Shown here piece by piece: positions 1 to 64,000 of a DNA stretch of 64,000 nucleotides. Origin of the DNA: Acinetobacter sp. XH1741. GTDB taxonomy: Bacteria; Pseudomonadota; Gammaproteobacteria; Pseudomonadales; Moraxellaceae. The translations under genes and the position numbers were made by a program. Every line of letters starts with the position of its first letter. Position 1 is the stretch's first letter. The notes below the pieces were generated by a model, which made no database searches, was not told where the DNA came from, and worked only from the letters and a program-made list of their open reading frames with translations. The stretch spans positions 62,001 through 126,000 of the forward strand of contig NZ_CP157429.1 of assembly GCF_041021895.1 (NCBI RefSeq). Direction: 5' to 3'.

Positions 1-515
1 AATTTGGCCCACGGATGCTCCACCGGCACAATCACAGCTAGTTCTTCACTTCGCCAAACGCATGCATCAAATCCCTCTCGTTGATCCCACCATTCCATAA
101 TGGCCACATCGACTTCAAAGTTTTCCAGTTTTTTCACAATGGTAAGATTATCGCCAATGACTACATCAAAATTGCAAGTTGCTGTTTTCTTGAACCGCCT
201 CAAGTGCGGTGGCAATACATAGATGCCGATATTCGAGCTCGCGCCTATTACAAGACGATTTGTGTCGAATAATGCGCACGCTCTGGATCCGGTGCGCACT
301 AGGTTTTCCGCATAAGGCAAAAACACTTTGCCTTCCTCTGTGAGCGTACAACCTGCGTTGTTTCGCACAATCAGATTGACACTCAGCGACTCTTCTAGGC
401 GCCTAACATGCTGAGTCACAGCTGACTGTGAGAGCCCTGTGTGCTTGGCTGCTTCACGAAAGCCACCCCGATTCACGACAGCCAGAAAAGTAACTACGCG
501 TTCAAGATTGATCAA
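1..515 (-). CDS. ptxE: PtxE-like LysR-family regulator of phosphite genes (partial, runs off window)
   Basis: LysR-type transcription factor, predicted cytoplasmic DNA-binding activator of the adjacent phosphite genes. The N-terminal winged HTH is clear ([22 protein letters not shown], about residues 17-38), followed by the start of the co-inducer domain; the C-terminal part lies beyond base 1. The start is a TTG at 515-513. A stop codon lies immediately upstream in this frame, so no earlier start is possible, and the TTG overlaps the ptxD stop (TTGA, 4 bp), which suggests translational coupling. The order ptxA-B-C-D-E matches the Pseudomonas stutzeri ptx operon, which supports the PtxE name. 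Another LysR regulator is possible but unlikely in this position. Confidence 0.85.
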
Positions 516-1519
516 TTAACGCCTTCCAAAATTGGATTATTGATAGCATCGGATGGCCTTTGGCCGGTCAGTGCCTGTAAGATATTATTGGCTGCTAGTT
601 TCTCGATTTCGAAACGCACGTCGTCGACCGCAGACCCCAAATGTGGGGTGAAAAATGTTTGCGCTGTATTGGTCAGTAACTCCTGCGGAATAGCTGTTGG
701 CCTATCAACACGGATCCACTCTTCCAATTCGAAAACATCTGCCGCATAACCCGCCAATTTTCCAGATTCAAGTGCTTCGGCAACAGCTAATTCATCGACA
801 ACTGAACCACGACACGCATTGATCAAGTAGCTTCCTGTGCGCATTGTGCCAATTGTTTCTGCATTCAATAAGTGCAAAGTTTGCGGCGTCATTGGCAGCA
901 TAGGTACAACAAAGTCACTGCTACTTAATAATTCATCGAGACTCACCTGTCGTGCATTCCAGGCCTTTTCCTGCTCTTGATTCAAGGCGATGTCATCGCA
1001 ATAAAGCACCCGCATATCAAAACTCGATAAGCGCTTCGCAATCGCTCGCCCGACCGCACCCATACCGATGATTCCGAGTGTGCGTCCTGTTAAACCCGTT
1101 CCGTATAGTTCCGGTCTCCACCCGTTAAATCCGTGAGTTCGGATACGGCGATCCCCCTCGGCCAGATGGCGAGTCAGGCCAAGAAGCAATCCAATTGTCA
1201 GCTCCGCCGTTGGGATGGTCAGAAGGTCCGGCACGATGCTGAACCAAATACCACGGCGGGTACAAGCATCGACATCAAAGTTGTCATAGCCTTTGAGTGC
1301 TGCACCTACAATCTTCAATTTAGGGCAGGACGCAAGAAAATCATCATCGATACTGTCAGGCATGAATACCATTAGTGCGTCAGCATCCTTTGCTCTCTCC
1401 AGCAATTCTGCGCGCGACATAGTATCGCGGGTCATGTTGGGAACGACATCCGCAACAGATTGTAAATAATCGATAATTTCAGGATGAACCCAGTGGGTAA
1501 GAACTATTTTTTGTTTCAT
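512..1519 (-). CDS. ptxD: Phosphonate (phosphite) dehydrogenase PtxD
   Basis: NAD-dependent oxidation of phosphite to phosphate, a cytoplasmic D-2-hydroxyacid dehydrogenase family enzyme. Visible are the Rossmann motif [16 protein letters not shown] (about residue 150), the catalytic Arg in ACRGSVVDE, the acidic ELEEW stretch and the catalytic His in TPHLGSAV. The family features [14 protein letters not shown] and [17 protein letters not shown] closely follow known PtxD. At 335 residues it has the usual length (about 336). I start at the ATG at 1519 because a GAGGG ribosome site sits 6 nt upstream; the ATG at 1531 overlaps that site. It lies downstream of ptxC and its stop overlaps the ptxE start. 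Confidence in function is high, since family members act on phosphite rather than on 2-hydroxyacids when they sit next to ptxABC. Confidence 0.93.
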
Positions 1520-1560
1520 GTGGACCCTCATGTGTATACCGGATTTTTTATATGGGTTAG

Positions 1561-2358
1561 CTACTTGAACTTGCGACGCAAGAATGAACTGAATGTATCA
1601 ACTAGCGTCACCATCCCAAGAATGACCAGCAATATCGCGGATACTTCTTGGTATTGCATAAGACGCAGCGATCCTATCAACTCGAAACCTATACCGCCGG
1701 CACCGACCATTCCCATCACCGTTGAGGCGCGAAAATTGTATTCCCACCGATAAATCGCGGTGTCGGCCATTTGCGGTAATACTTGCGGAAAAATGCCATG
1801 AAATATCACTTGTAGCGGGCTGCAACCTGCGGCCTGCGCAGCTTCAACTGGTGCTTGATCTGTATGCTCAATCGCTTCCGCAAAAAACTTAGCGATCATG
1901 CCGATTGAGTGCAGGCCTAATGCCAACACACCCGGCAGTGCACCAAAGCCGACAGCTGCCACGAAAACTATACCCATAATAAGCTCAGGAACAGATCTCA
2001 ACACATTTAACAGAGCACGCGCAGCCTGATAGACCGCTGGATGTGGACTGGTATTGCGTGCAGCCAAAATACCCAAGGGCACGGACAAAAGCACAGCGAT
2101 GGCGGTTCCAGCAATACTCATGGCTAAGGTATCGAGCACTGGCTTGACCCATGCTCTCCACTCACTAAAGTTGGGAGGGAACATCTCACCAATGAGACTA
2201 ACAAGACTTGGCACGCCTTCGCCTAAACGCTCACCATCAAATAGACCAACGTAATACCAACATCCGACGACAATAGCTAAAATCAATATCACATACCTAA
2301 CTACTCGATTCCAGCTTTGGCGCTGCTCTGACAATATGGCTTCGAAGTTCGTATTCAT
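1561..2358 (-). CDS. ptxC: Phosphite/phosphonate ABC transporter permease PtxC
   Basis: Inner-membrane permease of the phosphite importer. The 265-residue protein has about six hydrophobic segments; the first is near residues 20-40 ([20 protein letters not shown]). The permease EAA loop that contacts the ATPase is [20 protein letters not shown] (about residues 170-190). A GAGG ribosome site lies 8 nt before the ATG. It sits between ptxB (18 bp away) and ptxD in one operon. Family-level relatives include PhnE, but linkage to ptxD assigns it to phosphite uptake. Confidence 0.92.
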
Positions 2359-2376
2359 TGTAGAGACCTCAAAAAA

Positions 2377-3249
<873 letters not shown>

Positions 3250-3256
3250 TCAGTTC

Positions 3257-4036
3257 TTAAGTTAAACAATGGTTATGAGTAATATTTGGAATGTTTGAAT
3301 TCAATTGCGCTTTTTGTTCATAGAGTTCAGTTACATGCGTTTGTGTCAGAGCCGCTGGTATTGCATCGAACACAACCTTGCCATGAGCCAGACCGACGAT
3401 TCGGTCAGCATAGCGTTTAGCGAGATCGACTTGATGTAGGCTGACTACAGCGGTTATGCCGTCTTCTTTGCATATCTGGTGTAAGAGCGCCAAGACTTTG
3501 TTGGCGGTTGCTGGATCAAGGCTTGCCACAGGCTCGTCTGCCAAAACAAGTGCCGGTCGCTGCGCTAATGCCCGAGCTATACCCACGCGTTGTTGCTGAC
3601 CGCCACTTAACTCATCCACTCGTGAGAGTGCTTTGTGAAGTAGCCCAACGCGGTCAAGGCTGTGTAATCCAATAGATTGATCCTCCTTCGATAGAGGAAA
3701 AAGAGTACGAAGCGTCGAGTGATAACCTAGTCTACCCATTAGCACATTTTGCAAAACAGAAAGTCGACCAATTAATTGATGCTGCTGGAATATCATGCCA
3801 GTACGCCGACGATGCTCTTGCAATATTTTTTTGTCCAACAATGAACCTAACATTGTAATGTTTATATTGCCGTTAGTGGGTTTTTGCATCAGGTTAAGAC
3901 AACGGAGCATTGTTGATTTGCCTGCACCAGAGGCACCGAGCAACACTGAAAACTGTCCCTGTTGAAACGTGAGTGAAGTTGGATGCAACGCAATCATTTG
4001 TCCGTACTGGACGGTAATATTTTGAAGTTGAATCAT
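3257..4036 (-). CDS. ptxA: Phosphite ABC transporter ATP-binding protein PtxA
   Basis: Cytoplasmic ATPase powering phosphite import, first gene of the ptx operon. All ABC motifs are present: Walker A GASGAGKST (residues 34-42), the Q-loop FQQHQ, signature LSGGQQQRVGIARAL, Walker B LVLADEPVASLD, and a switch His in SLHQVD. Length is 259 residues, close to PhnC-type ATPases. It is followed by ptxB after 19 bp. Upstream lie a 25-bp inverted repeat and a partial Pho-box-like element (separate entries), so control by phosphate limitation and by PtxE is plausible but not proven. Confidence 0.93.
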   Translation of the reverse strand: MIQLQNITVQYGQMIALHPTSLTFQQGQFSVLLGASGAGKSTMLRCLNLMQKPTNGNINITMLGSLLDKKILQEHRRRTGMIFQQHQLIGRLSVLQNVLMGRLGYHSTLRTLFPLSKEDQSIGLHSLDRVGLLHKALSRVDELSGGQQQRVGIARALAQRPALVLADEPVASLDPATANKVLALLHQICKEDGITAVVSLHQVDLAKRYADRIVGLAHGKVVFDAIPAALTQTHVTELYEQKAQLNSNIPNITHNHCLT

Positions 4037-4057
4037 TGCTGCCAGACCCTCGTTGTT

Positions 4058-4082
4058 GTAATCAATCTTTATTTTTGATTAC
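4058..4082. promoter_or_regulatory. Inverted repeat upstream of ptxA, possible PtxE site
   Basis: Perfect 8-bp arms GTAATCAA and TTGATTAC are separated by 9 bp, lying 22-46 bp before the ptxA start. A/T-rich dyads of this size are typical LysR-family sites, so PtxE binding is an inference. No footprint-like evidence exists in the sequence itself. Confidence 0.4.
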
Positions 4083-4117
4083 GAAATCAGATAATGAGGT
4101 GAGCATAACGACTCAAT

Positions 4118-4135
4118 GTTACAGTTTTATTGCGA
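4118..4135 (-). promoter_or_regulatory. Weak Pho-box-like element upstream of ptxA
   Basis: On the minus strand one good half site (CTGTAAC) is preceded by AAAA and a poor first half (TCGCAAT). The PhoB box is two CTGTCAT-like repeats in 18 bp with an AT-rich centre. Only the second half matches well, so this is a tentative call based mainly on position, about 80-100 bp before a phosphorus-acquisition operon. Confidence 0.25.
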
Positions 4136-4915
4136 GCAATTAGCAATCGCACTCAAACGCTTGGCTATAAGACTTCCAATTGGTATGCAGTGAGGCGCCG
4201 GTAATTGGCGGAGCTAGCTGGGAGGGGTTTAGCAGGATTTTAAGGCACACCCTGGCGTCCGCTTCTGGCCGAACGCAGCTGGAAGGCTCAAAATAGGTCG
4301 AGACACATTAAAATTACGTCACTACTCATAAGTGGCGATTATGTAAAATCGTTTGCGTGGCTTTTAACCTACTACTAATCAATACAGAGAGTGCTGTGGA
4401 TAAGTGTCTTTACGGATTCCTTTTACTACAGACTCGTTGAAGTTGTAGCAAAACTCGAAGTACAAATATTTTATTTTTGGTGATGCGCGGCTATTTGAAA
4501 AGTAGCGAAGTTGTTGCGCTTTAGTGAGCTGGAATTTGAATAGCAGCATGAAATATGTTTGTTATTTGGACCGCTTTAATGGGTAAAATTCGGCTGGGAG
4601 TTTCGCTACAGCCTCGTTAGGCATGGCCATGAAAATATTCCTAGATAGTAATATTGTTAGGCACTCTGCAACTACATATCGCACTATGGATATCTATTTT
4701 GGCGGGGGTAACGCATCATTGTCATATCGTCGAAACAGGCAATGAGTCTTGGCGCTTTAAAGAATCGAGTACCAAGGGAATTGCAACAAAGCGAACTAAA
4801 CCACGACAAACCAAAATAGATCAGGAGGAGTTAGCCATCAATTAATTGAGTTTCACGACTGTAATATTTTAACAACTACGTGGGTCAATTTTAGATGCAA
4901 ATAGTGGGTCAGTTT
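4136..4915. other. Gene-poor scar with transposon remnants
   Basis: I see no intact gene in these 780 bases. The right part (about 4640-4915) carries GTGGGTCAATTTTAGATGC followed by a second GTGGGTCAGTTTTTAG, a repeated terminal motif of the kind found at IS21-family ends. It is preceded by a short open stretch ending in TKIDQEELAIN that could be the tail of a transposition gene. The left part (4140-4600) has no recognisable reading frame. The family assignment is tentative. Confidence 0.35.
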
Positions 4916-5098
4916 TTAGTGACATTTGACAATTGCAGCGTTAAAGTGAACGGATAGCGCGAAGAATGCGGCCATAAAAATAAGTGTGCCGAGCAGACTC
5001 ATAAGGGCAGGGAGATGCTTTTTAATTTCGTTTTTGTAAATCGTTATTTTGATATGCAACATATGGATCAATCCTGATAAATTAGGCAATACCTGCAT
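4916..5098 (-). pseudogene. Small membrane protein, truncated
   Basis: Sixty codons at most, with a likely native start at the internal MLHIKITIYKNEIKKHLP and one hydrophobic stretch (LMSLLGTLIFMAAFFALSV). The reading frame runs out at the edge of the transposon-like terminal repeats at 4880-4915, so the C-terminus appears to have been cut off. I do not recognise the family. Confidence 0.35.
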
Positions 5099-5120
5099 GT
5101 CAATGCAGATTCATTTTATA

Positions 5121-5150
5121 CGCCAGCAACCCCTTGCTGGCGTTTTTTTT
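5121..5150 (+). terminator. Strong intrinsic terminator
   Basis: A 9-bp perfect stem CGCCAGCAA/TTGCTGGCG with a CCCC loop is followed by eight T residues. It reads on the plus strand. The gene it once served is no longer present upstream, so it now isolates the SOS/IS region from the ptx side. Confidence 0.85.
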
Positions 5151-5257
5151 ATGGGACTAACCATACCTGTTAATTCTGACAGGTAGTCTCCTGATGTGTG
5201 CTGAGAAAACAGGAGGTTTTAACTTGGTAAACTATAGACACTCATCAGGAGTTTACC

Positions 5258-5557
5258 ATGAGCAAGAAACAGAAGACTTACACCGCAGAATTTAAAGTTG
5301 AAGCAATAAAATTGATTGAAGCCAATCAAGGCAATGTATCGGAAACAGCCAGACAACTTGGCATTTCAATGCAAACTCTTTCAAATTGGAATAATAAAGC
5401 AAAGACTGGCACCTTAGCAGGCACTAAACAATATTCACCTGATCTAAATGCCTTACTCGAAGAAAATAAAAAGCTCAAACAACAGCTCAAAACAGCTGAA
5501 ATGGAACGTGAATTTCTAAAAAAGGCAGCAGCGTACTTTGCGAAAGAAAGTCAGTAA
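5258..5557 (+). CDS. IS3-family transposase OrfA
   Basis: A 99-residue DNA-binding subunit with a transposase_8-type HTH (GNVSETARQLGISMQTLSNW, about residues 25-44) and a C-terminal leucine-rich coiled coil (LLEENKKLKQQLKTAEMEREFL). Near its end is an A AAA AAG slippery heptamer (5518-5524). After a -1 shift the frame stays open into orfB, so a fused OrfAB transposase is expected, as is usual in IS3 elements. Confidence 0.92.
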   Translation: MSKKQKTYTAEFKVEAIKLIEANQGNVSETARQLGISMQTLSNWNNKAKTGTLAGTKQYSPDLNALLEENKKLKQQLKTAEMEREFLKKAAAYFAKESQ

Positions 5558-5568
5558 GGTACGCCTAT

Positions 5569-6423
5569 ATGAAACAGCAAAGATATTTATTCCCGATTAG
5601 CTTTATGGCTAGATTACTTCACGTTTCAGTGTCACGATTTTATGATTGGCTAAAACGAGGCATGAATAAAAGATTGGTTCAGCGAAATCAACAGACAATT
5701 TTGGTCAAAATAGCTCATGAGGAAACTAAACAAAGCTATGGCTATATTCGATTAACTAAGCATTTACAAGCGCAAGGTATCAAAATCAGTACGTATGCTG
5801 TACGTCAAATAAAAAAGCTCAACCAGCTGTATTGTAAGCGTCATAAGCGTTTCAAAAGAACTACGAAGAGTGATCATAATCGAGCGATCTACGCAAATTT
5901 ACTAGAGCAACAGTTTTCAATGACTAAGCCCAATCTTGCATGGTCAAGCGATATTACATACATTTGGACTGCTGAAGGTTGGTTATACTTGGCAGCAGTA
6001 AAAGACCTGTACACGAAACAAGTGGTTGGCTATAGCTTAAATGAGCGTATGACCGCACAACTTGTTTGCAATGCACTGACTATGGCGATTCGTAATCAAA
6101 AACCAACGAAAGGCTTAATTATTCATTCGGACAGAGGCAGCCAATATTGCAGCCATGAATATCGAAAGATACTGGAAAAATGTGATTTTCAAGGTTCAAT
6201 GAGCAAACGTGGGGACTGTTACGATAATGCACCGATTGAAAGTTTCTGGGGCATACTCAAGAATGAATTAGTGCATCATTGCAACTATAAAACCAGAGAT
6301 GAAGCTAAAGCAGATATTACAGAATACATTGTGTTATTTTATAATCAGCGAAGAATTCAAAAGAGTTTGGATTTTAAAACGCCAAATCAAATAGCAGAGA
6401 ACTTTTATCGGTTAGCTGCCTAG
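5569..6423 (+). CDS. IS3-family transposase OrfB (DDE integrase core)
   Basis: A 284-residue catalytic subunit with an rve integrase core. Catalytic residues are seen in WSSDITYIW (first Asp), IIHSDRGSQYCS (second Asp) and NAPIESFWGILKNE (Glu). It is probably made mainly as an OrfAB frameshift product. The protein ends inside the right inverted-repeat region and is intact, so this copy may be active. Confidence 0.93.
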   Translation: MKQQRYLFPISFMARLLHVSVSRFYDWLKRGMNKRLVQRNQQTILVKIAHEETKQSYGYIRLTKHLQAQGIKISTYAVRQIKKLNQLYCKRHKRFKRTTKSDHNRAIYANLLEQQFSMTKPNLAWSSDITYIWTAEGWLYLAAVKDLYTKQVVGYSLNERMTAQLVCNALTMAIRNQKPTKGLIIHSDRGSQYCSHEYRKILEKCDFQGSMSKRGDCYDNAPIESFWGILKNELVHHCNYKTRDEAKADITEYIVLFYNQRRIQKSLDFKTPNQIAENFYRLAA

Positions 6424-6465
6424 CATATCCCAAGTGAAAGTCTCCTGCTAATTCAGCACATATCA

Positions 6466-6966
6466 GAGCTTGATATTGCAAAGTTTGGATTACTACCGAG
6501 CTGGGCGAAAGAATTGAAGTTCAGCAGTCATACTTATAACGCCAGAACTGAGTCTGTAGCAGATAAGCCTAGCTTTCGACATGCTTGGAAGTACAGCAAG
6601 TTCTGCCTAGTCCCAGTACAAGAATTTTATGAGCCGAAATACATCAATGGCAAGCCACACTGGTACACCATCAAGCGTAAAGATGATCAGCCTTTTACTG
6701 TTGCAGGGATCTATGATGATGCAGTGATTAATGGCAATAAGGTACGTTCCTTTTCAATGTTGACCATCAATTCGGACCATCACCCTTTTATGAAACAATT
6801 CCATGCACCGAAGGATGAGAAGCGATCCATCATCGTTATTCCAGAACAGTACAGAAAAGACTGGCTAACAGCCGATCATGAACATGCGCATGAATATTTC
6901 TTTCAAATGCCCGATGAATTCGTCACATTTCCACGCGATGAGCAGAAACAAAACGTCTTATTCTGA
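6466..6966 (+). pseudogene. SOS response-associated peptidase (SRAP/YedK family), 5'-truncated
   Basis: SRAP proteins crosslink to abasic sites in single-stranded DNA through an N-terminal Cys. The remaining frame begins right at the IS end (ELDIAKFGLLPSWAKE) and keeps the YNARTES motif (conserved Asn), EFYEPK (conserved Glu) and the SDHHPFMKQFHAPK region (conserved His). The initiator Met-Cys and roughly the first quarter are missing, replaced by the IS3 element, so the catalytic Cys is gone. An internal ATG at 6514 could start a shorter product without activity. It precedes umuD and umuC, a common SOS neighbourhood. Confidence 0.85.
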
Positions 6967-7076
6967 GCATCCTTGTTTATCCACAACTTTTTAAATTTGA
7001 ATTTTAAACGCTGTTAGTAATATCCTATTTAAACAAATTCTACTTCCAAACACGCCTCGTAGCGTAGGAGTATCTC

Positions 7077-7703
7077 ATGTCTAAGAAGTTGCCTATTTAC
7101 TTCTCTGACGACGCATGGTCATCTTTACAAGAGCTCATGGGTCCAGAGGGTAAACCAAGTCCTACCATCAACACCGTGCTTGAACAAATCGCTGTTCAAA
7201 ATGAGCTTGTTGAAAAATTAGGGCTTACTGCTGTCCTACCCAAATCCAAAGTATCTATTCCCGTCTCTTTAGAGCGTATTCCTGCAGGTCCGGCCTTCAG
7301 CACCAAGGATGAGCAAGACAAAGCACTCGATCTGAATGAGTTCCTGATTCACAACCCTATTTCTACTTTTATTGCCTATGTAGACAGTGAATCCATGCTC
7401 GATGCTGGCCTAGAGATTAATGATCCAATCATTATTGATCGCAGTATTGAAGCCAAGCATTACGATATCGTGGTTGCCCTGATTGATGACAATGCCTCAA
7501 CCATTAAGCGGCTGATGATCACCAATAAGATGTCCAAGTCTGAAATCAAAGAAATATTTGGAGATGAAGATTATCCGCTTCCAGAACTTTGGTTGAAGGC
7601 TGAAAATTCGAATTACAATCACATCATTCCTGATGATAGTCAGACCATATCAATCTGGGGTGTGGTGACTTTTAATTTAAAGCGTATTTATCACCGCTCA
7701 TAA
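7077..7703 (+). CDS. umuD: UmuD-like S24 peptidase / SOS mutagenesis regulator
   Basis: LexA/UmuD-type self-cleaving serine peptidase of 208 residues, longer than E. coli UmuD (139) and similar to the extended Acinetobacter UmuDAb-type proteins. The likely cleavage region is IPAGPAFS (Ala-Gly, about residues 69-72). The nucleophile lies in [10 protein letters not shown] and the general-base Lys in STIKRLM. An extra N-terminal segment precedes the cleavage site. It is followed by umuC after 14 bp, so the two are likely co-transcribed and SOS-controlled. Family members can act both as polymerase V subunit and as LexA-like repressor; which applies here is not visible. Confidence 0.85.
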
Positions 7704-7717
7704 AAAGAAGAATAACC

Positions 7718-9013
7718 ATGCAAAGTGAAAATGAAATATTCGCGTTAGTCGACGTGAATAATTGCTACGTCTCGTGTGAGCGTGTGTTTAATCCTGCCTT
7801 GAATGATCGCCCAACCATTGTGCTCAGCAACAATGACGGCTGTGCCGTGGCCAGAAGCCAGGAAGCGAAAGACTTAGGCATCAAGATGGGTGTTCCTGTA
7901 TTCCAAATTAAAGAGCTGATCAAACAACATAACATTCAGGTGCTATCCAGTAATTTCTCCTTATATGGCGAAATGTCCAAGCGCTTTATGGAGCTGCTTG
8001 GGGACTATGTTGCACCAGGAGATCAAGAGGTCTATTCCATTGATGAATGCTTTCTGAAGCTCACAGCTTACGAGCATCTATTTGACCTGACTGTATATGC
8101 TCAAGACATGAGGGCTAAGGCTTGGCGTTGGTTAGGCCTACCCTGCTGTATTGGAATTGGTCGCTCTAAAACCGAAGCCAAGATTGCCAATCATCTCGCC
8201 AAGAAAAACAAGTTCTTCAATGGGGTCTGTAATCTGGCCCATATGGACCCATGCTCTACAGAAACGCTACTCGCGCAGGTTGATGTGTCTGAGGTTTGGG
8301 GCGTAGGCAGACAGAACTGTAAGAAGCTCAATACTATGGGTGTTCAATCTGTGCTGGATCTGATCAATGCCAATCCTAAAGAAATCAAAAAGCAGTTTAG
8401 TATCGTGATGGAAAAGACGGTGCTTGAGCTACAGGGCCTTTCTTGTATTGACCTTAGTGATGATACTGTAGCGAAGAAGCAAATCATCAGCAGCCGTTCA
8501 TATGGCAACCCAGTGTATGAAATGGATGACATTAAAGCTTCGGTTCGGCTTTATGTGGCCAGAGCCGTGAAACGAATGCGGGAAGATGGCTCAATCTGCA
8601 AGATGATCGGCGTGTATATCCAAACCAGTCGCTTTGATAAGACAGAGCGCTACTCGCCTTACATCGTCGTTCAAATGCATGAGCATACGGATGATCTACT
8701 GCTCATCACCAAGGCCGCGATGAAAGGCATCGATCAGATATTTAAGAAAGGCTTTAAGTATAAAAAGGCGGGAATCGTGCTGCTCGAAATTACAGATCAA
8801 TCCAAGTTTGTGCCCGATCTATTCACGGACTATTCACATAAGCAAGAGCGAGAAAGGCTTTCAGATGCCATCGAAGCCATCAGTGAACGGTTTGGGAAGA
8901 ATCTCGTCACGCTAGGCATTGCCAACAATAAAGAAGCCACATGGCACATGAATCAAAACCTTAGATCACCTTCGTATTTAACCAAATGGTCTGACTTACC
9001 AAGAGTAGGATAA
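7718..9013 (+). CDS. umuC: Y-family translesion DNA polymerase UmuC
   Basis: Error-prone polymerase V catalytic subunit. It contains the palm motifs [17 protein letters not shown] (first catalytic Asp), the finger segment [11 protein letters not shown] and YSIDECFL (second catalytic Asp-Glu), followed by a helix-hairpin-helix region ([16 protein letters not shown]) and a little-finger domain. Length is 431 residues, normal for UmuC/RumB. It is downstream of umuD and 4 bp upstream of a small conserved ORF. Plasmid-borne umuDC is common in Acinetobacter and raises mutation rate under DNA damage. Confidence 0.93.
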
Positions 9014-9017
9014 AAAC

Positions 9018-9236
9018 ATGCACTTATTTAAATTAACTGACGAACAACTCGCACAAATTCTTATCCCGAAACGATTTGTACCACCTACTCCACCTGAACA
9101 TGAAGGCAAGAATATGGTCTATGTATTTGATAGTGAGGATAAGTTTGAACTGACTTATGATGAGCTGGTGGAAATCATTAGCAAAGCTAGAATGGCTGGT
9201 CCGAAGTTGATACCTGTCTTAGGCACCGTGAATTAA
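9018..9236 (+). CDS. Small hypothetical protein downstream of umuC
   Basis: A 72-residue acidic protein starting 4 bp after the umuC stop, so probably co-translated. No motif is recognised; it has a hydrophilic N-terminus (MHLFKLTDEQLAQILIPKRF) and a YDELVEIISKARMAGPK helix. Position suggests an SOS-associated accessory role but nothing in the sequence proves it. Confidence 0.65.
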   Translation: MHLFKLTDEQLAQILIPKRFVPPTPPEHEGKNMVYVFDSEDKFELTYDELVEIISKARMAGPKLIPVLGTVN

Positions 9237-9561
9237 ATTGTGCAGTGTTCGCACGCCACTTGAAACATAACTTGATTGGAAATGAATTTGGGCTGAGAAA
9301 AATTCAGTTCAAATTTAACCTGACGGGCACACTAAAAAATGGGTAATTGTCAGATCGAGTTTGGACTACAACACTTTAGCTCATCGATTTACCAAAGTGC
9401 TAATCTTTACACTATTGTCTAAAATCCAGTGACCAAATTGTGATGCTAAAGCTTTTAAATTCCCTTTATTATGAATCAAAGTTAGTATGATGCTTTTCAT
9501 AAAGACAGTTTACTTATAACCAGAGAGATTTTTAAACAATTCCCCTTTTAGTTTGCTTAGG
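9237..9561. other. Intergenic region between umuC cassette and recombinase operon
   Basis: No gene or clear hairpin terminator is seen. It separates the convergent SOS cassette (plus) and recombinase operon (minus). If the recombinase trio forms an island, one of its ends should lie here, but I could not define a boundary repeat. Confidence 0.4.
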
Positions 9562-12500
9562 CTATTTCAACCAGAGTTCATCTTTTTGCATCATTTTTAA
9601 CATTAAATTAAATATAACCAGCGGAGTAACATTTTTTTTGTTAGAGCCGACAACTCTTTGAAAACTAAATTTAACGGTTCGCTCAGGAGCATCCAAATTA
9701 ACTGGGTAGTTTTGTTTTTCTAAATACAGATGATCTCCTAACATTGGCTCTATACCAGTAATAAAATTAACAATTTGTTGCTCATCACCTTTCATTCGGC
9801 ATTGAAAATGTAGAAAATTCTTACGCAGTTTTCCAAATAATAATAATATTTTAAGCGCCTTAACCATGTTCTTTTCTTTCAGTGCATCTTGCTGCCTATC
9901 ATCTTTATAATGAAAATCAAGGAGAGGAATTATTTCATCTGGACGAGTCAGTTTTTTAGCCTTTTCGTAAAGTTCATCAAACCAACTCTCTTCTAAATTC
10001 TTACTATAAACATAATTCGTTTTTAAATTAAATTTTTGGCGATCCATCCATTTAGTGCTCATCCATTGACATCGTTGCATCCATTCTTGAGCTTGGGTAT
10101 CTTCGCTTAAACGACCTTCTCTAAAACTTATCAAACGTTGAAAAGGTGTCAGAGTACTCTTCTCTATACTAAACTTCTTTTCTTGTCGGCCAGCCATCGT
10201 AACTGGCTGTGTTTGCTGATAAGAATTAAACCATTTCTGCTGCTGAGTATAACGATTTAGGTTTATGTAGTCTGTACTTGACTTCACTGGACTAAAACAC
10301 TGTTCTAATACTTTTTTTGAAATGATACACGGCGAATTATAAATTCGATCGACTGCTAATAAATCCAAAACATGAAGGTAATTTGAAGCCGTTTGCTCAA
10401 TACTGCTATGCCCCATCCAAGAGGCGAGCACCTGCCATTTATGTTGAATAATCTCTTCTTGAGCACGTGCTTTCATACCAAACAATAAATCCCTCATCTT
10501 TTTTGCTTTTACCCAAGGACAATCTGTGTAGGTCTTGATCATTTCTTTTGAACCGAGCAAAGTTATTGCTAGATAGTTAGCAGCACTGTGGCGTAATGTA
10601 TGAAAACTAAAGCCATGATGCATACCTAATATTTGACTAAACAAATCTACTGTAATTTTGCTGATACATTGATCAGTTAATACACGATGATTCACACTAA
10701 AAAGTAGATCATCCTGCTGATTAACCAAATATTGCTCATAACGATGTTGTATGTAATGTTGTACTACTAAAAACTCATGTTCTGACAATGCAATTTTCAA
10801 TGGTATTTGACGATTCGCACTTCGCGTTTTCAGACGGCGATATGAATTGTCTTGGATATGAAGCGTGATATTATTAAAAACTGTATTTTCTTTTTCTTTA
10901 TAAAGTAGCTCTGGGCAAATAATATCTTGTATTTTAAGACAACGAACTTCATTTAATCGAAGTCCAGTTCTATAACTTAGTAAATACATCAGCTTTAAAC
11001 AACTCAGATGATCGACCCACTCTGATGCCGTTGGCTCTTGACTTAAATTTTCTAGTTTTTCCAATAATTTGCCAAATAGCAAAGGACTCACTAGCCGTGC
11101 ATTGCAAATTTGTAAATGCTTAAAACTTGAATTCTGTAGCACCAATACCCCTGGAGCATCATAATTCTCTATACAGAATTGATGAAAATCTTTTAGGCGA
11201 CCAAAACGGTATTCTGCGCTTTGGTGCATCTTACGAGAGGTTTTTCCTTTCACCGAATCTCGTTGAACTGCTTTTTCATCACGTTCACTGCTGTATTTCA
11301 ATAGCTGCCGATATAAATCCTCATAGTCATCTATGGATTGTTGCTTTAAATCTAATTTATTGAGCCAAATCTCAAATATAAATTCTTTGCCAAACGATCC
11401 TAAGTAGCTTTCAATAGTTGATAATTGAAGCCCTCGTTTTTTTAAATGCATTAACCAGTGAATTAAGCGTAGTTGAGCATCAATTAAAGACTTTTCCTCT
11501 GTATTAGCATCAACTATCTTCTCCTCTAACACCCTTCTAGTTTCTTGCCAAAAACGTAGCGTGCGTTCTTCTTTATTCCTCTTTTTATCTAAACGCTCAA
11601 CTTTTTGACCTTTACGTTTCTTTTGACCAAACAACATCAACTCATACGGAATCGTTTGTAATTTGCTTTGAACAGTCGGAACTTCAGGAAGTAACTGCTC
11701 TTGTTCAAAATGAATAGGGCGATTATCTGGTTCTGTGACTTGATTGTAATCATTATTCCACAGCAATCTAAATTCGGATGGCCTTAAAGCAACAGTATTA
11801 ATCTCTTGCTGAAGCACATTACTCAAAAATATATCTATGCTGAGGTTTGGATTAAATTCGAGTACCATTTGCACATCATTAAATGCACGAAATCCACGGC
11901 GTTTAATTTGATATTGCAGATCCCCAAGACTTTTTTTCCTGCCTATCTTACTCAAGCTTTCTAAAATACAATCTTCAACTGAATGTTGCAGACAAAATTC
12001 TTTCTGAGTAGCTTTCAACTTTTTTAAATATTGCAAAATGAACTGCGCATATGGGTTAAAAAAAACATGTTTCCATTGGTACAACTTTCCCTGTTCTACA
12101 TCGTTGCCATATTGAGAGTTTTCAACACGATAATGTAGTAACAATGGATTAGTGATTTTTTTGTAGTCCGAATGGTATAACCGAAAACAATTCAGATCTG
12201 TACCAAGCTCAATGGCCTCCTGCAATTGCTTCTGAATAGCAATCAAATGCTGTTCATCTGCACAGCCTGAAATATATATAAAACTTAAGCATAAATTTCC
12301 CCATAAGTACTTTGGTTCATTCCAATATTCAAATGAATCTTGCCAATACTGCCTTAATTCCTTAAGTACATGGATATGTAGATGCCCCTGTTCTAACCGT
12401 GACTCTGTACTCTCAATTTTTCTAGGCAGTACGATCCGTTTAGTATGTGGATTTAGCCTAATTCTGTATGATTTTTTATCTACATTCTGGTTGAATTGCC

Positions 12501-12762
12501 TTCTTCTTTTATTAAATTCATCTTCAGTAAATTGCATCAGTTTAGATTGTTCATCTCGGCTCAATTTTTGACTCAAACAATCAACACTATCTTTAATGTC
12601 ATGCCATTTTTCGGCGATCTGCTGATCAAGTTTTTGCTGCATGTCTTGCGTCAATACTTCAGGTGAAGAAGGCTGTCTTTCTTGCGACTTTTTCACCAAT
12701 TTCTGAATATCAACAAATAGATCGTCTAGTTGTGGTTTTATTAGTTCTTTGATTTTTTGCAT
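9562..12762 (-). CDS. Large tyrosine recombinase/integrase (1066 aa)
   Basis: Site-specific tyrosine recombinase with a complete catalytic set in its middle. Arg I is in SYRTGLRLNEVRCLKIQDI (about residue 600), a Lys follows in YRRLKTRSANRQIPL, HxxR is in HTLRHSAANYL (about 720), the second His is in WMGHSS, and the nucleophilic Tyr is in ASNYLHV (about 795). It is over twice the size of ordinary phage integrases, with long N-terminal (about 400 residues) and C-terminal (about 270 residues) extensions of unknown role. It is the last gene of a tight three-gene operon, 4 bp after the 783-aa gene. Multi-recombinase clusters of this kind include Tn554 tnpABC and GInt ginABCD; similarity is at the level of architecture only. 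Confidence 0.88.
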   Translation of the reverse strand: MQKIKELIKPQLDDLFVDIQKLVKKSQERQPSSPEVLTQDMQQKLDQQIAEKWHDIKDSVDCLSQKLSRDEQSKLMQFTEDEFNKRRRQFNQNVDKKSYRIRLNPHTKRIVLPRKIESTESRLEQGHLHIHVLKELRQYWQDSFEYWNEPKYLWGNLCLSFIYISGCADEQHLIAIQKQLQEAIELGTDLNCFRLYHSDYKKITNPLLLHYRVENSQYGNDVEQGKLYQWKHVFFNPYAQFILQYLKKLKATQKEFCLQHSVEDCILESLSKIGRKKSLGDLQYQIKRRGFRAFNDVQMVLEFNPNLSIDIFLSNVLQQEINTVALRPSEFRLLWNNDYNQVTEPDNRPIHFEQEQLLPEVPTVQSKLQTIPYELMLFGQKKRKGQKVERLDKKRNKEERTLRFWQETRRVLEEKIVDANTEEKSLIDAQLRLIHWLMHLKKRGLQLSTIESYLGSFGKEFIFEIWLNKLDLKQQSIDDYEDLYRQLLKYSSERDEKAVQRDSVKGKTSRKMHQSAEYRFGRLKDFHQFCIENYDAPGVLVLQNSSFKHLQICNARLVSPLLFGKLLEKLENLSQEPTASEWVDHLSCLKLMYLLSYRTGLRLNEVRCLKIQDIICPELLYKEKENTVFNNITLHIQDNSYRRLKTRSANRQIPLKIALSEHEFLVVQHYIQHRYEQYLVNQQDDLLFSVNHRVLTDQCISKITVDLFSQILGMHHGFSFHTLRHSAANYLAITLLGSKEMIKTYTDCPWVKAKKMRDLLFGMKARAQEEIIQHKWQVLASWMGHSSIEQTASNYLHVLDLLAVDRIYNSPCIISKKVLEQCFSPVKSSTDYINLNRYTQQQKWFNSYQQTQPVTMAGRQEKKFSIEKSTLTPFQRLISFREGRLSEDTQAQEWMQRCQWMSTKWMDRQKFNLKTNYVYSKNLEESWFDELYEKAKKLTRPDEIIPLLDFHYKDDRQQDALKEKNMVKALKILLLFGKLRKNFLHFQCRMKGDEQQIVNFITGIEPMLGDHLYLEKQNYPVNLDAPERTVKFSFQRVVGSNKKNVTPLVIFNLMLKMMQKDELWLK

Positions 12763-12766
12763 ACAA

Positions 12767-15118
12767 CTATTTTCGCTCTAAGTGTTTAATCGATAAAGAT
12801 CTGACATTATCTTGCAATTGCTGGCGGGCTTGCTGTACATAGACATTTGGAATAAGTGAAGAATACGGATGAAAAGCCTCTCGGTCACGTTGGTCATGAC
12901 CATAAAGAGCCTGAATTAAATGGAATGCTAAAGCAGTTTTTTTTTCTTCTTTTTCTTCTTTTTCTTCTGCATACATCAAAAAATTCATATCAAAATGACG
13001 TAACCAATTCGAATACATATTCTTTGGAAAGATTCCTTCCATATATAAATTTACCCAGTTTCGAGATAAAGGGATTAACTTAACTTTCCTGCTATGCCAC
13101 TCTTTGACAGTTATCGGCAAGATATCTTTACTATCAATGACCTTTCCGAATAAGTCATTGAGCGCAATTTTTTTCTTTGCAAATACTTGTTTTAAAAGTG
13201 GGCTATACAGTTCAATTATTTGTTTTAAAAATACAGTGTAATTTTGCAGTGCTTTTAAGAAGAAATCGGATAGCGGGATAAATCGTCCATCCTTTCTTGC
13301 CTTGCTATTCTTTTTATCGTTTACATATAGAATTTTAAGCTCAAAACAATAATCTTCCAAATTCCCCAACAGATTTTTATTAGGCCGTCTGGCCATGCTT
13401 AGCAAGCTAACATGCCACATCCAACACGCGTATGCATTCAATTGATTAATGATATGTTGATCTTTTTGAATATTTTCTTTGCAATGTCTATGTAAAAAAG
13501 CAAATTGCTCTTTCACAAAACTGGGGTCAAGTGCCAGTTGACTCCCTACCCTCCCTTTAGATGCAGATTGCACTTTGAATTGTTGTTGTAATATTTTGAG
13601 TTCAGCCGTGTCTTCTGTAAGTTCCTTAGAATGTGGTGTAAGTGCTGATTCTAAAAAAGCTAAATAGCTGCTATCAAGCTGAGCTTTGGGAAGTCCTCCG
13701 TAATAAATACCTGGCACATCATGCTTGATATCCCGCCTCGCAATCACATGAGTAAGATATTCATTATAGGTTTCATAATATATATGAAAATATAATTGGG
13801 CCTGAAGTTTTTCAACGGTGATAGTACCCACAAACTGATTAGCAAACCACTTCTTAAGTTCGGAATTAATATCTCCTGAAGAGATCTTTGGATTCGATGC
13901 TTGTTCTATGTAGTCAAACCATGCCGCAGGTAGATGTAGTTGGTGAGTCATCTCTTCATTCCAACGCACAGGCTTTAAACTCTTAATTTTCTGCTCGGTA
14001 ACTTTCAAATTTAAATTAAGTAAATATTCCCGTCGTTTTCTTGAACCATTCTGGATCAAAACACCATCTTGTATGAGCTTGTTAAAATCCATCAGTGCTA
14101 TGGGAGATAATCCAGTCAAAAGTGACAATAAACATGCTGCAGCGATTGCAGCATCCCTCCAGTGCCCGGATAACTCGGTTCTCAACACATAAACAATTTG
14201 CTTCAGTATATCTGGCGCCAAATAATGTGGATTTGTAACAAAAGGAGCATGACGGCGCTGGCGATGCCGCATTAGATGCGTCGCATTATCGCTGAGTATA
14301 TAATTTAAATTTTTAGACTTTTCATCTTCTGAATAAAACTCCATTTCAGGATCTAATAGATCAACTTCACCCTCTTCATCTTTGTGAAGAGCGGCATCAT
14401 AAATACTGATCTTTGCGTTATGTCCAATATCTACTTGCTTACCCGTTTTAATTTCACGAAATTTTTTGAGTTCATTTTTCGTCGGCCATTGCAAAACTTT
14501 ACTTTTTTTTGACTTACGCTGACGATGAACAACACGACGATCATCAAGTCTTTTAAAAATTATTAATAGAGCCGATAAATACTCTATGGCTTGTACTTGT
14601 TTGAAATCTTTAATATTAAAAAGTTGATTACGATCCTCCTTTTTCAAGTTACGTTCGTACATGACATAGCGATTTAGTAGCTCACTGCATTCTTGAAATA
14701 ATTCAGCATGATTAGAATCCAGAACATATCGTGATACATAGCGAAAGAGATCACAAACATGTTTTTGCTTATTCTCAGCTTTATCAATTTTTGCAAATTC
14801 TTGATACTGCCGATATGTTAAAAAACTCGCTTGTAGAATCAAATAACGTTCAGACGACAGCTCTTGAGTATTACTAGTAGTCGGGCATGCAAAATAACTT
14901 AAAGAAGCTAGATAATAATATTTACCTAATTGTCTAGAACTAGATATATAGCCATATATCTGTTGTGCTTCCTTATATAGAGCATGGGCTTTTTCACGTA
15001 AATCATCTGATAGATCGACAAATTGTGTATTCACAACATGATTGCGTAATAAACAATAATCTTTTTGGAATTTTTCTGCTAAATCTAAGAATTGCTCTTC
15101 TGTTTCAATCTTTGGCAT
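12767..15118 (-). CDS. Second large, degenerate tyrosine recombinase-like protein (783 aa)
   Basis: Probably a recombinase-fold partner of the 1066-aa integrase. A recombinase-like tail is visible: LLSMARRPNKNLLGNLEDY (Arg I position, about residue 575), KNSKARKDGRFIPLS (Lys strand), SNWLRHFDMNFLM (HxLRH-like with Asn in place of the first His, about 705), YGHDQRDRE (GH box), and Tyr residues in HPYSSLIPNVY. The replaced His suggests reduced or specialised catalysis. The N-terminal half is hydrophilic and unrecognised. Gaps of 12 bp to the small upstream gene and 4 bp to the downstream recombinase indicate an operon. Confidence 0.7.
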   Translation of the reverse strand: MPKIETEEQFLDLAEKFQKDYCLLRNHVVNTQFVDLSDDLREKAHALYKEAQQIYGYISSSRQLGKYYYLASLSYFACPTTSNTQELSSERYLILQASFLTYRQYQEFAKIDKAENKQKHVCDLFRYVSRYVLDSNHAELFQECSELLNRYVMYERNLKKEDRNQLFNIKDFKQVQAIEYLSALLIIFKRLDDRRVVHRQRKSKKSKVLQWPTKNELKKFREIKTGKQVDIGHNAKISIYDAALHKDEEGEVDLLDPEMEFYSEDEKSKNLNYILSDNATHLMRHRQRRHAPFVTNPHYLAPDILKQIVYVLRTELSGHWRDAAIAAACLLSLLTGLSPIALMDFNKLIQDGVLIQNGSRKRREYLLNLNLKVTEQKIKSLKPVRWNEEMTHQLHLPAAWFDYIEQASNPKISSGDINSELKKWFANQFVGTITVEKLQAQLYFHIYYETYNEYLTHVIARRDIKHDVPGIYYGGLPKAQLDSSYLAFLESALTPHSKELTEDTAELKILQQQFKVQSASKGRVGSQLALDPSFVKEQFAFLHRHCKENIQKDQHIINQLNAYACWMWHVSLLSMARRPNKNLLGNLEDYCFELKILYVNDKKNSKARKDGRFIPLSDFFLKALQNYTVFLKQIIELYSPLLKQVFAKKKIALNDLFGKVIDSKDILPITVKEWHSRKVKLIPLSRNWVNLYMEGIFPKNMYSNWLRHFDMNFLMYAEEKEEKEEKKTALAFHLIQALYGHDQRDREAFHPYSSLIPNVYVQQARQQLQDNVRSLSIKHLERK

Positions 15119-15130
15119 ATTCGCTTTCGC

Positions 15131-15595
15131 TTAATTTTTTATCAAATTGCATTGGTTAAATTCATTACGATCTGAACAATTTGGTAAAAGTTGATCTTTT
15201 ATTGAACTCTTTGTCAGCTTAAAAAATCTAGCAAAAAATTTAGCATCCAGCTCTTTCTGAGCTTTTCTCTCAAAGCACAAGTGTTGCTGTGATTTTTCGA
15301 TAAAATCATCAAGATTATGTATCAACTGTAAGATTGCAACATAATTAGAATGTACACGTAAGCATGGCTCCGTTTGCATTAATAGCAATATTTTTTGCCA
15401 AATTTTCACATAGATTATTTTGAACTTTGCTTGTACTACTACTTTCTGGCTCTGTTTAATCTTTTTGATTTTCAGTAGTTCTGAGTTAATTTTTACTATC
15501 TTAAATTGAACATTTTGTCGCTCAAAGCAAAAGGGCATGATAAATTGCCCCATAAATATCTCTATATTTTTTACTAAATAGTCAAATTTTAACAT
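15131..15595 (-). CDS. Small basic protein, first gene of recombinase operon
   Basis: 154 residues, Lys-rich (ELLKIKKIKQSQKVVVQAKFK), no recognised domain. It precedes the two large recombinase genes with a 12-bp gap. In Tn554-type clusters a small third protein (TnpC) accompanies two tyrosine recombinases, so an accessory recombination role is a reasonable guess, not an observation. The ATG at 15595 is preceded only by AT-rich DNA without a clear ribosome site; a later ATG is possible. Confidence 0.55.
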   Translation of the reverse strand: MLKFDYLVKNIEIFMGQFIMPFCFERQNVQFKIVKINSELLKIKKIKQSQKVVVQAKFKIIYVKIWQKILLLMQTEPCLRVHSNYVAILQLIHNLDDFIEKSQQHLCFERKAQKELDAKFFARFFKLTKSSIKDQLLPNCSDRNEFNQCNLIKN

Positions 15596-15798
15596 TTTTA
15601 TCGATATAAAAAATGAGCATATCTTTGTATATTAAAATTCATTTAATTTATCAACTAAATTTTCTCAAAATTACAATTATCAACAAATACATATGGTTTA
15701 CTTATTATGGGTCGTCTAAATTTTAAAAATTCTTCCACTTTTTTTTAGTTTTCTGTTATTACATGAAACAATACCGTTGTATTACATTTTGAAATGCT

Positions 15799-16637
15799 TT
15801 GTATGCAGCATTGATCAAAAAGATTCTCTGCTATACTTACTTCACGTGTAGCATCAATGGAGTTTCGAAATGCTCAGAACCACTGAACAGAAAAAAATAT
15901 ATTCAAGCGACACGTGTGCAAAACTATCAAGCCAGCCTAAAGCTTGAAGGCATTACAACGACAGCTCAAACAACTCAACAAAGTAAAGCTGAAATCTTGC
16001 AAAAATATAAGAAGTATTCGCAACCCGAAACGTTAGTCAGGTACATGTATGGGGAAATGGGTGACAGCCTGTATTGTTACCCTGGCACAAATATCCTAAA
16101 GAACAAACTCAATATTCGTGATGAACAAATTTTAGAACAAGCTGAACTAGAACTGTCTGGATTGGCAAGTAACTTAATTGAATATGCTGAACCACCTTAC
16201 GACTTACAATACTTAAAAAATCAATTCATGCGCAGCTCTTTGGCGACTTATACGACTGGGCAGGAAAGTTAAGACAAATCGTATTTCCAAAGGTGACACC
16301 CGTTTTTGTAATTTTTTCCCGTATTGAAATTGAAACCAATAAATTACTTAAATCACTTCAAGAAAAAAAGTACTTTCAAGGCTTAGTACCACAATAACTA
16401 ATTCCTCAACTTGCCGACTTGTATTGTGAGCTTAATGTCATACACCCATTCCGTGAAGGTAATGGACGTACACAACGGATTTTATTTGAGCATCTGATTG
16501 CTCATTGTGGTTATGGTATTGATTGGTCTCGCATTGACTCTCAACAACAATGGATTCAAGCCAATATTGAAGGTTTTTATGGTAATTTAAATCCATTAAT
16601 TCAGATTTTTGAAATATGCTTTATTCAAAATACCTAA
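15799..16637 (+). pseudogene. Fic/DOC family protein, broken by frameshifts and a stop
   Basis: Fic enzymes transfer AMP or similar groups to target proteins. The N-terminal part (KYIQATRVQNYQASLKLEGI) runs open to 16272. The Fic core motif HPFREGNGRTQR is intact in a second open segment (16419-16637). Between them the frame is broken at about 16222 (one base short in the LFGDLYDWAGKLRQ region), again near 16290 and at a TTTTTTCCCG run near 16315. An in-frame TAA follows after GLVPQ (about 16396). The remaining order of motifs is that of a normal Fic protein, so this is a decayed gene. The true 5' end is uncertain. Confidence 0.8.
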
Positions 16638-18147
16638 AATTTAAGTAGTCAGAGCCCACAATCCTTAATGAGCCATCATCTTTGCTTCAATCCACTGATT
16701 AATTTCCCAAATAAACCAACAAACACGATTCTTAAAAATCTTAATACCCTTCGGGTAATTTAGGATCGTAATATGCAGATTACTTATCCAGAATTGAATA
16801 GATCGTTAACTTAGATAGACTTTTAAGCAATGTAACTTGCCGCATTTTTATCAACATATGTCTCAAAAAAGTTCGCCTATACATAAATTTATGGTGTTTA
16901 GTGATTAATCAACGTCTGATGACCTGAATGGATGTTACAGATTACATGCAATTGAATTGATCTATGGCTGTATTATGGCTTTTGTGTAATCCAATCCATT
17001 TGATCCGAATGTTCTCTTTTGCAATAAAGCAGCCTCTTCTGCTTTTCTTGAACCAACGAACAATGCCATTGATTTGATTCAATTGGCAACGGTGATGCTG
17101 AATCACATCTCCAAAGAAGGGATTAAATGCAAGAAATGTGGTAAGAAAAAATAGGGGATGGAAGTTATTATCCGTCTAATTGGAACCAGCCCATGAGTGG
17201 AGATCAGTTGAGTAAGTATCATCTTAAGTGAATAAGAGAAGGATGGCTCACCTCACTTCTCCAAATAACAACGCTATACTTTTCAAGCCAGTTTAGATAT
17301 TGGCAACTACATTTCATTCTTCATCATGCTGGTCTTATAGCATGTAGACAATCACTACATCATTTGCATTCAATACTCAATACAGCCTGTCAGCAGAACC
17401 GCAGCGATATTTTTTCGTGCATACATGTAGTGTTTAAATCCATTCATTTTTCAATGATCCCCTACCGTTTATCACATTTATGGTCGATCTTTAACCTTGT
17501 GAAAAATGCATATACCGATATCTTCAAACTGTCAAATTTATGGATACATGACATTTAAAGAAATTATCCGATCAATTTTTTAGATAAAACTCATCAAGAA
17601 AAAATTTATTATTATTCATAACTTCACTAACAACCACATAAAAACAATAATTTAACAAATTATTCTTCCAATTTTTTTAGATTTAGTGTTATTACCCTAA
17701 ATCCATGCTTAGCTCATTCTATTACATAAATGATTTAGAAGTATCCACGATATAAATTGCTTGCCCTCACACCTCTGCCCCTCTCACGCCCAAAAAATTT
17801 ACACTAAAAGGCAGATTAAGCCCGTACGAGTTACATATCGCCGCATGCTATGTTGAAAGCATTTAAGAAAATATCCTCAATATTTATAAGATTTTTAAAA
17901 TATGAACTACTTTTCGAAGAACCCTTTCTAAGTAATGTGACCAAAAAGGAAAAATGAAAATACTGAGATTTCCTTATCAACAATCAGTCAAAGTACATCC
18001 TGATGAATTTCTGTAACCGATACCCAAGGACCATACCTACCTTCCGAAGTGCTGTGCAACAAAGCCCTCCTCAACCACACTATAGCTATAAATTAATTCC
18101 ATTATTTTGTGGTTTAATTAAATTATTAAAGTTTAAGACCCAATTTA
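16638..18147. other. Long intergenic region with degraded remnants
   Basis: About 1.5 kb without an intact gene. One open remnant without a start (16990-17154) reads SNPFDPNVLFCNKAASSAF and ends in a CKKCGKKK zinc-knuckle-like tail; I do not recognise it. The right third contains a degenerate repeat (17453-17700) that recurs at 20030-20272. The last 80 bases before hipB are AT-rich and probably hold its promoter. Confidence 0.5.
17453..17700 (+). repeat. Degenerate ~250-bp direct repeat, left copy (A)
   Basis: Shares blocks such as ATGGTCGATCTT, AAAAACAATAA and TTTAGTGTTAT in the same order as 20030-20272, with an estimated two thirds or more identity by eye. The two copies bracket the hipBA genes in direct orientation. 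Confidence 0.65.
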
Positions 18148-18453
18148 ATGGATTTATATTTCACTAAACCCGAAGAAGTCGTGACGCTTTTAGGTGAGCG
18201 TTTACGTAAGCAACGACTCTTTTTGGAGATGTCTCAAGCTGAGGTTGCAGCACGCGCTGGTGTCGGCGTGAATACGGTTTCGAATCTTGAAGCGGGACGA
18301 AATGTATCTGTTGAAAATTTAGTCCGTATTGCAATGGTCTTGGGTCGATTAAACGAACTTCAGGAGCTGTTTCAACCTCAGCTTAACAGTGTAAAAGACA
18401 TTCTACGCTATGAAAGTCAAAGTAAGCGCCAGCGTATTAAGAGGAAGGGATAA
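18148..18453 (+). CDS. hipB: HipB-like XRE antitoxin/repressor
   Basis: 101-residue helix-turn-helix protein (MSQAEVAARAGVGVNTVSNLE, about residues 28-48). It is the DNA-binding antitoxin of a HipBA module that represses its own operon and neutralises HipA. Its TAA stop overlaps the hipA start (TAATG), the usual translational coupling. With hipA frameshifted, it may now be an orphan regulator. Confidence 0.85.
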   Translation: MDLYFTKPEEVVTLLGERLRKQRLFLEMSQAEVAARAGVGVNTVSNLEAGRNVSVENLVRIAMVLGRLNELQELFQPQLNSVKDILRYESQSKRQRIKRKG

Positions 18454-19704
18454 TGCTCAACAGTCTTAATGTTTATTACAACGGTTGGGGCGAATCATGG
18501 TTATGGGGAACGCTGATTAGTTCAACAGCCACCACAGGTAGACCCACTATTGCTTTTGAATATAGTCCAGAAGCAATACAGCGAGGTGTTCAGCTCTCTT
18601 CTTATTTACTCCCTTTAAAAGGTCTACCACTGAGACAGGGTTTTCCTACTTATCAAATGGGATTACCTGGTCCAGTCTATGATGCTTTGCCGGATGGTTG
18701 GGGCATGTTATTAATGGATCGATATTTTCGAAAAATTGGACTGCATCCGGCACGAATCGGCCCTTTGGAACGTCTAACTTATATTAGCACCCATGCAACG
18801 GGTGCTCTCTCCTTTGAACCCTGTGTCGCAGATATGCAAACTTCAGAGAATATTCCCCTGCCGCAGTCCAAGAAGTCCTCAAAGGAGAAGGTGGCGAATT
18901 TTTACAACATTTGCTGGTCATGGGTGGCTCCCCCAAGGTGCCAGATCCAAAGCATTGGTTTACCGAGATCCTGTCAATTTTGAGTTTTCGACGCAAGCTT
19001 CTGATCAAAATGAAGCCTGGCTGATTAAGTTTCCTGCTCAGCAAGAGCATCCTGAAGTCTGCGCCATTGAAGCCGTCTATGCAGAATGTTTGCGACTTTG
19101 TGCAATCGAGACTCCAGACACCCATTTTTTTAATTTGCCCAATGGTTTAATGGCTTTTGCTGCTAAACGATTCGACCGTCAAAATGGCATGCGGATTCCA
19201 ATGCAGAGTTTGGCTGCATATACCGGAGCAGACTATAAAGTTCCAGGTAGCCTAGACTACCGCAATTTTCTTCGGGCAACCTTGATGTGTACGCAAGATG
19301 TGCGAGAAAGGCTGCATACTTTTAAACGTGCTGTGTTTAATGTACTTTTCAATAATCGGGATGACCATACCAAGCATTTTTCTTTTCTCATGGCAAAAAA
19401 TGGTCAATGGAAATTGGCTCCAGCCTATGACGTGACCTTCTGTGAAGGTCTAGGTGGTTATGATCAAATGGACATTGTGGAAGAAGCGCTCAATATTTCT
19501 CGAAATGACATACATAAACTCGGTACTTCAGAAGCGAATCTGACTACTCTAGAAGTCGATGAGATCATCTTGGCCATGCGTGAAATTGCACTTCAATTTA
19601 GTCAAATTGCGCAACGCCTGTATCCTCATCAAATTCGAGAATCTACCCTAGAGATGATTCAATCACGAATTCAACAAAATATTGATTTTTTAACTGAAAC
19701 CTAA
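18453..19704 (+). pseudogene. hipA: HipA-like Ser/Thr kinase toxin, double frameshift
   Basis: HipA toxins phosphorylate aminoacyl-tRNA synthetases. The N-terminal domain (YNGWGESWLWGTL to ATGALSFEP) is in one frame. The middle (AAVQEVLKGEGGEFLQHLLVMGGSP) is in a second frame and the kinase core (QGARSKALVYRDPV onward) in a third. The breaks are near 18860 and in a CCCCC run near 18930; each behaves as a one-base loss. Catalytic motifs survive downstream: NRDDHTKHF and APAYDVTF. As read, no full HipA can be made without frameshifting, so it is probably inactive; two assembly errors in homopolymers are the alternative. Confidence 0.82.
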
Positions 19705-20209
19705 GCGTAAATATAAACTAAGCGCCAACCATCAACTTATAGTTAGTCGCTACATAATCTGTAGAACCTGTGAATTAGCTCGCTTTATAATCACGAATAT
19801 TAGATGGATCACCGCCAAGATACGTTCTGCAAACGTGAAATCACTACATCCAGATCGAAAATCGCTAAGAAAAAACTATCACCAAAAAAAGGTCTGCACT
19901 ATGGATAGATGCAGACCAAACTCTGGATAACTACAAGCACGAGAAATATGTCGCAATTTTGTATAGACATGAATTTGATAAAATCAGCCCAGAAAGCCAG
20001 AAATTCATAAAAACTATTTCATCAATCCCCTATAACTTAAATCACGTTCATGGTCGATCTTAAATCTTGCGAAAAGTACTCATGCTGACCTAGCCAAACT
20101 GTAAAACTCATGTATTCATAGCCTTTAAATGAATCTTTCAATCGTTATATTTAAGGTAAAAACTAGTAATCAGAAGTTATTATCATTCCCATATAAAACA
20201 AACATCAGA
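19705..20209. other. Intergenic region between hipA and truncated phosphatase
   Basis: No gene is supported. A short minus-strand tail reading TYLGGDPSNIRDYKAS then stop (about 19780-19830) may be a gene remnant. The right part is repeat copy B. Confidence 0.4.
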
Positions 20210-20272
20210 TTAAAAACAATAACTTAGTAAATTATTTTTCCATTTTTTTATATTTAGTGTTATCTTTCCTAA
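20030..20272 (+). repeat. Degenerate ~250-bp direct repeat, right copy (B)
   Basis: Second copy of the repeat seen at 17453-17700. Its right edge coincides with the point where the alkaline phosphatase reading frame loses family similarity, so the repeat boundary is also the gene's truncation point. Confidence 0.65.
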
Positions 20273-21064
20273 CTTCATCTGGGAGAGTTGAGTTTGATCA
20301 TAGATCATTCGATAGCCTGCTTGTTGCATTTCTGCGATCAAATTCCGTTGGTCTATCCGTTCTCCCCCTTGATCTTTCGGCAGAAATTGACGCTTACCCC
20401 CGCCTAGAATCACATCAACCCCATCTTTTAATTTGACGTTATAACGCTGATAGATATCACCTTGCGAACTTGGTACTAATTGGGATGCTATGTCATTTTC
20501 AGCATCACGATGACAAATATGAGCATAAGTCGATGCTGGTGTAGCATGCGTAATGCGAGTTGTTGTGACTACCCCTGTACCCCAACCTCGTGCTTTGGCC
20601 AATTCGAGTAAAGTTTGGGTGTCTTGCTTATTTTGGTTCTGAGGATTGGTTCCACATTGATGATTTCCGGCCTGATTTGGTTCTACTGCAATTGTTCCAG
20701 TCTGCATGGATATCACTTCATTTTTCATTTTTACACCTGTCATATAGGCACCCAGCGATGGTGCGCTATCTGTAACCTGTGCACCTTCTGAGAAAGTACG
20801 AACAAATGCTGACTCTGGCAGTTGATCTATTGGCAGTTGGCCATCTTCACCAACAGCGTAAATTCGTGCAGCTGTTAGTGTCGTGATACCCATTGCATCT
20901 TCCAAGAAAAAAACCACACGTTGAGGCTGTTTTGATGGTTGTACTGAAGTAGAAGTTGATTGAACTAAAGCAGGACTTTGACAGCACGTCAAAATAACTG
21001 TGCCCAAACTACACCATGCCAAACTTATTAATTTTTTATTAAATTTTTTCTTATGCCAAAGCAT
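20210..21064 (-). pseudogene. Alkaline phosphatase (PhoA family) lipoprotein, C-terminally truncated
   Basis: Starts with a lipoprotein-like signal (SLGTVILTCCQS lipobox region). It contains the metal-site Asp in FFLEDAMGITTLTAARIYA, the nucleophilic Ser in VTDSAPSLGAYMTGVK, and the THATPASTYAH region. Similarity stops after YDQTQLSQMKLG; the last 18 codons are repeat DNA read in frame. About 265 native residues remain of a family norm near 450-550, so the second half of the metal site is missing and activity is not expected. It shares a phosphorus-acquisition theme with ptx but is far from it. Confidence 0.85.
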
Positions 21065-21173
21065 TGCATCAACTCATCTTAGGATGGTCGAAAAATACGC
21101 TTTAAATATTCAATTTACATGACAAATTTATGAAAATATTATTATGACTACTTATATAAATTTTCCTAATTGC

Positions 21174-21208
21174 AAAAAATAGTGTAGCAACTTGCTACAC
21201 TATTTTTT
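21174..21208. promoter_or_regulatory. 35-bp perfect palindrome after parB (candidate centromere site 1, possible terminator)
   Basis: Perfect 17-bp arms around one central base, with core TGTAGCAACTTGCTACA at 21183-21199. The outer A6/T6 runs would also make a bidirectional terminator for parB. The same 17-bp core occurs at 24241 and 26261. Confidence 0.7.
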
Positions 21209-21212
21209 TACT

Positions 21213-21848
21213 TTATTTTTCTAACATTCGTTTTAGGAAAGCTTTTAATTCTTGTAAATTTTGATCATCAAATTGGCCCATTTTTAAAGATACCTTTAAT
21301 GTATTATGGTCAAATTTGATATTACCAGCAACTTTCCCATCATATTCAATTTTATGTACAATTGAAGTTTGAATTACTTCTTTCGTTTCTCTTGACTTAA
21401 AGATTTTTTCAGCTAGTGATGCCAGTTTTGTCTGTTCAACTTCTTTTTTAAGCAATTTTGACCATGCTTCGAATAATGCTTCTTTAGCATTTTCATGGTT
21501 TTCATCATGATCTGATAGAAACTTTTTCACTGCTGTAGCAGCGGTCCGTGCTAATAATGACGGCTGTTTCTCCAAATCTTCAATCAACTCTCCAGGTAAT
21601 TTTTCAAAAGATAAATATTTATACATATCTTCACGATTCATACCTAATGACTTTGCTAACTTCTGCTTATTTTTTTTTAATTTTTCATCCAAAGAAGTTA
21701 ATCCAACATATATTTCATAATCTGTCAGATCTTCTCGCTTTAAATTTTCAGCTAATGTTAATAAAGCAACTTCTTCATCCGATGCATCAATAATGATTAC
21801 TTCAATAGTGTTCTTATTGAGAAATTGGTGGGCTTTCAATCGTCTTTC
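21213..21848 (-). pseudogene. parB: ParB C-terminal part, separated by IS insertion
   Basis: Plasmid partition protein ParB, 3' fragment. It begins inside the conserved box as ERRLKAHQFL and continues through the HTH region (QKLAKSLGMNREDMYKYLSF) and a C-terminal dimerisation part. Joining it to 23131-23398 with one copy of the 4-bp duplication (TTTC on the plus strand) removed gives a continuous 900-nt frame reading LIAGERRLKAHQ, which proves a clean insertion. A TTG at 21839 could start an N-terminally truncated protein. Confidence 0.9.
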
Positions 21849-21909
21849 AGAGGTGGTCCCACATGTTTGAACAACTAAAAGCTTATTTATAAGTGATACT
21901 CTGCTCTAG

Positions 21910-22650
21910 TTAAGCTACCTTATTTTGTTGTGGTAGCTGGTCATAGTAAAACTCATCTGGAGTCATTTTGTCCAGACTCGAATGAGGTCGTTTCAAATTA
22001 TAAAATTCAAAATATGCGTTTAATTGCTTCTTCGCATCCAAAACATTGCTGTAGGCTTTGAGATACACCTCTTCATATTTAACGCTCCGCCATAATCGTT
22101 CAACCATCACATTATCAACCCATCGACCTTTACCATCCATGCTGATTTGGATGTCATTTGATTTCAATACATCAATAAATGCATCACTGGTAAACTGACT
22201 GCCTTGGTCTGTATTAAATATTTCAGGTCGACCATATTTTTCAATAGCTTCATTTAATGTTTCTATGCAAAATGTAACCTCCATACTAATCGATACTCTA
22301 TGCGCAAGTACCTTGCGGCTATGCCAATCAATCACAGCACATAAATAAACAAAGCCTTTTGCCATAGGGATATACGTTATATCCGTAGACCACACTTGAT
22401 TACTGCGCTGAATAGCCAATCCTTTGAGCAGATATGGATATTTGCGGTGAGCTTGATTAGCCTGGCTTAAATTTGGTTTGCAATATAACGCATTAATGCC
22501 CATTTTCTTCATTAAAGTACGTGTATGACGTCGTCCTATATGATGTCCTTGACGATTCAACAAATCACGCATCATACGGCTACCTGCAAAAGGGTATTGC
22601 ATATGTAACTCATCCATACACCGCATCAGCTTCAGATCTGATGCACTCAC
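21910..22650 (-). CDS. IS3-family transposase OrfB (in parB element)
   Basis: Catalytic integrase-core protein with WSTDITYIPM (first Asp), FNTDQGSQFTS (second Asp) and NVMVERLWRSVKYEEVY (Glu). The frame is open well upstream of the GTG at 22650, up to a T TTT TTA slippery heptamer (22788-22782) inside orfA, so it is normally made as a -1 frameshift OrfAB fusion. All catalytic residues are present, so the element is probably functional. Confidence 0.92.
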   Translation of the reverse strand: MSASDLKLMRCMDELHMQYPFAGSRMMRDLLNRQGHHIGRRHTRTLMKKMGINALYCKPNLSQANQAHRKYPYLLKGLAIQRSNQVWSTDITYIPMAKGFVYLCAVIDWHSRKVLAHRVSISMEVTFCIETLNEAIEKYGRPEIFNTDQGSQFTSDAFIDVLKSNDIQISMDGKGRWVDNVMVERLWRSVKYEEVYLKAYSNVLDAKKQLNAYFEFYNLKRPHSSLDKMTPDEFYYDQLPQQNKVA

Positions 22651-22736
22651 AGGTTTTGGGCGATAGTAATAACAACCACGGGAGACTTTCAGCAGCTGAG
22701 CTTGCTTAGATACTGAAATCTGAAGTGAGTCATCGA

Positions 22737-23042
22737 TTAACTTTTGTGGTTGAAGCGGCCCAGTTTCTTCAACACACCTTCTAAAAAATCAATTTCTAAT
22801 GCCTGCTCACCGATTTTTGCATGTAGTTTTTTTAGATCGATGGGTGGTTCTGTTGGAGCTTTTGATTGATCGAAAGCTTGCGAGGAAGCTGAAATCAGTT
22901 GATTTTTCCAGTCGATAATTTGGTTTTGATGAACATCAAATTCAGCACTCAATTCAGCAAGTGTTTTTTCTGCTTTAATCGCAGCAAGTGCTACCTTAGC
23001 TTTAAAATCATTTGAATGATTTCTTCTTGGTCTACGTGCCAT
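22737..23042 (-). CDS. IS3-family transposase OrfA (in parB element)
   Basis: 101-residue HTH protein (ALAAIKAEKTLAELSAEFDV, HQNQIIDWKNQL) with a C-terminal leucine zipper. The ATG at 23042 is chosen because GGAG lies 6 nt upstream. It contains the frameshift signal leading into orfB. Confidence 0.9.
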   Translation of the reverse strand: MARRPRRNHSNDFKAKVALAAIKAEKTLAELSAEFDVHQNQIIDWKNQLISASSQAFDQSKAPTEPPIDLKKLHAKIGEQALEIDFLEGVLKKLGRFNHKS

Positions 23043-23130
23043 AAAATACTCCATATATTGATGTTTATAACATCATTTGGGGAGCAAAATATCACTTATA
23101 AGTGTTGTTCAAATTTCCTGATCCACCTCT

Positions 23131-23398
23131 TTTCACCAGCAATCAACTCATATTTATCATTTATTCTACGAACTGCAATTGGTTGTAATAGCCCAATTTC
23201 TTCAATTGATGCTGCTAAATCTTCAATATCTTGTTGATTAAAGAGTTTTCGAGGCTGGTTAGGGCTAGCCTGAATATCTGTAATTTGTACATTACGTCTT
23301 AGCTCTTTGACATCGTTAATATGCTCCTTTTGGGCATGTTGATGCTTTTGAGTATTTTGCTGAAGACGTTTAGCCAATAGCTCTTTATTACTTACCAT
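23131..23398 (-). pseudogene. parB: ParB N-terminal part, cut by IS insertion
   Basis: Start of plasmid ParB with the arm and box I region (IQASPNQPRKLFNQQDIEDL, EEIGLLQPIAVRR, KYELIAGE). It reads into the IS end after GEK and stops soon after. It begins 18 bp after the parA stop, forming a parAB operon. Without ParB the plasmid would lose active partition unless another system compensates. Confidence 0.9.
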
Positions 23399-23416
23399 AG
23401 TATTTCCAGAATTATA

Positions 23417-24193
23417 TTATCCGACACGCTGAACAATTTCTTGTGCTAAAGTTTCAAAAGCTTTTCGAACTTTTGAGTTTTTATCAACAGATAATAAAGG
23501 TTGTTGCAAAATTGCAGCTTGATTAACCTTAGTGCTCATTGGAATTGTGGTATGCAATAATTCTCCAACTTGATTAAATGCTTCATCTTTTATTAATTTA
23601 CATACATTCTGACGCTCATCATGTTTAATTAATAAAGCACCTAAGAGTTCTAATTCAGGGTTAACTCTTCTAATTTTACTTAAATGATTAATTAAATCAG
23701 TAACACCATAGAGACCGTATTGTGAACCAGATTCAATTGGAACAATAACATGTGTCGAAGCGGCTAAAGCATTGCTGGTTAGTAATTTTAAGCTAGGAGG
23801 GCAATCAATAAGAATGTAGTCATATAATCCTTCTAGAATTTCCAATTTATTTGAAAGTTCCTCGGATGGTCTTGGTGCATCATCTTTCAATTGATCTTCA
23901 GTTTTACCAAGAGTTAATGAGCCATATATTAAAGAAACATTTTTAAATTTTGTTTCTTCTTCTAATGCTTCCGATAATAGACTTATATCACCAATAAGTA
24001 ATTCAGCTGATGTAGTTTCAACTTCGCTAGGGTGTCTTAATCCTATATGTAAACTTGCATTTGCTTGTGGATCCAGATCAATTACTAAGACCTTATTTCC
24101 TAATTCAGCAAGTTCTGAAGCAAGATGTACTACAGTAGTTGTTTTCCCGCAACCACCTTTATGATTAGCTACAGCAATGATTTTAGTTGACAT
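23417..24193 (-). CDS. parA: ParA partition ATPase
   Basis: Walker-type partition ATPase of 258 residues. Deviant Walker A is NHKGGCGKTTT (about residues 9-19), followed by VIDLDPQANAS (Walker A') and ILIDCPPSL (Walker B). It lacks the N-terminal HTH of type Ia ParA, so autoregulation by ParA alone is less likely; a 17-bp palindrome 48 bp upstream is a candidate control or centromere site. It drives plasmid segregation together with ParB, which is disrupted here. Confidence 0.93.
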   Translation of the reverse strand: MSTKIIAVANHKGGCGKTTTVVHLASELAELGNKVLVIDLDPQANASLHIGLRHPSEVETTSAELLIGDISLLSEALEEETKFKNVSLIYGSLTLGKTEDQLKDDAPRPSEELSNKLEILEGLYDYILIDCPPSLKLLTSNALAASTHVIVPIESGSQYGLYGVTDLINHLSKIRRVNPELELLGALLIKHDERQNVCKLIKDEAFNQVGELLHTTIPMSTKVNQAAILQQPLLSVDKNSKVRKAFETLAQEIVQRVG

Positions 24194-24240
24194 ATTTGTC
24201 TTAAGGAATTTACTTTGATTTCATTTAATATAAAGATATT

Positions 24241-24257
24241 TGTAGCAACTTGCTACA
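24241..24257. promoter_or_regulatory. 17-bp palindrome upstream of parA (candidate centromere site 2)
   Basis: TGTAGCAACTTGCTACA, identical to the site after parB and differing only at the central base from the one after rep. It lies 48 bp before parA, where ParB binding could also repress the par operon. Confidence 0.65.
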
Positions 24258-24428
24258 GTTCCTTTGTCATATTTTTATCTTTTGAATTCAAAAGATGTGG
24301 GAAAAACATTTCTTAACTTTTTTAAAAAATATAGCTAGCTAATTTTAATTAGTATTAATTAGTATTAATTAGTTAATTATAATTAGACAAGTTTTATTTT
24401 TTAAAAAACAATTAGATAGATTTTTTAA

Positions 24429-24553
24429 AGTGGAAGGTTTGTCACTAATAAGTGGAAGGCCTGTCACCGATAAGTGGAAGGTTTGTCACTAATAAGTGGA
24501 AGGTTTGTCACTGATAAGTGGAAGGTTTGTCACTATGGTGGAAGACTTGTCAT
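24429..24553 (+). repeat. Iteron array of the replication origin
   Basis: Five tandem 22-bp repeats with core AGTGGAAGGTTTGTCAC start at 24429, 24451, 24473, 24495 and 24517, followed by a degenerate copy at 24538. They are the expected binding sites of the downstream Rep_3 initiator. An AT-rich stretch with short AATTAGTATT repeats (about 24330-24410) lies to the left and is a likely DNA-unwinding element. Confidence 0.92.
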
Positions 24554-25084
24554 TGTGATTTATTTTAATGTGTATTTTTTAATTTAAAACAATACGATTC
24601 AACTGCTTGTGATGTTGATAAGTTTGTTTTTATTGAAATAAAGGTGGAAGACTTGTCATTAGATGTTTTTTATTCTGTGGATAAAATATTTGTATAAAAT
24701 TTAATTGATAACATGATGTTTGATAGTCAAGAATACCGGAATGGTGGAAGGCTTGTCACTTTAATGGTGGAATATGTGTTGAGTAATTCCACTTTAGTGG
24801 TGCTGTAGGCTATTCCTACTTTCAAATTGATTGCTTGAGCGACACAGATGAATTATCAAAGGTGGAAGAACTGTCACTTAAAAGTGTTTATTTTTATATT
24901 TATTCCACCATAAGGCTGAATAGTACCAAAATTGCACTTTAATAGTGACACTTCTTCCACTCTTAAGGTGTTTGATGGGCATAAACTGAGTTAATTTAAT
25001 GTAAGTATGAGAAAATAGTGAGCGGTTTGCATCTTCTTCCACTTTTGTGTATAACATGTAGAAAATATTTTAATCTTTCCACTT
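24554..25084. promoter_or_regulatory. Dispersed iterons and rep promoter region
   Basis: Single iteron-like sites lie at 24644-24659, 24744-24759 and 24862-24877 on the plus strand. An inverted copy lies at 24945-24960 and an inverted half at 25033-25042, just ahead of rep. Inverted iteron halves near the initiator promoter are typical for Rep autoregulation. No other gene is visible here. Confidence 0.75.
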
Positions 25085-26257
25085 ATGAGCAATCACAACG
25101 AACCAGAAGAATTAGAACATCTACCTTATTGTATTGGTAACATTCGACATAATGGAGTAGTCAGCACTAGTAACCGTCTGATTAGACCAATTGAATTATC
25201 ATCTAATGAGTATAAAGCTCTTCTTTATGCAATGGCTGTTGCGAATTATGGTGAGAAGAATAATCAAGATCGTGAAATTACAGAGCAAACTTATATTTAT
25301 TTGCATAAAGATGATTTAGGCGAATTATTAGGATTAGATAAAAAGAATTCCATTAATGTTGCTATTGATCGTATTTATAAAGAATTATCATCACGAGTAG
25401 CTCATTTTGTAATTGAAGAGCCCGTGGATGATAATAAGCGTAAAGTTAAAAAAGTACACTCAGTAGTACCAATTATTCGTGAACTCCGTTGGGAAGATGA
25501 TGCTAAAAATGCTTTGCAGATACGTTTCACCAGTGAAGTACTTCCGTATTTTACTCGTTTAGCAAATGGAAATTTTACGACCTATCAATTGAAAGATTTA
25601 TTTGCTTTGGACTCTGTAACCAGTATGAGTTTGTATTCATACTTTATCAAAAATGAATTTAAGTATGCTAATCAAGATTCTTATGAGGTTGAACTTTCAC
25701 TTGAGAATATCAAAGCATTAATTGATATTGGGGAGAAAAAATACGATCGTTGGGTTGATTTTAGACGATACGTTTTAGACAAGATTATTGAAGAAATTAA
25801 TGAAAGGACTAGTCTTCAATTAGAGTACGATACCATCAAGAAAGGTCGACCTATTGTCGGAGTTCGATTTAAAATTCTTAATAGGCATGCCACTGAAGTT
25901 GTTGTATCTAATACTAATGATAAGACTCAAATCTATTTAGATGTCAATTTTGATGATAACGCGCTTGTTAAAGAATTAGGTGCGAAGTTCGATATGACTG
26001 TAAGGTCTTGGTACATCTATGCAAACGACCCAAATTATAAACAGTTTAGTAAGTGGTTTAAGACAGAAGGGTGCTTAACTGAATCTCAAGCAAATGTGAT
26101 AGTTAATGATATTATGTTCCAAATGGATTTTGCTGTAGCTGGCAGTTCAATGAGTGAATTTAAGAAAGAAATGAAATATAAATTAAAAAATAATCCAAAT
26201 TTTGTAAAAGAAAATAGAAAACGATTGAATGAAATCTTTGGAAAAGACGTTATATGA
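25085..26257 (+). CDS. repB: Rep_3-family replication initiator with C-terminal DUF5710-like domain
   Basis: Plasmid replication initiator with paired winged-helix domains (NRLIRPIELSSNEYKALLYA to about residue 265) that should bind the adjacent iterons. It is 390 residues, longer than usual for this family. The extra C-terminal part contains IYLDVNFDDNALVKELGAKF and VRSWYIY (about residues 282-328), which resembles the DUF5710 fold seen in primase-like and plasmid proteins. The start follows AT-rich DNA without a strong ribosome site. It probably represses its own promoter through inverted iterons. Confidence 0.88.
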   Translation: MSNHNEPEELEHLPYCIGNIRHNGVVSTSNRLIRPIELSSNEYKALLYAMAVANYGEKNNQDREITEQTYIYLHKDDLGELLGLDKKNSINVAIDRIYKELSSRVAHFVIEEPVDDNKRKVKKVHSVVPIIRELRWEDDAKNALQIRFTSEVLPYFTRLANGNFTTYQLKDLFALDSVTSMSLYSYFIKNEFKYANQDSYEVELSLENIKALIDIGEKKYDRWVDFRRYVLDKIIEEINERTSLQLEYDTIKKGRPIVGVRFKILNRHATEVVVSNTNDKTQIYLDVNFDDNALVKELGAKFDMTVRSWYIYANDPNYKQFSKWFKTEGCLTESQANVIVNDIMFQMDFAVAGSSMSEFKKEMKYKLKNNPNFVKENRKRLNEIFGKDVI

Positions 26258-26259
26258 CT

Positions 26260-26278
26260 GTGTAGCAAGTTGCTACAC
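26260..26278. promoter_or_regulatory. 19-bp palindrome after rep (candidate centromere site 3)
   Basis: Perfect inverted repeat with core TGTAGCAAGTTGCTACA, 3 bp after the rep stop. It is followed by TTTTTAC and could double as a terminator. It matches the two palindromes around parAB apart from the central base. Confidence 0.65.
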
Positions 26279-26333
26279 TTTTTACTATAAGATGTAAAAT
26301 AAGCTTAATATCAGTTTATGTCATATTTTTATA

Positions 26334-27375
26334 GGGCTTTGTTGCATAAAGGTTTGAAAGATAGAAGCGATCCTAATTGAGCCAAATTCAAGTGACAACT
26401 TGGGTGTGAGGGCGCCCCAATTCTGTGAATTTGTTCAAAAGGGCTACGCGTGCATGAATCTCATTCACCTGACTAGGAAAACTCCTTGCTGTTAATTTAT
26501 CGCCTAATAATTTGATGCAATGCATCTTGGTTTCCACCAAACTTCGACGGTGATAACCAGACCACTTTTTCCAAAGTGACCTTCCTAGCAGTTTGACTGT
26601 TTTCAATAACTCATTTCGCTCTATAGACCTGACTTGCTAATCTTTCCGAGGCTTTGTATTCTTCCTGGGTGGAATGACCGCATGTGCATCACGATTTAAA
26701 ATGACTTGTCGGCAGTGCTTTGTGTCATAAGCACCATCTGTATAAACTGAATCAATTCGTTCATCCAAGGGAACTTGAGAAAGTAAATCTTCGAGCACTT
26801 GTGAATCGCTGACATTATTTGTCGTGAGTTGTACTGTACGTATTTGAAGGGTTTCAGCTTCTATAGCAATATGGAGCTTACGCGATTGGCGACGATATTC
26901 AGATCCATGTTTCTTGCATTTCCATTCACCTCCACCTAGAAATTTCAAGCCAGTAGAGTCCACGAGTAGATGCAGACCATCTCTACTTTTTTGGTAGCTA
27001 ATTGCAATATCAATATGCTTTTGTCTTCTACAAAGCGTGGTGTAATCTGGTGCTGTCCAATTTAATACACAAATTTTAATCAGACTTTGGACAAAGCCAG
27101 TGACCATATGTAAAGATAGACGGAATAAGGATTTAATCATTAACCAGCATTGGATAGCTGCGTCGGAGTAGGTTTGATTTCGCCCTTGTTTGCCTTTTGA
27201 TGGAGCATACCATTGCGTAGCAGGATCAAACCAAATGGCAATATTTCCGCGACTCATGAGTGCTCGGTTATATGCGGGCCAATTGGTTGTGCGGTAGATT
27301 TTGTGTGTAGGCTTCTTCATTTAAAAATTATATCGCTGAAAAAGCCGTTACAGATAGGTTTGTGCAACAAAGCCC
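26334..27375 (-). mobile_element. IS5-family element, left copy (transposase broken)
   Basis: About 1042 bp with ends GGGCTTTGTTGCA at both termini (inverted). It is related to, but clearly diverged from, the copy at 32573-33611, and lies in opposite orientation. No target duplication is seen at the ends. Confidence 0.88.
26388..27320 (-). pseudogene. IS5-family (IS903-like) transposase with in-frame stop
   Basis: DDE transposase, about 310 codons. The frame continues without length change across one TAG (about 26637), where the related copy reads Lys (KPWKDKKMGS versus KPRKD-stop-QVRS). A single nonsense codon therefore separates the 227-residue N-terminal part from the 72-residue C-terminal part (WSGYHRRSLVETKMHCIK, carrying the catalytic Glu). 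Confidence 0.88.
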
Positions 27376-27485
27376 TTAGTTGAAAAAACTTTTAGATTTC
27401 ATGCTCACACACCACCTAAAACAAAAAATATCTGATTGATTTTACAGGCTTTTAATTTAATGTTTTATTCTACCCACTCGCAATA

Positions 27486-30152
27486 TCAACGTTTAGTATC
27501 ACGACTCACTAACTCATTAACTAAATATGGAGCAGTACGGCTATCTTGATTTTCTGTTATTTGTTTTGGTGTTCCTGCCACAACAATATTCCCACCAGCA
27601 TTTCCAGCACCTGGTCCCACATCAATCACCCAATCTGCTTGTGCAACGGCACGCATATCATGCTCAATCATAACCACGGTATTACCCGCATCGACTAATC
27701 GCTGCAATTGAACTAACAATCGATCTACATCTGATGGATGCAAACCTGTAGTTGGCTCATCAAGTATATACAGTGTATTTCCACGCTGATTGCGTTGCAG
27801 CTCGGTCGCCAATTTAATACGTTGCGCTTCTCCACCAGATAGTTCAGTCGCTGGTTGCCCTAAACGTAAATAACCAAGGCCAATTTCCTTTAATAATTGT
27901 AGTGAACGAGCAATCGAGACCTCTCCATCAAAAAAATCACGTGCTTCATTGACGGTCATTCCTAATATTTCAGCAATATTACGTCCATTCCAGCGAATTT
28001 TCAGAGTGTCATCATTATATCGAGCACCATGACATGTCGGACAAGGGGCATATACACTTGGCATAAACAATAATTCTACACTGACAAAGCCTTCACCTTC
28101 ACAAGTTTCACATCGCCCTTTAGCCACATTAAACGAAAAACGTCCAGCATCATAATGAGCTTGGTGAGCTTCAGGAGTCCCAGCAAATAACTTTCTAACA
28201 TGATCAAATAAACCCGTATAAGTTGCCAGATTAGAACGTGGAGTACGACCAATTGGTTTTTGATCAACCTGTACCAGACGCTGTATAGCCTCCACATCAC
28301 CAGCCAGAGAACCCTGTGTAACCTCGGTAACCAACATTCCTTCATTTAAAGGATTATTTTCATTATTGTTTTTAGTTTCAGATTCATTGCCTAAATATGA
28401 AAGTACTAACTCGGGTAAAGCTTGAGAAACGAGACTAGATTTACCCGAACCTGAAATACCTGTAACTGCTGTAAGTACACCAAGAGGTATACGAGCATCA
28501 ATATTATGCAGGTTATGTCGGTAAATATTGTTAAGTTCAAGCCAACCAGAGGGTGTACGTCCATAACTTTGAGTAACTGGGATTTTATTAAATAAATAAC
28601 TTGCAGTACGTGAAGCTGAAATCTCACTTAAACCCTGAGGTACTCCACTATATAAAATATTACCACCTTGCTCTCCTGCATCTGGTCCAACATCCACTAA
28701 CCATTGAGCACGACGCATGAGCTCTAAATCATGCTCTACAACAAATACGGAGTTTCCAGCGTCTCTTAATTTATCGAGAGAATCATATAATGACTGACTA
28801 TCTGAAGGATGTAATCCAGCAGACGGTTCATCCAGTACATAAACTACACCAAATAGCATAGAACTTAATTGTGTTGCTAAACGCAAACGTTGTAACTCTC
28901 CCGCTGAAAGAGTCGGTGTGGCTCTATCTAATGTTAGATAACCAAGACCTAACTGGCGTAATTGATTTAAACGCCCCACCACACCATTTGCTAAACGCTG
29001 GGCAGCAATTTTCTTTTCATCTGAAAGTGCTGACGTACGTCTTACATCTGGAGATACAGAATGCACTGCTCTACCTGTTGTTGCTCGTTCAGATCTATCA
29101 AGTTGGGTTACTTTATTATTAGTCTTTTCTCCAGCATCATGAGCTTCGAAATTGCCAAGAACAATGGGCTCAAGCAGGCAAGTTAACTTATCCAAAGAAA
29201 GTTGCATAAACTCACCAATATCTATTCCAGCAAAGGTAATAGATAAGGCTTCTGGTTTAAGGCGTTTACCATGACAGGAAGGGCATATTTTTCCTTCCAT
29301 AAAACGTGAAACACGTTTTTTCATCGACGTACTTTGGGTATTAGCAAAAGTATGAAGGACATAGCGACGAGCACCAGTGAAAGTGCCCATATAGCTGGGT
29401 TCTAGTTTACGTTTAAGTGCAGATTGAGTCTCAGCGGGGCTTAAACCAGCATAGACAGGAACTGTTGGGGTTTCTTCAGTAAATAAAATCCAGTCTCTAT
29501 CCGATTGCGGTAAATCTTTCCATGGTCGATCAACATCATACCCTAGGGTTACTAGGATATCGCGTAAGTTTTGCCCGTGCCAAGCAGGTGGCCATGATGC
29601 GATAGCTTTCTCACGAATACTCAGTGTTGGGTCAGGAACCATTATCGATTCTGTAACTTCATAAATGTGACCTAAACCATGACAGGTAGGACAAGCGCCT
29701 TGAGGAGTGTTCGGTGAAAAGTCCTCGGCATATAACATTGGCTGATCGGCAGGATATGCACCAGCACGCGAATAAATCATTCGCACGAGACTTGATAAAG
29801 TTGTTACACTTCCAACAGAAGAACGGGTATTACTTGCACCACGTTGTTGTTGCAATGCTACTGCTGGTGGTAGACCATCAATAGCATCAACATCTGGTAC
29901 TCCGACCTGATCTATTAAGCGTCTTGCATAAGGTGCAACAGATTCGAAATATCTTCTTTGTGCTTCAGCAAAAATAGTTCCAAAAGCAAGTGATGATTTT
30001 CCTGAACCCGATACACCTGAGAAAACAACAAGTGCATTTCTTGGGATAGAAACATCTACATCCTTAAGGTTATGCTCACGTGCACCTCGAACTTCAATAC
30101 AATTATTAGATAAAGTAATGTTATTGTGTTCACCAAAAGAATGTATTTTCAT
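27486..30152 (-). CDS. UvrA-like ABC ATPase (UvrA2 type, excision repair related)
   Basis: Twin-ABC DNA-binding ATPase of about 888 residues. In order: Walker A GVSGSGKSSLAF; zinc-finger pairs CPTCHGLGHIYE and CPSCHGKRL; signature LSAGELQRLRLA; second Walker A GISGSGKSSLV; zinc finger CETCEGEG...CPTCHGARYN; signature LSGGEAQRIKLA; Walker B LYILDEPTTGLHP. The segment that binds UvrB in E. coli UvrA appears absent, as in class II UvrA (UvrA2), which is linked to tolerance of DNA-damaging compounds. The native start is taken as MKIHSFGEH at 30152; the frame extends 13 codons into the IS256 element. It lies downstream of acuI, probably one former operon. Confidence 0.88.
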   Translation of the reverse strand: MKIHSFGEHNNITLSNNCIEVRGAREHNLKDVDVSIPRNALVVFSGVSGSGKSSLAFGTIFAEAQRRYFESVAPYARRLIDQVGVPDVDAIDGLPPAVALQQQRGASNTRSSVGSVTTLSSLVRMIYSRAGAYPADQPMLYAEDFSPNTPQGACPTCHGLGHIYEVTESIMVPDPTLSIREKAIASWPPAWHGQNLRDILVTLGYDVDRPWKDLPQSDRDWILFTEETPTVPVYAGLSPAETQSALKRKLEPSYMGTFTGARRYVLHTFANTQSTSMKKRVSRFMEGKICPSCHGKRLKPEALSITFAGIDIGEFMQLSLDKLTCLLEPIVLGNFEAHDAGEKTNNKVTQLDRSERATTGRAVHSVSPDVRRTSALSDEKKIAAQRLANGVVGRLNQLRQLGLGYLTLDRATPTLSAGELQRLRLATQLSSMLFGVVYVLDEPSAGLHPSDSQSLYDSLDKLRDAGNSVFVVEHDLELMRRAQWLVDVGPDAGEQGGNILYSGVPQGLSEISASRTASYLFNKIPVTQSYGRTPSGWLELNNIYRHNLHNIDARIPLGVLTAVTGISGSGKSSLVSQALPELVLSYLGNESETKNNNENNPLNEGMLVTEVTQGSLAGDVEAIQRLVQVDQKPIGRTPRSNLATYTGLFDHVRKLFAGTPEAHQAHYDAGRFSFNVAKGRCETCEGEGFVSVELLFMPSVYAPCPTCHGARYNDDTLKIRWNGRNIAEILGMTVNEARDFFDGEVSIARSLQLLKEIGLGYLRLGQPATELSGGEAQRIKLATELQRNQRGNTLYILDEPTTGLHPSDVDRLLVQLQRLVDAGNTVVMIEHDMRAVAQADWVIDVGPGAGNAGGNIVVAGTPKQITENQDSRTAPYLVNELVSRDTKR

Positions 30153-30160
30153 GTTTCTAC

Positions 30161-31494
30161 GAGCCTGTAAATTATTTTGTGTAAGTCCCATTTTTTTATA
30201 AATGATCTTTTAATCGATCATCGAACTGAATCGTAAACCAATTCATTGCTAAACGCCAATTTTGAATTGGCATGGTCCATTTTTTAGCAGCATTTGAAGT
30301 TGCTAAATAAATGACCTTTTTCACTGAATCATCAGAACAGAAGATCTTTCTCTTTTTAGTTGAATGGCGGATCACGCTATTCAATGATTCAATTGCATTT
30401 GTTGTATAAATCGCATGACGTATTTCAGCAGGATAGCTAAGGATCGTTCGGATATTTTCCCAATTTGCCCGCCAAGATTCTCCAATTTTTGGATACTGGT
30501 GATTTCATTGATCGCAGAAGATATCTAGGGACTTTAAAGCATTTTCCTCTGTACTTGCCTGATAGATCGCCTTCAATCCTGCTGTTACAGCTTTGTAGTC
30601 CTTCCAGCTCACAAATCTCAGGCTATTGCGTACAACATGCACGATACACAGCTGGATATCAGTATGAGGGTAGACAGAGGCTAGCGCATCAGGAAAGCCT
30701 TTTAGTCCTGAGAAGCGCTGCTTCGCAAGGCAGGCTACAAGAATATCTTGCACTCCTCGATTTTTAAGCTCTGTCATGACTGACAGCCAGAATTTGGAAC
30801 CTTCTGTTTGAGCAAACCACATGCCAAGAAGTTCTTTTTGGCCATCTAGGTTAATGCCTAATGCTAAATAAACTGATTTATTGATTACTGTTGAATGCTG
30901 ACGAACCTTAACAACAATGCAATCTAAATAGACAACAGGATAAAGACTATCGAGTGTTCTATTTTGCCATTCTGTCACTTGTTTAATGACAGCATCCGTC
31001 ACCTTACTAATAAGGGAGGCAGATACATCGACATCGTACATTTCTTTAAAAAAAGCAACAATTTCTCTATTTGTCATTCCTTTCGCATATAGCGAAAGAA
31101 TTTGATCATCCATGCTAGTAATGCGTGTTTGATGCTTCTTAATAATCTGTGGTTCAAAAGAGCCGTCACGATCACGAGGGATATCTAAAGCAAGCTGCCC
31201 ACCTTGTGTTAGAACTGTTTTGGAGCTAAAACCATTACGTGCATTAGATCCATTCTTAGGTTGATGCTTTTCATAGCCTAAATGTTCAGAAAGCTCAGTA
31301 TTCAGAGCGGTTTCGATCATGAACTTTTTGAATATGGCTGTCATTTGGTTTAAATCTTCAGGAGTTTTTAAACCTTTAGCTAATTCAGCTGCCATACTTT
31401 TGATTGTAGCTTCATCCATGTGAAGTACCTCTTTTTATTATCCTCAGTAGGATAAATGAAAATTAAGTACTTACACAAAATTTAGAACAGTCCC
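30161..31494 (-). mobile_element. IS256-family element between acuI and uvrA-like gene
   Basis: 1334 bp, terminal inverted repeats starting GAGCCTGTAAATTATTTTG (uvrA side) and GGGACTGTTCTAAATTTTG (acuI side, complement). It is nearly the same element as 41588-42905. There is no 8-bp duplication (GTTTCTAC versus ACAACTCA), so it reached this position by rearrangement or lost flanking DNA. Its end is 8 bp from the uvrA-like start, replacing that gene's own leader. Confidence 0.9.
30196..31419 (-). pseudogene. IS256-family transposase, inactivated
   Basis: Mutator-type DDE transposase. Compared with the intact copy at 41663 it has a Trp-to-stop change (TGG to TGA, about 30506) after SLDIFCDQ, and a 6-to-21 nt replacement at 30709-30729. 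The replacement changes the conserved VDG (second catalytic Asp) to LAKQRFSG. Either change alone should abolish activity. Confidence 0.92.
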
Positions 31495-31512
31495 ACAACT
31501 CATTTTGTTGAA

Positions 31513-32490
31513 CTATATCTGTACAACAACTCTACCTCGAATTTTTCCATCTAAAATTTCATTGGAAATATTTAAAGCATCTGTTAACTGAATTTCAGTC
31601 GTTACTGTTTCTAATTTTGTTTGATCTAATTCTGTAGCCAAACGTTCCCATGCTTCTTTTCTTAATTCGATTGGTGCCATCACGCTATCAATTCCATATA
31701 AGGTGATCCCTCTTAGAATAAATGGAGCAACTGTTGCTGGAAAATCCATTCCGCCTGCCAAACCACACGCAGCAACTGCACCACGATATTTTGTACTAGC
31801 ACATGCATTGGCTAAAGTATGGCTTCCAACAGTATCAATCACGCCAGCCCAAACTTCTTTGTTTAATGGCTTTCCTGAGGAAGATAATTCAATACGATCA
31901 ATAATTTCACTCGCACCTAGATAGGTTAAATATTCTGACTCTTGAGGTCGACCAGTTGAAGCTGTAATCTCATAACCAAGATGATTCAAAATAATAATGG
32001 AAATACTACCTACTCCACCATTTGCACCTGTCACTAAAATTTTTCCATCACTTGGTTTAATACCATGTTTTTGTAAAGCCATGACACACAACATTGCGGT
32101 ATAACCTGCTGTACCAATAACCATCGTATCTTTAAAAGAAAAAGCAGAAGGTTTTTGTATGAGCCAATCACCAGAAACAGTGACTTGCTCGGCTAGCCCT
32201 CCAAAATACTTTTCACCCACTCCCCAACCATTTAGTAGAACTTCATCTCTTTCTTTCCATGCTGGATGTTTTGATTCAATCACAACACCCGAAAAGTCGA
32301 TGCCTGGGGTCAAAGGAAAACTACGCACCACTGGTGAACGCCCAGTAATGGCTAAAGCATCTTTATAATTGAGTGTTGAATATTTGACTTCGACTCTAAC
32401 CTCTCCTTCTTGTAAAGGCTTTGATGCAATCTCAGTAATTTTTGATGTGTAACCTGCTTCATCTTTAGTAATTACAATACCTTTGTACAT
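31513..32490 (-). CDS. acuI: AcuI/YhdH-type NADPH-dependent acrylyl-CoA or quinone reductase
   Basis: 325-residue medium-chain dehydrogenase/reductase without the structural zinc loop. It has the family start YKGIVITKDEAGY, the substrate segment STLNYKDALAITGRSPVVR, FPLTPGIDFSGVV and the dinucleotide motif GANGGVGSISI. YhdH/AcuI proteins reduce acryloyl-CoA and related electrophiles in the cytoplasm. Two palindromes lie directly upstream, so a TetR-type repressor is expected, but none is encoded next to it; an IS5 element occupies that position. It was probably co-transcribed with the uvrA-like gene before the IS256 insertion. Confidence 0.85.
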   Translation of the reverse strand: MYKGIVITKDEAGYTSKITEIASKPLQEGEVRVEVKYSTLNYKDALAITGRSPVVRSFPLTPGIDFSGVVIESKHPAWKERDEVLLNGWGVGEKYFGGLAEQVTVSGDWLIQKPSAFSFKDTMVIGTAGYTAMLCVMALQKHGIKPSDGKILVTGANGGVGSISIIILNHLGYEITASTGRPQESEYLTYLGASEIIDRIELSSSGKPLNKEVWAGVIDTVGSHTLANACASTKYRGAVAACGLAGGMDFPATVAPFILRGITLYGIDSVMAPIELRKEAWERLATELDQTKLETVTTEIQLTDALNISNEILDGKIRGRVVVQI

Positions 32491-32511
32491 AGAACTTCCT
32501 CTCTATTTAAT

Positions 32512-32526
32512 TAGACTGTTTGTCTA
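32512..32526. promoter_or_regulatory. NemR-box-like inverted repeat upstream of acuI
   Basis: TAGAC-TGTTT-GTCTA, arms of 5 bp, 22-36 bp before the acuI start. It resembles the NemR operator TAGACCnnnnGGTCTA, which controls electrophile-detoxifying reductases in E. coli. The identity of the binding protein is inferred. Confidence 0.5.
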
Positions 32527-32538
32527 GAATTAATTAAA

Positions 32539-32566
32539 AAATAAATACAGACGTCTGCATTTATTT
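32539..32566. promoter_or_regulatory. 28-bp near-perfect palindrome upstream of acuI
   Basis: Centred on CAGACGTCTG with AAATAAAT/ATTTATTT outer arms and a single mismatched pair. Size and symmetry fit a TetR-family operator. It ends 6 bp before the right IS5 element, which may have removed the divergent regulator gene. Confidence 0.6.
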
Positions 32567-32572
32567 TTTAAT

Positions 32573-33611
32573 GGCTTTGTTGCACAAACCTATCTCTAAA
32601 GGCTTATTCCACAATATAATTTTCAAATGAATAAGTCGACACCTAAAATTTATCGCACAACCAATTGGTCTTCATATAACCGGGCTCTCATTAATCGTGG
32701 AAATATTGCCATTTGGTTTGATCCTGCTACGCAATGGTATGCCCCATCAAAAGGCAAACAAGGACGAAATCAAACTTACTCCGACGCAGCTATCCAATGC
32801 TGCCTAATGATTAAATCTCTCTTTCGATTGTCTTTACGCATGGTCACAGGCTTTGTTCAAAGTCTCATCCATCTTTGTGGGTTAAATTGGATAGCGCCAG
32901 ACTACACTACAATTTGTAGACGACAACAGCATATTGATATTGTGATTAGCTATCAAAAAAGTTGTGATGGACTGTATCTAATCGTTGAATCTACAGGTCT
33001 GAAATTCTTAAGTGAGGGTGAATGGAAGCGTAAAAAACATCAGCCTGAATATCGTCGCCAATGGCGTAAACTACATATTGGTATAGATGCTAAAACCTTA
33101 CAAATACGCGCTGTTCAGCTCACAACCAACAATGTGAGTGATTCACAGGTACTTGGTGATTTACTCGATCAGATTCCACAAGATGAGAGAGTTGACTCCG
33201 TCTATACCAATGGAGCTTATGATACCAAACAGTGCCGACAGGTCATTGCGGATCAGCAAGCACATGCAGTGATTCCACCAAGAAAAAATGCGAAGCCATG
33301 GAAAGATAAAAAGATGGGCTCGCTAGAACGCAATGAGTTGCTTCTAACAGTTAAACGTTTAGGAAGAACTATTTGGAAGAAATGGTCAGGCTATCATCGG
33401 CGAAGTTTGGTTGAAACCAAGATGCATTGCATCAAATTATTGGGGGATAAACTCAGTGCGAGAAATTTTCAAAGCCAAGTCAATGAGATTCATGCACGTA
33501 TGGCAGTATTAAATAAATTTACGGACTTAGGCAGACCACATACCCGAGTTGTCACTTAAATTTGAGTAGATATGAGAAGTCTTAACTTTTAAATCTTTGT
33601 GCAACAAAGCC
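32573..33611 (+). mobile_element. IS5-family element, right copy (intact)
   Basis: 1039 bp with terminal inverted repeats GGCTTTGTTGCACAAA. It carries one intact transposase. No 9-bp target duplication is visible (TTTTTTAAT left, ATTTAGAAT right). With the left copy at 26334 it brackets the acuI-uvrA region in inverted orientation. Confidence 0.9.
32627..33559 (+). CDS. IS5-family (IS903-like) transposase
   Basis: 310-residue DDE transposase. Catalytic residues are expected in VESTGLKFL (first acidic position; Glu here where the sister copy has Asp in VDSTGLKFL), in VYTNGAYDT (the sister copy reads VYTDGAYDT) and in HRRSLVETKMHCIK (Glu). The Asp-to-Glu and Asp-to-Asn changes mean that this full-length protein may still be catalytically weak. 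Confidence 0.88.
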   Translation: MNKSTPKIYRTTNWSSYNRALINRGNIAIWFDPATQWYAPSKGKQGRNQTYSDAAIQCCLMIKSLFRLSLRMVTGFVQSLIHLCGLNWIAPDYTTICRRQQHIDIVISYQKSCDGLYLIVESTGLKFLSEGEWKRKKHQPEYRRQWRKLHIGIDAKTLQIRAVQLTTNNVSDSQVLGDLLDQIPQDERVDSVYTNGAYDTKQCRQVIADQQAHAVIPPRKNAKPWKDKKMGSLERNELLLTVKRLGRTIWKKWSGYHRRSLVETKMHCIKLLGDKLSARNFQSQVNEIHARMAVLNKFTDLGRPHTRVVT

Positions 33612-34103
33612 ATTTAGAATTAGAAATCCCAAAGCAATCATAGAGTCCTTGAGCTAAAATATATTGGACTCTCTGCGAACCTCAAATGAGATTCAGCTAT
33701 TCGATGGATTGCGGACATCTATCGAACGTTCGATCTCAAACACTATGACGTCAAGATCGGGTACTTAAAATTATCAAAATGATAAAAAGAAGAAATTTAA
33801 ATGGTGAAATGAAAAATCATGTAAAAAGACTAAAAATCTTGCAATAAGTACAAGGCAACGTAAGATCAGCAGTGAAGTCATTTTAAATTCCTTGTACTGC
33901 AATTTGCATTACATGGAACAAACCCACAATAGTTACCGCTATTGTGGGTCATTAGCCCTCTTCTTGATTAAGTTATAAGAAAAAAACCTCTATCATTCGA
34001 TTGATTCTTTTATATAAATAATAAAGTAAATCTCTGTTTTCGATGAAATTTTATAAAGTTCAGTATTAGACCTGTAGAGAAAACTTATCAAAAGAAGTAT
34101 TGG
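33612..34103. other. Intergenic region with one hairpin
   Basis: No gene seen. At 33922-33949 there is an 11-bp perfect stem (ACCCACAATAG/CTATTGTGGGT) with a 6-nt loop, a possible terminator for the minus-strand regulator at 34104. It lacks a long T run. Confidence 0.45.
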
Positions 34104-34325
34104 TTAATCTTTTTCTTCAACTTCTTCCTTAAACTCAAACAAATCATTCATCGTACAGTTAAAGTATTTACATAACTTATCAGCGACTGGCAATTCGATA
34201 CGTATAGCACGGTCATAATACATACTTGTCAGCGTATTACGATTAATTCCTGTCGCATGCACCACTTCACTTAATTTTAAAATTTTTCTATCGCCCATGA
34301 GGCTAGATAACTTACAAGTAATCAT
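34104..34325 (-). CDS. Small XRE/Cro-type transcriptional regulator
   Basis: 73-residue helix-turn-helix protein (LSEVVHATGINRNTLTSMYYD, about residues 18-38) with the common tail LCKYFNCTMNDLFEF. It faces a divergent gene across a 65-bp gap holding two copies of an operator-like dyad, so it probably represses both promoters. It is typical of plasmid maintenance or small toxin-antitoxin regulators, but the partner is not a recognised toxin. Confidence 0.8.
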   Translation of the reverse strand: MITCKLSSLMGDRKILKLSEVVHATGINRNTLTSMYYDRAIRIELPVADKLCKYFNCTMNDLFEFKEEVEEKD

Positions 34326-34348
34326 ATTTAAATTAATTTACAAAAAAT

Positions 34349-34363
34349 AACTTGCTGTGGGTT
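34349..34363. promoter_or_regulatory. Operator-like dyad 1 (AACTTGCTGTGGGTT)
   Basis: Imperfect 15-bp inverted repeat just upstream of the XRE gene; related to dyad 2 by consensus AACYTRCWGYRGGTT. Confidence 0.5.
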
Positions 34364-34401
34364 ATTTAAAGTTGTTGACTGAGTAATACTTTGCTAAAAT
34401 T

Positions 34402-34416
34402 AACCTACAGCAGGTT
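34402..34416. promoter_or_regulatory. Operator-like dyad 2 overlapping the divergent promoter
   Basis: AACCTACAGCAGGTT, same dyad as site 1 in opposite sense. It follows a TTGTTG (34372) - 17 bp - TAAAAT (34395) promoter-like pair, so a repressor here would cover the start of transcription. Confidence 0.5.
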
Positions 34417-34510
34417 ATTACAACTTATAGAAAGTATATTTTATCCATTTCAACTAAATTATAACTTTTTAAATATAAGGATTGAACCTGCATTAGATTA
34501 TTTTGTGGAG

Positions 34511-34771
34511 ATGACCGCCGTGTTACCAAATGAGTTATTGATCAGCCAGCAAGCTCGTGACTTAGGAAATCAATTAATTAAAGAAATGAACATCAATAGA
34601 AGTTATGGAATGGCTAATTTTCTTGGAGTAAATACTTGCTATGATAATCATCAGGCTGTACTTATTTGGACATTTCAACTGCTTGAAAGGGAACCAGCCT
34701 TAAATGAATTAGCAGAAATTAAAAAATATTTTCTTTTAATCTTTCCAGATAGTGTTTATCAATTAGCCTAA
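34511..34771 (+). CDS. Small hypothetical protein, divergent from XRE regulator
   Basis: 86 residues from the ATG at 34511; the frame is open from 34391 but that start overlaps the promoter and operator, so the later one is preferred. It has a soluble helical composition (LPNELLISQQARDLGNQLIK, ALNELAEIKKYFLLIFPDS) and no recognised domain. Its expression should be controlled by the XRE protein. It could be a toxin or accessory partner; this is a guess from position only. Confidence 0.5.
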   Translation: MTAVLPNELLISQQARDLGNQLIKEMNINRSYGMANFLGVNTCYDNHQAVLIWTFQLLEREPALNELAEIKKYFLLIFPDSVYQLA

Positions 34772-34913
34772 GTTGTTTTTAAAATTAATTTATTAAATAA
34801 AAAGCACTAAATCAAAGAAAGCTTTATTTAAAAATACCGATTAATTCAAAAACATACCATTTACTGAATATATGAAGCATAGGTTCCTGCTCTATCACTC
34901 ACTCGTACTAAAA

Positions 34914-35233
34914 TTACATCGCTCTTTTTACTGATACTAAACAATTTATGTCCACGCCACGTTCTGCGGCTTCGAGGGCTAGTTTTTGTTGAACCACTGA
35001 GAACAAGGACAACAAACTGCCTACTATATTTTCCCGGAGAGTGGTGTAGGAACTTTTTCATTATTGCTAATCATATCAGCGACAACATCAGCAACGAGCT
35101 CCTCTATTCCTGAGAATGCTTTAGACTGATCCGCATCAAGCCAAGACAATGATGGAAACTCAGCACACAACCCAACATACTCATTATATTCTGCTGACCA
35201 TGTAACACGGCAAGTATATTGTTTACTATCCAT
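34914..35233 (-). pseudogene. HicB-like antitoxin, frameshifted
   Basis: HicB antitoxins have an RNase-H-like N-terminal domain and a DNA-binding C-terminus. The N-terminal part YTCRVTWSAEYNEYVGLCAEFPSL to PTPLSGKI is intact. The remainder continues in other frames: YSRQFVVLVL, then VQQKLALEAAERGVDINCLVSVKRAM before a stop at 34914. The start at 35233 has GGGG 6 nt upstream. No hicA toxin gene is present nearby, so this is an orphan remnant. Confidence 0.7.
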
Positions 35234-35278
35234 TTGAAACCCCATAATGTTTTAAGTCTATGTATAAAAGTACGATTT

Positions 35279-36478
35279 TCACTTAGCAGTACTTAAATAA
35301 TCACCCCACCACTGCATCATTTCAGTCCGCTGGGCTAAATAGTCAGCGTGATTATAGCTGGCACGGGTACGGTTCTTATCAATATGTGAAAGTTGTGCCT
35401 CAATCCAGTTATCCTGGAACAAACCTGAGTCATTCAAAATGGTACTAAAAGTGGAACGTAGTCCATGAGAGGATAATTGATGTTTTCCATAGCCCATCTT
35501 ACGTATAGCCATATTTAATGTATTAAAATGAATCGGTTGATTATGTTTCCGTGGGCTAGCAAAAATGTACTTTTCACCGTATGACCATTGCATGACGTCT
35601 TTTAAAATATCTAAAGCCTGATCTGAAAGTGGAACTAAGAAGTCGGGAATCTCATGGCCTAATATGACTTTTCGTCGAAACTGTTTAATATGCAAGGCAG
35701 GTATTTTCCAGATTTTTTCATTTAAATCAAAATGATGAGGCTCAGCCAATAACAATTCAGCCCCTCGCACGCCAGTATGTAATTTGAACAGCAGTGCTTT
35801 TTTAATAATCGGATGGGCATCCAATTTTAATAAATTTTTCTTAAAATCTGATATATCCTCCGCTTTCAAATACGGATAATTCTTCTTGATTTTACTGTTA
35901 ATGGCGATTTTATTTAAACCATGCGCGATGTTGAATTCACAATAACCCATCGCTACAGCGTAGTCATAAATTTGGTTCAAATAACTACAAGCTTTCTTGA
36001 CAGGTTCTTTTACTTGGCGTCCCTCTATTTTTTTGATTACTGAAACCAGGTCATAACGCTTGATGTTTTGAAAAGGTAAATCCTGAAGGTCTGGATAAAT
36101 ATCTTGCTGTAAACATCTTTCTGCTAACTGTAGTACACCGCAGCGGGGTGAATCATTAAATGCATTTTTCAGTTTGAACTGCAGCCACTCCTCCCCTACC
36201 TTACGAAAGGTGATGACATTAGAGACAGTATCATGCTCAAAACAATAATTATTGTCTTTAAAGTCATCTTTGACTTGTCGTGCCTTTTTCAGCGATAAAT
36301 CAGGATAAAGCCCCAACTGAATGCGGCGACGTTTTTTTGTTTGTGGATCTGTATAGCGATAGCACCAAGATTTTCTTCCAGTCGGCTCAATCTTCAGGCT
36401 AAGTCCATCTTCATCGGATAAAAAACAAGTTTTTTCCTTGCAATGAGCTTGGCGAACTTTAATTTCAGTAAGACTCAT
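35279..36478 (-). CDS. P4-type tyrosine integrase
   Basis: 399-residue site-specific integrase. It has the DUF4102-type N-terminal domain (LSDEDGLSLKIEPTGRKSW, RRIQLGLYPDLSLKKARQ), a SAM-like core-binding region, and catalytic residues in HTGVRGAELLLAE (Arg), SSHGLRSTFSTIL (HxxR), AQLSHIDKN (His) and RASYNHADYL (Tyr). Such integrases move genomic islands, usually into tRNA genes, but no tRNA is visible here. A 39-bp inverted repeat lies 59-97 bp upstream and may be a regulatory or crossover site. Confidence 0.92.
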   Translation of the reverse strand: MSLTEIKVRQAHCKEKTCFLSDEDGLSLKIEPTGRKSWCYRYTDPQTKKRRRIQLGLYPDLSLKKARQVKDDFKDNNYCFEHDTVSNVITFRKVGEEWLQFKLKNAFNDSPRCGVLQLAERCLQQDIYPDLQDLPFQNIKRYDLVSVIKKIEGRQVKEPVKKACSYLNQIYDYAVAMGYCEFNIAHGLNKIAINSKIKKNYPYLKAEDISDFKKNLLKLDAHPIIKKALLFKLHTGVRGAELLLAEPHHFDLNEKIWKIPALHIKQFRRKVILGHEIPDFLVPLSDQALDILKDVMQWSYGEKYIFASPRKHNQPIHFNTLNMAIRKMGYGKHQLSSHGLRSTFSTILNDSGLFQDNWIEAQLSHIDKNRTRASYNHADYLAQRTEMMQWWGDYLSTAK

Positions 36479-36536
36479 GAAATTTAAATGAAACCTATCA
36501 GCGGATTGACGAGATCCATTATATCAAAATAGAAGA

Positions 36537-36575
36537 AAATATATATGATGCGTACACTACGCATCATATATATTT
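36537..36575. repeat. Perfect 16-bp inverted repeat with 7-bp spacer upstream of integrase
   Basis: Arms AAATATATATGATGCG and its complement flank TACACTA. The geometry (inverted arms around 7 bp) matches tyrosine-recombinase core sites, but an integrase operator is equally possible. Confidence 0.6.
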
Positions 36576-36788
36576 GTAATATATTGTTTTATATATTTAA
36601 TATTTTAAGTATTTGTATTTTAGTAACCATTATAAGTACCACCTCTTCTTTAAGTTCCCAACAACTCACTTTTTCTGTCATCAATGTTAAATAAGTCTTG
36701 TGCTTTAAATTCTTAGATGACCTCCTCTACCCTTTATTATCATTTTTATAAAAGTAACTATATGTACTCATTAAAATTTGTAGAGCTC

Positions 36789-36820
36789 AAAAACAAAAAA
36801 GACCGCTATATAGCAGTCTT
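36789..36820 (-). terminator. Intrinsic terminator after phosphoribosyltransferase gene
   Basis: On the minus strand AAGACTGCTATATAGCGGTC forms a hairpin (one G-T pair) followed by TTTTTTGTTTTT. It lies 52 bp after the stop of the gene at 36872. Confidence 0.75.
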
Positions 36821-36871
36821 TTAACTTAATTAAATAATAATTAATTCATTTTCATCATAAGTGCATAAGCA

Positions 36872-37585
36872 TCACGTTTGTTTTGACGCAATGATTCTAT
36901 CTCGGACTTCGTCAGCTGTTTTACGAGAGTTGAGGATATACTTTGCTTCCCACTCTGTGAGCCTTTCGAAATCGTACCCGTAAATCGATTTCCACCATGC
37001 TTCAAGATTACCATATACATCCCTCAATTGCTGAAGAGTTTCTTTACTTAGAGCTAATTGTGATGAGTATTGTTTACCCGTCAGTGCATATGCTCCAATA
37101 ACTTTATTCGTCCCAGTTGTTTCAATATGACCTTTTAATGCTGCAAAAGTACCACCTTGGGTCTGGGTATCATCAACAATAATAACACATTTATCATTGT
37201 TTATTGTCCCATCAAATGCTGGTGGGTTGGCTAATCTATGCCACCCATCACCGCCAGTTCTTGATACTTTTATAGCTTGAACTATATTCGTATCAACTTC
37301 AAGCCCAAGTTTCTTTGCTATAACTGCTGAAGTAGCTAAAGGAATCATATTACGACCGACTGCTTCCTCAGCATGTACAGGTACTATAATAGTTTCCCGA
37401 CCATCGATAATTCTTTCTAGTTCAGCAATCGCCTCATCCGAAACTAAATCTTTAGCTAAAATATACGCACTTTCAACATCCCCTGCTTTAGCAGCTTCAT
37501 ACATGTAATGAGAGGTTGCATCTCCAAGACCACGGTCAATAACCGTTTTAGGAAACATATTCCAATCTGTGCGATATAACTTCAT
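36872..37585 (-). CDS. Type I phosphoribosyltransferase-domain protein
   Basis: 237 residues with the PRPP-binding motif CVIIVDDTQTQGGTFAAL (about residues 137-154) and an upstream HAEEAVGRNMIPLATSAVIA segment typical of PRTase folds. The C-terminal part (YGNLEAWWKSIYGYDFERLT) is not shared with ordinary nucleotide-salvage enzymes. Substrate is unknown. It ends at a clean terminator and is preceded by a GCTAGC inverted repeat, so it is an independent transcription unit. PRTase-domain proteins occur in several mobile-element contexts. Confidence 0.75.
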   Translation of the reverse strand: MKLYRTDWNMFPKTVIDRGLGDATSHYMYEAAKAGDVESAYILAKDLVSDEAIAELERIIDGRETIIVPVHAEEAVGRNMIPLATSAVIAKKLGLEVDTNIVQAIKVSRTGGDGWHRLANPPAFDGTINNDKCVIIVDDTQTQGGTFAALKGHIETTGTNKVIGAYALTGKQYSSQLALSKETLQQLRDVYGNLEAWWKSIYGYDFERLTEWEAKYILNSRKTADEVRDRIIASKQT

Positions 37586-37606
37586 ATTTTTAAATAAGTT
37601 TTAATG

Positions 37607-37649
37607 ATGGCTAGCATTAAATTTTACACTAAATTTACCGCTAGCATCT
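37607..37649. promoter_or_regulatory. GCTAGC inverted repeat upstream of phosphoribosyltransferase gene
   Basis: GATGGCTAGC and GCTAGCATC flank an AT-rich 24-bp centre, 22-64 bp before the start codon. A possible operator; the binding protein is unknown. Confidence 0.35.
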
Positions 37650-37814
37650 CTTGGATATTATTTTTCGTATCAGGCAGCACTCTCAAAAGCCGTTTGTTTG
37701 GACAGTCCCCATGATCATACACGAGGCAGCTTCAAATACTTATGGGCCCATCCTATCCAGTTGTATCTTCTTGCATCACATGAATATTGTATACTCATTT
37801 TGACTACTTGAAAA

Positions 37815-38060
37815 TTATGGAACAACGTCAATAAAAACAATAACTCTAGAGTCTTTAGTCGACATTCCTAAAAAGGTAAATTCAACATTTCTTTCCATAT
37901 CATTTCTTTGTGTCTCTGGATGAACAAAAGAAACATAGCTTATTTCAAAGAATCGGGCTAGGGTTTTTATGCCAATGATTTTGTTCTCTTCATTAGCAAT
38001 TAAAACATCTAATTCCAGATCAAACTCTTCTAATTATTTAATTAAATCTTTAACTTTCAT
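37815..38060 (-). pseudogene. Small hypothetical protein with early in-frame stop
   Basis: Reads MKVKDLIK, then TAA, then LEEFDLELDVLIANEENKII and continues to VIVFIDVVP over 82 codons. The stop is probably a CAA-to-TAA change (KQLEEFD is the common reading in such proteins). No function is recognised. It sits 14 bp downstream of the zinc-ribbon gene. Confidence 0.6.
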
Positions 38061-38074
38061 TTTACTATCAACCT

Positions 38075-38365
38075 CTATGAATTATTTAAAAAATTAGCAC
38101 AATGAAACTTGTGAAAAAAATGGATTTGAACAAAATTTTTTAGCAAAAAAAGCATAGCAACCAGAAAAATCTTTCCAGCAATCAACAAAAATATCCCCGT
38201 GTGCTTCCAGTTTACAACATTTTGACTACCACACTGCCCACAGTAGTAATAATAGCCTTTGATACGGCCACCGCATTCAGGACAATTTTTATGATTAATG
38301 AATAAGTTACTCAACGTCTCTTCTCCAAAATTCTTATTATCAAGTTGTAAGTGAAGATAGCACAC
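38075..38365 (-). CDS. Small zinc-ribbon membrane protein
   Basis: Up to 96 residues: a four-Cys zinc ribbon (CPECGGRIKGYYYYCGQCGS) followed by one transmembrane helix (TGIFLLIAGKIFLVAMLFLL). The start is uncertain; a TTG near 38314 (LSNLFINHKNC) would leave the ribbon at the N-terminus as in similar proteins. Function unknown. Confidence 0.6.
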   Translation of the reverse strand: MCYLHLQLDNKNFGEETLSNLFINHKNCPECGGRIKGYYYYCGQCGSQNVVNWKHTGIFLLIAGKIFLVAMLFLLKNFVQIHFFHKFHCANFLNNS

Positions 38366-38442
38366 ATTTATAAAAATGTCTTTTTTAAAACATCAAAAGA
38401 TGTTATAAAAAAGACATTCGCTACTTTAGGATAACTTTTAAG

Positions 38443-39153
38443 ATGAATTTAAATCTCCTTGATGAAGAATCAATCCAACCTTCTGAACCCACGCCATGTG
38501 ATTTTTTCAAAGGTGAAAATGCTATCAAAAAAGCTAAACAGTTAGGATTACCTGATCTCGAGTTAGTCAGAAACGCAATTATGATCGGTGATGCTGACTA
38601 TAGAACAAATACTCACTATAACCGTGCACGCTTTATTGCACGATGGGGAAAAATTGGAGAACAGATTGCTTTACTGCTTCGACAATCTGATCCTGCTTGG
38701 ATATTCCACAATGACAGCCAGCCAAGAATTGAGAATACAGTAAAGAAAATACAAATTATCTTTATGAGCGGGAATATTGCATTGGGGTTAGCTGATCAAG
38801 TTGTATCAGCACACTGTGAAAAAGGATTAATGACATTAAATAATATTAAGGAGAATCAGTCTGCTTATGATGATGAGACAAAATTGAGAACATGGATTTT
38901 ATACTTTCCTTCAGCATCACATCCAGCCTATAAAGACATTGATATCCCAAATATTCCTTTTGAATTTGCATACCCAACTAGCTTCGTACAGGACTTAAAA
39001 GCGAAAAAAATTTCAATTTTACCAAGTGACCATACTTGCAGAATTGCATTTGAAATAGATAATACAGTTCCTGTAAAAACTGATCCTAAGCCAGTATTGG
39101 AACCATCTAATGAAATTAAACCAGATGATTTTGATATTCAGCTTGTAGTTTAA
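38443..39153 (+). CDS. Hypothetical protein, partner of ImmA/IrrE peptidase
   Basis: 236-residue soluble protein, no recognised domain. It has a conserved-looking core (ARFIARWGKIGEQIALLLRQ, ENTVKKIQIIFMSGNIALGL) and an acidic, Pro-rich tail. It is separated by only 12 bp from the ImmA/IrrE-type gene, so the two form an operon that ends at a terminator. It could be the substrate or regulatory partner of the peptidase; nothing in the sequence settles that. Confidence 0.65.
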   Translation: MNLNLLDEESIQPSEPTPCDFFKGENAIKKAKQLGLPDLELVRNAIMIGDADYRTNTHYNRARFIARWGKIGEQIALLLRQSDPAWIFHNDSQPRIENTVKKIQIIFMSGNIALGLADQVVSAHCEKGLMTLNNIKENQSAYDDETKLRTWILYFPSASHPAYKDIDIPNIPFEFAYPTSFVQDLKAKKISILPSDHTCRIAFEIDNTVPVKTDPKPVLEPSNEIKPDDFDIQLVV

Positions 39154-39165
39154 TCTGAGGTTAAT

Positions 39166-40272
39166 GTGTTTAATAAAGATCGTTTACGTATTGCTAAAGA
39201 ATTACGAGGACTTAGCAATACCGATTTCGCAGAAAAATTGAGTTGCTCTATCTCTAAGGTAAAGCAACTTTTAGACGTGGATAAAGAAATCAATGAAAAT
39301 GATCAAGATGATATATGCCGTGTATTAAATTTACCCAAGTCATTCTTTGCAGGTAATGACACACAACCACATGAAACAGACCAAATCTTCTATAGATCGG
39401 TTGCTCGTATTAAAGCACAGCATAGAAAAGCTAATGAGGCATATACTCTTTTAGCAATAAATATTAACAAGTACTTAAATCAGAAAGTAAAGTTACCTAC
39501 TTTTCACCGTCCTGATTTAGATATTACTGAGTTTTTGGGTGAATCTAAGTATGCCGATCACCTAGCGTCAGAGTTGAGAGGTTTATGGGCTTTAGGTAAT
39601 CAACCGATTAATAACATTGTTTCGTTGTGTGAGCTAAAGGGAATCCGTGTCTTTAGATTACCGACTGAAATTCGAGAAATTGATGCACTATCTTTTTTTG
39701 ATGATGAAAGTGGTAGCCCTTTCATATTTCTAAATACATTTAAGTCTGCCGAAAGAGCCCGCTTCGATTGTGCACACGAACTTGGTCATATCGTTATGCA
39801 TACGCATAACAAAAAAATTCGTGTCGAGAAAGATAATCGTGTTCTCGAAACTGAAGCGGATCAATTTTCATCTGAATTTTTAATGCCAACAGATGCATTT
39901 CTTTCTACTGCTCCACGCTATTTTTCACTAGAAAATATGATTGAGTATAAAAAGATTTGGCGAACATCCCTGAAGGCTATTAACTATAAAGCTCACAAGC
40001 TGGGATTAGTTAGTGATTGGGTTAATCGTAGTAACTCTATAAAGATCAATTCGTTGGGCTACAACATTAATGAACCTGAAGAAACTCATCGAGATGAGAG
40101 TTTGATGTTGCCCAAAATTATCTCTGTTTTAGCCTCACAACCATCTTTTGATAAAAATAAAATGCTTGATGAAATTGGAATCTCTGAAGAAGATTTTAAT
40201 CAATTAACATTTGATGCTTTAGCTAAAGTTGAGCCCCCGAAGAAAAAACATAAGTTATATATTGTCGAGTAA
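39166..40272 (+). CDS. HTH and ImmA/IrrE-type zinc metallopeptidase
   Basis: 368 residues. The N-terminal XRE-like HTH (LRIAKELRGLSNTDFAEKLSCSISKVKQLL) is followed by a peptidase domain with HELGH at 204-208 and the downstream Glu in ETEADQFSSEFLMP. ImmA-type peptidases cleave phage or mobile-element repressors, often in response to stress. It starts at GTG with a GAGG ribosome site 6 nt upstream; the overlapping ATG is out of frame. Together with the upstream 236-aa gene it makes a compact two-gene module. Confidence 0.85.
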   Translation: MFNKDRLRIAKELRGLSNTDFAEKLSCSISKVKQLLDVDKEINENDQDDICRVLNLPKSFFAGNDTQPHETDQIFYRSVARIKAQHRKANEAYTLLAININKYLNQKVKLPTFHRPDLDITEFLGESKYADHLASELRGLWALGNQPINNIVSLCELKGIRVFRLPTEIREIDALSFFDDESGSPFIFLNTFKSAERARFDCAHELGHIVMHTHNKKIRVEKDNRVLETEADQFSSEFLMPTDAFLSTAPRYFSLENMIEYKKIWRTSLKAINYKAHKLGLVSDWVNRSNSIKINSLGYNINEPEETHRDESLMLPKIISVLASQPSFDKNKMLDEIGISEEDFNQLTFDALAKVEPPKKKHKLYIVE

Positions 40273-40290
40273 TACAAACCTTCCTTAAAA

Positions 40291-40315
40291 ATAATGCGCC
40301 TTACGGCGCACTATT
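40291..40315 (+). terminator. Probable terminator of the peptidase operon
   Basis: A TGCGCC-TTAC-GGCGCA hairpin is followed by CTATTT, 19 bp after the stop codon. The T run is weak. Confidence 0.55.
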
Positions 40316-40447
40316 TATGCAAAATCCTGATTAATTTTTTTATGACTTCACGCCCAACGTAGTTTTGCATCCCATAAGTCATGATGTGTGCTGAGAAAAC
40401 AGGAGGTTTTAACTTGGTAAACTATAGACACTCATCAGGAGTTTACC

Positions 40448-40747
40448 ATGAGCAAGAAACAGAAGACTTACACCGCAGAATTTAAAGTTGAAGCAATAAA
40501 ATTGATTGAAGCCAATCAAGGCAATGTATCGGAAACAGCCAGACAACTTGGCATTTCAATGCAAACTCTTTCAAATTGGAATAATAAAGCAAAGACTGGC
40601 ACCTTAGCAGGCACTAAACAATATTCACCTGATCTAAATGCCTTACTCGAAGAAAATAAAAAGCTCAAACAACAGCTCAAAACAGCTGAAATGGAACGTG
40701 AATTTCTAAAAAAGGCAGCAGCGTACTTTGCGAAAGAAAGTCAGTAA
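40448..40747 (+). CDS. IS3-family transposase OrfA (copy 2)
   Basis: Same 99-residue protein as at 5258, with identical HTH, coiled coil and A6G frameshift signal. It is intact although the partner orfB is split, so it could still be expressed and might inhibit transposition of copy 1, as free OrfA does in several IS3 elements. Confidence 0.9.
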   Translation: MSKKQKTYTAEFKVEAIKLIEANQGNVSETARQLGISMQTLSNWNNKAKTGTLAGTKQYSPDLNALLEENKKLKQQLKTAEMEREFLKKAAAYFAKESQ

Positions 40748-40758
40748 GGTACGCCTAT

Positions 40759-41619
40759 ATGAAACAGCAAAGATATTTATTCCCGATTAGCTTTATGGCT
40801 AGATTACTTCACGTTTCAGTGTCACGATTTTATGATTGGCTAAAACGAGGCATGAATAAAAGATTGGTTCAGCGAAATCAACAGACAATTTTGGTCAAAA
40901 TAGCTCATGAGGAAACTAAACAAAGCTATGGCTATATTCGATTAACTAAGCATTTACAAGCGCAAGGTATCAAAATCAGTACGTATGCTGTACGTCAAAT
41001 AAAAAAGCTCAACCAGCTGTATTGTAAGCGTCATAAGCGTTTCAAAAGAACTACGAAGAGTGATCATAATCGAGCGATCTACGCAAATTTACTAGAGCAA
41101 CAGTTTTCAATGACTAAGCCCAATCTTGCATGGTCAAGCGATATTACATACATTTGGACTGCTGAAGGTTGGTTATACTTGGCAGCAGTAAAAGACCTGT
41201 ACACGAAACAAGTGGTTGGCTATAGCTTAAATGAGCGTATGACCGCACAACTTGTTTGCAATGCACTGACTATGGCGATTCGTAATCAAAAACCAACGAA
41301 AGGCTTAATTATTCATTCGGACAGAGGCAGCCAATATTGCAGCCATGAATATCGAAAGATACTGGAAAAATGTGATTTTCAAGGTTCAATGAGCAAACGT
41401 GGGGACTGTTACGATAATGCACCGATTGAAAGTTTCTGGGGCATACTCAAGAATGAATTAGTGCATCATTGCAACTATAAAACCAGAGATGAAGCTAAAG
41501 CAGATATTACAGAATACATTGTGTTATTTTATAATCAGCGAAGAATTCAAAAGAGTTTGGATTTTAAAACGCCAAATCAAATAGCAGGGGACTGTTCTAA
41601 ATTTTGTGTAAGTACTTAA
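40759..41619 (+). pseudogene. IS3-family transposase OrfB (copy 2), 3' end cut by IS256 insertion
   Basis: Identical to the orfB at 5569 up to KTPNQIAG. It then runs into the IS256 left end and stops at 41619. All DDE residues lie before the break, so only the last dozen residues are altered; residual activity cannot be excluded. Confidence 0.88.
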
Positions 41620-42905
41620 TTTTCATTTATCCTTCAGAGGATAATTACAAAAGGTACTTCACATGGATGAAGCAACAATCAAAAGTATGGCTGCCGAATT
41701 GGCTAAAGGTCTAAAAACACCAGAAGACTTAAACCAAATGACAGCAGTCTTTAAAAAATTCATGATTGAAACTGCACTCAATACTGAACTTTCAGACCAT
41801 CTCGGTTATGAAAAGCATCAGCCCAAGAAAGGCTCAAATAGCCGTAATGGGTTTAGTTCTAAAACCATTACAACTCAAGATGGACAACTGGCTTTAGATA
41901 TTCCCCGTGATCGAGAAGGTTCATTTGAGCCACAAATTATAAAAAAGCACCAAACACGCATCACCAGTATGGATGACCAAATCCTCTCACTGTATGCAAA
42001 AGGAATGACTAATAGGGAAATTGTAGCCTTCTTCAAAGAAATGTACGATGCCGATGTGTCAGCATCTCTCATCAGCAAAGTTACCGATGCTGTGATTGAG
42101 CAAGTGACTGAGTGGCAAAATAGAGCCTTAGATAGCCTTTATCCTGTTGTCTATCTTGACTGTATTGTTGTCAAAGTCCGTCAGCACTCCAATGTGATTA
42201 ACAAGTCCGTATACCTTGCTTTAGGCATCAATATGGATGGGCAAAAAGAATTACTGGGTATGTGGATTGCTCAGACAGAAGGTGCCAAATTCTGGCTGTC
42301 AGTCATGACAGAGCTAAAAAATCGAGGAGTACAGGACATTCTTGTTGCCTGTGTAGATGGATTAAAAGGCTTCCCTGACGCGATAGCCTCTGTTTACCCT
42401 CATACTGATATTCAACTGTGTATCGTGCATGTTGTACGCAATAGCCTGAGATTTGTAAGCTGGAAAGACTACAAAGCTGTTACGTCGGGTCTGAAAGCGA
42501 TTTATCAGGCAAGTACAGAGGAAAATGCTTTAAAATCCCTAGACATCTTCTGTGATCAATGGAATCACCAGTATCCCAAAATTGGAGAATCCTGGCGGGC
42601 CAATTGGGAAAATATCCGAACGATCTTTAGCTATCCAGCCGAAATACGTCATGCAATTTATACAACAAATGCGATTGAGTCGTTGAATAGCGTAATACGC
42701 CATTCAACGAAGAAAAGGAAAATCTTTTCATCTGATGACTCAGTAAAGAAGGTCATTTACTTAGCAACATCAAATGCTGCGAAGAAATGGACGATGCCAA
42801 TTCAAAATTGGCGTTTAGCAATGAATTGGTTTACGATTCAGTTCGATGATCGATTAAAAGATCATTTATAAAAAATGGAACTTACACAAAATAATTTACA
42901 GGCTC
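41588..42905 (+). mobile_element. IS256-family element (intact), inserted in IS3 copy 2
   Basis: 1318 bp, inverted repeats GGGACTGTTCTAAATTTTG (left) and GAGCCTGTAAATTATTTTG (right, complement), flanked by AATAGCAG duplications. The intact transposase and target duplication indicate a recent transposition. It is a close relative of 30161-31494. Confidence 0.94.
41663..42871 (+). CDS. IS256-family (mutator-type) transposase
   Basis: 402-residue DDE transposase with catalytic residues in VVYLDCIVVKVRQ (first Asp), VACVDGLKGFPDAI (second Asp) and TTNAIESLNSVIR (Glu). The ATG follows AAAGGTACTTCAC. Intact, so presumably the active source for the family in this replicon. Confidence 0.94.
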   Translation: MDEATIKSMAAELAKGLKTPEDLNQMTAVFKKFMIETALNTELSDHLGYEKHQPKKGSNSRNGFSSKTITTQDGQLALDIPRDREGSFEPQIIKKHQTRITSMDDQILSLYAKGMTNREIVAFFKEMYDADVSASLISKVTDAVIEQVTEWQNRALDSLYPVVYLDCIVVKVRQHSNVINKSVYLALGINMDGQKELLGMWIAQTEGAKFWLSVMTELKNRGVQDILVACVDGLKGFPDAIASVYPHTDIQLCIVHVVRNSLRFVSWKDYKAVTSGLKAIYQASTEENALKSLDIFCDQWNHQYPKIGESWRANWENIRTIFSYPAEIRHAIYTTNAIESLNSVIRHSTKKRKIFSSDDSVKKVIYLATSNAAKKWTMPIQNWRLAMNWFTIQFDDRLKDHL

Positions 42906-42981
42906 AATAGCAGAGAACTTTTATCGGTTAGCTGCCTAGCATATCCCAAGTGAAAGTCTCCTGCTAATTCAGCACATATCA

Positions 42982-43733
42982 ATGAATATATTTTCTTCTT
43001 GATCCTCTCTCGCTTTAACAGCTGAAAAAAGCTCTCAGCAACAGCATTACCATGACAGTTTCCTCGTCTACTCATACTGCTTTCAAGATTATGATGTTTG
43101 AGAAATGTTTGCCATTCATGACTGGTGTATTGGCTGCCTTGGTCAGAATGAATCAGGACTTTGTTCTTTGGGTTTCTTCGCCACAAAGCCATCAATAACG
43201 CATCTAAAACCAGATCTGTCGTGATTCTGGATTTCATAGACCAGCCAACAACAAGACGTGAAAACAGGTCAATCACAACTGCGATATATAGCCACCCTTC
43301 ATGAGTACGGATATCTTGCGAAGCAGTGCTTCTCATGTCAGTCACCCACAGCTGGTTGAGCTGAGTTGGATTAAATTGTCGATCTAAAGTGTTTGCGGCA
43401 ACGACAGCCGGAGCACCAGCGTGAGCTCTAGGTTTACGATAACCGCGCTGAGATTTAAGACCATCTGCTTTCATCAGCCGATGTACTCGATTAATCCCAC
43501 AACTTTCACCAACATCTTTCAAATCACAGTGAATCTTGCGATAGCCGTAGATACCAACAGATTCCAGCCAGAATCTGTTTAATCAATCCTGAAAGCTGTT
43601 GCCGTTTCCGCGCAGTTTTACTGGTGGGTTGCTTTAACCATGCGTAATAACCACTGTGATGAACATCTAAAGTTGAACATAAACGACGAACAGGCCATAT
43701 ATGCTGATTGTCCCGAATAAAGGCGTACCTCAT
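42982..43733 (-). pseudogene. IS3-family transposase OrfB: frameshifted, truncated, with a foreign 21-nt block
   Basis: The N-terminal 60 codons (MRYAFIRDNQHIWPVRRLCS) are separated from the catalytic core by a one-base gain near 43573. The expected reading WLESVGIYGYRKIHCDLKDV is in another frame. In the core, the usual VTDITYIRTHEG reads VTDMRSTASQDIRTHEG because of a 21-nt block at 43315-43335. The second Asp (LIHSDQGSQYTS) and part of the Glu region (GNAVAESFFQLLKRE) remain before truncation. Confidence 0.88.
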
Positions 43734-44008
43734 TTGGACTGGCTTGCGAAGTACACCACGGCCTTTTTTAATATGTCCCTTTCTTCAGTAACCCGTTGCA
43801 GCTCTTTTTTTAACTTTGCTAATTCTGCCCTTGGATCATTAGATTCTGTGATCTTGGGCTGCTGTGGATCATAACGTTTAATCCAGGCATACATACTATG
43901 GGTGGTGGTTCCCAAACGTGCAGCAACTTCGGCCACACTATGGCCTTTCTCAGTAACTTGCTTTACTGCTTCAATTTTGAATTCTTCAGGGTATCGTTTA
44001 CTGCTCAT
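43730..44008 (-). CDS. IS3-family transposase OrfA (third element)
   Basis: 92-residue HTH protein (GHSVAEVAARLGTTTHSMYAW) with a C-terminal coiled coil. The ATG at 44008 is supported by GAGG 5 nt upstream. Intact, but its catalytic partner is destroyed. Confidence 0.88.
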   Translation of the reverse strand: MSSKRYPEEFKIEAVKQVTEKGHSVAEVAARLGTTTHSMYAWIKRYDPQQPKITESNDPRAELAKLKKELQRVTEERDILKKAVVYFASQSK

Positions 44009-44099
44009 AAGCACCTCGTTAATTAGCCATTTTATCTAACTAAAAGGTGTCTACAAAATCGGTGGCTATTCACCCTTTTTTACCCAAGTAAATTTCAAC

Positions 44100-44129
44100 A
44101 ACTAAAGATTACTACTGTAATCTTTAGTT
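44100..44129. terminator. Hairpin at the 3' end of the BREX operon
   Basis: Perfect 13-bp stem (AACTAAAGATTAC and complement) with a TACT loop, 47 bp after the helicase stop. There is no pure T run on the minus strand, so termination efficiency is uncertain. Confidence 0.55.
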
Positions 44130-44175
44130 ACGTAAGTGTCCGCTAGCGAATCCATTTAAATACAAGCTAGTACAA

Positions 44176-47100
44176 TTAAACAATTAACAAATCTTTCTCG
44201 ATGTCATTTTCCGCACTCATTTCAGATTCGTCATCTACCCACACTTTGTGTTCTACATCTTGAATTAAGCTACTCATTCCATGTGTAGGTTTTATGCCCA
44301 TTGCATCAAGTTTTTCCTTTAATGACATAATCATATTTTCACGTTCAATGAACCAACTCGATGCAAAGCATCTCCAGAATGTCCATCCTGCGCGTTCTAA
44401 AGCACGTTGACGAGTCATGTCATCATGCCATTGTTCTGGCCCATGATAGCTATCACCATCACATTCAACAGCCAAACGCTGATCACCATCTGACTCAACG
44501 ACTAAATCGATTCGATAGCTTCCAACCTTAACCTGTGGAGTAACTGTGTAACCCATTTCATGGAGTGTCGTAAATACAGATTTTTCAAACTCCGATTCAC
44601 ACAAATCTAATTTTGCTTCAAATGATGCTTTTTGATCTTCTTGCAAATCATAAAAATGATTGAGTAAATTCAGCCTTAGATCTTTTGGAGATATATGATC
44701 ACGACTCACGGAATGGACGAGATACATCCGTTCACGAGCACGGCTTGCAGCCACGTTAAATCTCTGTTCATGATCGGATCGACTCAAAGCATGACAATTC
44801 TGAGGATCTGCTACCATAGATAAGAAAATAATATCTCTTTCTGCACCCTGAAATGCTGAAGCATCCCCACAAGCAAATTGAACTTGGGTAAGAGTCCCTG
44901 CACCAAATTCATTCAAAGCTTCTGATTGAATGAACTCAGCCTGCGCCGGTCCCAACAATGAGATCACACCGATTGATCTATTTGCGTATCGTTCATCTTT
45001 AAGAAGAAGTTTCATTTCCTCAATAATTGCTTTCGCTTCTATTCGATTAATATGTTTGCTATTTTTAGATTCTCTATACCCCTGCGGTGTATAAATTGCG
45101 ACTAAAGCTGGACTTAACTGCTCAGATTTCTTCGATAATCGCATTGGCTTAATACGGTTACCATAAAAGTTTTTATTGCTGTAACTAATGATCGCAGGAT
45201 GACAGCGGAAATGCTCTAGAAGCATCACACTTGACTCATAGATAGAAGAAGCCATGTCGTATAAAGACATATCTGGTGTTAAATATGCAGCATGTGGCTG
45301 ACCATGTAGATAACGATTTCTTAATACATCAATTTGAGCACTTGCTAGACCGACATTACTCGGAGAAACTTGTTTATTATCCCCCACTACTAATAATTTT
45401 TTAGCACGCATTAAAACAGGTAATACGTCAATTGATGATTGTGATGCCTCATCCACAATCACTAAGTCAAAGAGGCCTAATTCAGCAGGCATAGATTCAG
45501 ATACCTGAAGATGTGACATGACCCAGCAAGGAATAGCTGCTGTTGCCTCTTTAAGGGCTACTTGAGCATCTTTTCTATAACGTGGAGCATTCTTACCTGT
45601 CCCTTTTCCATAGTGTTGTACAGCAATTTTATAACGCTGTAATGCAACTAAAATTTTGTCTGAGGCATTTTCCTTTAATGCCAGCCATGTCTTGTTTGCT
45701 GCCAATTGAGCGTAATTTTGAGATAGATTCTTCTCGTGAATACGACGGTGCTCATACAAATTTTCAATTTGACTTGTATTACTGATGGCTATTACAAAAA
45801 TCTCAAGACGTTTCCATTCCCAAGCCTCTAGCAATGTATTACGTAATACAGGATCTTCAATTTCTTCAGCGTACGGAACTTCCAGAATATGTTTACTAAG
45901 AATCAAAGCATTTGTTTTACTCAATCTAATACTGGCGGATTTAACTCTTTCAAAATCTTCTGTTAGATCTTTTAAATGTGATAATTTTTTTAATAGATCA
46001 GCATAATCTCCAAGTTCACTTTCATGTAATGAATCGGAATCAATCTGAGATACAATTTTTTTTAACTGATTTGATATTTTATTACCAAACTCTGATAAAT
46101 AAAGGATTTGATCAGCCAGTTGTTGTTGATAGACTTCTAAATTAAATATTTTTAACTTCTGCCCTAACAATTGAATCAAGTCATCAATATTTTTAGGTAA
46201 TCCGTAGAAATCAAAAGATTTAGCTCTCTTAAAAGCTTTTAAATAATTCGTATTAAATAGATCCAAATATTTATTTTTCAAATCTAGGCATTTTTGGGTT
46301 CTACTGATGAGCTGCGTGAACTCTTTTAATATTTCATCGATATTACGATTATTTAACTCAATTAAAGGAATGTCTAATTGTGCTGCAATACTATTCCATT
46401 TGCTCATAAAGATGTTAAGAGTCTGCTTTCTATCAAGATATTCTTTAAGTCTTTTCCATTCATCTGATGTATCAGGATATTTTCCAGAAACTTTAATTGA
46501 CTTAAAAAGGTCTTGTAATTCAGCAGTACCAAAATGATACCAATTAAATGGCTTACCTGTATCAACAGCACGTTGAACAGCTTGATATTCTTTTGAGTTT
46601 GGTTGTATCTCAAAATTCAGCTCTATGGGATCAATTAGTAGCGTTTTCCTGTATTCCAATAAAGGCTGAACTTCTTGAATAAGGTTACTATAGATATCAA
46701 GTTCCATAGCCTTATCTTCTGCATTTATCTTCTTGAAATAGCTCAATAACCATGGTTCTGCTTGATCAAGAACAAAGTTTAGATCTTCTAGATAAATCTT
46801 CAACCAATCTCTTAGCTCATTAATTTCTGATTCAGAAATAGTTTCCTTGAAATTATGTAGGTCATTTTGCTTTAAGAATTCCTCAATCTCATCTTTTTCT
46901 TTTAAGAACTCACTTAATTTCTTCAGGCTCGCCGAATCTAACAGCTTTTCAGGAGCTGGTAGAGGTCCATAATTTATGTATGGTAAGTTTGTACCTATTT
47001 TCTTCCTTGAGTCTCTCAATTGAATCAACTCAATCTGGGAAAAAGGAAACTGGTCTTTTTCCTCCAAAGTTAATTGGTCGGTAAACCATTCGCAGGATAC

Positions 47101-48915
47101 TCTACTTTCTAATACCGTTTTCACGATATCCATAGGTAATTTTTTATTACCATCTACTTCAATATTCTGATAATGCTTTTCTGCAAAGTTATATATTTCT
47201 CGATCAATCAAAGCCATTTCATGATGGTTATGATCTATTTGATGTTTTAGAACTTCGATCGTTTTTCGAACTTCTGCAACATTCATTTGGGTAATTTTTT
47301 GCACAATCAAATCGATTGAAGATTCAAGCTGATTTTTACTTTCTTTGCTTGAACCAATGCGACTGACTACCAAAGGCTTTAATTCATCAGGAATCTTTTC
47401 ATGTACTGTTTTAAGGACATGTGACTGCTGTGCAGTTACCAGTACTTTTTTACCATTCGCCAAATAGTGACAGATAATATTGGCAATACTATGTGTTTTA
47501 CCTGTACCTGGTGGACCTTGCACCACTACACCACTGCTGATTAGCAGATTCTGGACAATAGTAATTTGTTCTTTGTTATAAGGCAGCGGGAAATAAAGCT
47601 CTTCAACTTTTGATCCGAATCCCTCAGTACCAGAACGCCCTCTAAAACTATAAGTCTCTTTTTGATTAATATCGCTTTTTAATTCTGTCACTAACGATAA
47701 AGGTTGTTCAGGTATAGCCACTGAAGGGTCATTAAGTTTAGTTTTTAATAACTCAATGTCATCGCTTAAAATAGAATTTCTTTTAGGACGACTAAACAGT
47801 ACTGATGTTAATGTCACCGTTAGATTTTTGGATGGTATAGCCCTATTTTCTGCCTCAACAATTGCTCCTTTTGAAAAAATATTCGCGACGAAGGCATTAA
47901 CTATATCAGAGTAAGTTTCCCCTTCAAATAGGCGTAATGAGCGACCATTATTTAAGTTTTCTTTTAAGGTTACTTTTACTTGTCCTGAAGTAGGCAGATC
48001 ATCCTCTAATAAGATGGCATCCATTTCTATATTGGCACGTGTATCTTTGGCACCTACACGTATTAATCCATTTTTTTCTATCTCCATTTCTAACGGGATA
48101 GTAATAAGAGGATATGAGTAAGATTTTTGAGTCGTTGGAAGTACCCAGTCAACTAAGCCAAAGCCTGCAACAATTTCTTCACCATCGCCTGTTCCACCTA
48201 AATTAATCGCGGTATTCCATGAGAATAATTTATCGTAAACAACAATAGATTTTTTAATCTCATCGTTATTTTGTTTCCAATCTTTCCAAATATTTTGATA
48301 ACTTTCGAATTCTTTGAATAGCTTCTGAAGTAGGTCAATTTTAGTAATCAAATCACATGCCACGCTACTGTAGGGCAAACGGAATTGATGAACTCCTTTA
48401 AAAAATACAATCTTATTTAAACTAGAAAAATTAACAGTGGGTTCTTTTTCGGCATCAACATGAATATAGGAAGAGAGTATTTGAGATGGTTTCGGCATCG
48501 ATTGAAGCTGTAATCGTTCAATTTGAAACCACCAATCGTCATCATTCAGAATTTTTAAGCCACGAAGTTTTTCTAGATCATGAGAATAAAATCTATTACC
48601 ACTCATTTCATATTGAATTTTTTGAGTATCCTCAGCTTGATGAGATACATAATCCAACAATTGAATCAGTTTATTTTTAACAATATTATTTAATTCAAGT
48701 TCAGAGTTCATCATTGGTCTTTCTAAATTTTTAACTGACGGGATTATAGCTAAAGACCAGCAAAAGGCTTCATTTTGTGAAAATATATCTTGATTTTGAT
48801 ATAAAAAAGCATTCACTTCTTTCTTTTCAATACCAAGAGTTTTAGCAATTTCTCTAGCAGTAAGTTTGGGCTGTTTAACCAAAATAGCTGTTATTAAATC
48901 CTTCATGTGATTCAT
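44176..48915 (-). CDS. BREX-linked SF1 helicase with N-terminal HTH and C-terminal PD-(D/E)XK-like nuclease
   Basis: 1579 residues. A winged HTH (KLTAREIAKTLGIEKKEVNAFLY, 17-39) is followed by a long unrecognised region. The UPF1-like SF1 helicase core has GPPGTGKTHS (467-476), LVIVDEASQSS, LLVVGDNKQVSPS, FRCHPAI, FQGAERDIIFLS and FNVAASRARERMYLV, with a coiled-coil-rich insertion between motifs I and II. The C-terminal domain RIDLVVES...LAVECDGDSYHG (Asp1470, Glu1484, Asp1486) resembles Vsr/DUF559 endonucleases. It is the last gene of the BREX operon, 54 bp after brxL, and visibly more AT-rich than brxC, pglZ and brxL, suggesting separate acquisition. Helicase-nuclease fusions are known as stand-alone defence proteins (Hhe- and Mokosh-like); this one is not a core type 1 BREX gene. 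Confidence 0.85.
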   Translation of the reverse strand: MNHMKDLITAILVKQPKLTAREIAKTLGIEKKEVNAFLYQNQDIFSQNEAFCWSLAIIPSVKNLERPMMNSELELNNIVKNKLIQLLDYVSHQAEDTQKIQYEMSGNRFYSHDLEKLRGLKILNDDDWWFQIERLQLQSMPKPSQILSSYIHVDAEKEPTVNFSSLNKIVFFKGVHQFRLPYSSVACDLITKIDLLQKLFKEFESYQNIWKDWKQNNDEIKKSIVVYDKLFSWNTAINLGGTGDGEEIVAGFGLVDWVLPTTQKSYSYPLITIPLEMEIEKNGLIRVGAKDTRANIEMDAILLEDDLPTSGQVKVTLKENLNNGRSLRLFEGETYSDIVNAFVANIFSKGAIVEAENRAIPSKNLTVTLTSVLFSRPKRNSILSDDIELLKTKLNDPSVAIPEQPLSLVTELKSDINQKETYSFRGRSGTEGFGSKVEELYFPLPYNKEQITIVQNLLISSGVVVQGPPGTGKTHSIANIICHYLANGKKVLVTAQQSHVLKTVHEKIPDELKPLVVSRIGSSKESKNQLESSIDLIVQKITQMNVAEVRKTIEVLKHQIDHNHHEMALIDREIYNFAEKHYQNIEVDGNKKLPMDIVKTVLESRVSCEWFTDQLTLEEKDQFPFSQIELIQLRDSRKKIGTNLPYINYGPLPAPEKLLDSASLKKLSEFLKEKDEIEEFLKQNDLHNFKETISESEINELRDWLKIYLEDLNFVLDQAEPWLLSYFKKINAEDKAMELDIYSNLIQEVQPLLEYRKTLLIDPIELNFEIQPNSKEYQAVQRAVDTGKPFNWYHFGTAELQDLFKSIKVSGKYPDTSDEWKRLKEYLDRKQTLNIFMSKWNSIAAQLDIPLIELNNRNIDEILKEFTQLISRTQKCLDLKNKYLDLFNTNYLKAFKRAKSFDFYGLPKNIDDLIQLLGQKLKIFNLEVYQQQLADQILYLSEFGNKISNQLKKIVSQIDSDSLHESELGDYADLLKKLSHLKDLTEDFERVKSASIRLSKTNALILSKHILEVPYAEEIEDPVLRNTLLEAWEWKRLEIFVIAISNTSQIENLYEHRRIHEKNLSQNYAQLAANKTWLALKENASDKILVALQRYKIAVQHYGKGTGKNAPRYRKDAQVALKEATAAIPCWVMSHLQVSESMPAELGLFDLVIVDEASQSSIDVLPVLMRAKKLLVVGDNKQVSPSNVGLASAQIDVLRNRYLHGQPHAAYLTPDMSLYDMASSIYESSVMLLEHFRCHPAIISYSNKNFYGNRIKPMRLSKKSEQLSPALVAIYTPQGYRESKNSKHINRIEAKAIIEEMKLLLKDERYANRSIGVISLLGPAQAEFIQSEALNEFGAGTLTQVQFACGDASAFQGAERDIIFLSMVADPQNCHALSRSDHEQRFNVAASRARERMYLVHSVSRDHISPKDLRLNLLNHFYDLQEDQKASFEAKLDLCESEFEKSVFTTLHEMGYTVTPQVKVGSYRIDLVVESDGDQRLAVECDGDSYHGPEQWHDDMTRQRALERAGWTFWRCFASSWFIERENMIMSLKEKLDAMGIKPTHGMSSLIQDVEHKVWVDDESEMSAENDIEKDLLIV

Positions 48916-48969
48916 ATTTCCTAATCATTTCAAAAGCTTTTCTCTTTAACTGATTTATACAGAATCAAC

Positions 48970-51009
48970 TCAACCCACACCCAGAGCTTTAAATACCGCA
49001 TCCACCGGATCTGCATAAAAGCTGGTCTGGAACTTGGTAAACAGTTCTACAGGAATCGTTGGGATATCTGCCGCACTACTCATTGGCAAAGCAACCTTCT
49101 TGGCACCCGCATCAAAAGCAACTTGCAGACATTCGGCAATACTTTCCACCGGTGTCACAGAACCACCCAAGCTTATATCACCCAGTACCACCATCTGACT
49201 TTGTACCGATCGTCCTAACAGGCCAGAAGCGAAAGCTACTAAACTTGGCAGAGCAAGATGACTGAGTGGTCCGGTGTTCTGTAATTCAACCACATGTAAG
49301 TGGAAGTCATGTTCCATCACCTTACTGCCACCCGAGATTCGAGATGCATTGGCCTTGAAGTAGTCAAATGCGACCTTGACCTGCTCCTTGGCACTGCTTG
49401 AATTCCATAAGCCTGATGTCGCCAGCTTTCCTGAACCTTTGGTGACTTGAAGTTCTAAGCGGTATAACCCTGGCATGCCTTTATTACTGAGCCCGATGGT
49501 ATATAAGAAACCTGGCTTGGCTGGACCTTCGGGAATCAGTCCACCTCCACCCTGCTCTTTGACTGAAACAAAGTGCTCTTCAAGCGTGTCATTATCGATG
49601 TAGCTGAAATGCACATCATAGAATTCCATGCCACCAATTTTTTTCAGCTGTTCTTTGACCCGACGACGTACCTGCAGGGCATATTCCAGACACTGGCGTA
49701 CATCTTCTTTATTAAACTGACCGTGTGGGTAGAGCAACTTCATCAATCCGGAAACCGTCTTGCGAACGGCGATCACATCACGTTGATTCAGGTTGTTGCC
49801 GAGTTTGAAGTACTTCTCAATGGCATCTGCAAAGCTACGCTTACGCATTTCCCGGAAGAACTCAGCTAGATAATCAACGATCAATCCATAACGGTTGGTG
49901 AAGAACTCCGGGCGCATCTTCGGAATTTCCCAGCCGGGGATATAAGCATGAAAACGATCGAAGAATGCCGAATCGATCATGGCTTCAGGGAAAGGTGCCA
50001 ATAGATGGCTGGTTTTGACCAGGGATTCCACGCTTTGGTTGATATTACCCACAAAAACCATTGAAGCAGAGGCTTCCATCTGTTCGCGGCCACGGGCAAA
50101 AGACCCTGAGGCCATGTAATCTTTCATGATCTGTACGCCATCTTTGTCCTTAAAGGAAATACCGGCGACTTCATCAAAGGCTACCACATCCCATAAGCCA
50201 ACCAGACCAATACGGCGGCTACTCATGTTATAGAATAGGTTGGCGACAGTCGTTTGCCCACCGGAGACTAAAATACTATTCGGTGAACATTCTTTGTAAA
50301 TATGGCTTTTCCCGGTACCGCGTGGTCCCAGTTCACAAACGTTATAGTTATTTTCAACGAACGGAACCATACGTGCTAATAGCTGCCATTGCACGTCCTC
50401 TTTTAGCGAAGCCGGTTCCATGCCGATCGAACGGATTAAACTCTCGCGCCACTGATCAGTGCTTAATGCTGCTCTTCCACTGAAGAGTTCATCCATATTC
50501 ATATTCGGCATTTGAATCGGCTTGAGTAGGCTCACACCAAATGGAGAATTTGACTGTCCTTCATCAAAATAATAACTGAGTGTTGCAATCACCCAGATAC
50601 CACCAACGAGTAATTTTTCATACTCTTTGACGATGCCTGCCGAAATCTCAGCATCTTTAATACCTAGATTACTGAAAGAGGCTTCGTATTTGTCCTTACG
50701 CTCATTCAGCTTCACGGTAACTCGGTCAATGACCTTATAACTGCCACGTTCACGAACCAGGGATTTTACTTTCTCCGCTTCATCCGGGCGGACATAATTC
50801 TCTGCCAGAACGGTCTTTACGTTACGCAGCCCCTGTTCAATGATCTCAGGGTCATCCGAGGCACAGTAAATCCCCAATAGGTACTCGAGCACATAGACAG
50901 GGACATTGGCCCCTTCTTTGATCAGTTTAGTCAGATCCTTACGTACCACCCGCCCAGCAAAGTGTTCATTCAGCAGCTGATCCAGTTCTTTATCGTTAGC
51001 AGATTCCAT
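48970..51009 (-). CDS. brxL: BrxL, Lon-like AAA+ protein of BREX
   Basis: 679-residue BREX effector-type ATPase. AAA+ motifs are GPRGTGKSHIY (228-238) and VVAFDEVAGISFKDKDG. The C-terminal Lon-like domain is GPLSHLALPSLVAFASGLLG, VVLGDISLGGSVTPVESIAE, AGAKKVALPMSSAADI. The position equivalent to the catalytic Lys of Lon (in GLKEKL) reads IAECL by eye, so peptidase activity is doubtful; BrxL is known as a DNA-binding ring motor. It lies 29 bp after pglZ on the same transcript. Confidence 0.95.
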   Translation of the reverse strand: MESANDKELDQLLNEHFAGRVVRKDLTKLIKEGANVPVYVLEYLLGIYCASDDPEIIEQGLRNVKTVLAENYVRPDEAEKVKSLVRERGSYKVIDRVTVKLNERKDKYEASFSNLGIKDAEISAGIVKEYEKLLVGGIWVIATLSYYFDEGQSNSPFGVSLLKPIQMPNMNMDELFSGRAALSTDQWRESLIRSIGMEPASLKEDVQWQLLARMVPFVENNYNVCELGPRGTGKSHIYKECSPNSILVSGGQTTVANLFYNMSSRRIGLVGLWDVVAFDEVAGISFKDKDGVQIMKDYMASGSFARGREQMEASASMVFVGNINQSVESLVKTSHLLAPFPEAMIDSAFFDRFHAYIPGWEIPKMRPEFFTNRYGLIVDYLAEFFREMRKRSFADAIEKYFKLGNNLNQRDVIAVRKTVSGLMKLLYPHGQFNKEDVRQCLEYALQVRRRVKEQLKKIGGMEFYDVHFSYIDNDTLEEHFVSVKEQGGGGLIPEGPAKPGFLYTIGLSNKGMPGLYRLELQVTKGSGKLATSGLWNSSSAKEQVKVAFDYFKANASRISGGSKVMEHDFHLHVVELQNTGPLSHLALPSLVAFASGLLGRSVQSQMVVLGDISLGGSVTPVESIAECLQVAFDAGAKKVALPMSSAADIPTIPVELFTKFQTSFYADPVDAVFKALGVG

Positions 51010-51038
51010 GTAGGCTACGCTCTATCGTTAATTCGTTA

Positions 51039-53663
51039 TCAGAAGAAGTCATCGGTAAATGCCAGATCAATGCTGACCTTATAGCGCTGCATTTCGATAT
51101 TCAGGTCTTTGTCCTTCAGCACCAAGAAGTAATCTTTCTTACGGTCAAAATCAGTGCCAGACAAAGACAGTCTGACCTGTTTTACCCGTTCCGCAATAGA
51201 GTCGGTACTGCTATCAAAGGTCAGAGTTTCTTCACTGGAAACTTTGACATCCCCATCATAAATGGCAATCGACAGGGTTACTGGCATGACCAGTTCACTG
51301 ACAGCTTCAGTTTGCATCAAATCAAACTTCTGGATGTTATTGACCATCTTCAGCGTAGATTTGGTAGAAATGACCTCAACTTTACGCTTGGTTCGCTGTC
51401 CAGCCTTTTCACCACGTAGCTGTTTCACTGTCAGTACCGGCACCACAATTTCCTGAGGCATGATGCCGCCATGCACGAAACGTGAACCTCCTACAAAATG
51501 GAAACGGTTTGCCCCTTTTGGAATCCAGAAATCAGTCGCAGATAATGTACCTGCCGTAGCTTGGGTTGAACCTTTCCAGGCTTCTTTGCTCACTGGCAAA
51601 CCATGTCCGATCACATAACGCTTCTTGCTCTTCAATACATTGGCAGGTTTTTCAGTCAAGATAGAACGATCCGCAGATTCCAGTTTACTTTGCTGGAACA
51701 AGAACCCATGGTCAGCTGTGATCAACAGGGTAGAAATATTGAAATGCAGTAAGATTTTACGGCTTAGCTCGGTCAGCTCTTCAATGGCATGTTCCACGGC
51801 CATAAAAGTTTCTGATTCTGTCGAGACGCTGTCACCGCGTGCATCAATGACGTTATGATAAACATAAATCAGATCATGGTCTTTAAGTGCTTCACGGCCT
51901 TCATCACGCGACCAGCCTTTTACCGTTTCAGCGGTCACGGCTAGACCATTATAGGCTGCCAGAATTTTGGATCGTGCTGCAGTTCCTTTGCTGGACTGTC
52001 CATCTACTAAAACATCATCCCCTGCACTCTCTTTGTACTCCAAAGTCTGGTGTGGCAGTAATGAGGCCATGCCGAGTGTGGTATAACTTGGCACAACTCC
52101 CAGCTGTGAAGACAAAGTCGCTTCTGAATAACGCTTTTCATTGATACGATCACACACCTCTACTGCAGCTTCATAGCGGAAAGCATCACTGATGATCACT
52201 ACAATACGGCGTTTCGTTGCAGAACCCAGTAGGGGTCTGACATGGGTATCATAGAAGTTCTGCTGATTTGGGATATCTGCTATTTTCCAGACATTCAAGC
52301 GTTGTTCAGCTTCAATCCGCTCTCCCCAGTTGCGCGCCAGGTAATCGATAAACCAGTAGGAATAGCAATTTTCGATTTCTTCATCGAGTTTTTTCAGGAT
52401 ATCGACATGAGCTCGTTGTGAGGCTGTACTGTAGTGGCGATAGGTCATATCAAAGCGATACAACTCCTGCTCGTAGGCTTTATACAAGGCTTCACTGGAG
52501 TCGAAATAGAACCCGGAATCAAACTGCTGTCGCAGGCTGAACAGGTCAATGGCTGCCTGCAACGCTGTATAGACCGTGCGATATTTACGGCGTGTTGCAT
52601 CATCCTTATGTTTGGAAGCCCAATAGCCATCCAGACGGGTAGAAATAATCGTTCTGAAATGTTCCAGTTCAGCTTGGGTTGCTGCAGGGATATGACTGGC
52701 CAAATCAACAATAATCTTTTGTTCAATCACTTCAAAGGTCATGACATCGAGCAGCTGTTCCAGATCAAAAGCCCCGACCTTCTCCTGGATCCGCAGTGCA
52801 TTGGCCACGGTCTGGGAGAGTGTATCGAAGGTTGGGTAGTATTTGGAGCTGTCTCTCCAGCGTGACAAAAAGGCTCTAGCCGTCGCACGTGAACTGACAG
52901 ATGACATCACCAGTTCTTGAGCCCATAGCGGTATATCGCCCAGGCTTTCACAGAAACCTGTGCTCATCAACCGGATAAAGAACGTACCGAGCTTGAATGG
53001 TGCTTCCCCATTCAATTCTTCAACCGATGCTGGATAACCAATTTCCGTCTGTAATGCGGTAATTAAAGCTGGCACCAGTTGGAATTTTTCCAGTTCAGCA
53101 AAGGATTCCGGATTGACTTCCAGAGCCAGGTTCTGCTGTACCACTTCATCTGCCAGTGCCAGAACGATATGCATGAGTTCGACACTGTCAGCCTTGACCA
53201 CAGCTGCAATCATAGCCATGTCCAGATCCTGTGCATCTGCATCAGACTGGATATAGCGTTTTAAGGTGCTCAGACGGGCTTTGGCTTTGAGGAATTCTTC
53301 ACGTTTAGCCAGATGTTCTCTTAAACTTTGTTGCTGTAGCCCAAGCTCATTAAAGATAATCGAGAAACGATCGGCATAGAAACTGCGAGAATATAGCTTA
53401 ATGTCCAGTAGCCAGTCTTTTTCGGTTTCAGGCTCTGGACTTGGGAAATACAGCAAGTATTTACCCTGCTGATCCTCAAGTTCCAGTTTGAGCTTGATCG
53501 CCAAACTCGACTCTTCTGCCATATTTAGAATATGGACATCATTCAGCTTTAGGGCTTTGATTTCTTCAGTAAATGACTGTTCTGCATCGTACCAAAAGAC
53601 AATCCGATGCTGTTCAGTATAAAAGGCTTGTTCCAGACCTTGTTTTAGTTGATCTAAATTCAT
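51039..53663 (-). CDS. pglZ: PglZ, alkaline-phosphatase-superfamily protein of BREX
   Basis: Core BREX protein of 874 residues. The metal-site motif ISDAFRYE lies at 491-498 and TADHGFLF at 649-656, both typical of the PglZ domain. The N-terminal region is helical. The start codon overlaps the stop of the upstream 456-aa gene (ATGA). In BREX, PglZ works with PglX and BrxB/BrxC in methylation and phage exclusion. Confidence 0.96.
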   Translation of the reverse strand: MNLDQLKQGLEQAFYTEQHRIVFWYDAEQSFTEEIKALKLNDVHILNMAEESSLAIKLKLELEDQQGKYLLYFPSPEPETEKDWLLDIKLYSRSFYADRFSIIFNELGLQQQSLREHLAKREEFLKAKARLSTLKRYIQSDADAQDLDMAMIAAVVKADSVELMHIVLALADEVVQQNLALEVNPESFAELEKFQLVPALITALQTEIGYPASVEELNGEAPFKLGTFFIRLMSTGFCESLGDIPLWAQELVMSSVSSRATARAFLSRWRDSSKYYPTFDTLSQTVANALRIQEKVGAFDLEQLLDVMTFEVIEQKIIVDLASHIPAATQAELEHFRTIISTRLDGYWASKHKDDATRRKYRTVYTALQAAIDLFSLRQQFDSGFYFDSSEALYKAYEQELYRFDMTYRHYSTASQRAHVDILKKLDEEIENCYSYWFIDYLARNWGERIEAEQRLNVWKIADIPNQQNFYDTHVRPLLGSATKRRIVVIISDAFRYEAAVEVCDRINEKRYSEATLSSQLGVVPSYTTLGMASLLPHQTLEYKESAGDDVLVDGQSSKGTAARSKILAAYNGLAVTAETVKGWSRDEGREALKDHDLIYVYHNVIDARGDSVSTESETFMAVEHAIEELTELSRKILLHFNISTLLITADHGFLFQQSKLESADRSILTEKPANVLKSKKRYVIGHGLPVSKEAWKGSTQATAGTLSATDFWIPKGANRFHFVGGSRFVHGGIMPQEIVVPVLTVKQLRGEKAGQRTKRKVEVISTKSTLKMVNNIQKFDLMQTEAVSELVMPVTLSIAIYDGDVKVSSEETLTFDSSTDSIAERVKQVRLSLSGTDFDRKKDYFLVLKDKDLNIEMQRYKVSIDLAFTDDFF

Positions 53664-55030
53664 GGCTTACTATCACCCACAATGTCTTTAATTTCTTTAA
53701 CTTGGCCAATCATTTCTTTTAAGTTTTGAATTGAAGACACCCCCTCTTTTTGCTGCTCTACTTTTTGTTTGCTGGGTGGCATATATATGGTTTGCACAGA
53801 ATCCATAATTAACTTGTCTTGATTAGCAGTCTCTTTTAATTGTTCTGCATAAGAATTAACTGTAAGTGCAACTGCGGACTTAAATGCATACTCTTCCTGA
53901 AAGTTACGCTCTTTGGTGTATTGAGAAGTCGTAAAGAAAAACAATCCCAATACAGGCAAGGTTTTTATTGAATTTATTAAAAGCAACTGCCAGCTAATCG
54001 ATGCAGGATCAACTCCCCAAAATAGATAGACGATCCAAAAAGCGGATACTAGTGCTATAGTAGGAATACTCCATTTCCAAAATTTAATTGAATCTGTTAA
54101 TTCAGTTTTCCTTTGCTTAAACGTTTCAAACAGAGATGCACCAACTTCTCTACCTATTAGATCATCTAGATATTGATTCCGTTGTTCAAAGTATGCGTGT
54201 TTGCTCTCTACAAAGGTAAGCTTAGATTTGAAATCCTGTTTAAGAGTTTCAAAATCATTTTTTTGTTCTAAAATATTTTGCTCTATGTTCTCAAAAGTCG
54301 TTTTTAACGTTTGTAATTGTGCACGTGTCTCGATCAACAGTTGATCTGAATCCGCTTTTTTCTCTTCAGATGCCTGTAATAAAGAATTTATTTTTTCAAT
54401 TAAGACCGCAGCCTGACTCTGCAGATTAGTAATTTCTGATGAGTGATTTCGACTCGCAGTTACTAACGCCTCTATTTCACTTAATTCACTTCTTTTTACG
54501 GAAGTAAAAGAATCCAAATCATCTTTGCTAGTTTCTAGTACTTTCAACAAAGTCTCTAATCGTTGTGATGTGGCTTCTAGATGAGTAGAGACTAACTCGA
54601 TACGTTCTTTATCTTGCTGAACAGAGAGTTCCGAACTTCGAAAATATTTCCGTTTACTTTTCTCCCAAAACCCATTTATTGCCTGGTAATGAATTAAACG
54701 ATTAAGATGTAAAACCGCAGCAGGGAAATTTCGATTATTAATATTTTGTAAATAACCAGCTAGATCTTGATTTAAATCTGCACCACCATATTCATTTTGA
54801 AATTGATAACTATATGGTAAAGCTTTAGCAAATACGGTATCGATCTCTTCTTTAAATTGGTTGAAAACCTTATTAGATGCACTGAGAAATTCTTGTGCTG
54901 TATATTCACCAATCTGAACATTGCTTAGGTCTGATATATGAGAATGCTGTTGAGCAAGAATATTTGAAAGCCCGAGCGCATAATAAGCTTCAATATGTAT
55001 CTTTACCTGATCAATTTGAGCTTTATTCAT
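53660..55030 (-). CDS. Coiled-coil, two-TM membrane protein inside the BREX operon (unrecognised)
   Basis: 456 residues. The N-terminal helical part (1-130) is followed by a long predicted coiled coil (about 135-290; ELVSTHLEATSQRLETLLK, LLIETRAQLQTLKTTFENIE) and two hydrophobic helices (about 319-339 WSIPTIALVSAFWIVYLFWG and 347-368). A charged C-terminal tail follows. No enzymatic motif is seen. It overlaps both neighbours by ATGA (pglX stop and pglZ start), so it is translationally coupled within the operon. Base composition is more AT-rich than its neighbours. It is not one of the six core type 1 BREX genes; a membrane-anchoring or phage-sensing role would be inference. Confidence 0.8.
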   Translation of the reverse strand: MNKAQIDQVKIHIEAYYALGLSNILAQQHSHISDLSNVQIGEYTAQEFLSASNKVFNQFKEEIDTVFAKALPYSYQFQNEYGGADLNQDLAGYLQNINNRNFPAAVLHLNRLIHYQAINGFWEKSKRKYFRSSELSVQQDKERIELVSTHLEATSQRLETLLKVLETSKDDLDSFTSVKRSELSEIEALVTASRNHSSEITNLQSQAAVLIEKINSLLQASEEKKADSDQLLIETRAQLQTLKTTFENIEQNILEQKNDFETLKQDFKSKLTFVESKHAYFEQRNQYLDDLIGREVGASLFETFKQRKTELTDSIKFWKWSIPTIALVSAFWIVYLFWGVDPASISWQLLLINSIKTLPVLGLFFFTTSQYTKERNFQEEYAFKSAVALTVNSYAEQLKETANQDKLIMDSVQTIYMPPSKQKVEQQKEGVSSIQNLKEMIGQVKEIKDIVGDSKP

Positions 55031-58000
55031 TCTGTTTTATCACCCGTAATCGCTTTAACTTCAGCTAACAAGTCCCCAAACTTGCCGTAGTTTACTTTCA
55101 CCCCATCATCGAGATCTAACGTAATACGCTGATCGGCATAGTGACGTAATTTTTCTTCAAAAGTACTCAGTTCAGCCTGTTGCTTATGCAAGTCTTGCAG
55201 TTTTTTCTCGATACGTTTGATTTCAGCCGCAGAGTCACTGCTTTCTTTTGTTGTTTCCAGAGAATTAGCATAAGCAGCCATTTTGGAAATCAGCGGCATG
55301 ACGTATTCGGTACGCATACGCGCCAAAGTGCTTTCGTTATAGCGGTGCAAGTACACCAATGCCTGGAAAGCGCCTTGTTTACCACTGCTGAATAACCAGT
55401 AGATCGGGCGCTTTTTATAGGTCTGCATGTGGTCTTTATAAAACTTACTAGCAAGATAACGGCGGATCGTGTCTTCCGCTGTTTCGTTGGCTTTTTTGTC
55501 CAAGCTTTCTGCCAACCACTGCATATTGGCATCCAGTGTATCTTTACCCCACACTGCAGTTAAGAACTCTCGAATACGGTGCGTTGCATCGTCTTCAAAC
55601 CAGTGCATTTCAGTCAATGGAATAATGCCGTCAGCATCGGCTGGGAATTTCAGATAACGGTTGGCATCGAAGTCTTGATTGCCTGCATGGGCATAGATCA
55701 AACCTGGTTCATCTAAGCTATAACGTCCCATCATGCAGCCAAGTACATAAGACACTAAACGTTGGCTGTCTTTTTCACGGTCGGCACGGGTTAAAGTGAT
55801 TTGCTCATCAGGAACATCTGGCGTTAATTCATCCTGTAAACCATAAGCATCAATAAACAGCTTATTGTTTTCTTCTTCTAGACGTTTCATTTCTGCCACA
55901 GCGTCAGCATTTTGCTGTTGCCATGTGTTAAACGCTTGTTCTAGGTTTGACTGCTGCGTACGAATGATTGGGTTTTGAGTAAAGTCCCATGAGGTTTCGT
56001 ATACATTCCAGTCATCTCTTGCAAATTTAATCATCTCCTCTACATTTTCTCTTGCCTGATTTGAGGCTGAGAAAGGAACATAAGGCAATTGAGAGATTAC
56101 ACCTGCTGTTGTATTCATAGTAGGATTTATTATTATTTTCAAAAATTCTAGTACAGGTGAATTCATAAGTCCTATAATTTCAAGGAGTTCATTATTTCTA
56201 GCAAATAAACTATCAGCTGCCTGATCAAAAATATAACCATTATCCATATAACGTACACTAAATGTCCCAGAGCCAATCATTGACCAAGATATGCCATTTC
56301 TAAAATAATATTGAAGATTTTTTATTGTTCGTGTTGGGCTACCATATAATTTTTTTGCAAGCGCAAACATTTCTTCACCATCATTTTCCCAGTTAACTAA
56401 ATACTCATTATTTCCATACCATTTTCTAAATTCTCCACCTTTATTATACGGGAACCACTTTTTATTAGAATTTTTCGCATCTTCCCTATTTATAGAACCA
56501 AATGCCATTTTTTGATTGCTAACTTCTGCCCATCTTCTAATGAACTTATTATTATCATTTGTTGCCAACCCACGACGTGGTTCTGAAATCTCTCCTAAAA
56601 GCTTATTTCCAGAAAATAAATTTCGAGTCTGTATATTTACCCAATAAGCAATAGGACTACCAGGAATTTTCTTAAAATCATCTTGAATCGTAGAGTCAAA
56701 ACGATTAAGTCCTGATCTTAGTTCTGATTCTTTTTGATCCTGCCCTGTATCTACAAGTCTAAAAAATACTGGCTTAAATCCATTTATATGTTGCCCTTGC
56801 ATCACAAAAGCTGTTGTTTGTACGACTTCCCCTGATATTTCAGGAAATGCTCGAGCACCTAAATGTGCCATGGTTTGAATTGTACGATCTTGTAATAACT
56901 TTTCACGCATCGCTTCATAAGATGACAAGAACATCCAGCTTTGCATGGTTACCATACTGTTAAAACCACTTTCTTTACACCATCCAAAACCACGTTCAAT
57001 AAACATGGCAAATAGATCTGACTTGCTGTCAGGGAATTTCTTCTTGGCAAAATCTTTTAAGGCTGTATTCATGCCTTTGCCACCCATATACGGCGGATTC
57101 GCAATCACAGCATCATATTGCTTTGCTAATAAATTCGCTTGCTGCACTAAAGGTAATAACTCCTGTGCTGACTGCTGTGCAAAAATATCCCCTGACGCTA
57201 ATGCTATATTGAGCTTTGTTTCTAAATCAGGCAGCTTTTTAGCGAATACTTCAGGCACCTGAATCAAAGACCCAAAAGTTGAAGCATGTTCAAATAATTC
57301 TAGCAATTCTTTTAAATCCGCCTGCGCAATACCAGTGTTTGCCAAATCCTGACTCAATGCGTCTAAACGTTCAGGTTGGCTGTCTTGCAACGCAATAATA
57401 TTCAGCTTCGGTGGATTGCTAAATAAACGGCGGTCATCCTCACGCGCTTTCATCAGCAGTGCAAAACTGGCCAACTGTGCCGCACGGGTATCAATATCAA
57501 TGCCGTACAGGTTGTTTTCCAGAATCAAACGTGGAATATCACGGCTGCGGTAACCACGTTCTAAATAAATGGCTTTCAGGCAATCATAGGCTTCCACCAG
57601 AATATGCCCCGAACCACAGGCCGGATCTAGCACCGTAATGCTTTCAGGGTTTAAAGTATCGCCATCTTCACTAATACGAACATCAATCAGCTGTTTCAGC
57701 TGTGCATTGACCTCATCCGTTTGTTCAGCGGGTTGAATATAATATTCCCAATTATTGGCCAGCGTACTGTCAGGCTGTGCCATCATCCATAAACGGCCAA
57801 CACTGTTCTGTACCAGATATTTTACAATCCAGTTCGGGGTGAATAACTGTGTCGCGGCAGGAATGTCCTCACTCTTGACGACTTTACCAATCACCTGGTC
57901 TTTCTTTTCAGAAATATAGAACTGATACAGCCAGCCAATAATCTGTACATCCGACCAGTCTTCTTCTGGAATGCTGCTGACCAGATCACGGATCAAGGAA

Positions 58001-58560
58001 TCGGTTTTGGTGAGGTTATCCGGTAACAGCAACTCAGATTCATCAGAAACCTGTTCAAACAATAATGGCATGACCTGATTCAATGCATGACACTGAGCCA
58101 GTAACAGCTCTCGGTACAGCTCTTCGTCTTTATTGCCATCCAGCTTGAGTTCAGCCACACGGCTAGCATCTAAACCCGGTAAGTCAATATCCAGACACTC
58201 TTCCAGAATCTGCGGCAAGCCTGCACTGCCATCGGCACTGCTCAGTACACGACGACCATGATCCAGCAAGCCTTTGCATTCCATGTAGCGAATCGCACAA
58301 AGACGGTTAAACCAGCTATAAGCGATATAATCGATGGTCTGCTCAAAACTGCTGGTTTGAATGCGCTTGATCAGCTTTTCACGCGGTTTCATTACTGACA
58401 GGGGAAAAACCTGATCGCCAATCAGCAACAAGTCGCCTTTCTGCTCTGTTGGTAAAGTGCGGTCTGCGGTGATGCCGTATTTGGCCGACTGCTTGCGCAT
58501 GGCTGCGATAAAATCATTGCGTGCTTGCGGTGCGTATTTTTTAATATTACTGGTATTCAT
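55027..58560 (-). CDS. pglX: PglX, BREX adenine-specific DNA methyltransferase
   Basis: 1177-residue N6-adenine methyltransferase that marks host DNA and sets BREX specificity. The SAM-binding motif DPACGSG is at 312-318 and the catalytic NPPY at 488-491. The segment covering roughly residues 540-845 (bases about 56030-56950) contains the likely target-recognition domain and is markedly more AT-rich than both flanks, a mosaic that suggests exchange of specificity. It starts 46 bp after brxC and overlaps the next gene by ATGA. Confidence 0.96.
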   Translation of the reverse strand: MNTSNIKKYAPQARNDFIAAMRKQSAKYGITADRTLPTEQKGDLLLIGDQVFPLSVMKPREKLIKRIQTSSFEQTIDYIAYSWFNRLCAIRYMECKGLLDHGRRVLSSADGSAGLPQILEECLDIDLPGLDASRVAELKLDGNKDEELYRELLLAQCHALNQVMPLLFEQVSDESELLLPDNLTKTDSLIRDLVSSIPEEDWSDVQIIGWLYQFYISEKKDQVIGKVVKSEDIPAATQLFTPNWIVKYLVQNSVGRLWMMAQPDSTLANNWEYYIQPAEQTDEVNAQLKQLIDVRISEDGDTLNPESITVLDPACGSGHILVEAYDCLKAIYLERGYRSRDIPRLILENNLYGIDIDTRAAQLASFALLMKAREDDRRLFSNPPKLNIIALQDSQPERLDALSQDLANTGIAQADLKELLELFEHASTFGSLIQVPEVFAKKLPDLETKLNIALASGDIFAQQSAQELLPLVQQANLLAKQYDAVIANPPYMGGKGMNTALKDFAKKKFPDSKSDLFAMFIERGFGWCKESGFNSMVTMQSWMFLSSYEAMREKLLQDRTIQTMAHLGARAFPEISGEVVQTTAFVMQGQHINGFKPVFFRLVDTGQDQKESELRSGLNRFDSTIQDDFKKIPGSPIAYWVNIQTRNLFSGNKLLGEISEPRRGLATNDNNKFIRRWAEVSNQKMAFGSINREDAKNSNKKWFPYNKGGEFRKWYGNNEYLVNWENDGEEMFALAKKLYGSPTRTIKNLQYYFRNGISWSMIGSGTFSVRYMDNGYIFDQAADSLFARNNELLEIIGLMNSPVLEFLKIIINPTMNTTAGVISQLPYVPFSASNQARENVEEMIKFARDDWNVYETSWDFTQNPIIRTQQSNLEQAFNTWQQQNADAVAEMKRLEEENNKLFIDAYGLQDELTPDVPDEQITLTRADREKDSQRLVSYVLGCMMGRYSLDEPGLIYAHAGNQDFDANRYLKFPADADGIIPLTEMHWFEDDATHRIREFLTAVWGKDTLDANMQWLAESLDKKANETAEDTIRRYLASKFYKDHMQTYKKRPIYWLFSSGKQGAFQALVYLHRYNESTLARMRTEYVMPLISKMAAYANSLETTKESSDSAAEIKRIEKKLQDLHKQQAELSTFEEKLRHYADQRITLDLDDGVKVNYGKFGDLLAEVKAITGDKTE

Positions 58561-58606
58561 CTTTAAACCTTTAATTAATGACTGATGCCAATATCCCTAA
58601 CCCGAG

Positions 58607-61600
58607 TTAGCGGATACGCACACGCTTTTTATCACTCACGATTTTTTTCAGTTCAGCTTTGAGTGCGTCTACAAACTGATCCACTGACTCTTCTGTTTCC
58701 AGATAGACACTGCTGGAGCTTTTGCTGTAAATGCTAGCAACATCAACTTCGACTACCGGTTTCGGTGGCACTACGGCTGTCACAGGCTGTACCGGACTCG
58801 CAGCAGGTGTTGATGTAACTGGGCTGGAGGTGGTTGCAGTGTTGGTTACACTCTCGGCTTTGCTCTGAGCCAGTTGTGCCGCTTTGGCCTGACGCTGGAT
58901 TTCCGCCTGAACTTCGCTCTCCAGCTCATATAAGGCTTCATCAAAACGCTCCACGGCGGTTTGGGTTTGCAGCATATAGATGGTGGACAGGCTAGTTTCC
59001 ACTTCAATATCCGTTTTCAGCAGTTGTAGTGGGCGTAATAGCTTGTTACTCAGCTCAGCGGTAGCGATGCCACTGTTTTTAATCTCGGCTTCTAACTGTT
59101 TGATCTTGTCATCAATTTGCTCTACCGCATGGCTACGCTTCTCACTCAACAGTCGCTCATTGACGCTTTCAACTGTGCGAACTAAATCAGCGATTTTATT
59201 TAACAGGCCGTAGGGCGATTCAAGGGTTGAAATATGATGTAATTCGGAGAGGGCTTTTTTAGCGAGCTCATCACTGCCCAGCGCCTGTTTGTTTTTCTCA
59301 AAATGACGTAAGGCCTGTTGCAGTTGTTGCCAGCTTGGCATCTGATTACTAAAGAATTCATGAATGTCACGATAATCTTCTTCCAGATCCAAATAGTCGT
59401 CCTTGTGATCAACCACGGCCTTAAAGAAATCGAAGCTGTCGCTATTCGCCAGCAGACGTTCCAAAGTCAGAATCAACTTTTCAATCACTTTCTTGCCTGG
59501 GAACTGTCCGACATCTGTTTTGCTTTTGTACGACTTAAAGTTGGCTAACCAGTTTTTAAAATGTTGGGTATAGAATTCAAATAGCTCTTTCTCTGTCGCT
59601 GGTCCCATAGCCGAGAATAGATCTTGGGTCAGTTGGCGTGCCTGTTTCAACACCTGATCATCAGTCTGGCGCTTTTTAATGATCGACACATCGCGTCGAC
59701 GGCGGCTGTTTTGTAAAGGCTCAAAGGCATCTTTTAACTGCAAGCTGCCACCATTTAACTGCAGTGAAATCCGCCCCATTGCCGCCAGCTGACCTACCAG
59801 CAATAAAATCTCGGCATCTGGCCAGCCATAAGGGCGTTTAGCAAAACGATCCACCACATCCGATACCAGAATACGTTCTGTACCTGTTGCCCGCAGCGAG
59901 ATGTACTGTTCCACTTCTTGTAGGGCTTTCGGATTCGTTTGACCACCATCCAGAGACAATCCGAGCTGCGCCATATCATCGACAGTCAAGACGGCGTTCA
60001 GTTCACGCCAGGCATCCTGCTGATAGACTTGCAAATAGCTCAGTTTGGTATAGGTATTTTCAAGCAGATAACGACACGCCTCATCCAGCTTGGTGGAAGG
60101 GCTAGAAGATGAAAGTTGTAGATGTTGACCCAAGGCATAACTTTCCGCATCTAGCAGCATTTCTTCAACCCGGGCACGCAGGCGTTTTTTACGCTCCTGA
60201 TTCTCACGGCCACGGTCTGCCAGGATACGGCTGATATCCGATTGGGTGCCATCATCATTTAAGCGGATGAATTTATTGGTTTTCAGCCAGGTGCGCAGTT
60301 CATTAAAGAACTGTTTATCGTCTGCCAGTTTAAACAGCACTTGTCCTTCGTCCTGAGTACTTTTACCAATACAGTAAGCTTCAGTGTAGAGGTTGTATTC
60401 CGTATCAAGCGGAGAAATAATTTCAACTTTCAAATCGCTCTCATACTTCCCATCCAGGCTATGGCTATCTAGGAAACGACCAATCTGATAGTCCATCTTG
60501 TTGGCTTGATGGCGGTATTTGTTCTGATCGCGCAGTAAATCTTTAAAGATCAGATTGGCTAACTCTTTATTTTCTTCTGAAGCAGCCAGATCAGTGGCTT
60601 TAATTTTGCGGGTGATATCGCGCTCTTCATTGGTGAGGAACAGGAACTCATCACCATTGCGGGTAATCAGGCTCTCTTTTTCCAGACGCAGCAGGCTTTC
60701 TTCAATACGCTTGCGTAATGCCAGCTTGTCTTCGTCAATTTTCTCAATCGACAAAGTCACCAGGTTATCCAAGGTCCCTTTGATGATATCGACATAGCGG
60801 ATCATAAACAGCGTGCGCAGCATCTGTACGTCAAAACTATCTAGGGTTTGATTCTGCCCTGCCTGGTCGATGGTGCGCTTCACTGCAGTATCCAGAAATC
60901 CTTCCACTGAGGTATAGAAGCGGTGGAAAGGAACCAGTGCACCGACTTCATCTGTAGCAATCGCATTCGCGGCCATCTGGAACGCATCCAGCATGGACCG
61001 TTCACCATAGGCCAAGTGTGCACCGGTCGCACCGACTTTACGGATTTCTTCAAATACTTTTTGCACCAACTGGAAATGGTACGGCGCAAAAGGATAGTTA
61101 TGGATAAAGCTGTCTGGACCCTCATAGTTGTTGAGTGTTGGGCCTGAACGGTCAAAGGTAATCTGGTTTTTTAAAATATCGCCCTTTTGCTCAAACACCG
61201 ATCTGAGCAATGCTTCTGCTTCCGGGGTTTTACGTAATAAACGTTTCTGGATGACTTCATCGGTATTGGAACTGGACAGTGATAAACGGGTTTTAAAACG
61301 CCCAGCAATCTTGGAGAAATCATTGGCTTTGGAAGAAGACATCTCACCTAGAACCGCGTCGATGTCCGCCTGTGAGGTGACGACAATCCAAGCACGGCCT
61401 TTACAGATCGTACCAAGGTTTTCAGTAATGGTCTGTAAAGTCAGCATCAAGCGGGTATCGCTGCCAATAAACTGCCCCACTTCATCCACCAGGAACAATA
61501 TCCGTTGCTGTGGTCCTTTGCTATCTAAGTATTCTTTCACCCACTGACAGAAGTTTTCGACCGAAACACTAAAGGTCTGCTCAGAATCCTCAAACCATTT

Positions 61601-62287
61601 ATGCGCAGCTTCAGCAGATAAGTTGAGGGCTTGGGAAATCGCGGTTTCGACATCATCCTGATAGAACTGATAGCCGTCACGCTCCTCTAGCCAGGACATA
61701 CCGCTGGATTCCTCAAACGCCTGTTTAAAGCGTTCGTAGACACCTTTCTGGCTCAGGTGACGTTCCATATGGGCAATATGTGGATGGTCAGCACTAAAAC
61801 CCTGATACTCGTTAAACACGCGTAAAAACACATTCAGGATCGGATTGCCATCATCATTGGAGCTGGCTTTACTGTCGATGTTAAACAGGATGACATCGGC
61901 ATGATGGCTGACGGCCTTGCCAATATCCGCACGGATAAACGCATCACGAATTTTGCTTTCATCAAAGAATTCTGCAGCACTGCGTTCGTTACCTTGCGCA
62001 TCGCGTGCCACTTTATTGGCCAGAATATACGACAAGGTTTTCAGGAAATGTGATTTACCTGAACCAAAGAAGCCTGAAATCCATACGCCGACACGGTTAG
62101 CAATCGAAGGATCGCTCAGGTCTGTGCCATAAGACTGGAAAAAGTCCCGAAAATGCTTTTCCAGTTCATTGGTGACCACATACTCATCGAGTTCCTGATA
62201 AACCGTGGTATTGTCATTCTGGTCTGCTTTTACGACCCCGTTAATTGCACGATCTAATGGCTTGTAAAAAAGCTCTTTAATATTCAT
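58607..62287 (-). CDS. brxC: BrxC, BREX P-loop ATPase
   Basis: Core BREX ATPase of about 1226 residues. Walker A GFFGSGKSHFLK lies near residue 72-83, and a Walker B-like ILFLVDEVGQFIG follows near residue 260. The long C-terminal part is helical and ends in an Ala/Pro/Thr-rich linker (TSSPVTSTPAASPVQP) plus a short tail domain. I use the ATG at 62287, with GGGGGA about 10 nt upstream; a TTG three codons earlier is the alternative. It is presumed to couple ATP hydrolysis to DNA surveillance with BrxB and PglZ. Confidence 0.96.
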   Translation of the reverse strand: MNIKELFYKPLDRAINGVVKADQNDNTTVYQELDEYVVTNELEKHFRDFFQSYGTDLSDPSIANRVGVWISGFFGSGKSHFLKTLSYILANKVARDAQGNERSAAEFFDESKIRDAFIRADIGKAVSHHADVILFNIDSKASSNDDGNPILNVFLRVFNEYQGFSADHPHIAHMERHLSQKGVYERFKQAFEESSGMSWLEERDGYQFYQDDVETAISQALNLSAEAAHKWFEDSEQTFSVSVENFCQWVKEYLDSKGPQQRILFLVDEVGQFIGSDTRLMLTLQTITENLGTICKGRAWIVVTSQADIDAVLGEMSSSKANDFSKIAGRFKTRLSLSSSNTDEVIQKRLLRKTPEAEALLRSVFEQKGDILKNQITFDRSGPTLNNYEGPDSFIHNYPFAPYHFQLVQKVFEEIRKVGATGAHLAYGERSMLDAFQMAANAIATDEVGALVPFHRFYTSVEGFLDTAVKRTIDQAGQNQTLDSFDVQMLRTLFMIRYVDIIKGTLDNLVTLSIEKIDEDKLALRKRIEESLLRLEKESLITRNGDEFLFLTNEERDITRKIKATDLAASEENKELANLIFKDLLRDQNKYRHQANKMDYQIGRFLDSHSLDGKYESDLKVEIISPLDTEYNLYTEAYCIGKSTQDEGQVLFKLADDKQFFNELRTWLKTNKFIRLNDDGTQSDISRILADRGRENQERKKRLRARVEEMLLDAESYALGQHLQLSSSSPSTKLDEACRYLLENTYTKLSYLQVYQQDAWRELNAVLTVDDMAQLGLSLDGGQTNPKALQEVEQYISLRATGTERILVSDVVDRFAKRPYGWPDAEILLLVGQLAAMGRISLQLNGGSLQLKDAFEPLQNSRRRRDVSIIKKRQTDDQVLKQARQLTQDLFSAMGPATEKELFEFYTQHFKNWLANFKSYKSKTDVGQFPGKKVIEKLILTLERLLANSDSFDFFKAVVDHKDDYLDLEEDYRDIHEFFSNQMPSWQQLQQALRHFEKNKQALGSDELAKKALSELHHISTLESPYGLLNKIADLVRTVESVNERLLSEKRSHAVEQIDDKIKQLEAEIKNSGIATAELSNKLLRPLQLLKTDIEVETSLSTIYMLQTQTAVERFDEALYELESEVQAEIQRQAKAAQLAQSKAESVTNTATTSSPVTSTPAASPVQPVTAVVPPKPVVEVDVASIYSKSSSSVYLETEESVDQFVDALKAELKKIVSDKKRVRIR

Positions 62288-62327
62288 CTCAATCAATTCC
62301 CCCGAATTCTTATTTCTATTTGCCGTG

Positions 62328-62903
62328 TTAAGGCACTAATCTGAATGCTCTGTAGTAATTGTTGCTTGGAATTTTTCCAAATAAACTCATGGCTTGACCA
62401 TCGTAATAACCTGGGTAAAACAGCACGACCGGCTTATGCCCCAGTAACGAATGTAAACTGTTCAATAAGTGATGGGCACGTAACAGTGGCCAAACCGAAC
62501 CTACCCCAGTCATCAACACAATATCTTGCGCATTGGTGGCATATTTACTCACCAGATAGGGCGCGAACTTATCCATATGCAGTGGGCCTTTCAGCGCTTT
62601 GAGCAGCGCCTCATCGCCTTTGTCTTTTTGCATTTGAATGGCTTTATCGATGAAGTTACGCTCAGCCAGATAATCCACCACGGCTTGCAGCAGGTTGATA
62701 TTCACCACCTTCAGCTGACTGTGTTTTTTCTCCAGCATCCCGTCTAGAAAATGCAGATATTCGCGCACTTTCAACTCATCTTCAGGTGCATAATCAAAAA
62801 TCCAGAAGCCAATTTCATTGCCCAGTCCTTGCCCGGTGAGAAACTCGGTGGAAAGAATTCGCTCTGGAATCTGGTTCAGACGCTCATGTATTTTTTGACT
62901 CAT
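62328..62903 (-). CDS. brxB: BrxB (DUF1788)
   Basis: 191-residue BREX core protein. The family signature is visible (IGFWIFDYAPEDELKVREYL, VLMTGVGSVWPLLRAHHLLN, PVVLFYPGYYDG). Length is normal. It lies 16 bp after brxA and about 40 bp before brxC. BrxB is needed for both methylation and defence in characterised type 1 systems, probably as an assembly factor; no enzymatic motif is seen. Confidence 0.95.
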   Translation of the reverse strand: MSQKIHERLNQIPERILSTEFLTGQGLGNEIGFWIFDYAPEDELKVREYLHFLDGMLEKKHSQLKVVNINLLQAVVDYLAERNFIDKAIQMQKDKGDEALLKALKGPLHMDKFAPYLVSKYATNAQDIVLMTGVGSVWPLLRAHHLLNSLHSLLGHKPVVLFYPGYYDGQAMSLFGKIPSNNYYRAFRLVP

Positions 62904-62919
62904 TGCTGCCCCTCTACAA

Positions 62920-63531
62920 CTACCGCGTCCATAGCGACACTTCCATAGATCTTTTAATGCGTTGTTTATAATGTTCTTCCAACAGGCTACGCAGCTCTGC
63001 TCTGACGATCACACGCTGCAACTCCAGCTTACGGGTATTTTTTAAGTAACCGGCTTCTGCCAGGATGCGAAACACCACCTGCCCCATTTTTTTCTTGCTG
63101 GACTCTTTCCAATCACAGATATCAAGATCGCGTTGTGAACGCTCATCCAGAAAGTCTGACCAAATATAGCTATCCAAGTATTGAGCCTGGGAGATATAGG
63201 CCTCTCTCATCACCGTTTCCATAAACTCAAGCAGCAACAGGTTGCGTTCCAGTGCCCCACAAAAAGCCACCTGAGTCGCCAGCTCATCATCCCCATCCCG
63301 CAAAGCTTTCCAGAAATCAGGCTCTAAGCGCTCCAGACGCTTACGAATAGCGGTGGCATTGCGTTGAGCTGAAGCAGGCGTTCTTTTTTGCAGAATATTG
63401 TCAATCTGAATTGCCTGATGCCATTGTTCTGGAGTCGCTTCTCGTAATAACAGATCCGCGATCAGCCGGCTTTCACGCACCATCAGGGAACCGCCAATCA
63501 GGTCACTGTCATAATAAAATTGTTCTAACAT
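62920..63531 (-). CDS. brxA: BrxA (DUF1819), DNA-binding BREX protein
   Basis: 203 residues from the ATG at 63531, supported by AGGAG 7 nt upstream; an ATG at 63558 lies inside brxR. Family features are LIGGSLMVRESRLIADLLLR and WSDFLDERSQRDLDICDW. BrxA is a small helical protein that resembles NusB-like folds and binds DNA in other systems. It is the first BREX structural gene after the regulator, with a 10-bp gap. Confidence 0.94.
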   Translation of the reverse strand: MLEQFYYDSDLIGGSLMVRESRLIADLLLREATPEQWHQAIQIDNILQKRTPASAQRNATAIRKRLERLEPDFWKALRDGDDELATQVAFCGALERNLLLLEFMETVMREAYISQAQYLDSYIWSDFLDERSQRDLDICDWKESSKKKMGQVVFRILAEAGYLKNTRKLELQRVIVRAELRSLLEEHYKQRIKRSMEVSLWTR

Positions 63532-63541
63532 AGCCAATCTC

Positions 63542-64000
63542 CTATGAAGCTTGATCAAACAGGTAAGACGACAGCTTTTCGATATCTGAACCTTGTAACA
63601 CTAAGGTATATTTCAAGGCATCTTCCGCCTCAGCCAGCGTGATCGCGGCCTGATATCGCTGCAAGGTATAGTGAGCCAGGGCTTTTTTCACCGGAATCTG
63701 TAATCTGCCATCAGGCATGCAGAAGTCTTTTTCGACCAGCGCTTTTTGAGCTTCATTCAATTTTGGATTAGGGATCAGCGTCAGTACAATTTCTTCATGC
63801 CATTGCTGATCCTGAGCAGGGTCTACTGACTCAATCGCCACCACAACAGGTGTGCGAGCAATTCTGGAGAGTAAAAAGTCCTTAAACTGCTTGCTCTGAT
63901 GGCAATAGGCACGGACATGCCAGCGAAAACCGGTATACACCAGGGTATGTGGGGAAATCATGCGTTCATGCCACTGCGGATTCTGCATGGAGGCATAAAT
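63542..64000 (-). CDS. brxR: BrxR WYL-domain transcriptional regulator (partial, runs off window)
   Basis: C-terminal part of a BrxR/CapW-type regulator. The WYL region reads ISPHTLVYTGFRWHVRAYCH and KDFLLSRI, followed by the WCX extension ending KLSSYLFDQAS. The N-terminal HTH lies beyond base 64000 and the frame is open to the edge. BrxR dimers repress the BREX operon and may sense a nucleotide or DNA ligand. It is the expected first gene of a type 1 BREX cluster in Acinetobacter. Confidence 0.9.
   Translation of the reverse strand: MYASMQNPQWHERMISPHTLVYTGFRWHVRAYCHQSKQFKDFLLSRIARTPVVVAIESVDPAQDQQWHEEIVLTLIPNPKLNEAQKALVEKDFCMPDGRLQIPVKKALAHYTLQRYQAAITLAEAEDALKYTLVLQGSDIEKLSSYLFDQAS

Follow-up and report, generated by a model that had tools for sequence, protein, structure and literature searches.

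The gene for PrrC, an NTPase-anticodon nuclease, is located between hsdS and hsdR, and effectors of the CBASS and SLATT types have a cytosolic portion and two membrane helices. Accessory genes have also been described in BREX loci. A GmrSD/BrxU type IV restriction gene is associated with BREX in E. fergusonii, as stated in the available part of its description, and the available part of PMC12205998 places PARIS (AriA/AriB) in a Salmonella BREX island. In the portion of PMC12839542 available to us, GmrSD, PARIS-type and Schlafen genes are treated as BREX effectors of an auxiliary or back-up kind.

The window (the whole stretch of 64,000 nucleotides that was analysed) contains a type 1 BREX set, consisting of BrxA, BrxB, BrxC, PglX, PglZ type A and BrxL, which flanks one additional gene, referred to here as CC. 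All of these genes are on the minus strand: a brxR-like WYL regulator (63542..64000, continuing beyond the window end), brxA (62920..63558), brxB (62328..62903), brxC (58607..62296), the BREX-1 adenine methyltransferase gene pglX (55027..58560), CC (53660..55030), pglZ type A (51039..53663) and brxL (48970..51009). CC is therefore inside the core BREX operon and shares its strand. Its open reading frame starts with ATG, and the encoded product of 456 amino acids has a helical domain at the N-terminus, followed by a long coiled coil and a pair of membrane helices with conserved juxtamembrane motifs. The start of CC overlaps the end of pglX by 4 bp (ATGA, 55027..55030), and its end overlaps the start of pglZ by 4 bp (53660..53663). 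Both ATGA overlaps, noted in an earlier sequence-only reading of this DNA, are thus confirmed, and they are fit for the translational coupling proposed there.

The N-terminal part of the protein (residues 1-121; 54668..55030) is predicted by AlphaFold2, run on residues 1-126, to be a compact domain of helices that includes a small beta hairpin (pLDDT 94, pTM 0.88). It is followed by a single unbroken predicted helix of about 160 residues (132-295; 54146..54637). Heptad analysis points to a coiled coil here, with a heptad power of 0.88 against 0.40 +/- 0.13 in shuffled sequences (0 of 300 shuffles as high), and proline and glycine are absent from residues 132-290. Next come a conserved juxtamembrane motif (residues 284-310; 54101..54181), putative membrane helix 1 (322-340; 54011..54067), putative membrane helix 2 (349-367; 53930..53986) and a second conserved juxtamembrane motif (370-398; 53837..53923). 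The two membrane segments are the best 19-residue hydropathy windows of the protein; hydropathy of this one sequence is not decisive by itself, as in 79 of 500 shuffles the top-scoring window reaches the value of the second. Across 90 aligned rows, the window protein included, a hydropathy of 1.6 is reached by the first segment in 90 rows and by the second in 73, and by the flanks of the two segments in none. Mean Lys/Arg counts in these rows are 3.6 before the membrane segments, 0.2 in the loop and 3.1 after them, a distribution that fits a predicted topology in which N- and C-terminus are both cytoplasmic. The sequence-only reading had put the coiled coil at about residues 135-290 and the helices at about 319-339 and 347-368, and our boundaries agree with it to within about 5 residues.

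CC belongs to a real family, with 460 relatives at E <= 1e-3 among 7994 candidates scored. Identity of the two membrane flanks is 81% and 73% in 57 protein-database rows and 53% and 55% in 32 locus rows, whereas that of the coiled coil is 36% and 22%, respectively. In membrane helix 2, N353 and K356 are near-invariant (86 and 87 of 90 rows) and P359 is invariant (90 of 90). Strong conservation of the cytosolic flanks suggests a binding surface, and raises the possibility that CC is a membrane tether, which binds the product of its upstream gene (PglX, HsdS or a type IIG enzyme) and keeps the modification or restriction complex where phage DNA enters. Besides the membrane core of an effector, these flanks also fit a tether or partner-binding surface, but we regard the tether as unlikely on the evidence given below. 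The predicted inner-membrane anatomy would also suit a protein of the superinfection-exclusion type, which by its own action would keep phage DNA from crossing the inner membrane while the cell survives, and which would share no more than transcription with BREX. However, a long cytosolic coiled coil is unusual among superinfection-exclusion proteins.

The family is rare and patchy: among 175 genomes of the genus one has a member, and among 369 of the class four do, both figures including the genome from which the window comes. This distribution would suit a passenger with no part in defence, that is, a general membrane protein of mobile elements coupled to BREX by chance. A query of viral contigs with a single protein returned no relative, and E. 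coli genomes gave no match to the DNA of an Enterobacter relative. Phage records contain one distant relative, beside an HTH and an integrase gene that share its strand, which is in line with superinfection exclusion. In one genome of the class, a distant CC relative has a TniQ/TnsD gene in the same stretch.

Plasmids of Acinetobacter show what can occupy the pglX-pglZ junction. CC is carried by 24 of the 141 plasmid records with this PglZ, leaving, by subtraction, 117 records with no CC match, and all 24 copies adjoin pglX and/or pglZ. Plasmid searches with two other relatives gave 25 records each, 24 from Acinetobacter and 1 from Hymenobacter (25 and the best 20 of 25 listed). A GmrSD-type gene occupies the same junction in 31 records, adjoining pglX or pglZ in 30 of the 30 listed, and one record (Acinetobacter WCHA55) has the PDC-M25A/B ATPase pair there; a 43-bp spacer fills the junction in all 8 cargo-free records fetched. 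The GmrSD-type records were counted beside the 141 PglZ records, not matched to them one by one, and the classes (24 CC, 31 GmrSD-type, 1 ATPase pair, 20 with the spacer probe) leave about 60 records outside. The content of the slot is thus exchangeable or absent. Because the GmrSD-type gene also overlaps pglZ by 4 bp, such overlaps are not proof of an essential part.

CC DNA is 95-100% identical in four records compared, while the PglX of one of them shares just 33% identity over a single 100-column block of its variable region, which indicates that CC is not tied to one specificity. Such wide differences in the adjoining PglX argue against a tether, as does the large share of PglZ records with no CC match. 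In addition, the NEB394 BREX system, in the available part of its description, methylates 1024 of 1024 sites in E. coli and restricts a lytic phage (PMC9122589), and the published operon, as read here, has no CC gene. CC is also an intact single-piece match in two BREX backgrounds in which its DNA is 95-96% identical and pglZ differs by about 8%, which speaks against a passenger coupled by chance. CC is an accessory gene and not a core subunit of BREX. The sequence-only reading is thus supported in part: its view of CC as a built-in component of BREX is not upheld, given its presence in a minority of the PglZ records, a slot shared with other genes or a spacer, and the working of the NEB394 system, as far as described, in its absence.

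Analysis of relatives in other genomes leads to the same view. None of 45 genome loci has PglZ, BrxC or BrxL near the CC relative, in a search that was seeded with the window's proteins and included some short contigs, so that distant BREX types could escape it. Homologues lying mostly outside BREX, which the sequence-only reading had named as evidence against its own proposal, are therefore what the genome loci contain. A tree of 57 rows, which left out the window's own locus (L001) and those with a split frame (L005), a short sequence (L044) or a distant one (L046), contains a group A of 13 rows, 9 with type I and 2 with type IIG neighbours. These 11 rows, in Bacteroidota, follow hsdS or a type IIG gene; the matching place in type I and type IIG operons is the one immediately 3' of the gene for specificity or methylation. 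Among labelled rows of the tree, 3 changes are enough to account for the type I label; its clustering is modest, since 33 of 500 shuffles need as few. An HsdS-family gene upstream and an HsdR-family gene downstream enclose the CC relative in 6 of the 9 type I loci, confirmed by Pfam in L032; of the others, the stretch ends in L033, and the stretches of L039 and L045 lack an HsdR-family gene. Other cargo close to CC in the type I loci includes Schlafen/AlbA_2 (L032), Shedu SduA_C (L034) and patatin (L042). The combination of a constant CC with a varying neighbour in group A may reflect ascertainment, as the loci were found through CC.

The position of CC behind a specificity or methylation gene of three enzyme types, in BREX and in group A, is a point in favour of a tether. 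The placement of group A behind specificity genes is left unexplained by superinfection exclusion, which we consider rather improbable in spite of the relatives that stand alone. The Acinetobacter CC branches in group B, whose other members mostly stand alone: a same-strand upstream gene within 50 bp is present in 3 of 27 group B rows against 10 of 13 in group A (gaps measured on mechanical ORFs of at least 70 aa), and a partner of the kind required by a tether is thus mostly absent from group B. Neighbours were scanned in 18 of 29 group B loci, of which 6 have clear defence-type neighbours. One more shows a weak methylase match, a recombinase or transposase lies near CC in 3, and the remaining 8 have ordinary genes (such as PepA, NamZ or ABC-F) or nothing of relevance, a mix that counts against the back-up reading preferred below. 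Not counted as defence neighbours are the 'mad3' PADLOC matches beside L010 and L016, the latter an ABC-F-type protein by Pfam, and a weak SspA/DndA match in L004. Ordinary genes among some neighbours would be expected of a passenger, but the defence-type neighbours in 6 loci and the presence of CC behind modification genes on both sides of the tree's main split make that explanation very unlikely.

Relatives at the matching place in other DNA-methylating defence operons, or standing alone, suggest that CC, instead of being a core part of BREX, is probably a back-up defence gene that travels. Our preferred reading, to which we give about an even chance, is that CC is an exchangeable accessory, very probably anti-phage, which was taken into the BREX slot of Acinetobacter plasmids and is likely to be a membrane back-up effector, a function that we infer. 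The membrane output suggested in the sequence-only reading accordingly stands as a possibility. As a back-up effector, CC would be held in the inner membrane with N- and C-terminus cytoplasmic; its N-terminal domain would sense a cue of infection or the disturbance of a partner, and the coiled coil might serve in oligomerisation and signal relay. The conserved membrane core (the juxtamembrane motifs with N353, K356 and P359 of helix 2) would then disturb the membrane and halt the infected cell, CC acting once DNA-targeting defence has failed. Coupling to pglX could let the dose of CC follow that of the modification enzyme. More tentatively, and with considerable doubt, CC may represent an undescribed family of membrane sensor-effectors behind the specificity gene of BREX, type I and type IIG systems, which reads failure or inhibition of the system and depolarises the membrane. 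If the back-up reading is correct, layered immunity would gain a membrane output beyond the nuclease back-ups described for BREX in the sources available in part. It would also offer a simple search rule, which is to inspect the gene directly 3' of a specificity gene, relatives being found behind hsdS or type IIG genes in another phylum. The Acinetobacter plasmids form a natural series in which the BREX core is nearly constant and the slot has four states.

In comparisons of CC with sequence and structure collections, no family reaches its cut-off in Pfam, PADLOC or NCBIfam, no nuclease family among them, and Foldseek returned no match at E<=0.001 for CC, with 0 matches to a solved fold at that level for the N-terminal domain. 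A family scan with the 90 rows gave weak matches to 158 families (25 of 158 listed), and among the matches listed no fold or family supports a pore or other effector identity. Like two-helix CBASS and SLATT effectors, CC has two predicted membrane helices; the window protein itself has no Pfam match, and its motifs look unlike theirs. The position of PrrC is resembled in CC relatives only, which in the 6 type I loci described above come after hsdS with an HsdR-family gene further downstream, whereas the NTPase and anticodon nuclease domains of PrrC have no Pfam match in the window CC. PARIS and PDC-M25A/B are, like CC, accessories inside a BREX locus, and PDC-M25 shares its slot, but both are two-gene ATPase systems while CC is a single gene with no ATPase match. 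As with the back-up nuclease effectors of BREX, in the available part of PMC12839542, CC would be a second-line gene within a core locus. That catalogue, as far as available, consists of nucleases, with 'membrane' occurring once in its main text, in a reference title (PMC12839542), so that a membrane back-up effector would be new to it. A close parallel is the GmrSD-type gene of the Acinetobacter slot, which shares with CC the pglX-pglZ junction, the 4-bp overlap with pglZ and the presence in some BREX copies only; however, it encodes a DUF262/DUF1524 nuclease, whereas CC lacks a nuclease domain and is predicted to be membrane-anchored.

The coiled-coil gene (53660-55030, minus strand) lies in a type 1 BREX operon and is a genuine open reading frame of 456 codons with an ATG start, which, as the sequence-only reading had proposed, shares 4 bp with pglX at one end and with pglZ at the other. 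It is carried on a contig of 156,898 bp, one of four in the 3,995,851-bp genome, and over pglX, the coiled-coil gene and pglZ its DNA is 100% identical to that of the A. baumannii AYE plasmid p3ABAYE. The relevant passages of PMC9455709 describe a 26,140-bp BREX segment, flanked by partial insertion sequences and carried by 14 of the 16 plasmids in the p3ABAYE-containing lineage; their account of the segment makes no mention of the coiled-coil gene. Directly 3' of brxL is the gene of a large SF1 helicase (44176-48915, minus strand; AAA_11/AAA_12), which carries an MTES_1575 REase domain at its C-terminus. Its nearest PADLOC model is PDC-S37, followed by the MkoA/MkoC models, and a gene of similar length occupies the equivalent place in p3ABAYE. 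This helicase is possibly a second accessory effector of the BREX locus.

Comparison of Acinetobacter plasmid records reveals that 141 carry the PglZ of the window and 24 the coiled-coil gene, which adjoins pglX and/or pglZ in all 24. A GmrSD-type gene with GmrSD_N and GmrSD_C domains (Pfam) has matches in 31 Acinetobacter records and adjoins pglX or pglZ in all 30 listed. The junction is occupied by a PDC-M25A/B ATPase pair in WCHA55, and by a 43-bp spacer in 8/8 records fetched, which were chosen for the absence of any other gene overlapping pglZ. PglZ is 95-100% identical across the seven operons compared, and the coiled-coil DNA is 95-100% identical in four records. The space between pglX and pglZ is thus a slot for exchangeable cargo, and the coiled-coil gene is one of its inserts. 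In the published Acinetobacter operon NEB394 this slot is empty of cargo; the sections of PMC9122589 on this operon report full methylation in E. coli as well as restriction of a lytic phage, the latter depending on each of its seven genes. The coiled-coil gene, a member of a family of membrane coiled-coil proteins, is accessory to BREX and exchangeable, not a BREX component as the earlier reading had it, given its presence in a minority of the PglZ records and a working BREX without it.

Among the same seven operons PglX is only 32-59% identical where it varies most, and its variable (target-recognition) region has been exchanged among closely similar operons (window pglX, 55027-58560, against L047-L051 and L056), whatever the slot content. 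One BREX copy (NZ_CP061590.1, 40512-45823) has an ISAba26 transposase inside the pglZ match and a coiled-coil match in three pieces; small gaps that occur alike in pglX, the coiled-coil gene and pglZ of CP033532 look like sequencing errors. The slot may also be used outside Acinetobacter, since a relative of the PDC-M25A ATPase touches pglX in Azotobacter salinestris (H118; NZ_CP045303.1, 144200-145354).

Our AlphaFold2 model of the protein (90 rows; mean pLDDT 80, pTM 0.45) begins with a compact, mostly helical domain that includes a small hairpin (residues 1-121), followed by a single helix (132-295), two long helices in which the membrane segments lie, and a poorly predicted tail. Residues 1-126 modelled alone reach a pLDDT of 94 and a pTM of 0.88. 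The heptad signal, hydropathy and charge are consistent with a coiled coil in the cytosol and a hairpin in the membrane whose two ends both face the cell interior, in line with the coiled coil and the two membrane helices of the sequence-only reading. Conservation is highest in the two segments flanking the membrane (275-310 and 370-420) rather than in the coiled coil, with identities of 81% and 73% over 57 protein-database rows and 53% and 55% over 32 locus rows. Within membrane helix 2, N353 (86/90 rows), K356 (87/90) and P359 (90/90) are conserved. A plain anchor would hardly need such conservation, and therefore the membrane part probably acts rather than only anchoring.

The family comprises 460 proteins and 45 genome loci, and is rare, occurring in 1/175 genomes of the genus and 4/369 of the class (the window's own genome counted in both). 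None of the 45 loci showed PglZ, BrxC or BrxL within stretches of at most about 10 kb on each side, in a search seeded with the window's proteins and including some short contigs. A tree of 57 rows, midpoint-rooted for drawing only, splits into groups A and B (98/89). The type I label by itself needs three changes on it, and 33/500 shuffles need as few, so its clustering is modest.

Group A consists of 13 Bacteroidota rows, nine behind an HsdS-family gene and two behind a type IIG enzyme (HsdM/HsdS/HsdR by Pfam at L032, the IIG enzyme by PADLOC at L029, the rest by clustering). An HsdR-family gene lies farther downstream in six of the nine type I rows; it is absent from the L039 and L045 stretches, and the L033 stretch ends. 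Same-strand upstream gaps of at most 50 bp occur in 10/13 group A against 3/27 group B rows (Fisher p 7e-5, a guide only as rows are related). Genes following the coiled-coil gene in type I loci encode Schlafen/AlbA_2 (L032), Shedu (L034), patatin (L042) and a weak SMC_N match (L035). The hsdS-hsdR gap of these Bacteroidota type I operons (L030, L032, L034, L035, L036, L042) is a cargo region itself, with these and unknown genes, and a YgjP-like metallopeptidase gene follows hsdR (L032 by Pfam, elsewhere by clustering). Both type IIG loci encode a 531-537 aa protein shortly downstream (L029:5440-7053, L031:11469-13064); the L029 copy, when scanned, had no Pfam or PADLOC match.

In group B the coiled-coil gene mostly stands alone, separated by gaps from the genes on either side. 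Among the 18 of 29 loci scanned, six have defence-type neighbours, namely DarT (L006), an AAA_5/REase_II match (L013), GmrSD_N and SoFic (L014), HEC-05 (L019), a GajB-like helicase (L024), and a methylase with a IIG match (L026). L041 has a weak methylase match, 3/18 have a recombinase or transposase nearby, and 8/18 have nothing relevant or ordinary genes only. The Acinetobacter protein belongs to group B, its nearest rows being other protein relatives, followed by gammaproteobacterial loci. Judging from the tree, BREX and restriction-modification operons probably gained the gene independently of each other, in the same place of the operon. It is unlikely that the protein is a tether holding the modification complex at the membrane; this would account for its position in group A, but it leaves the stand-alone group B unexplained, and BREX functions without it.

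Two distant relatives lie on mobile elements or near mobility genes. One (24.5% identity; L052:5911-7233) is in Riemerella phage GDF21, on the strand of HTH and integrase genes. The other (L063:9257-10555, minus strand), with a similar juxtamembrane pattern, shares its stretch with a TnsD/TniQ gene, which points to a superfamily of wider extent and to mobility of a Tn7-like kind. The phage-borne relative fits a block of phage DNA entry, which we consider unlikely, and it fits an effector equally.

No PADLOC-DB 2.0.0 model matches the protein, and no account of the family was found in the open PMC literature, outside which most subscription papers and preprints lie. As far as searched, the family is undescribed; it recurs in modification-type immune operons. 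The reference list of PMC13092281 includes a relevant preprint (Payne et al. 2024), whose subject is new defences that lie embedded in other immune systems. We infer function from genomic company and anatomy, and the simplest reading is that the protein would be a back-up effector with a membrane output. The sections of PMC12839542 that deal with such BREX-borne genes (GmrSD, PARIS-type, Schlafen) argue for an auxiliary or suicidal back-up role. In Acinetobacter the coiled-coil gene has its slot in common with a GmrSD-type gene, and its relatives in type I loci have Schlafen, Shedu and patatin genes nearby.
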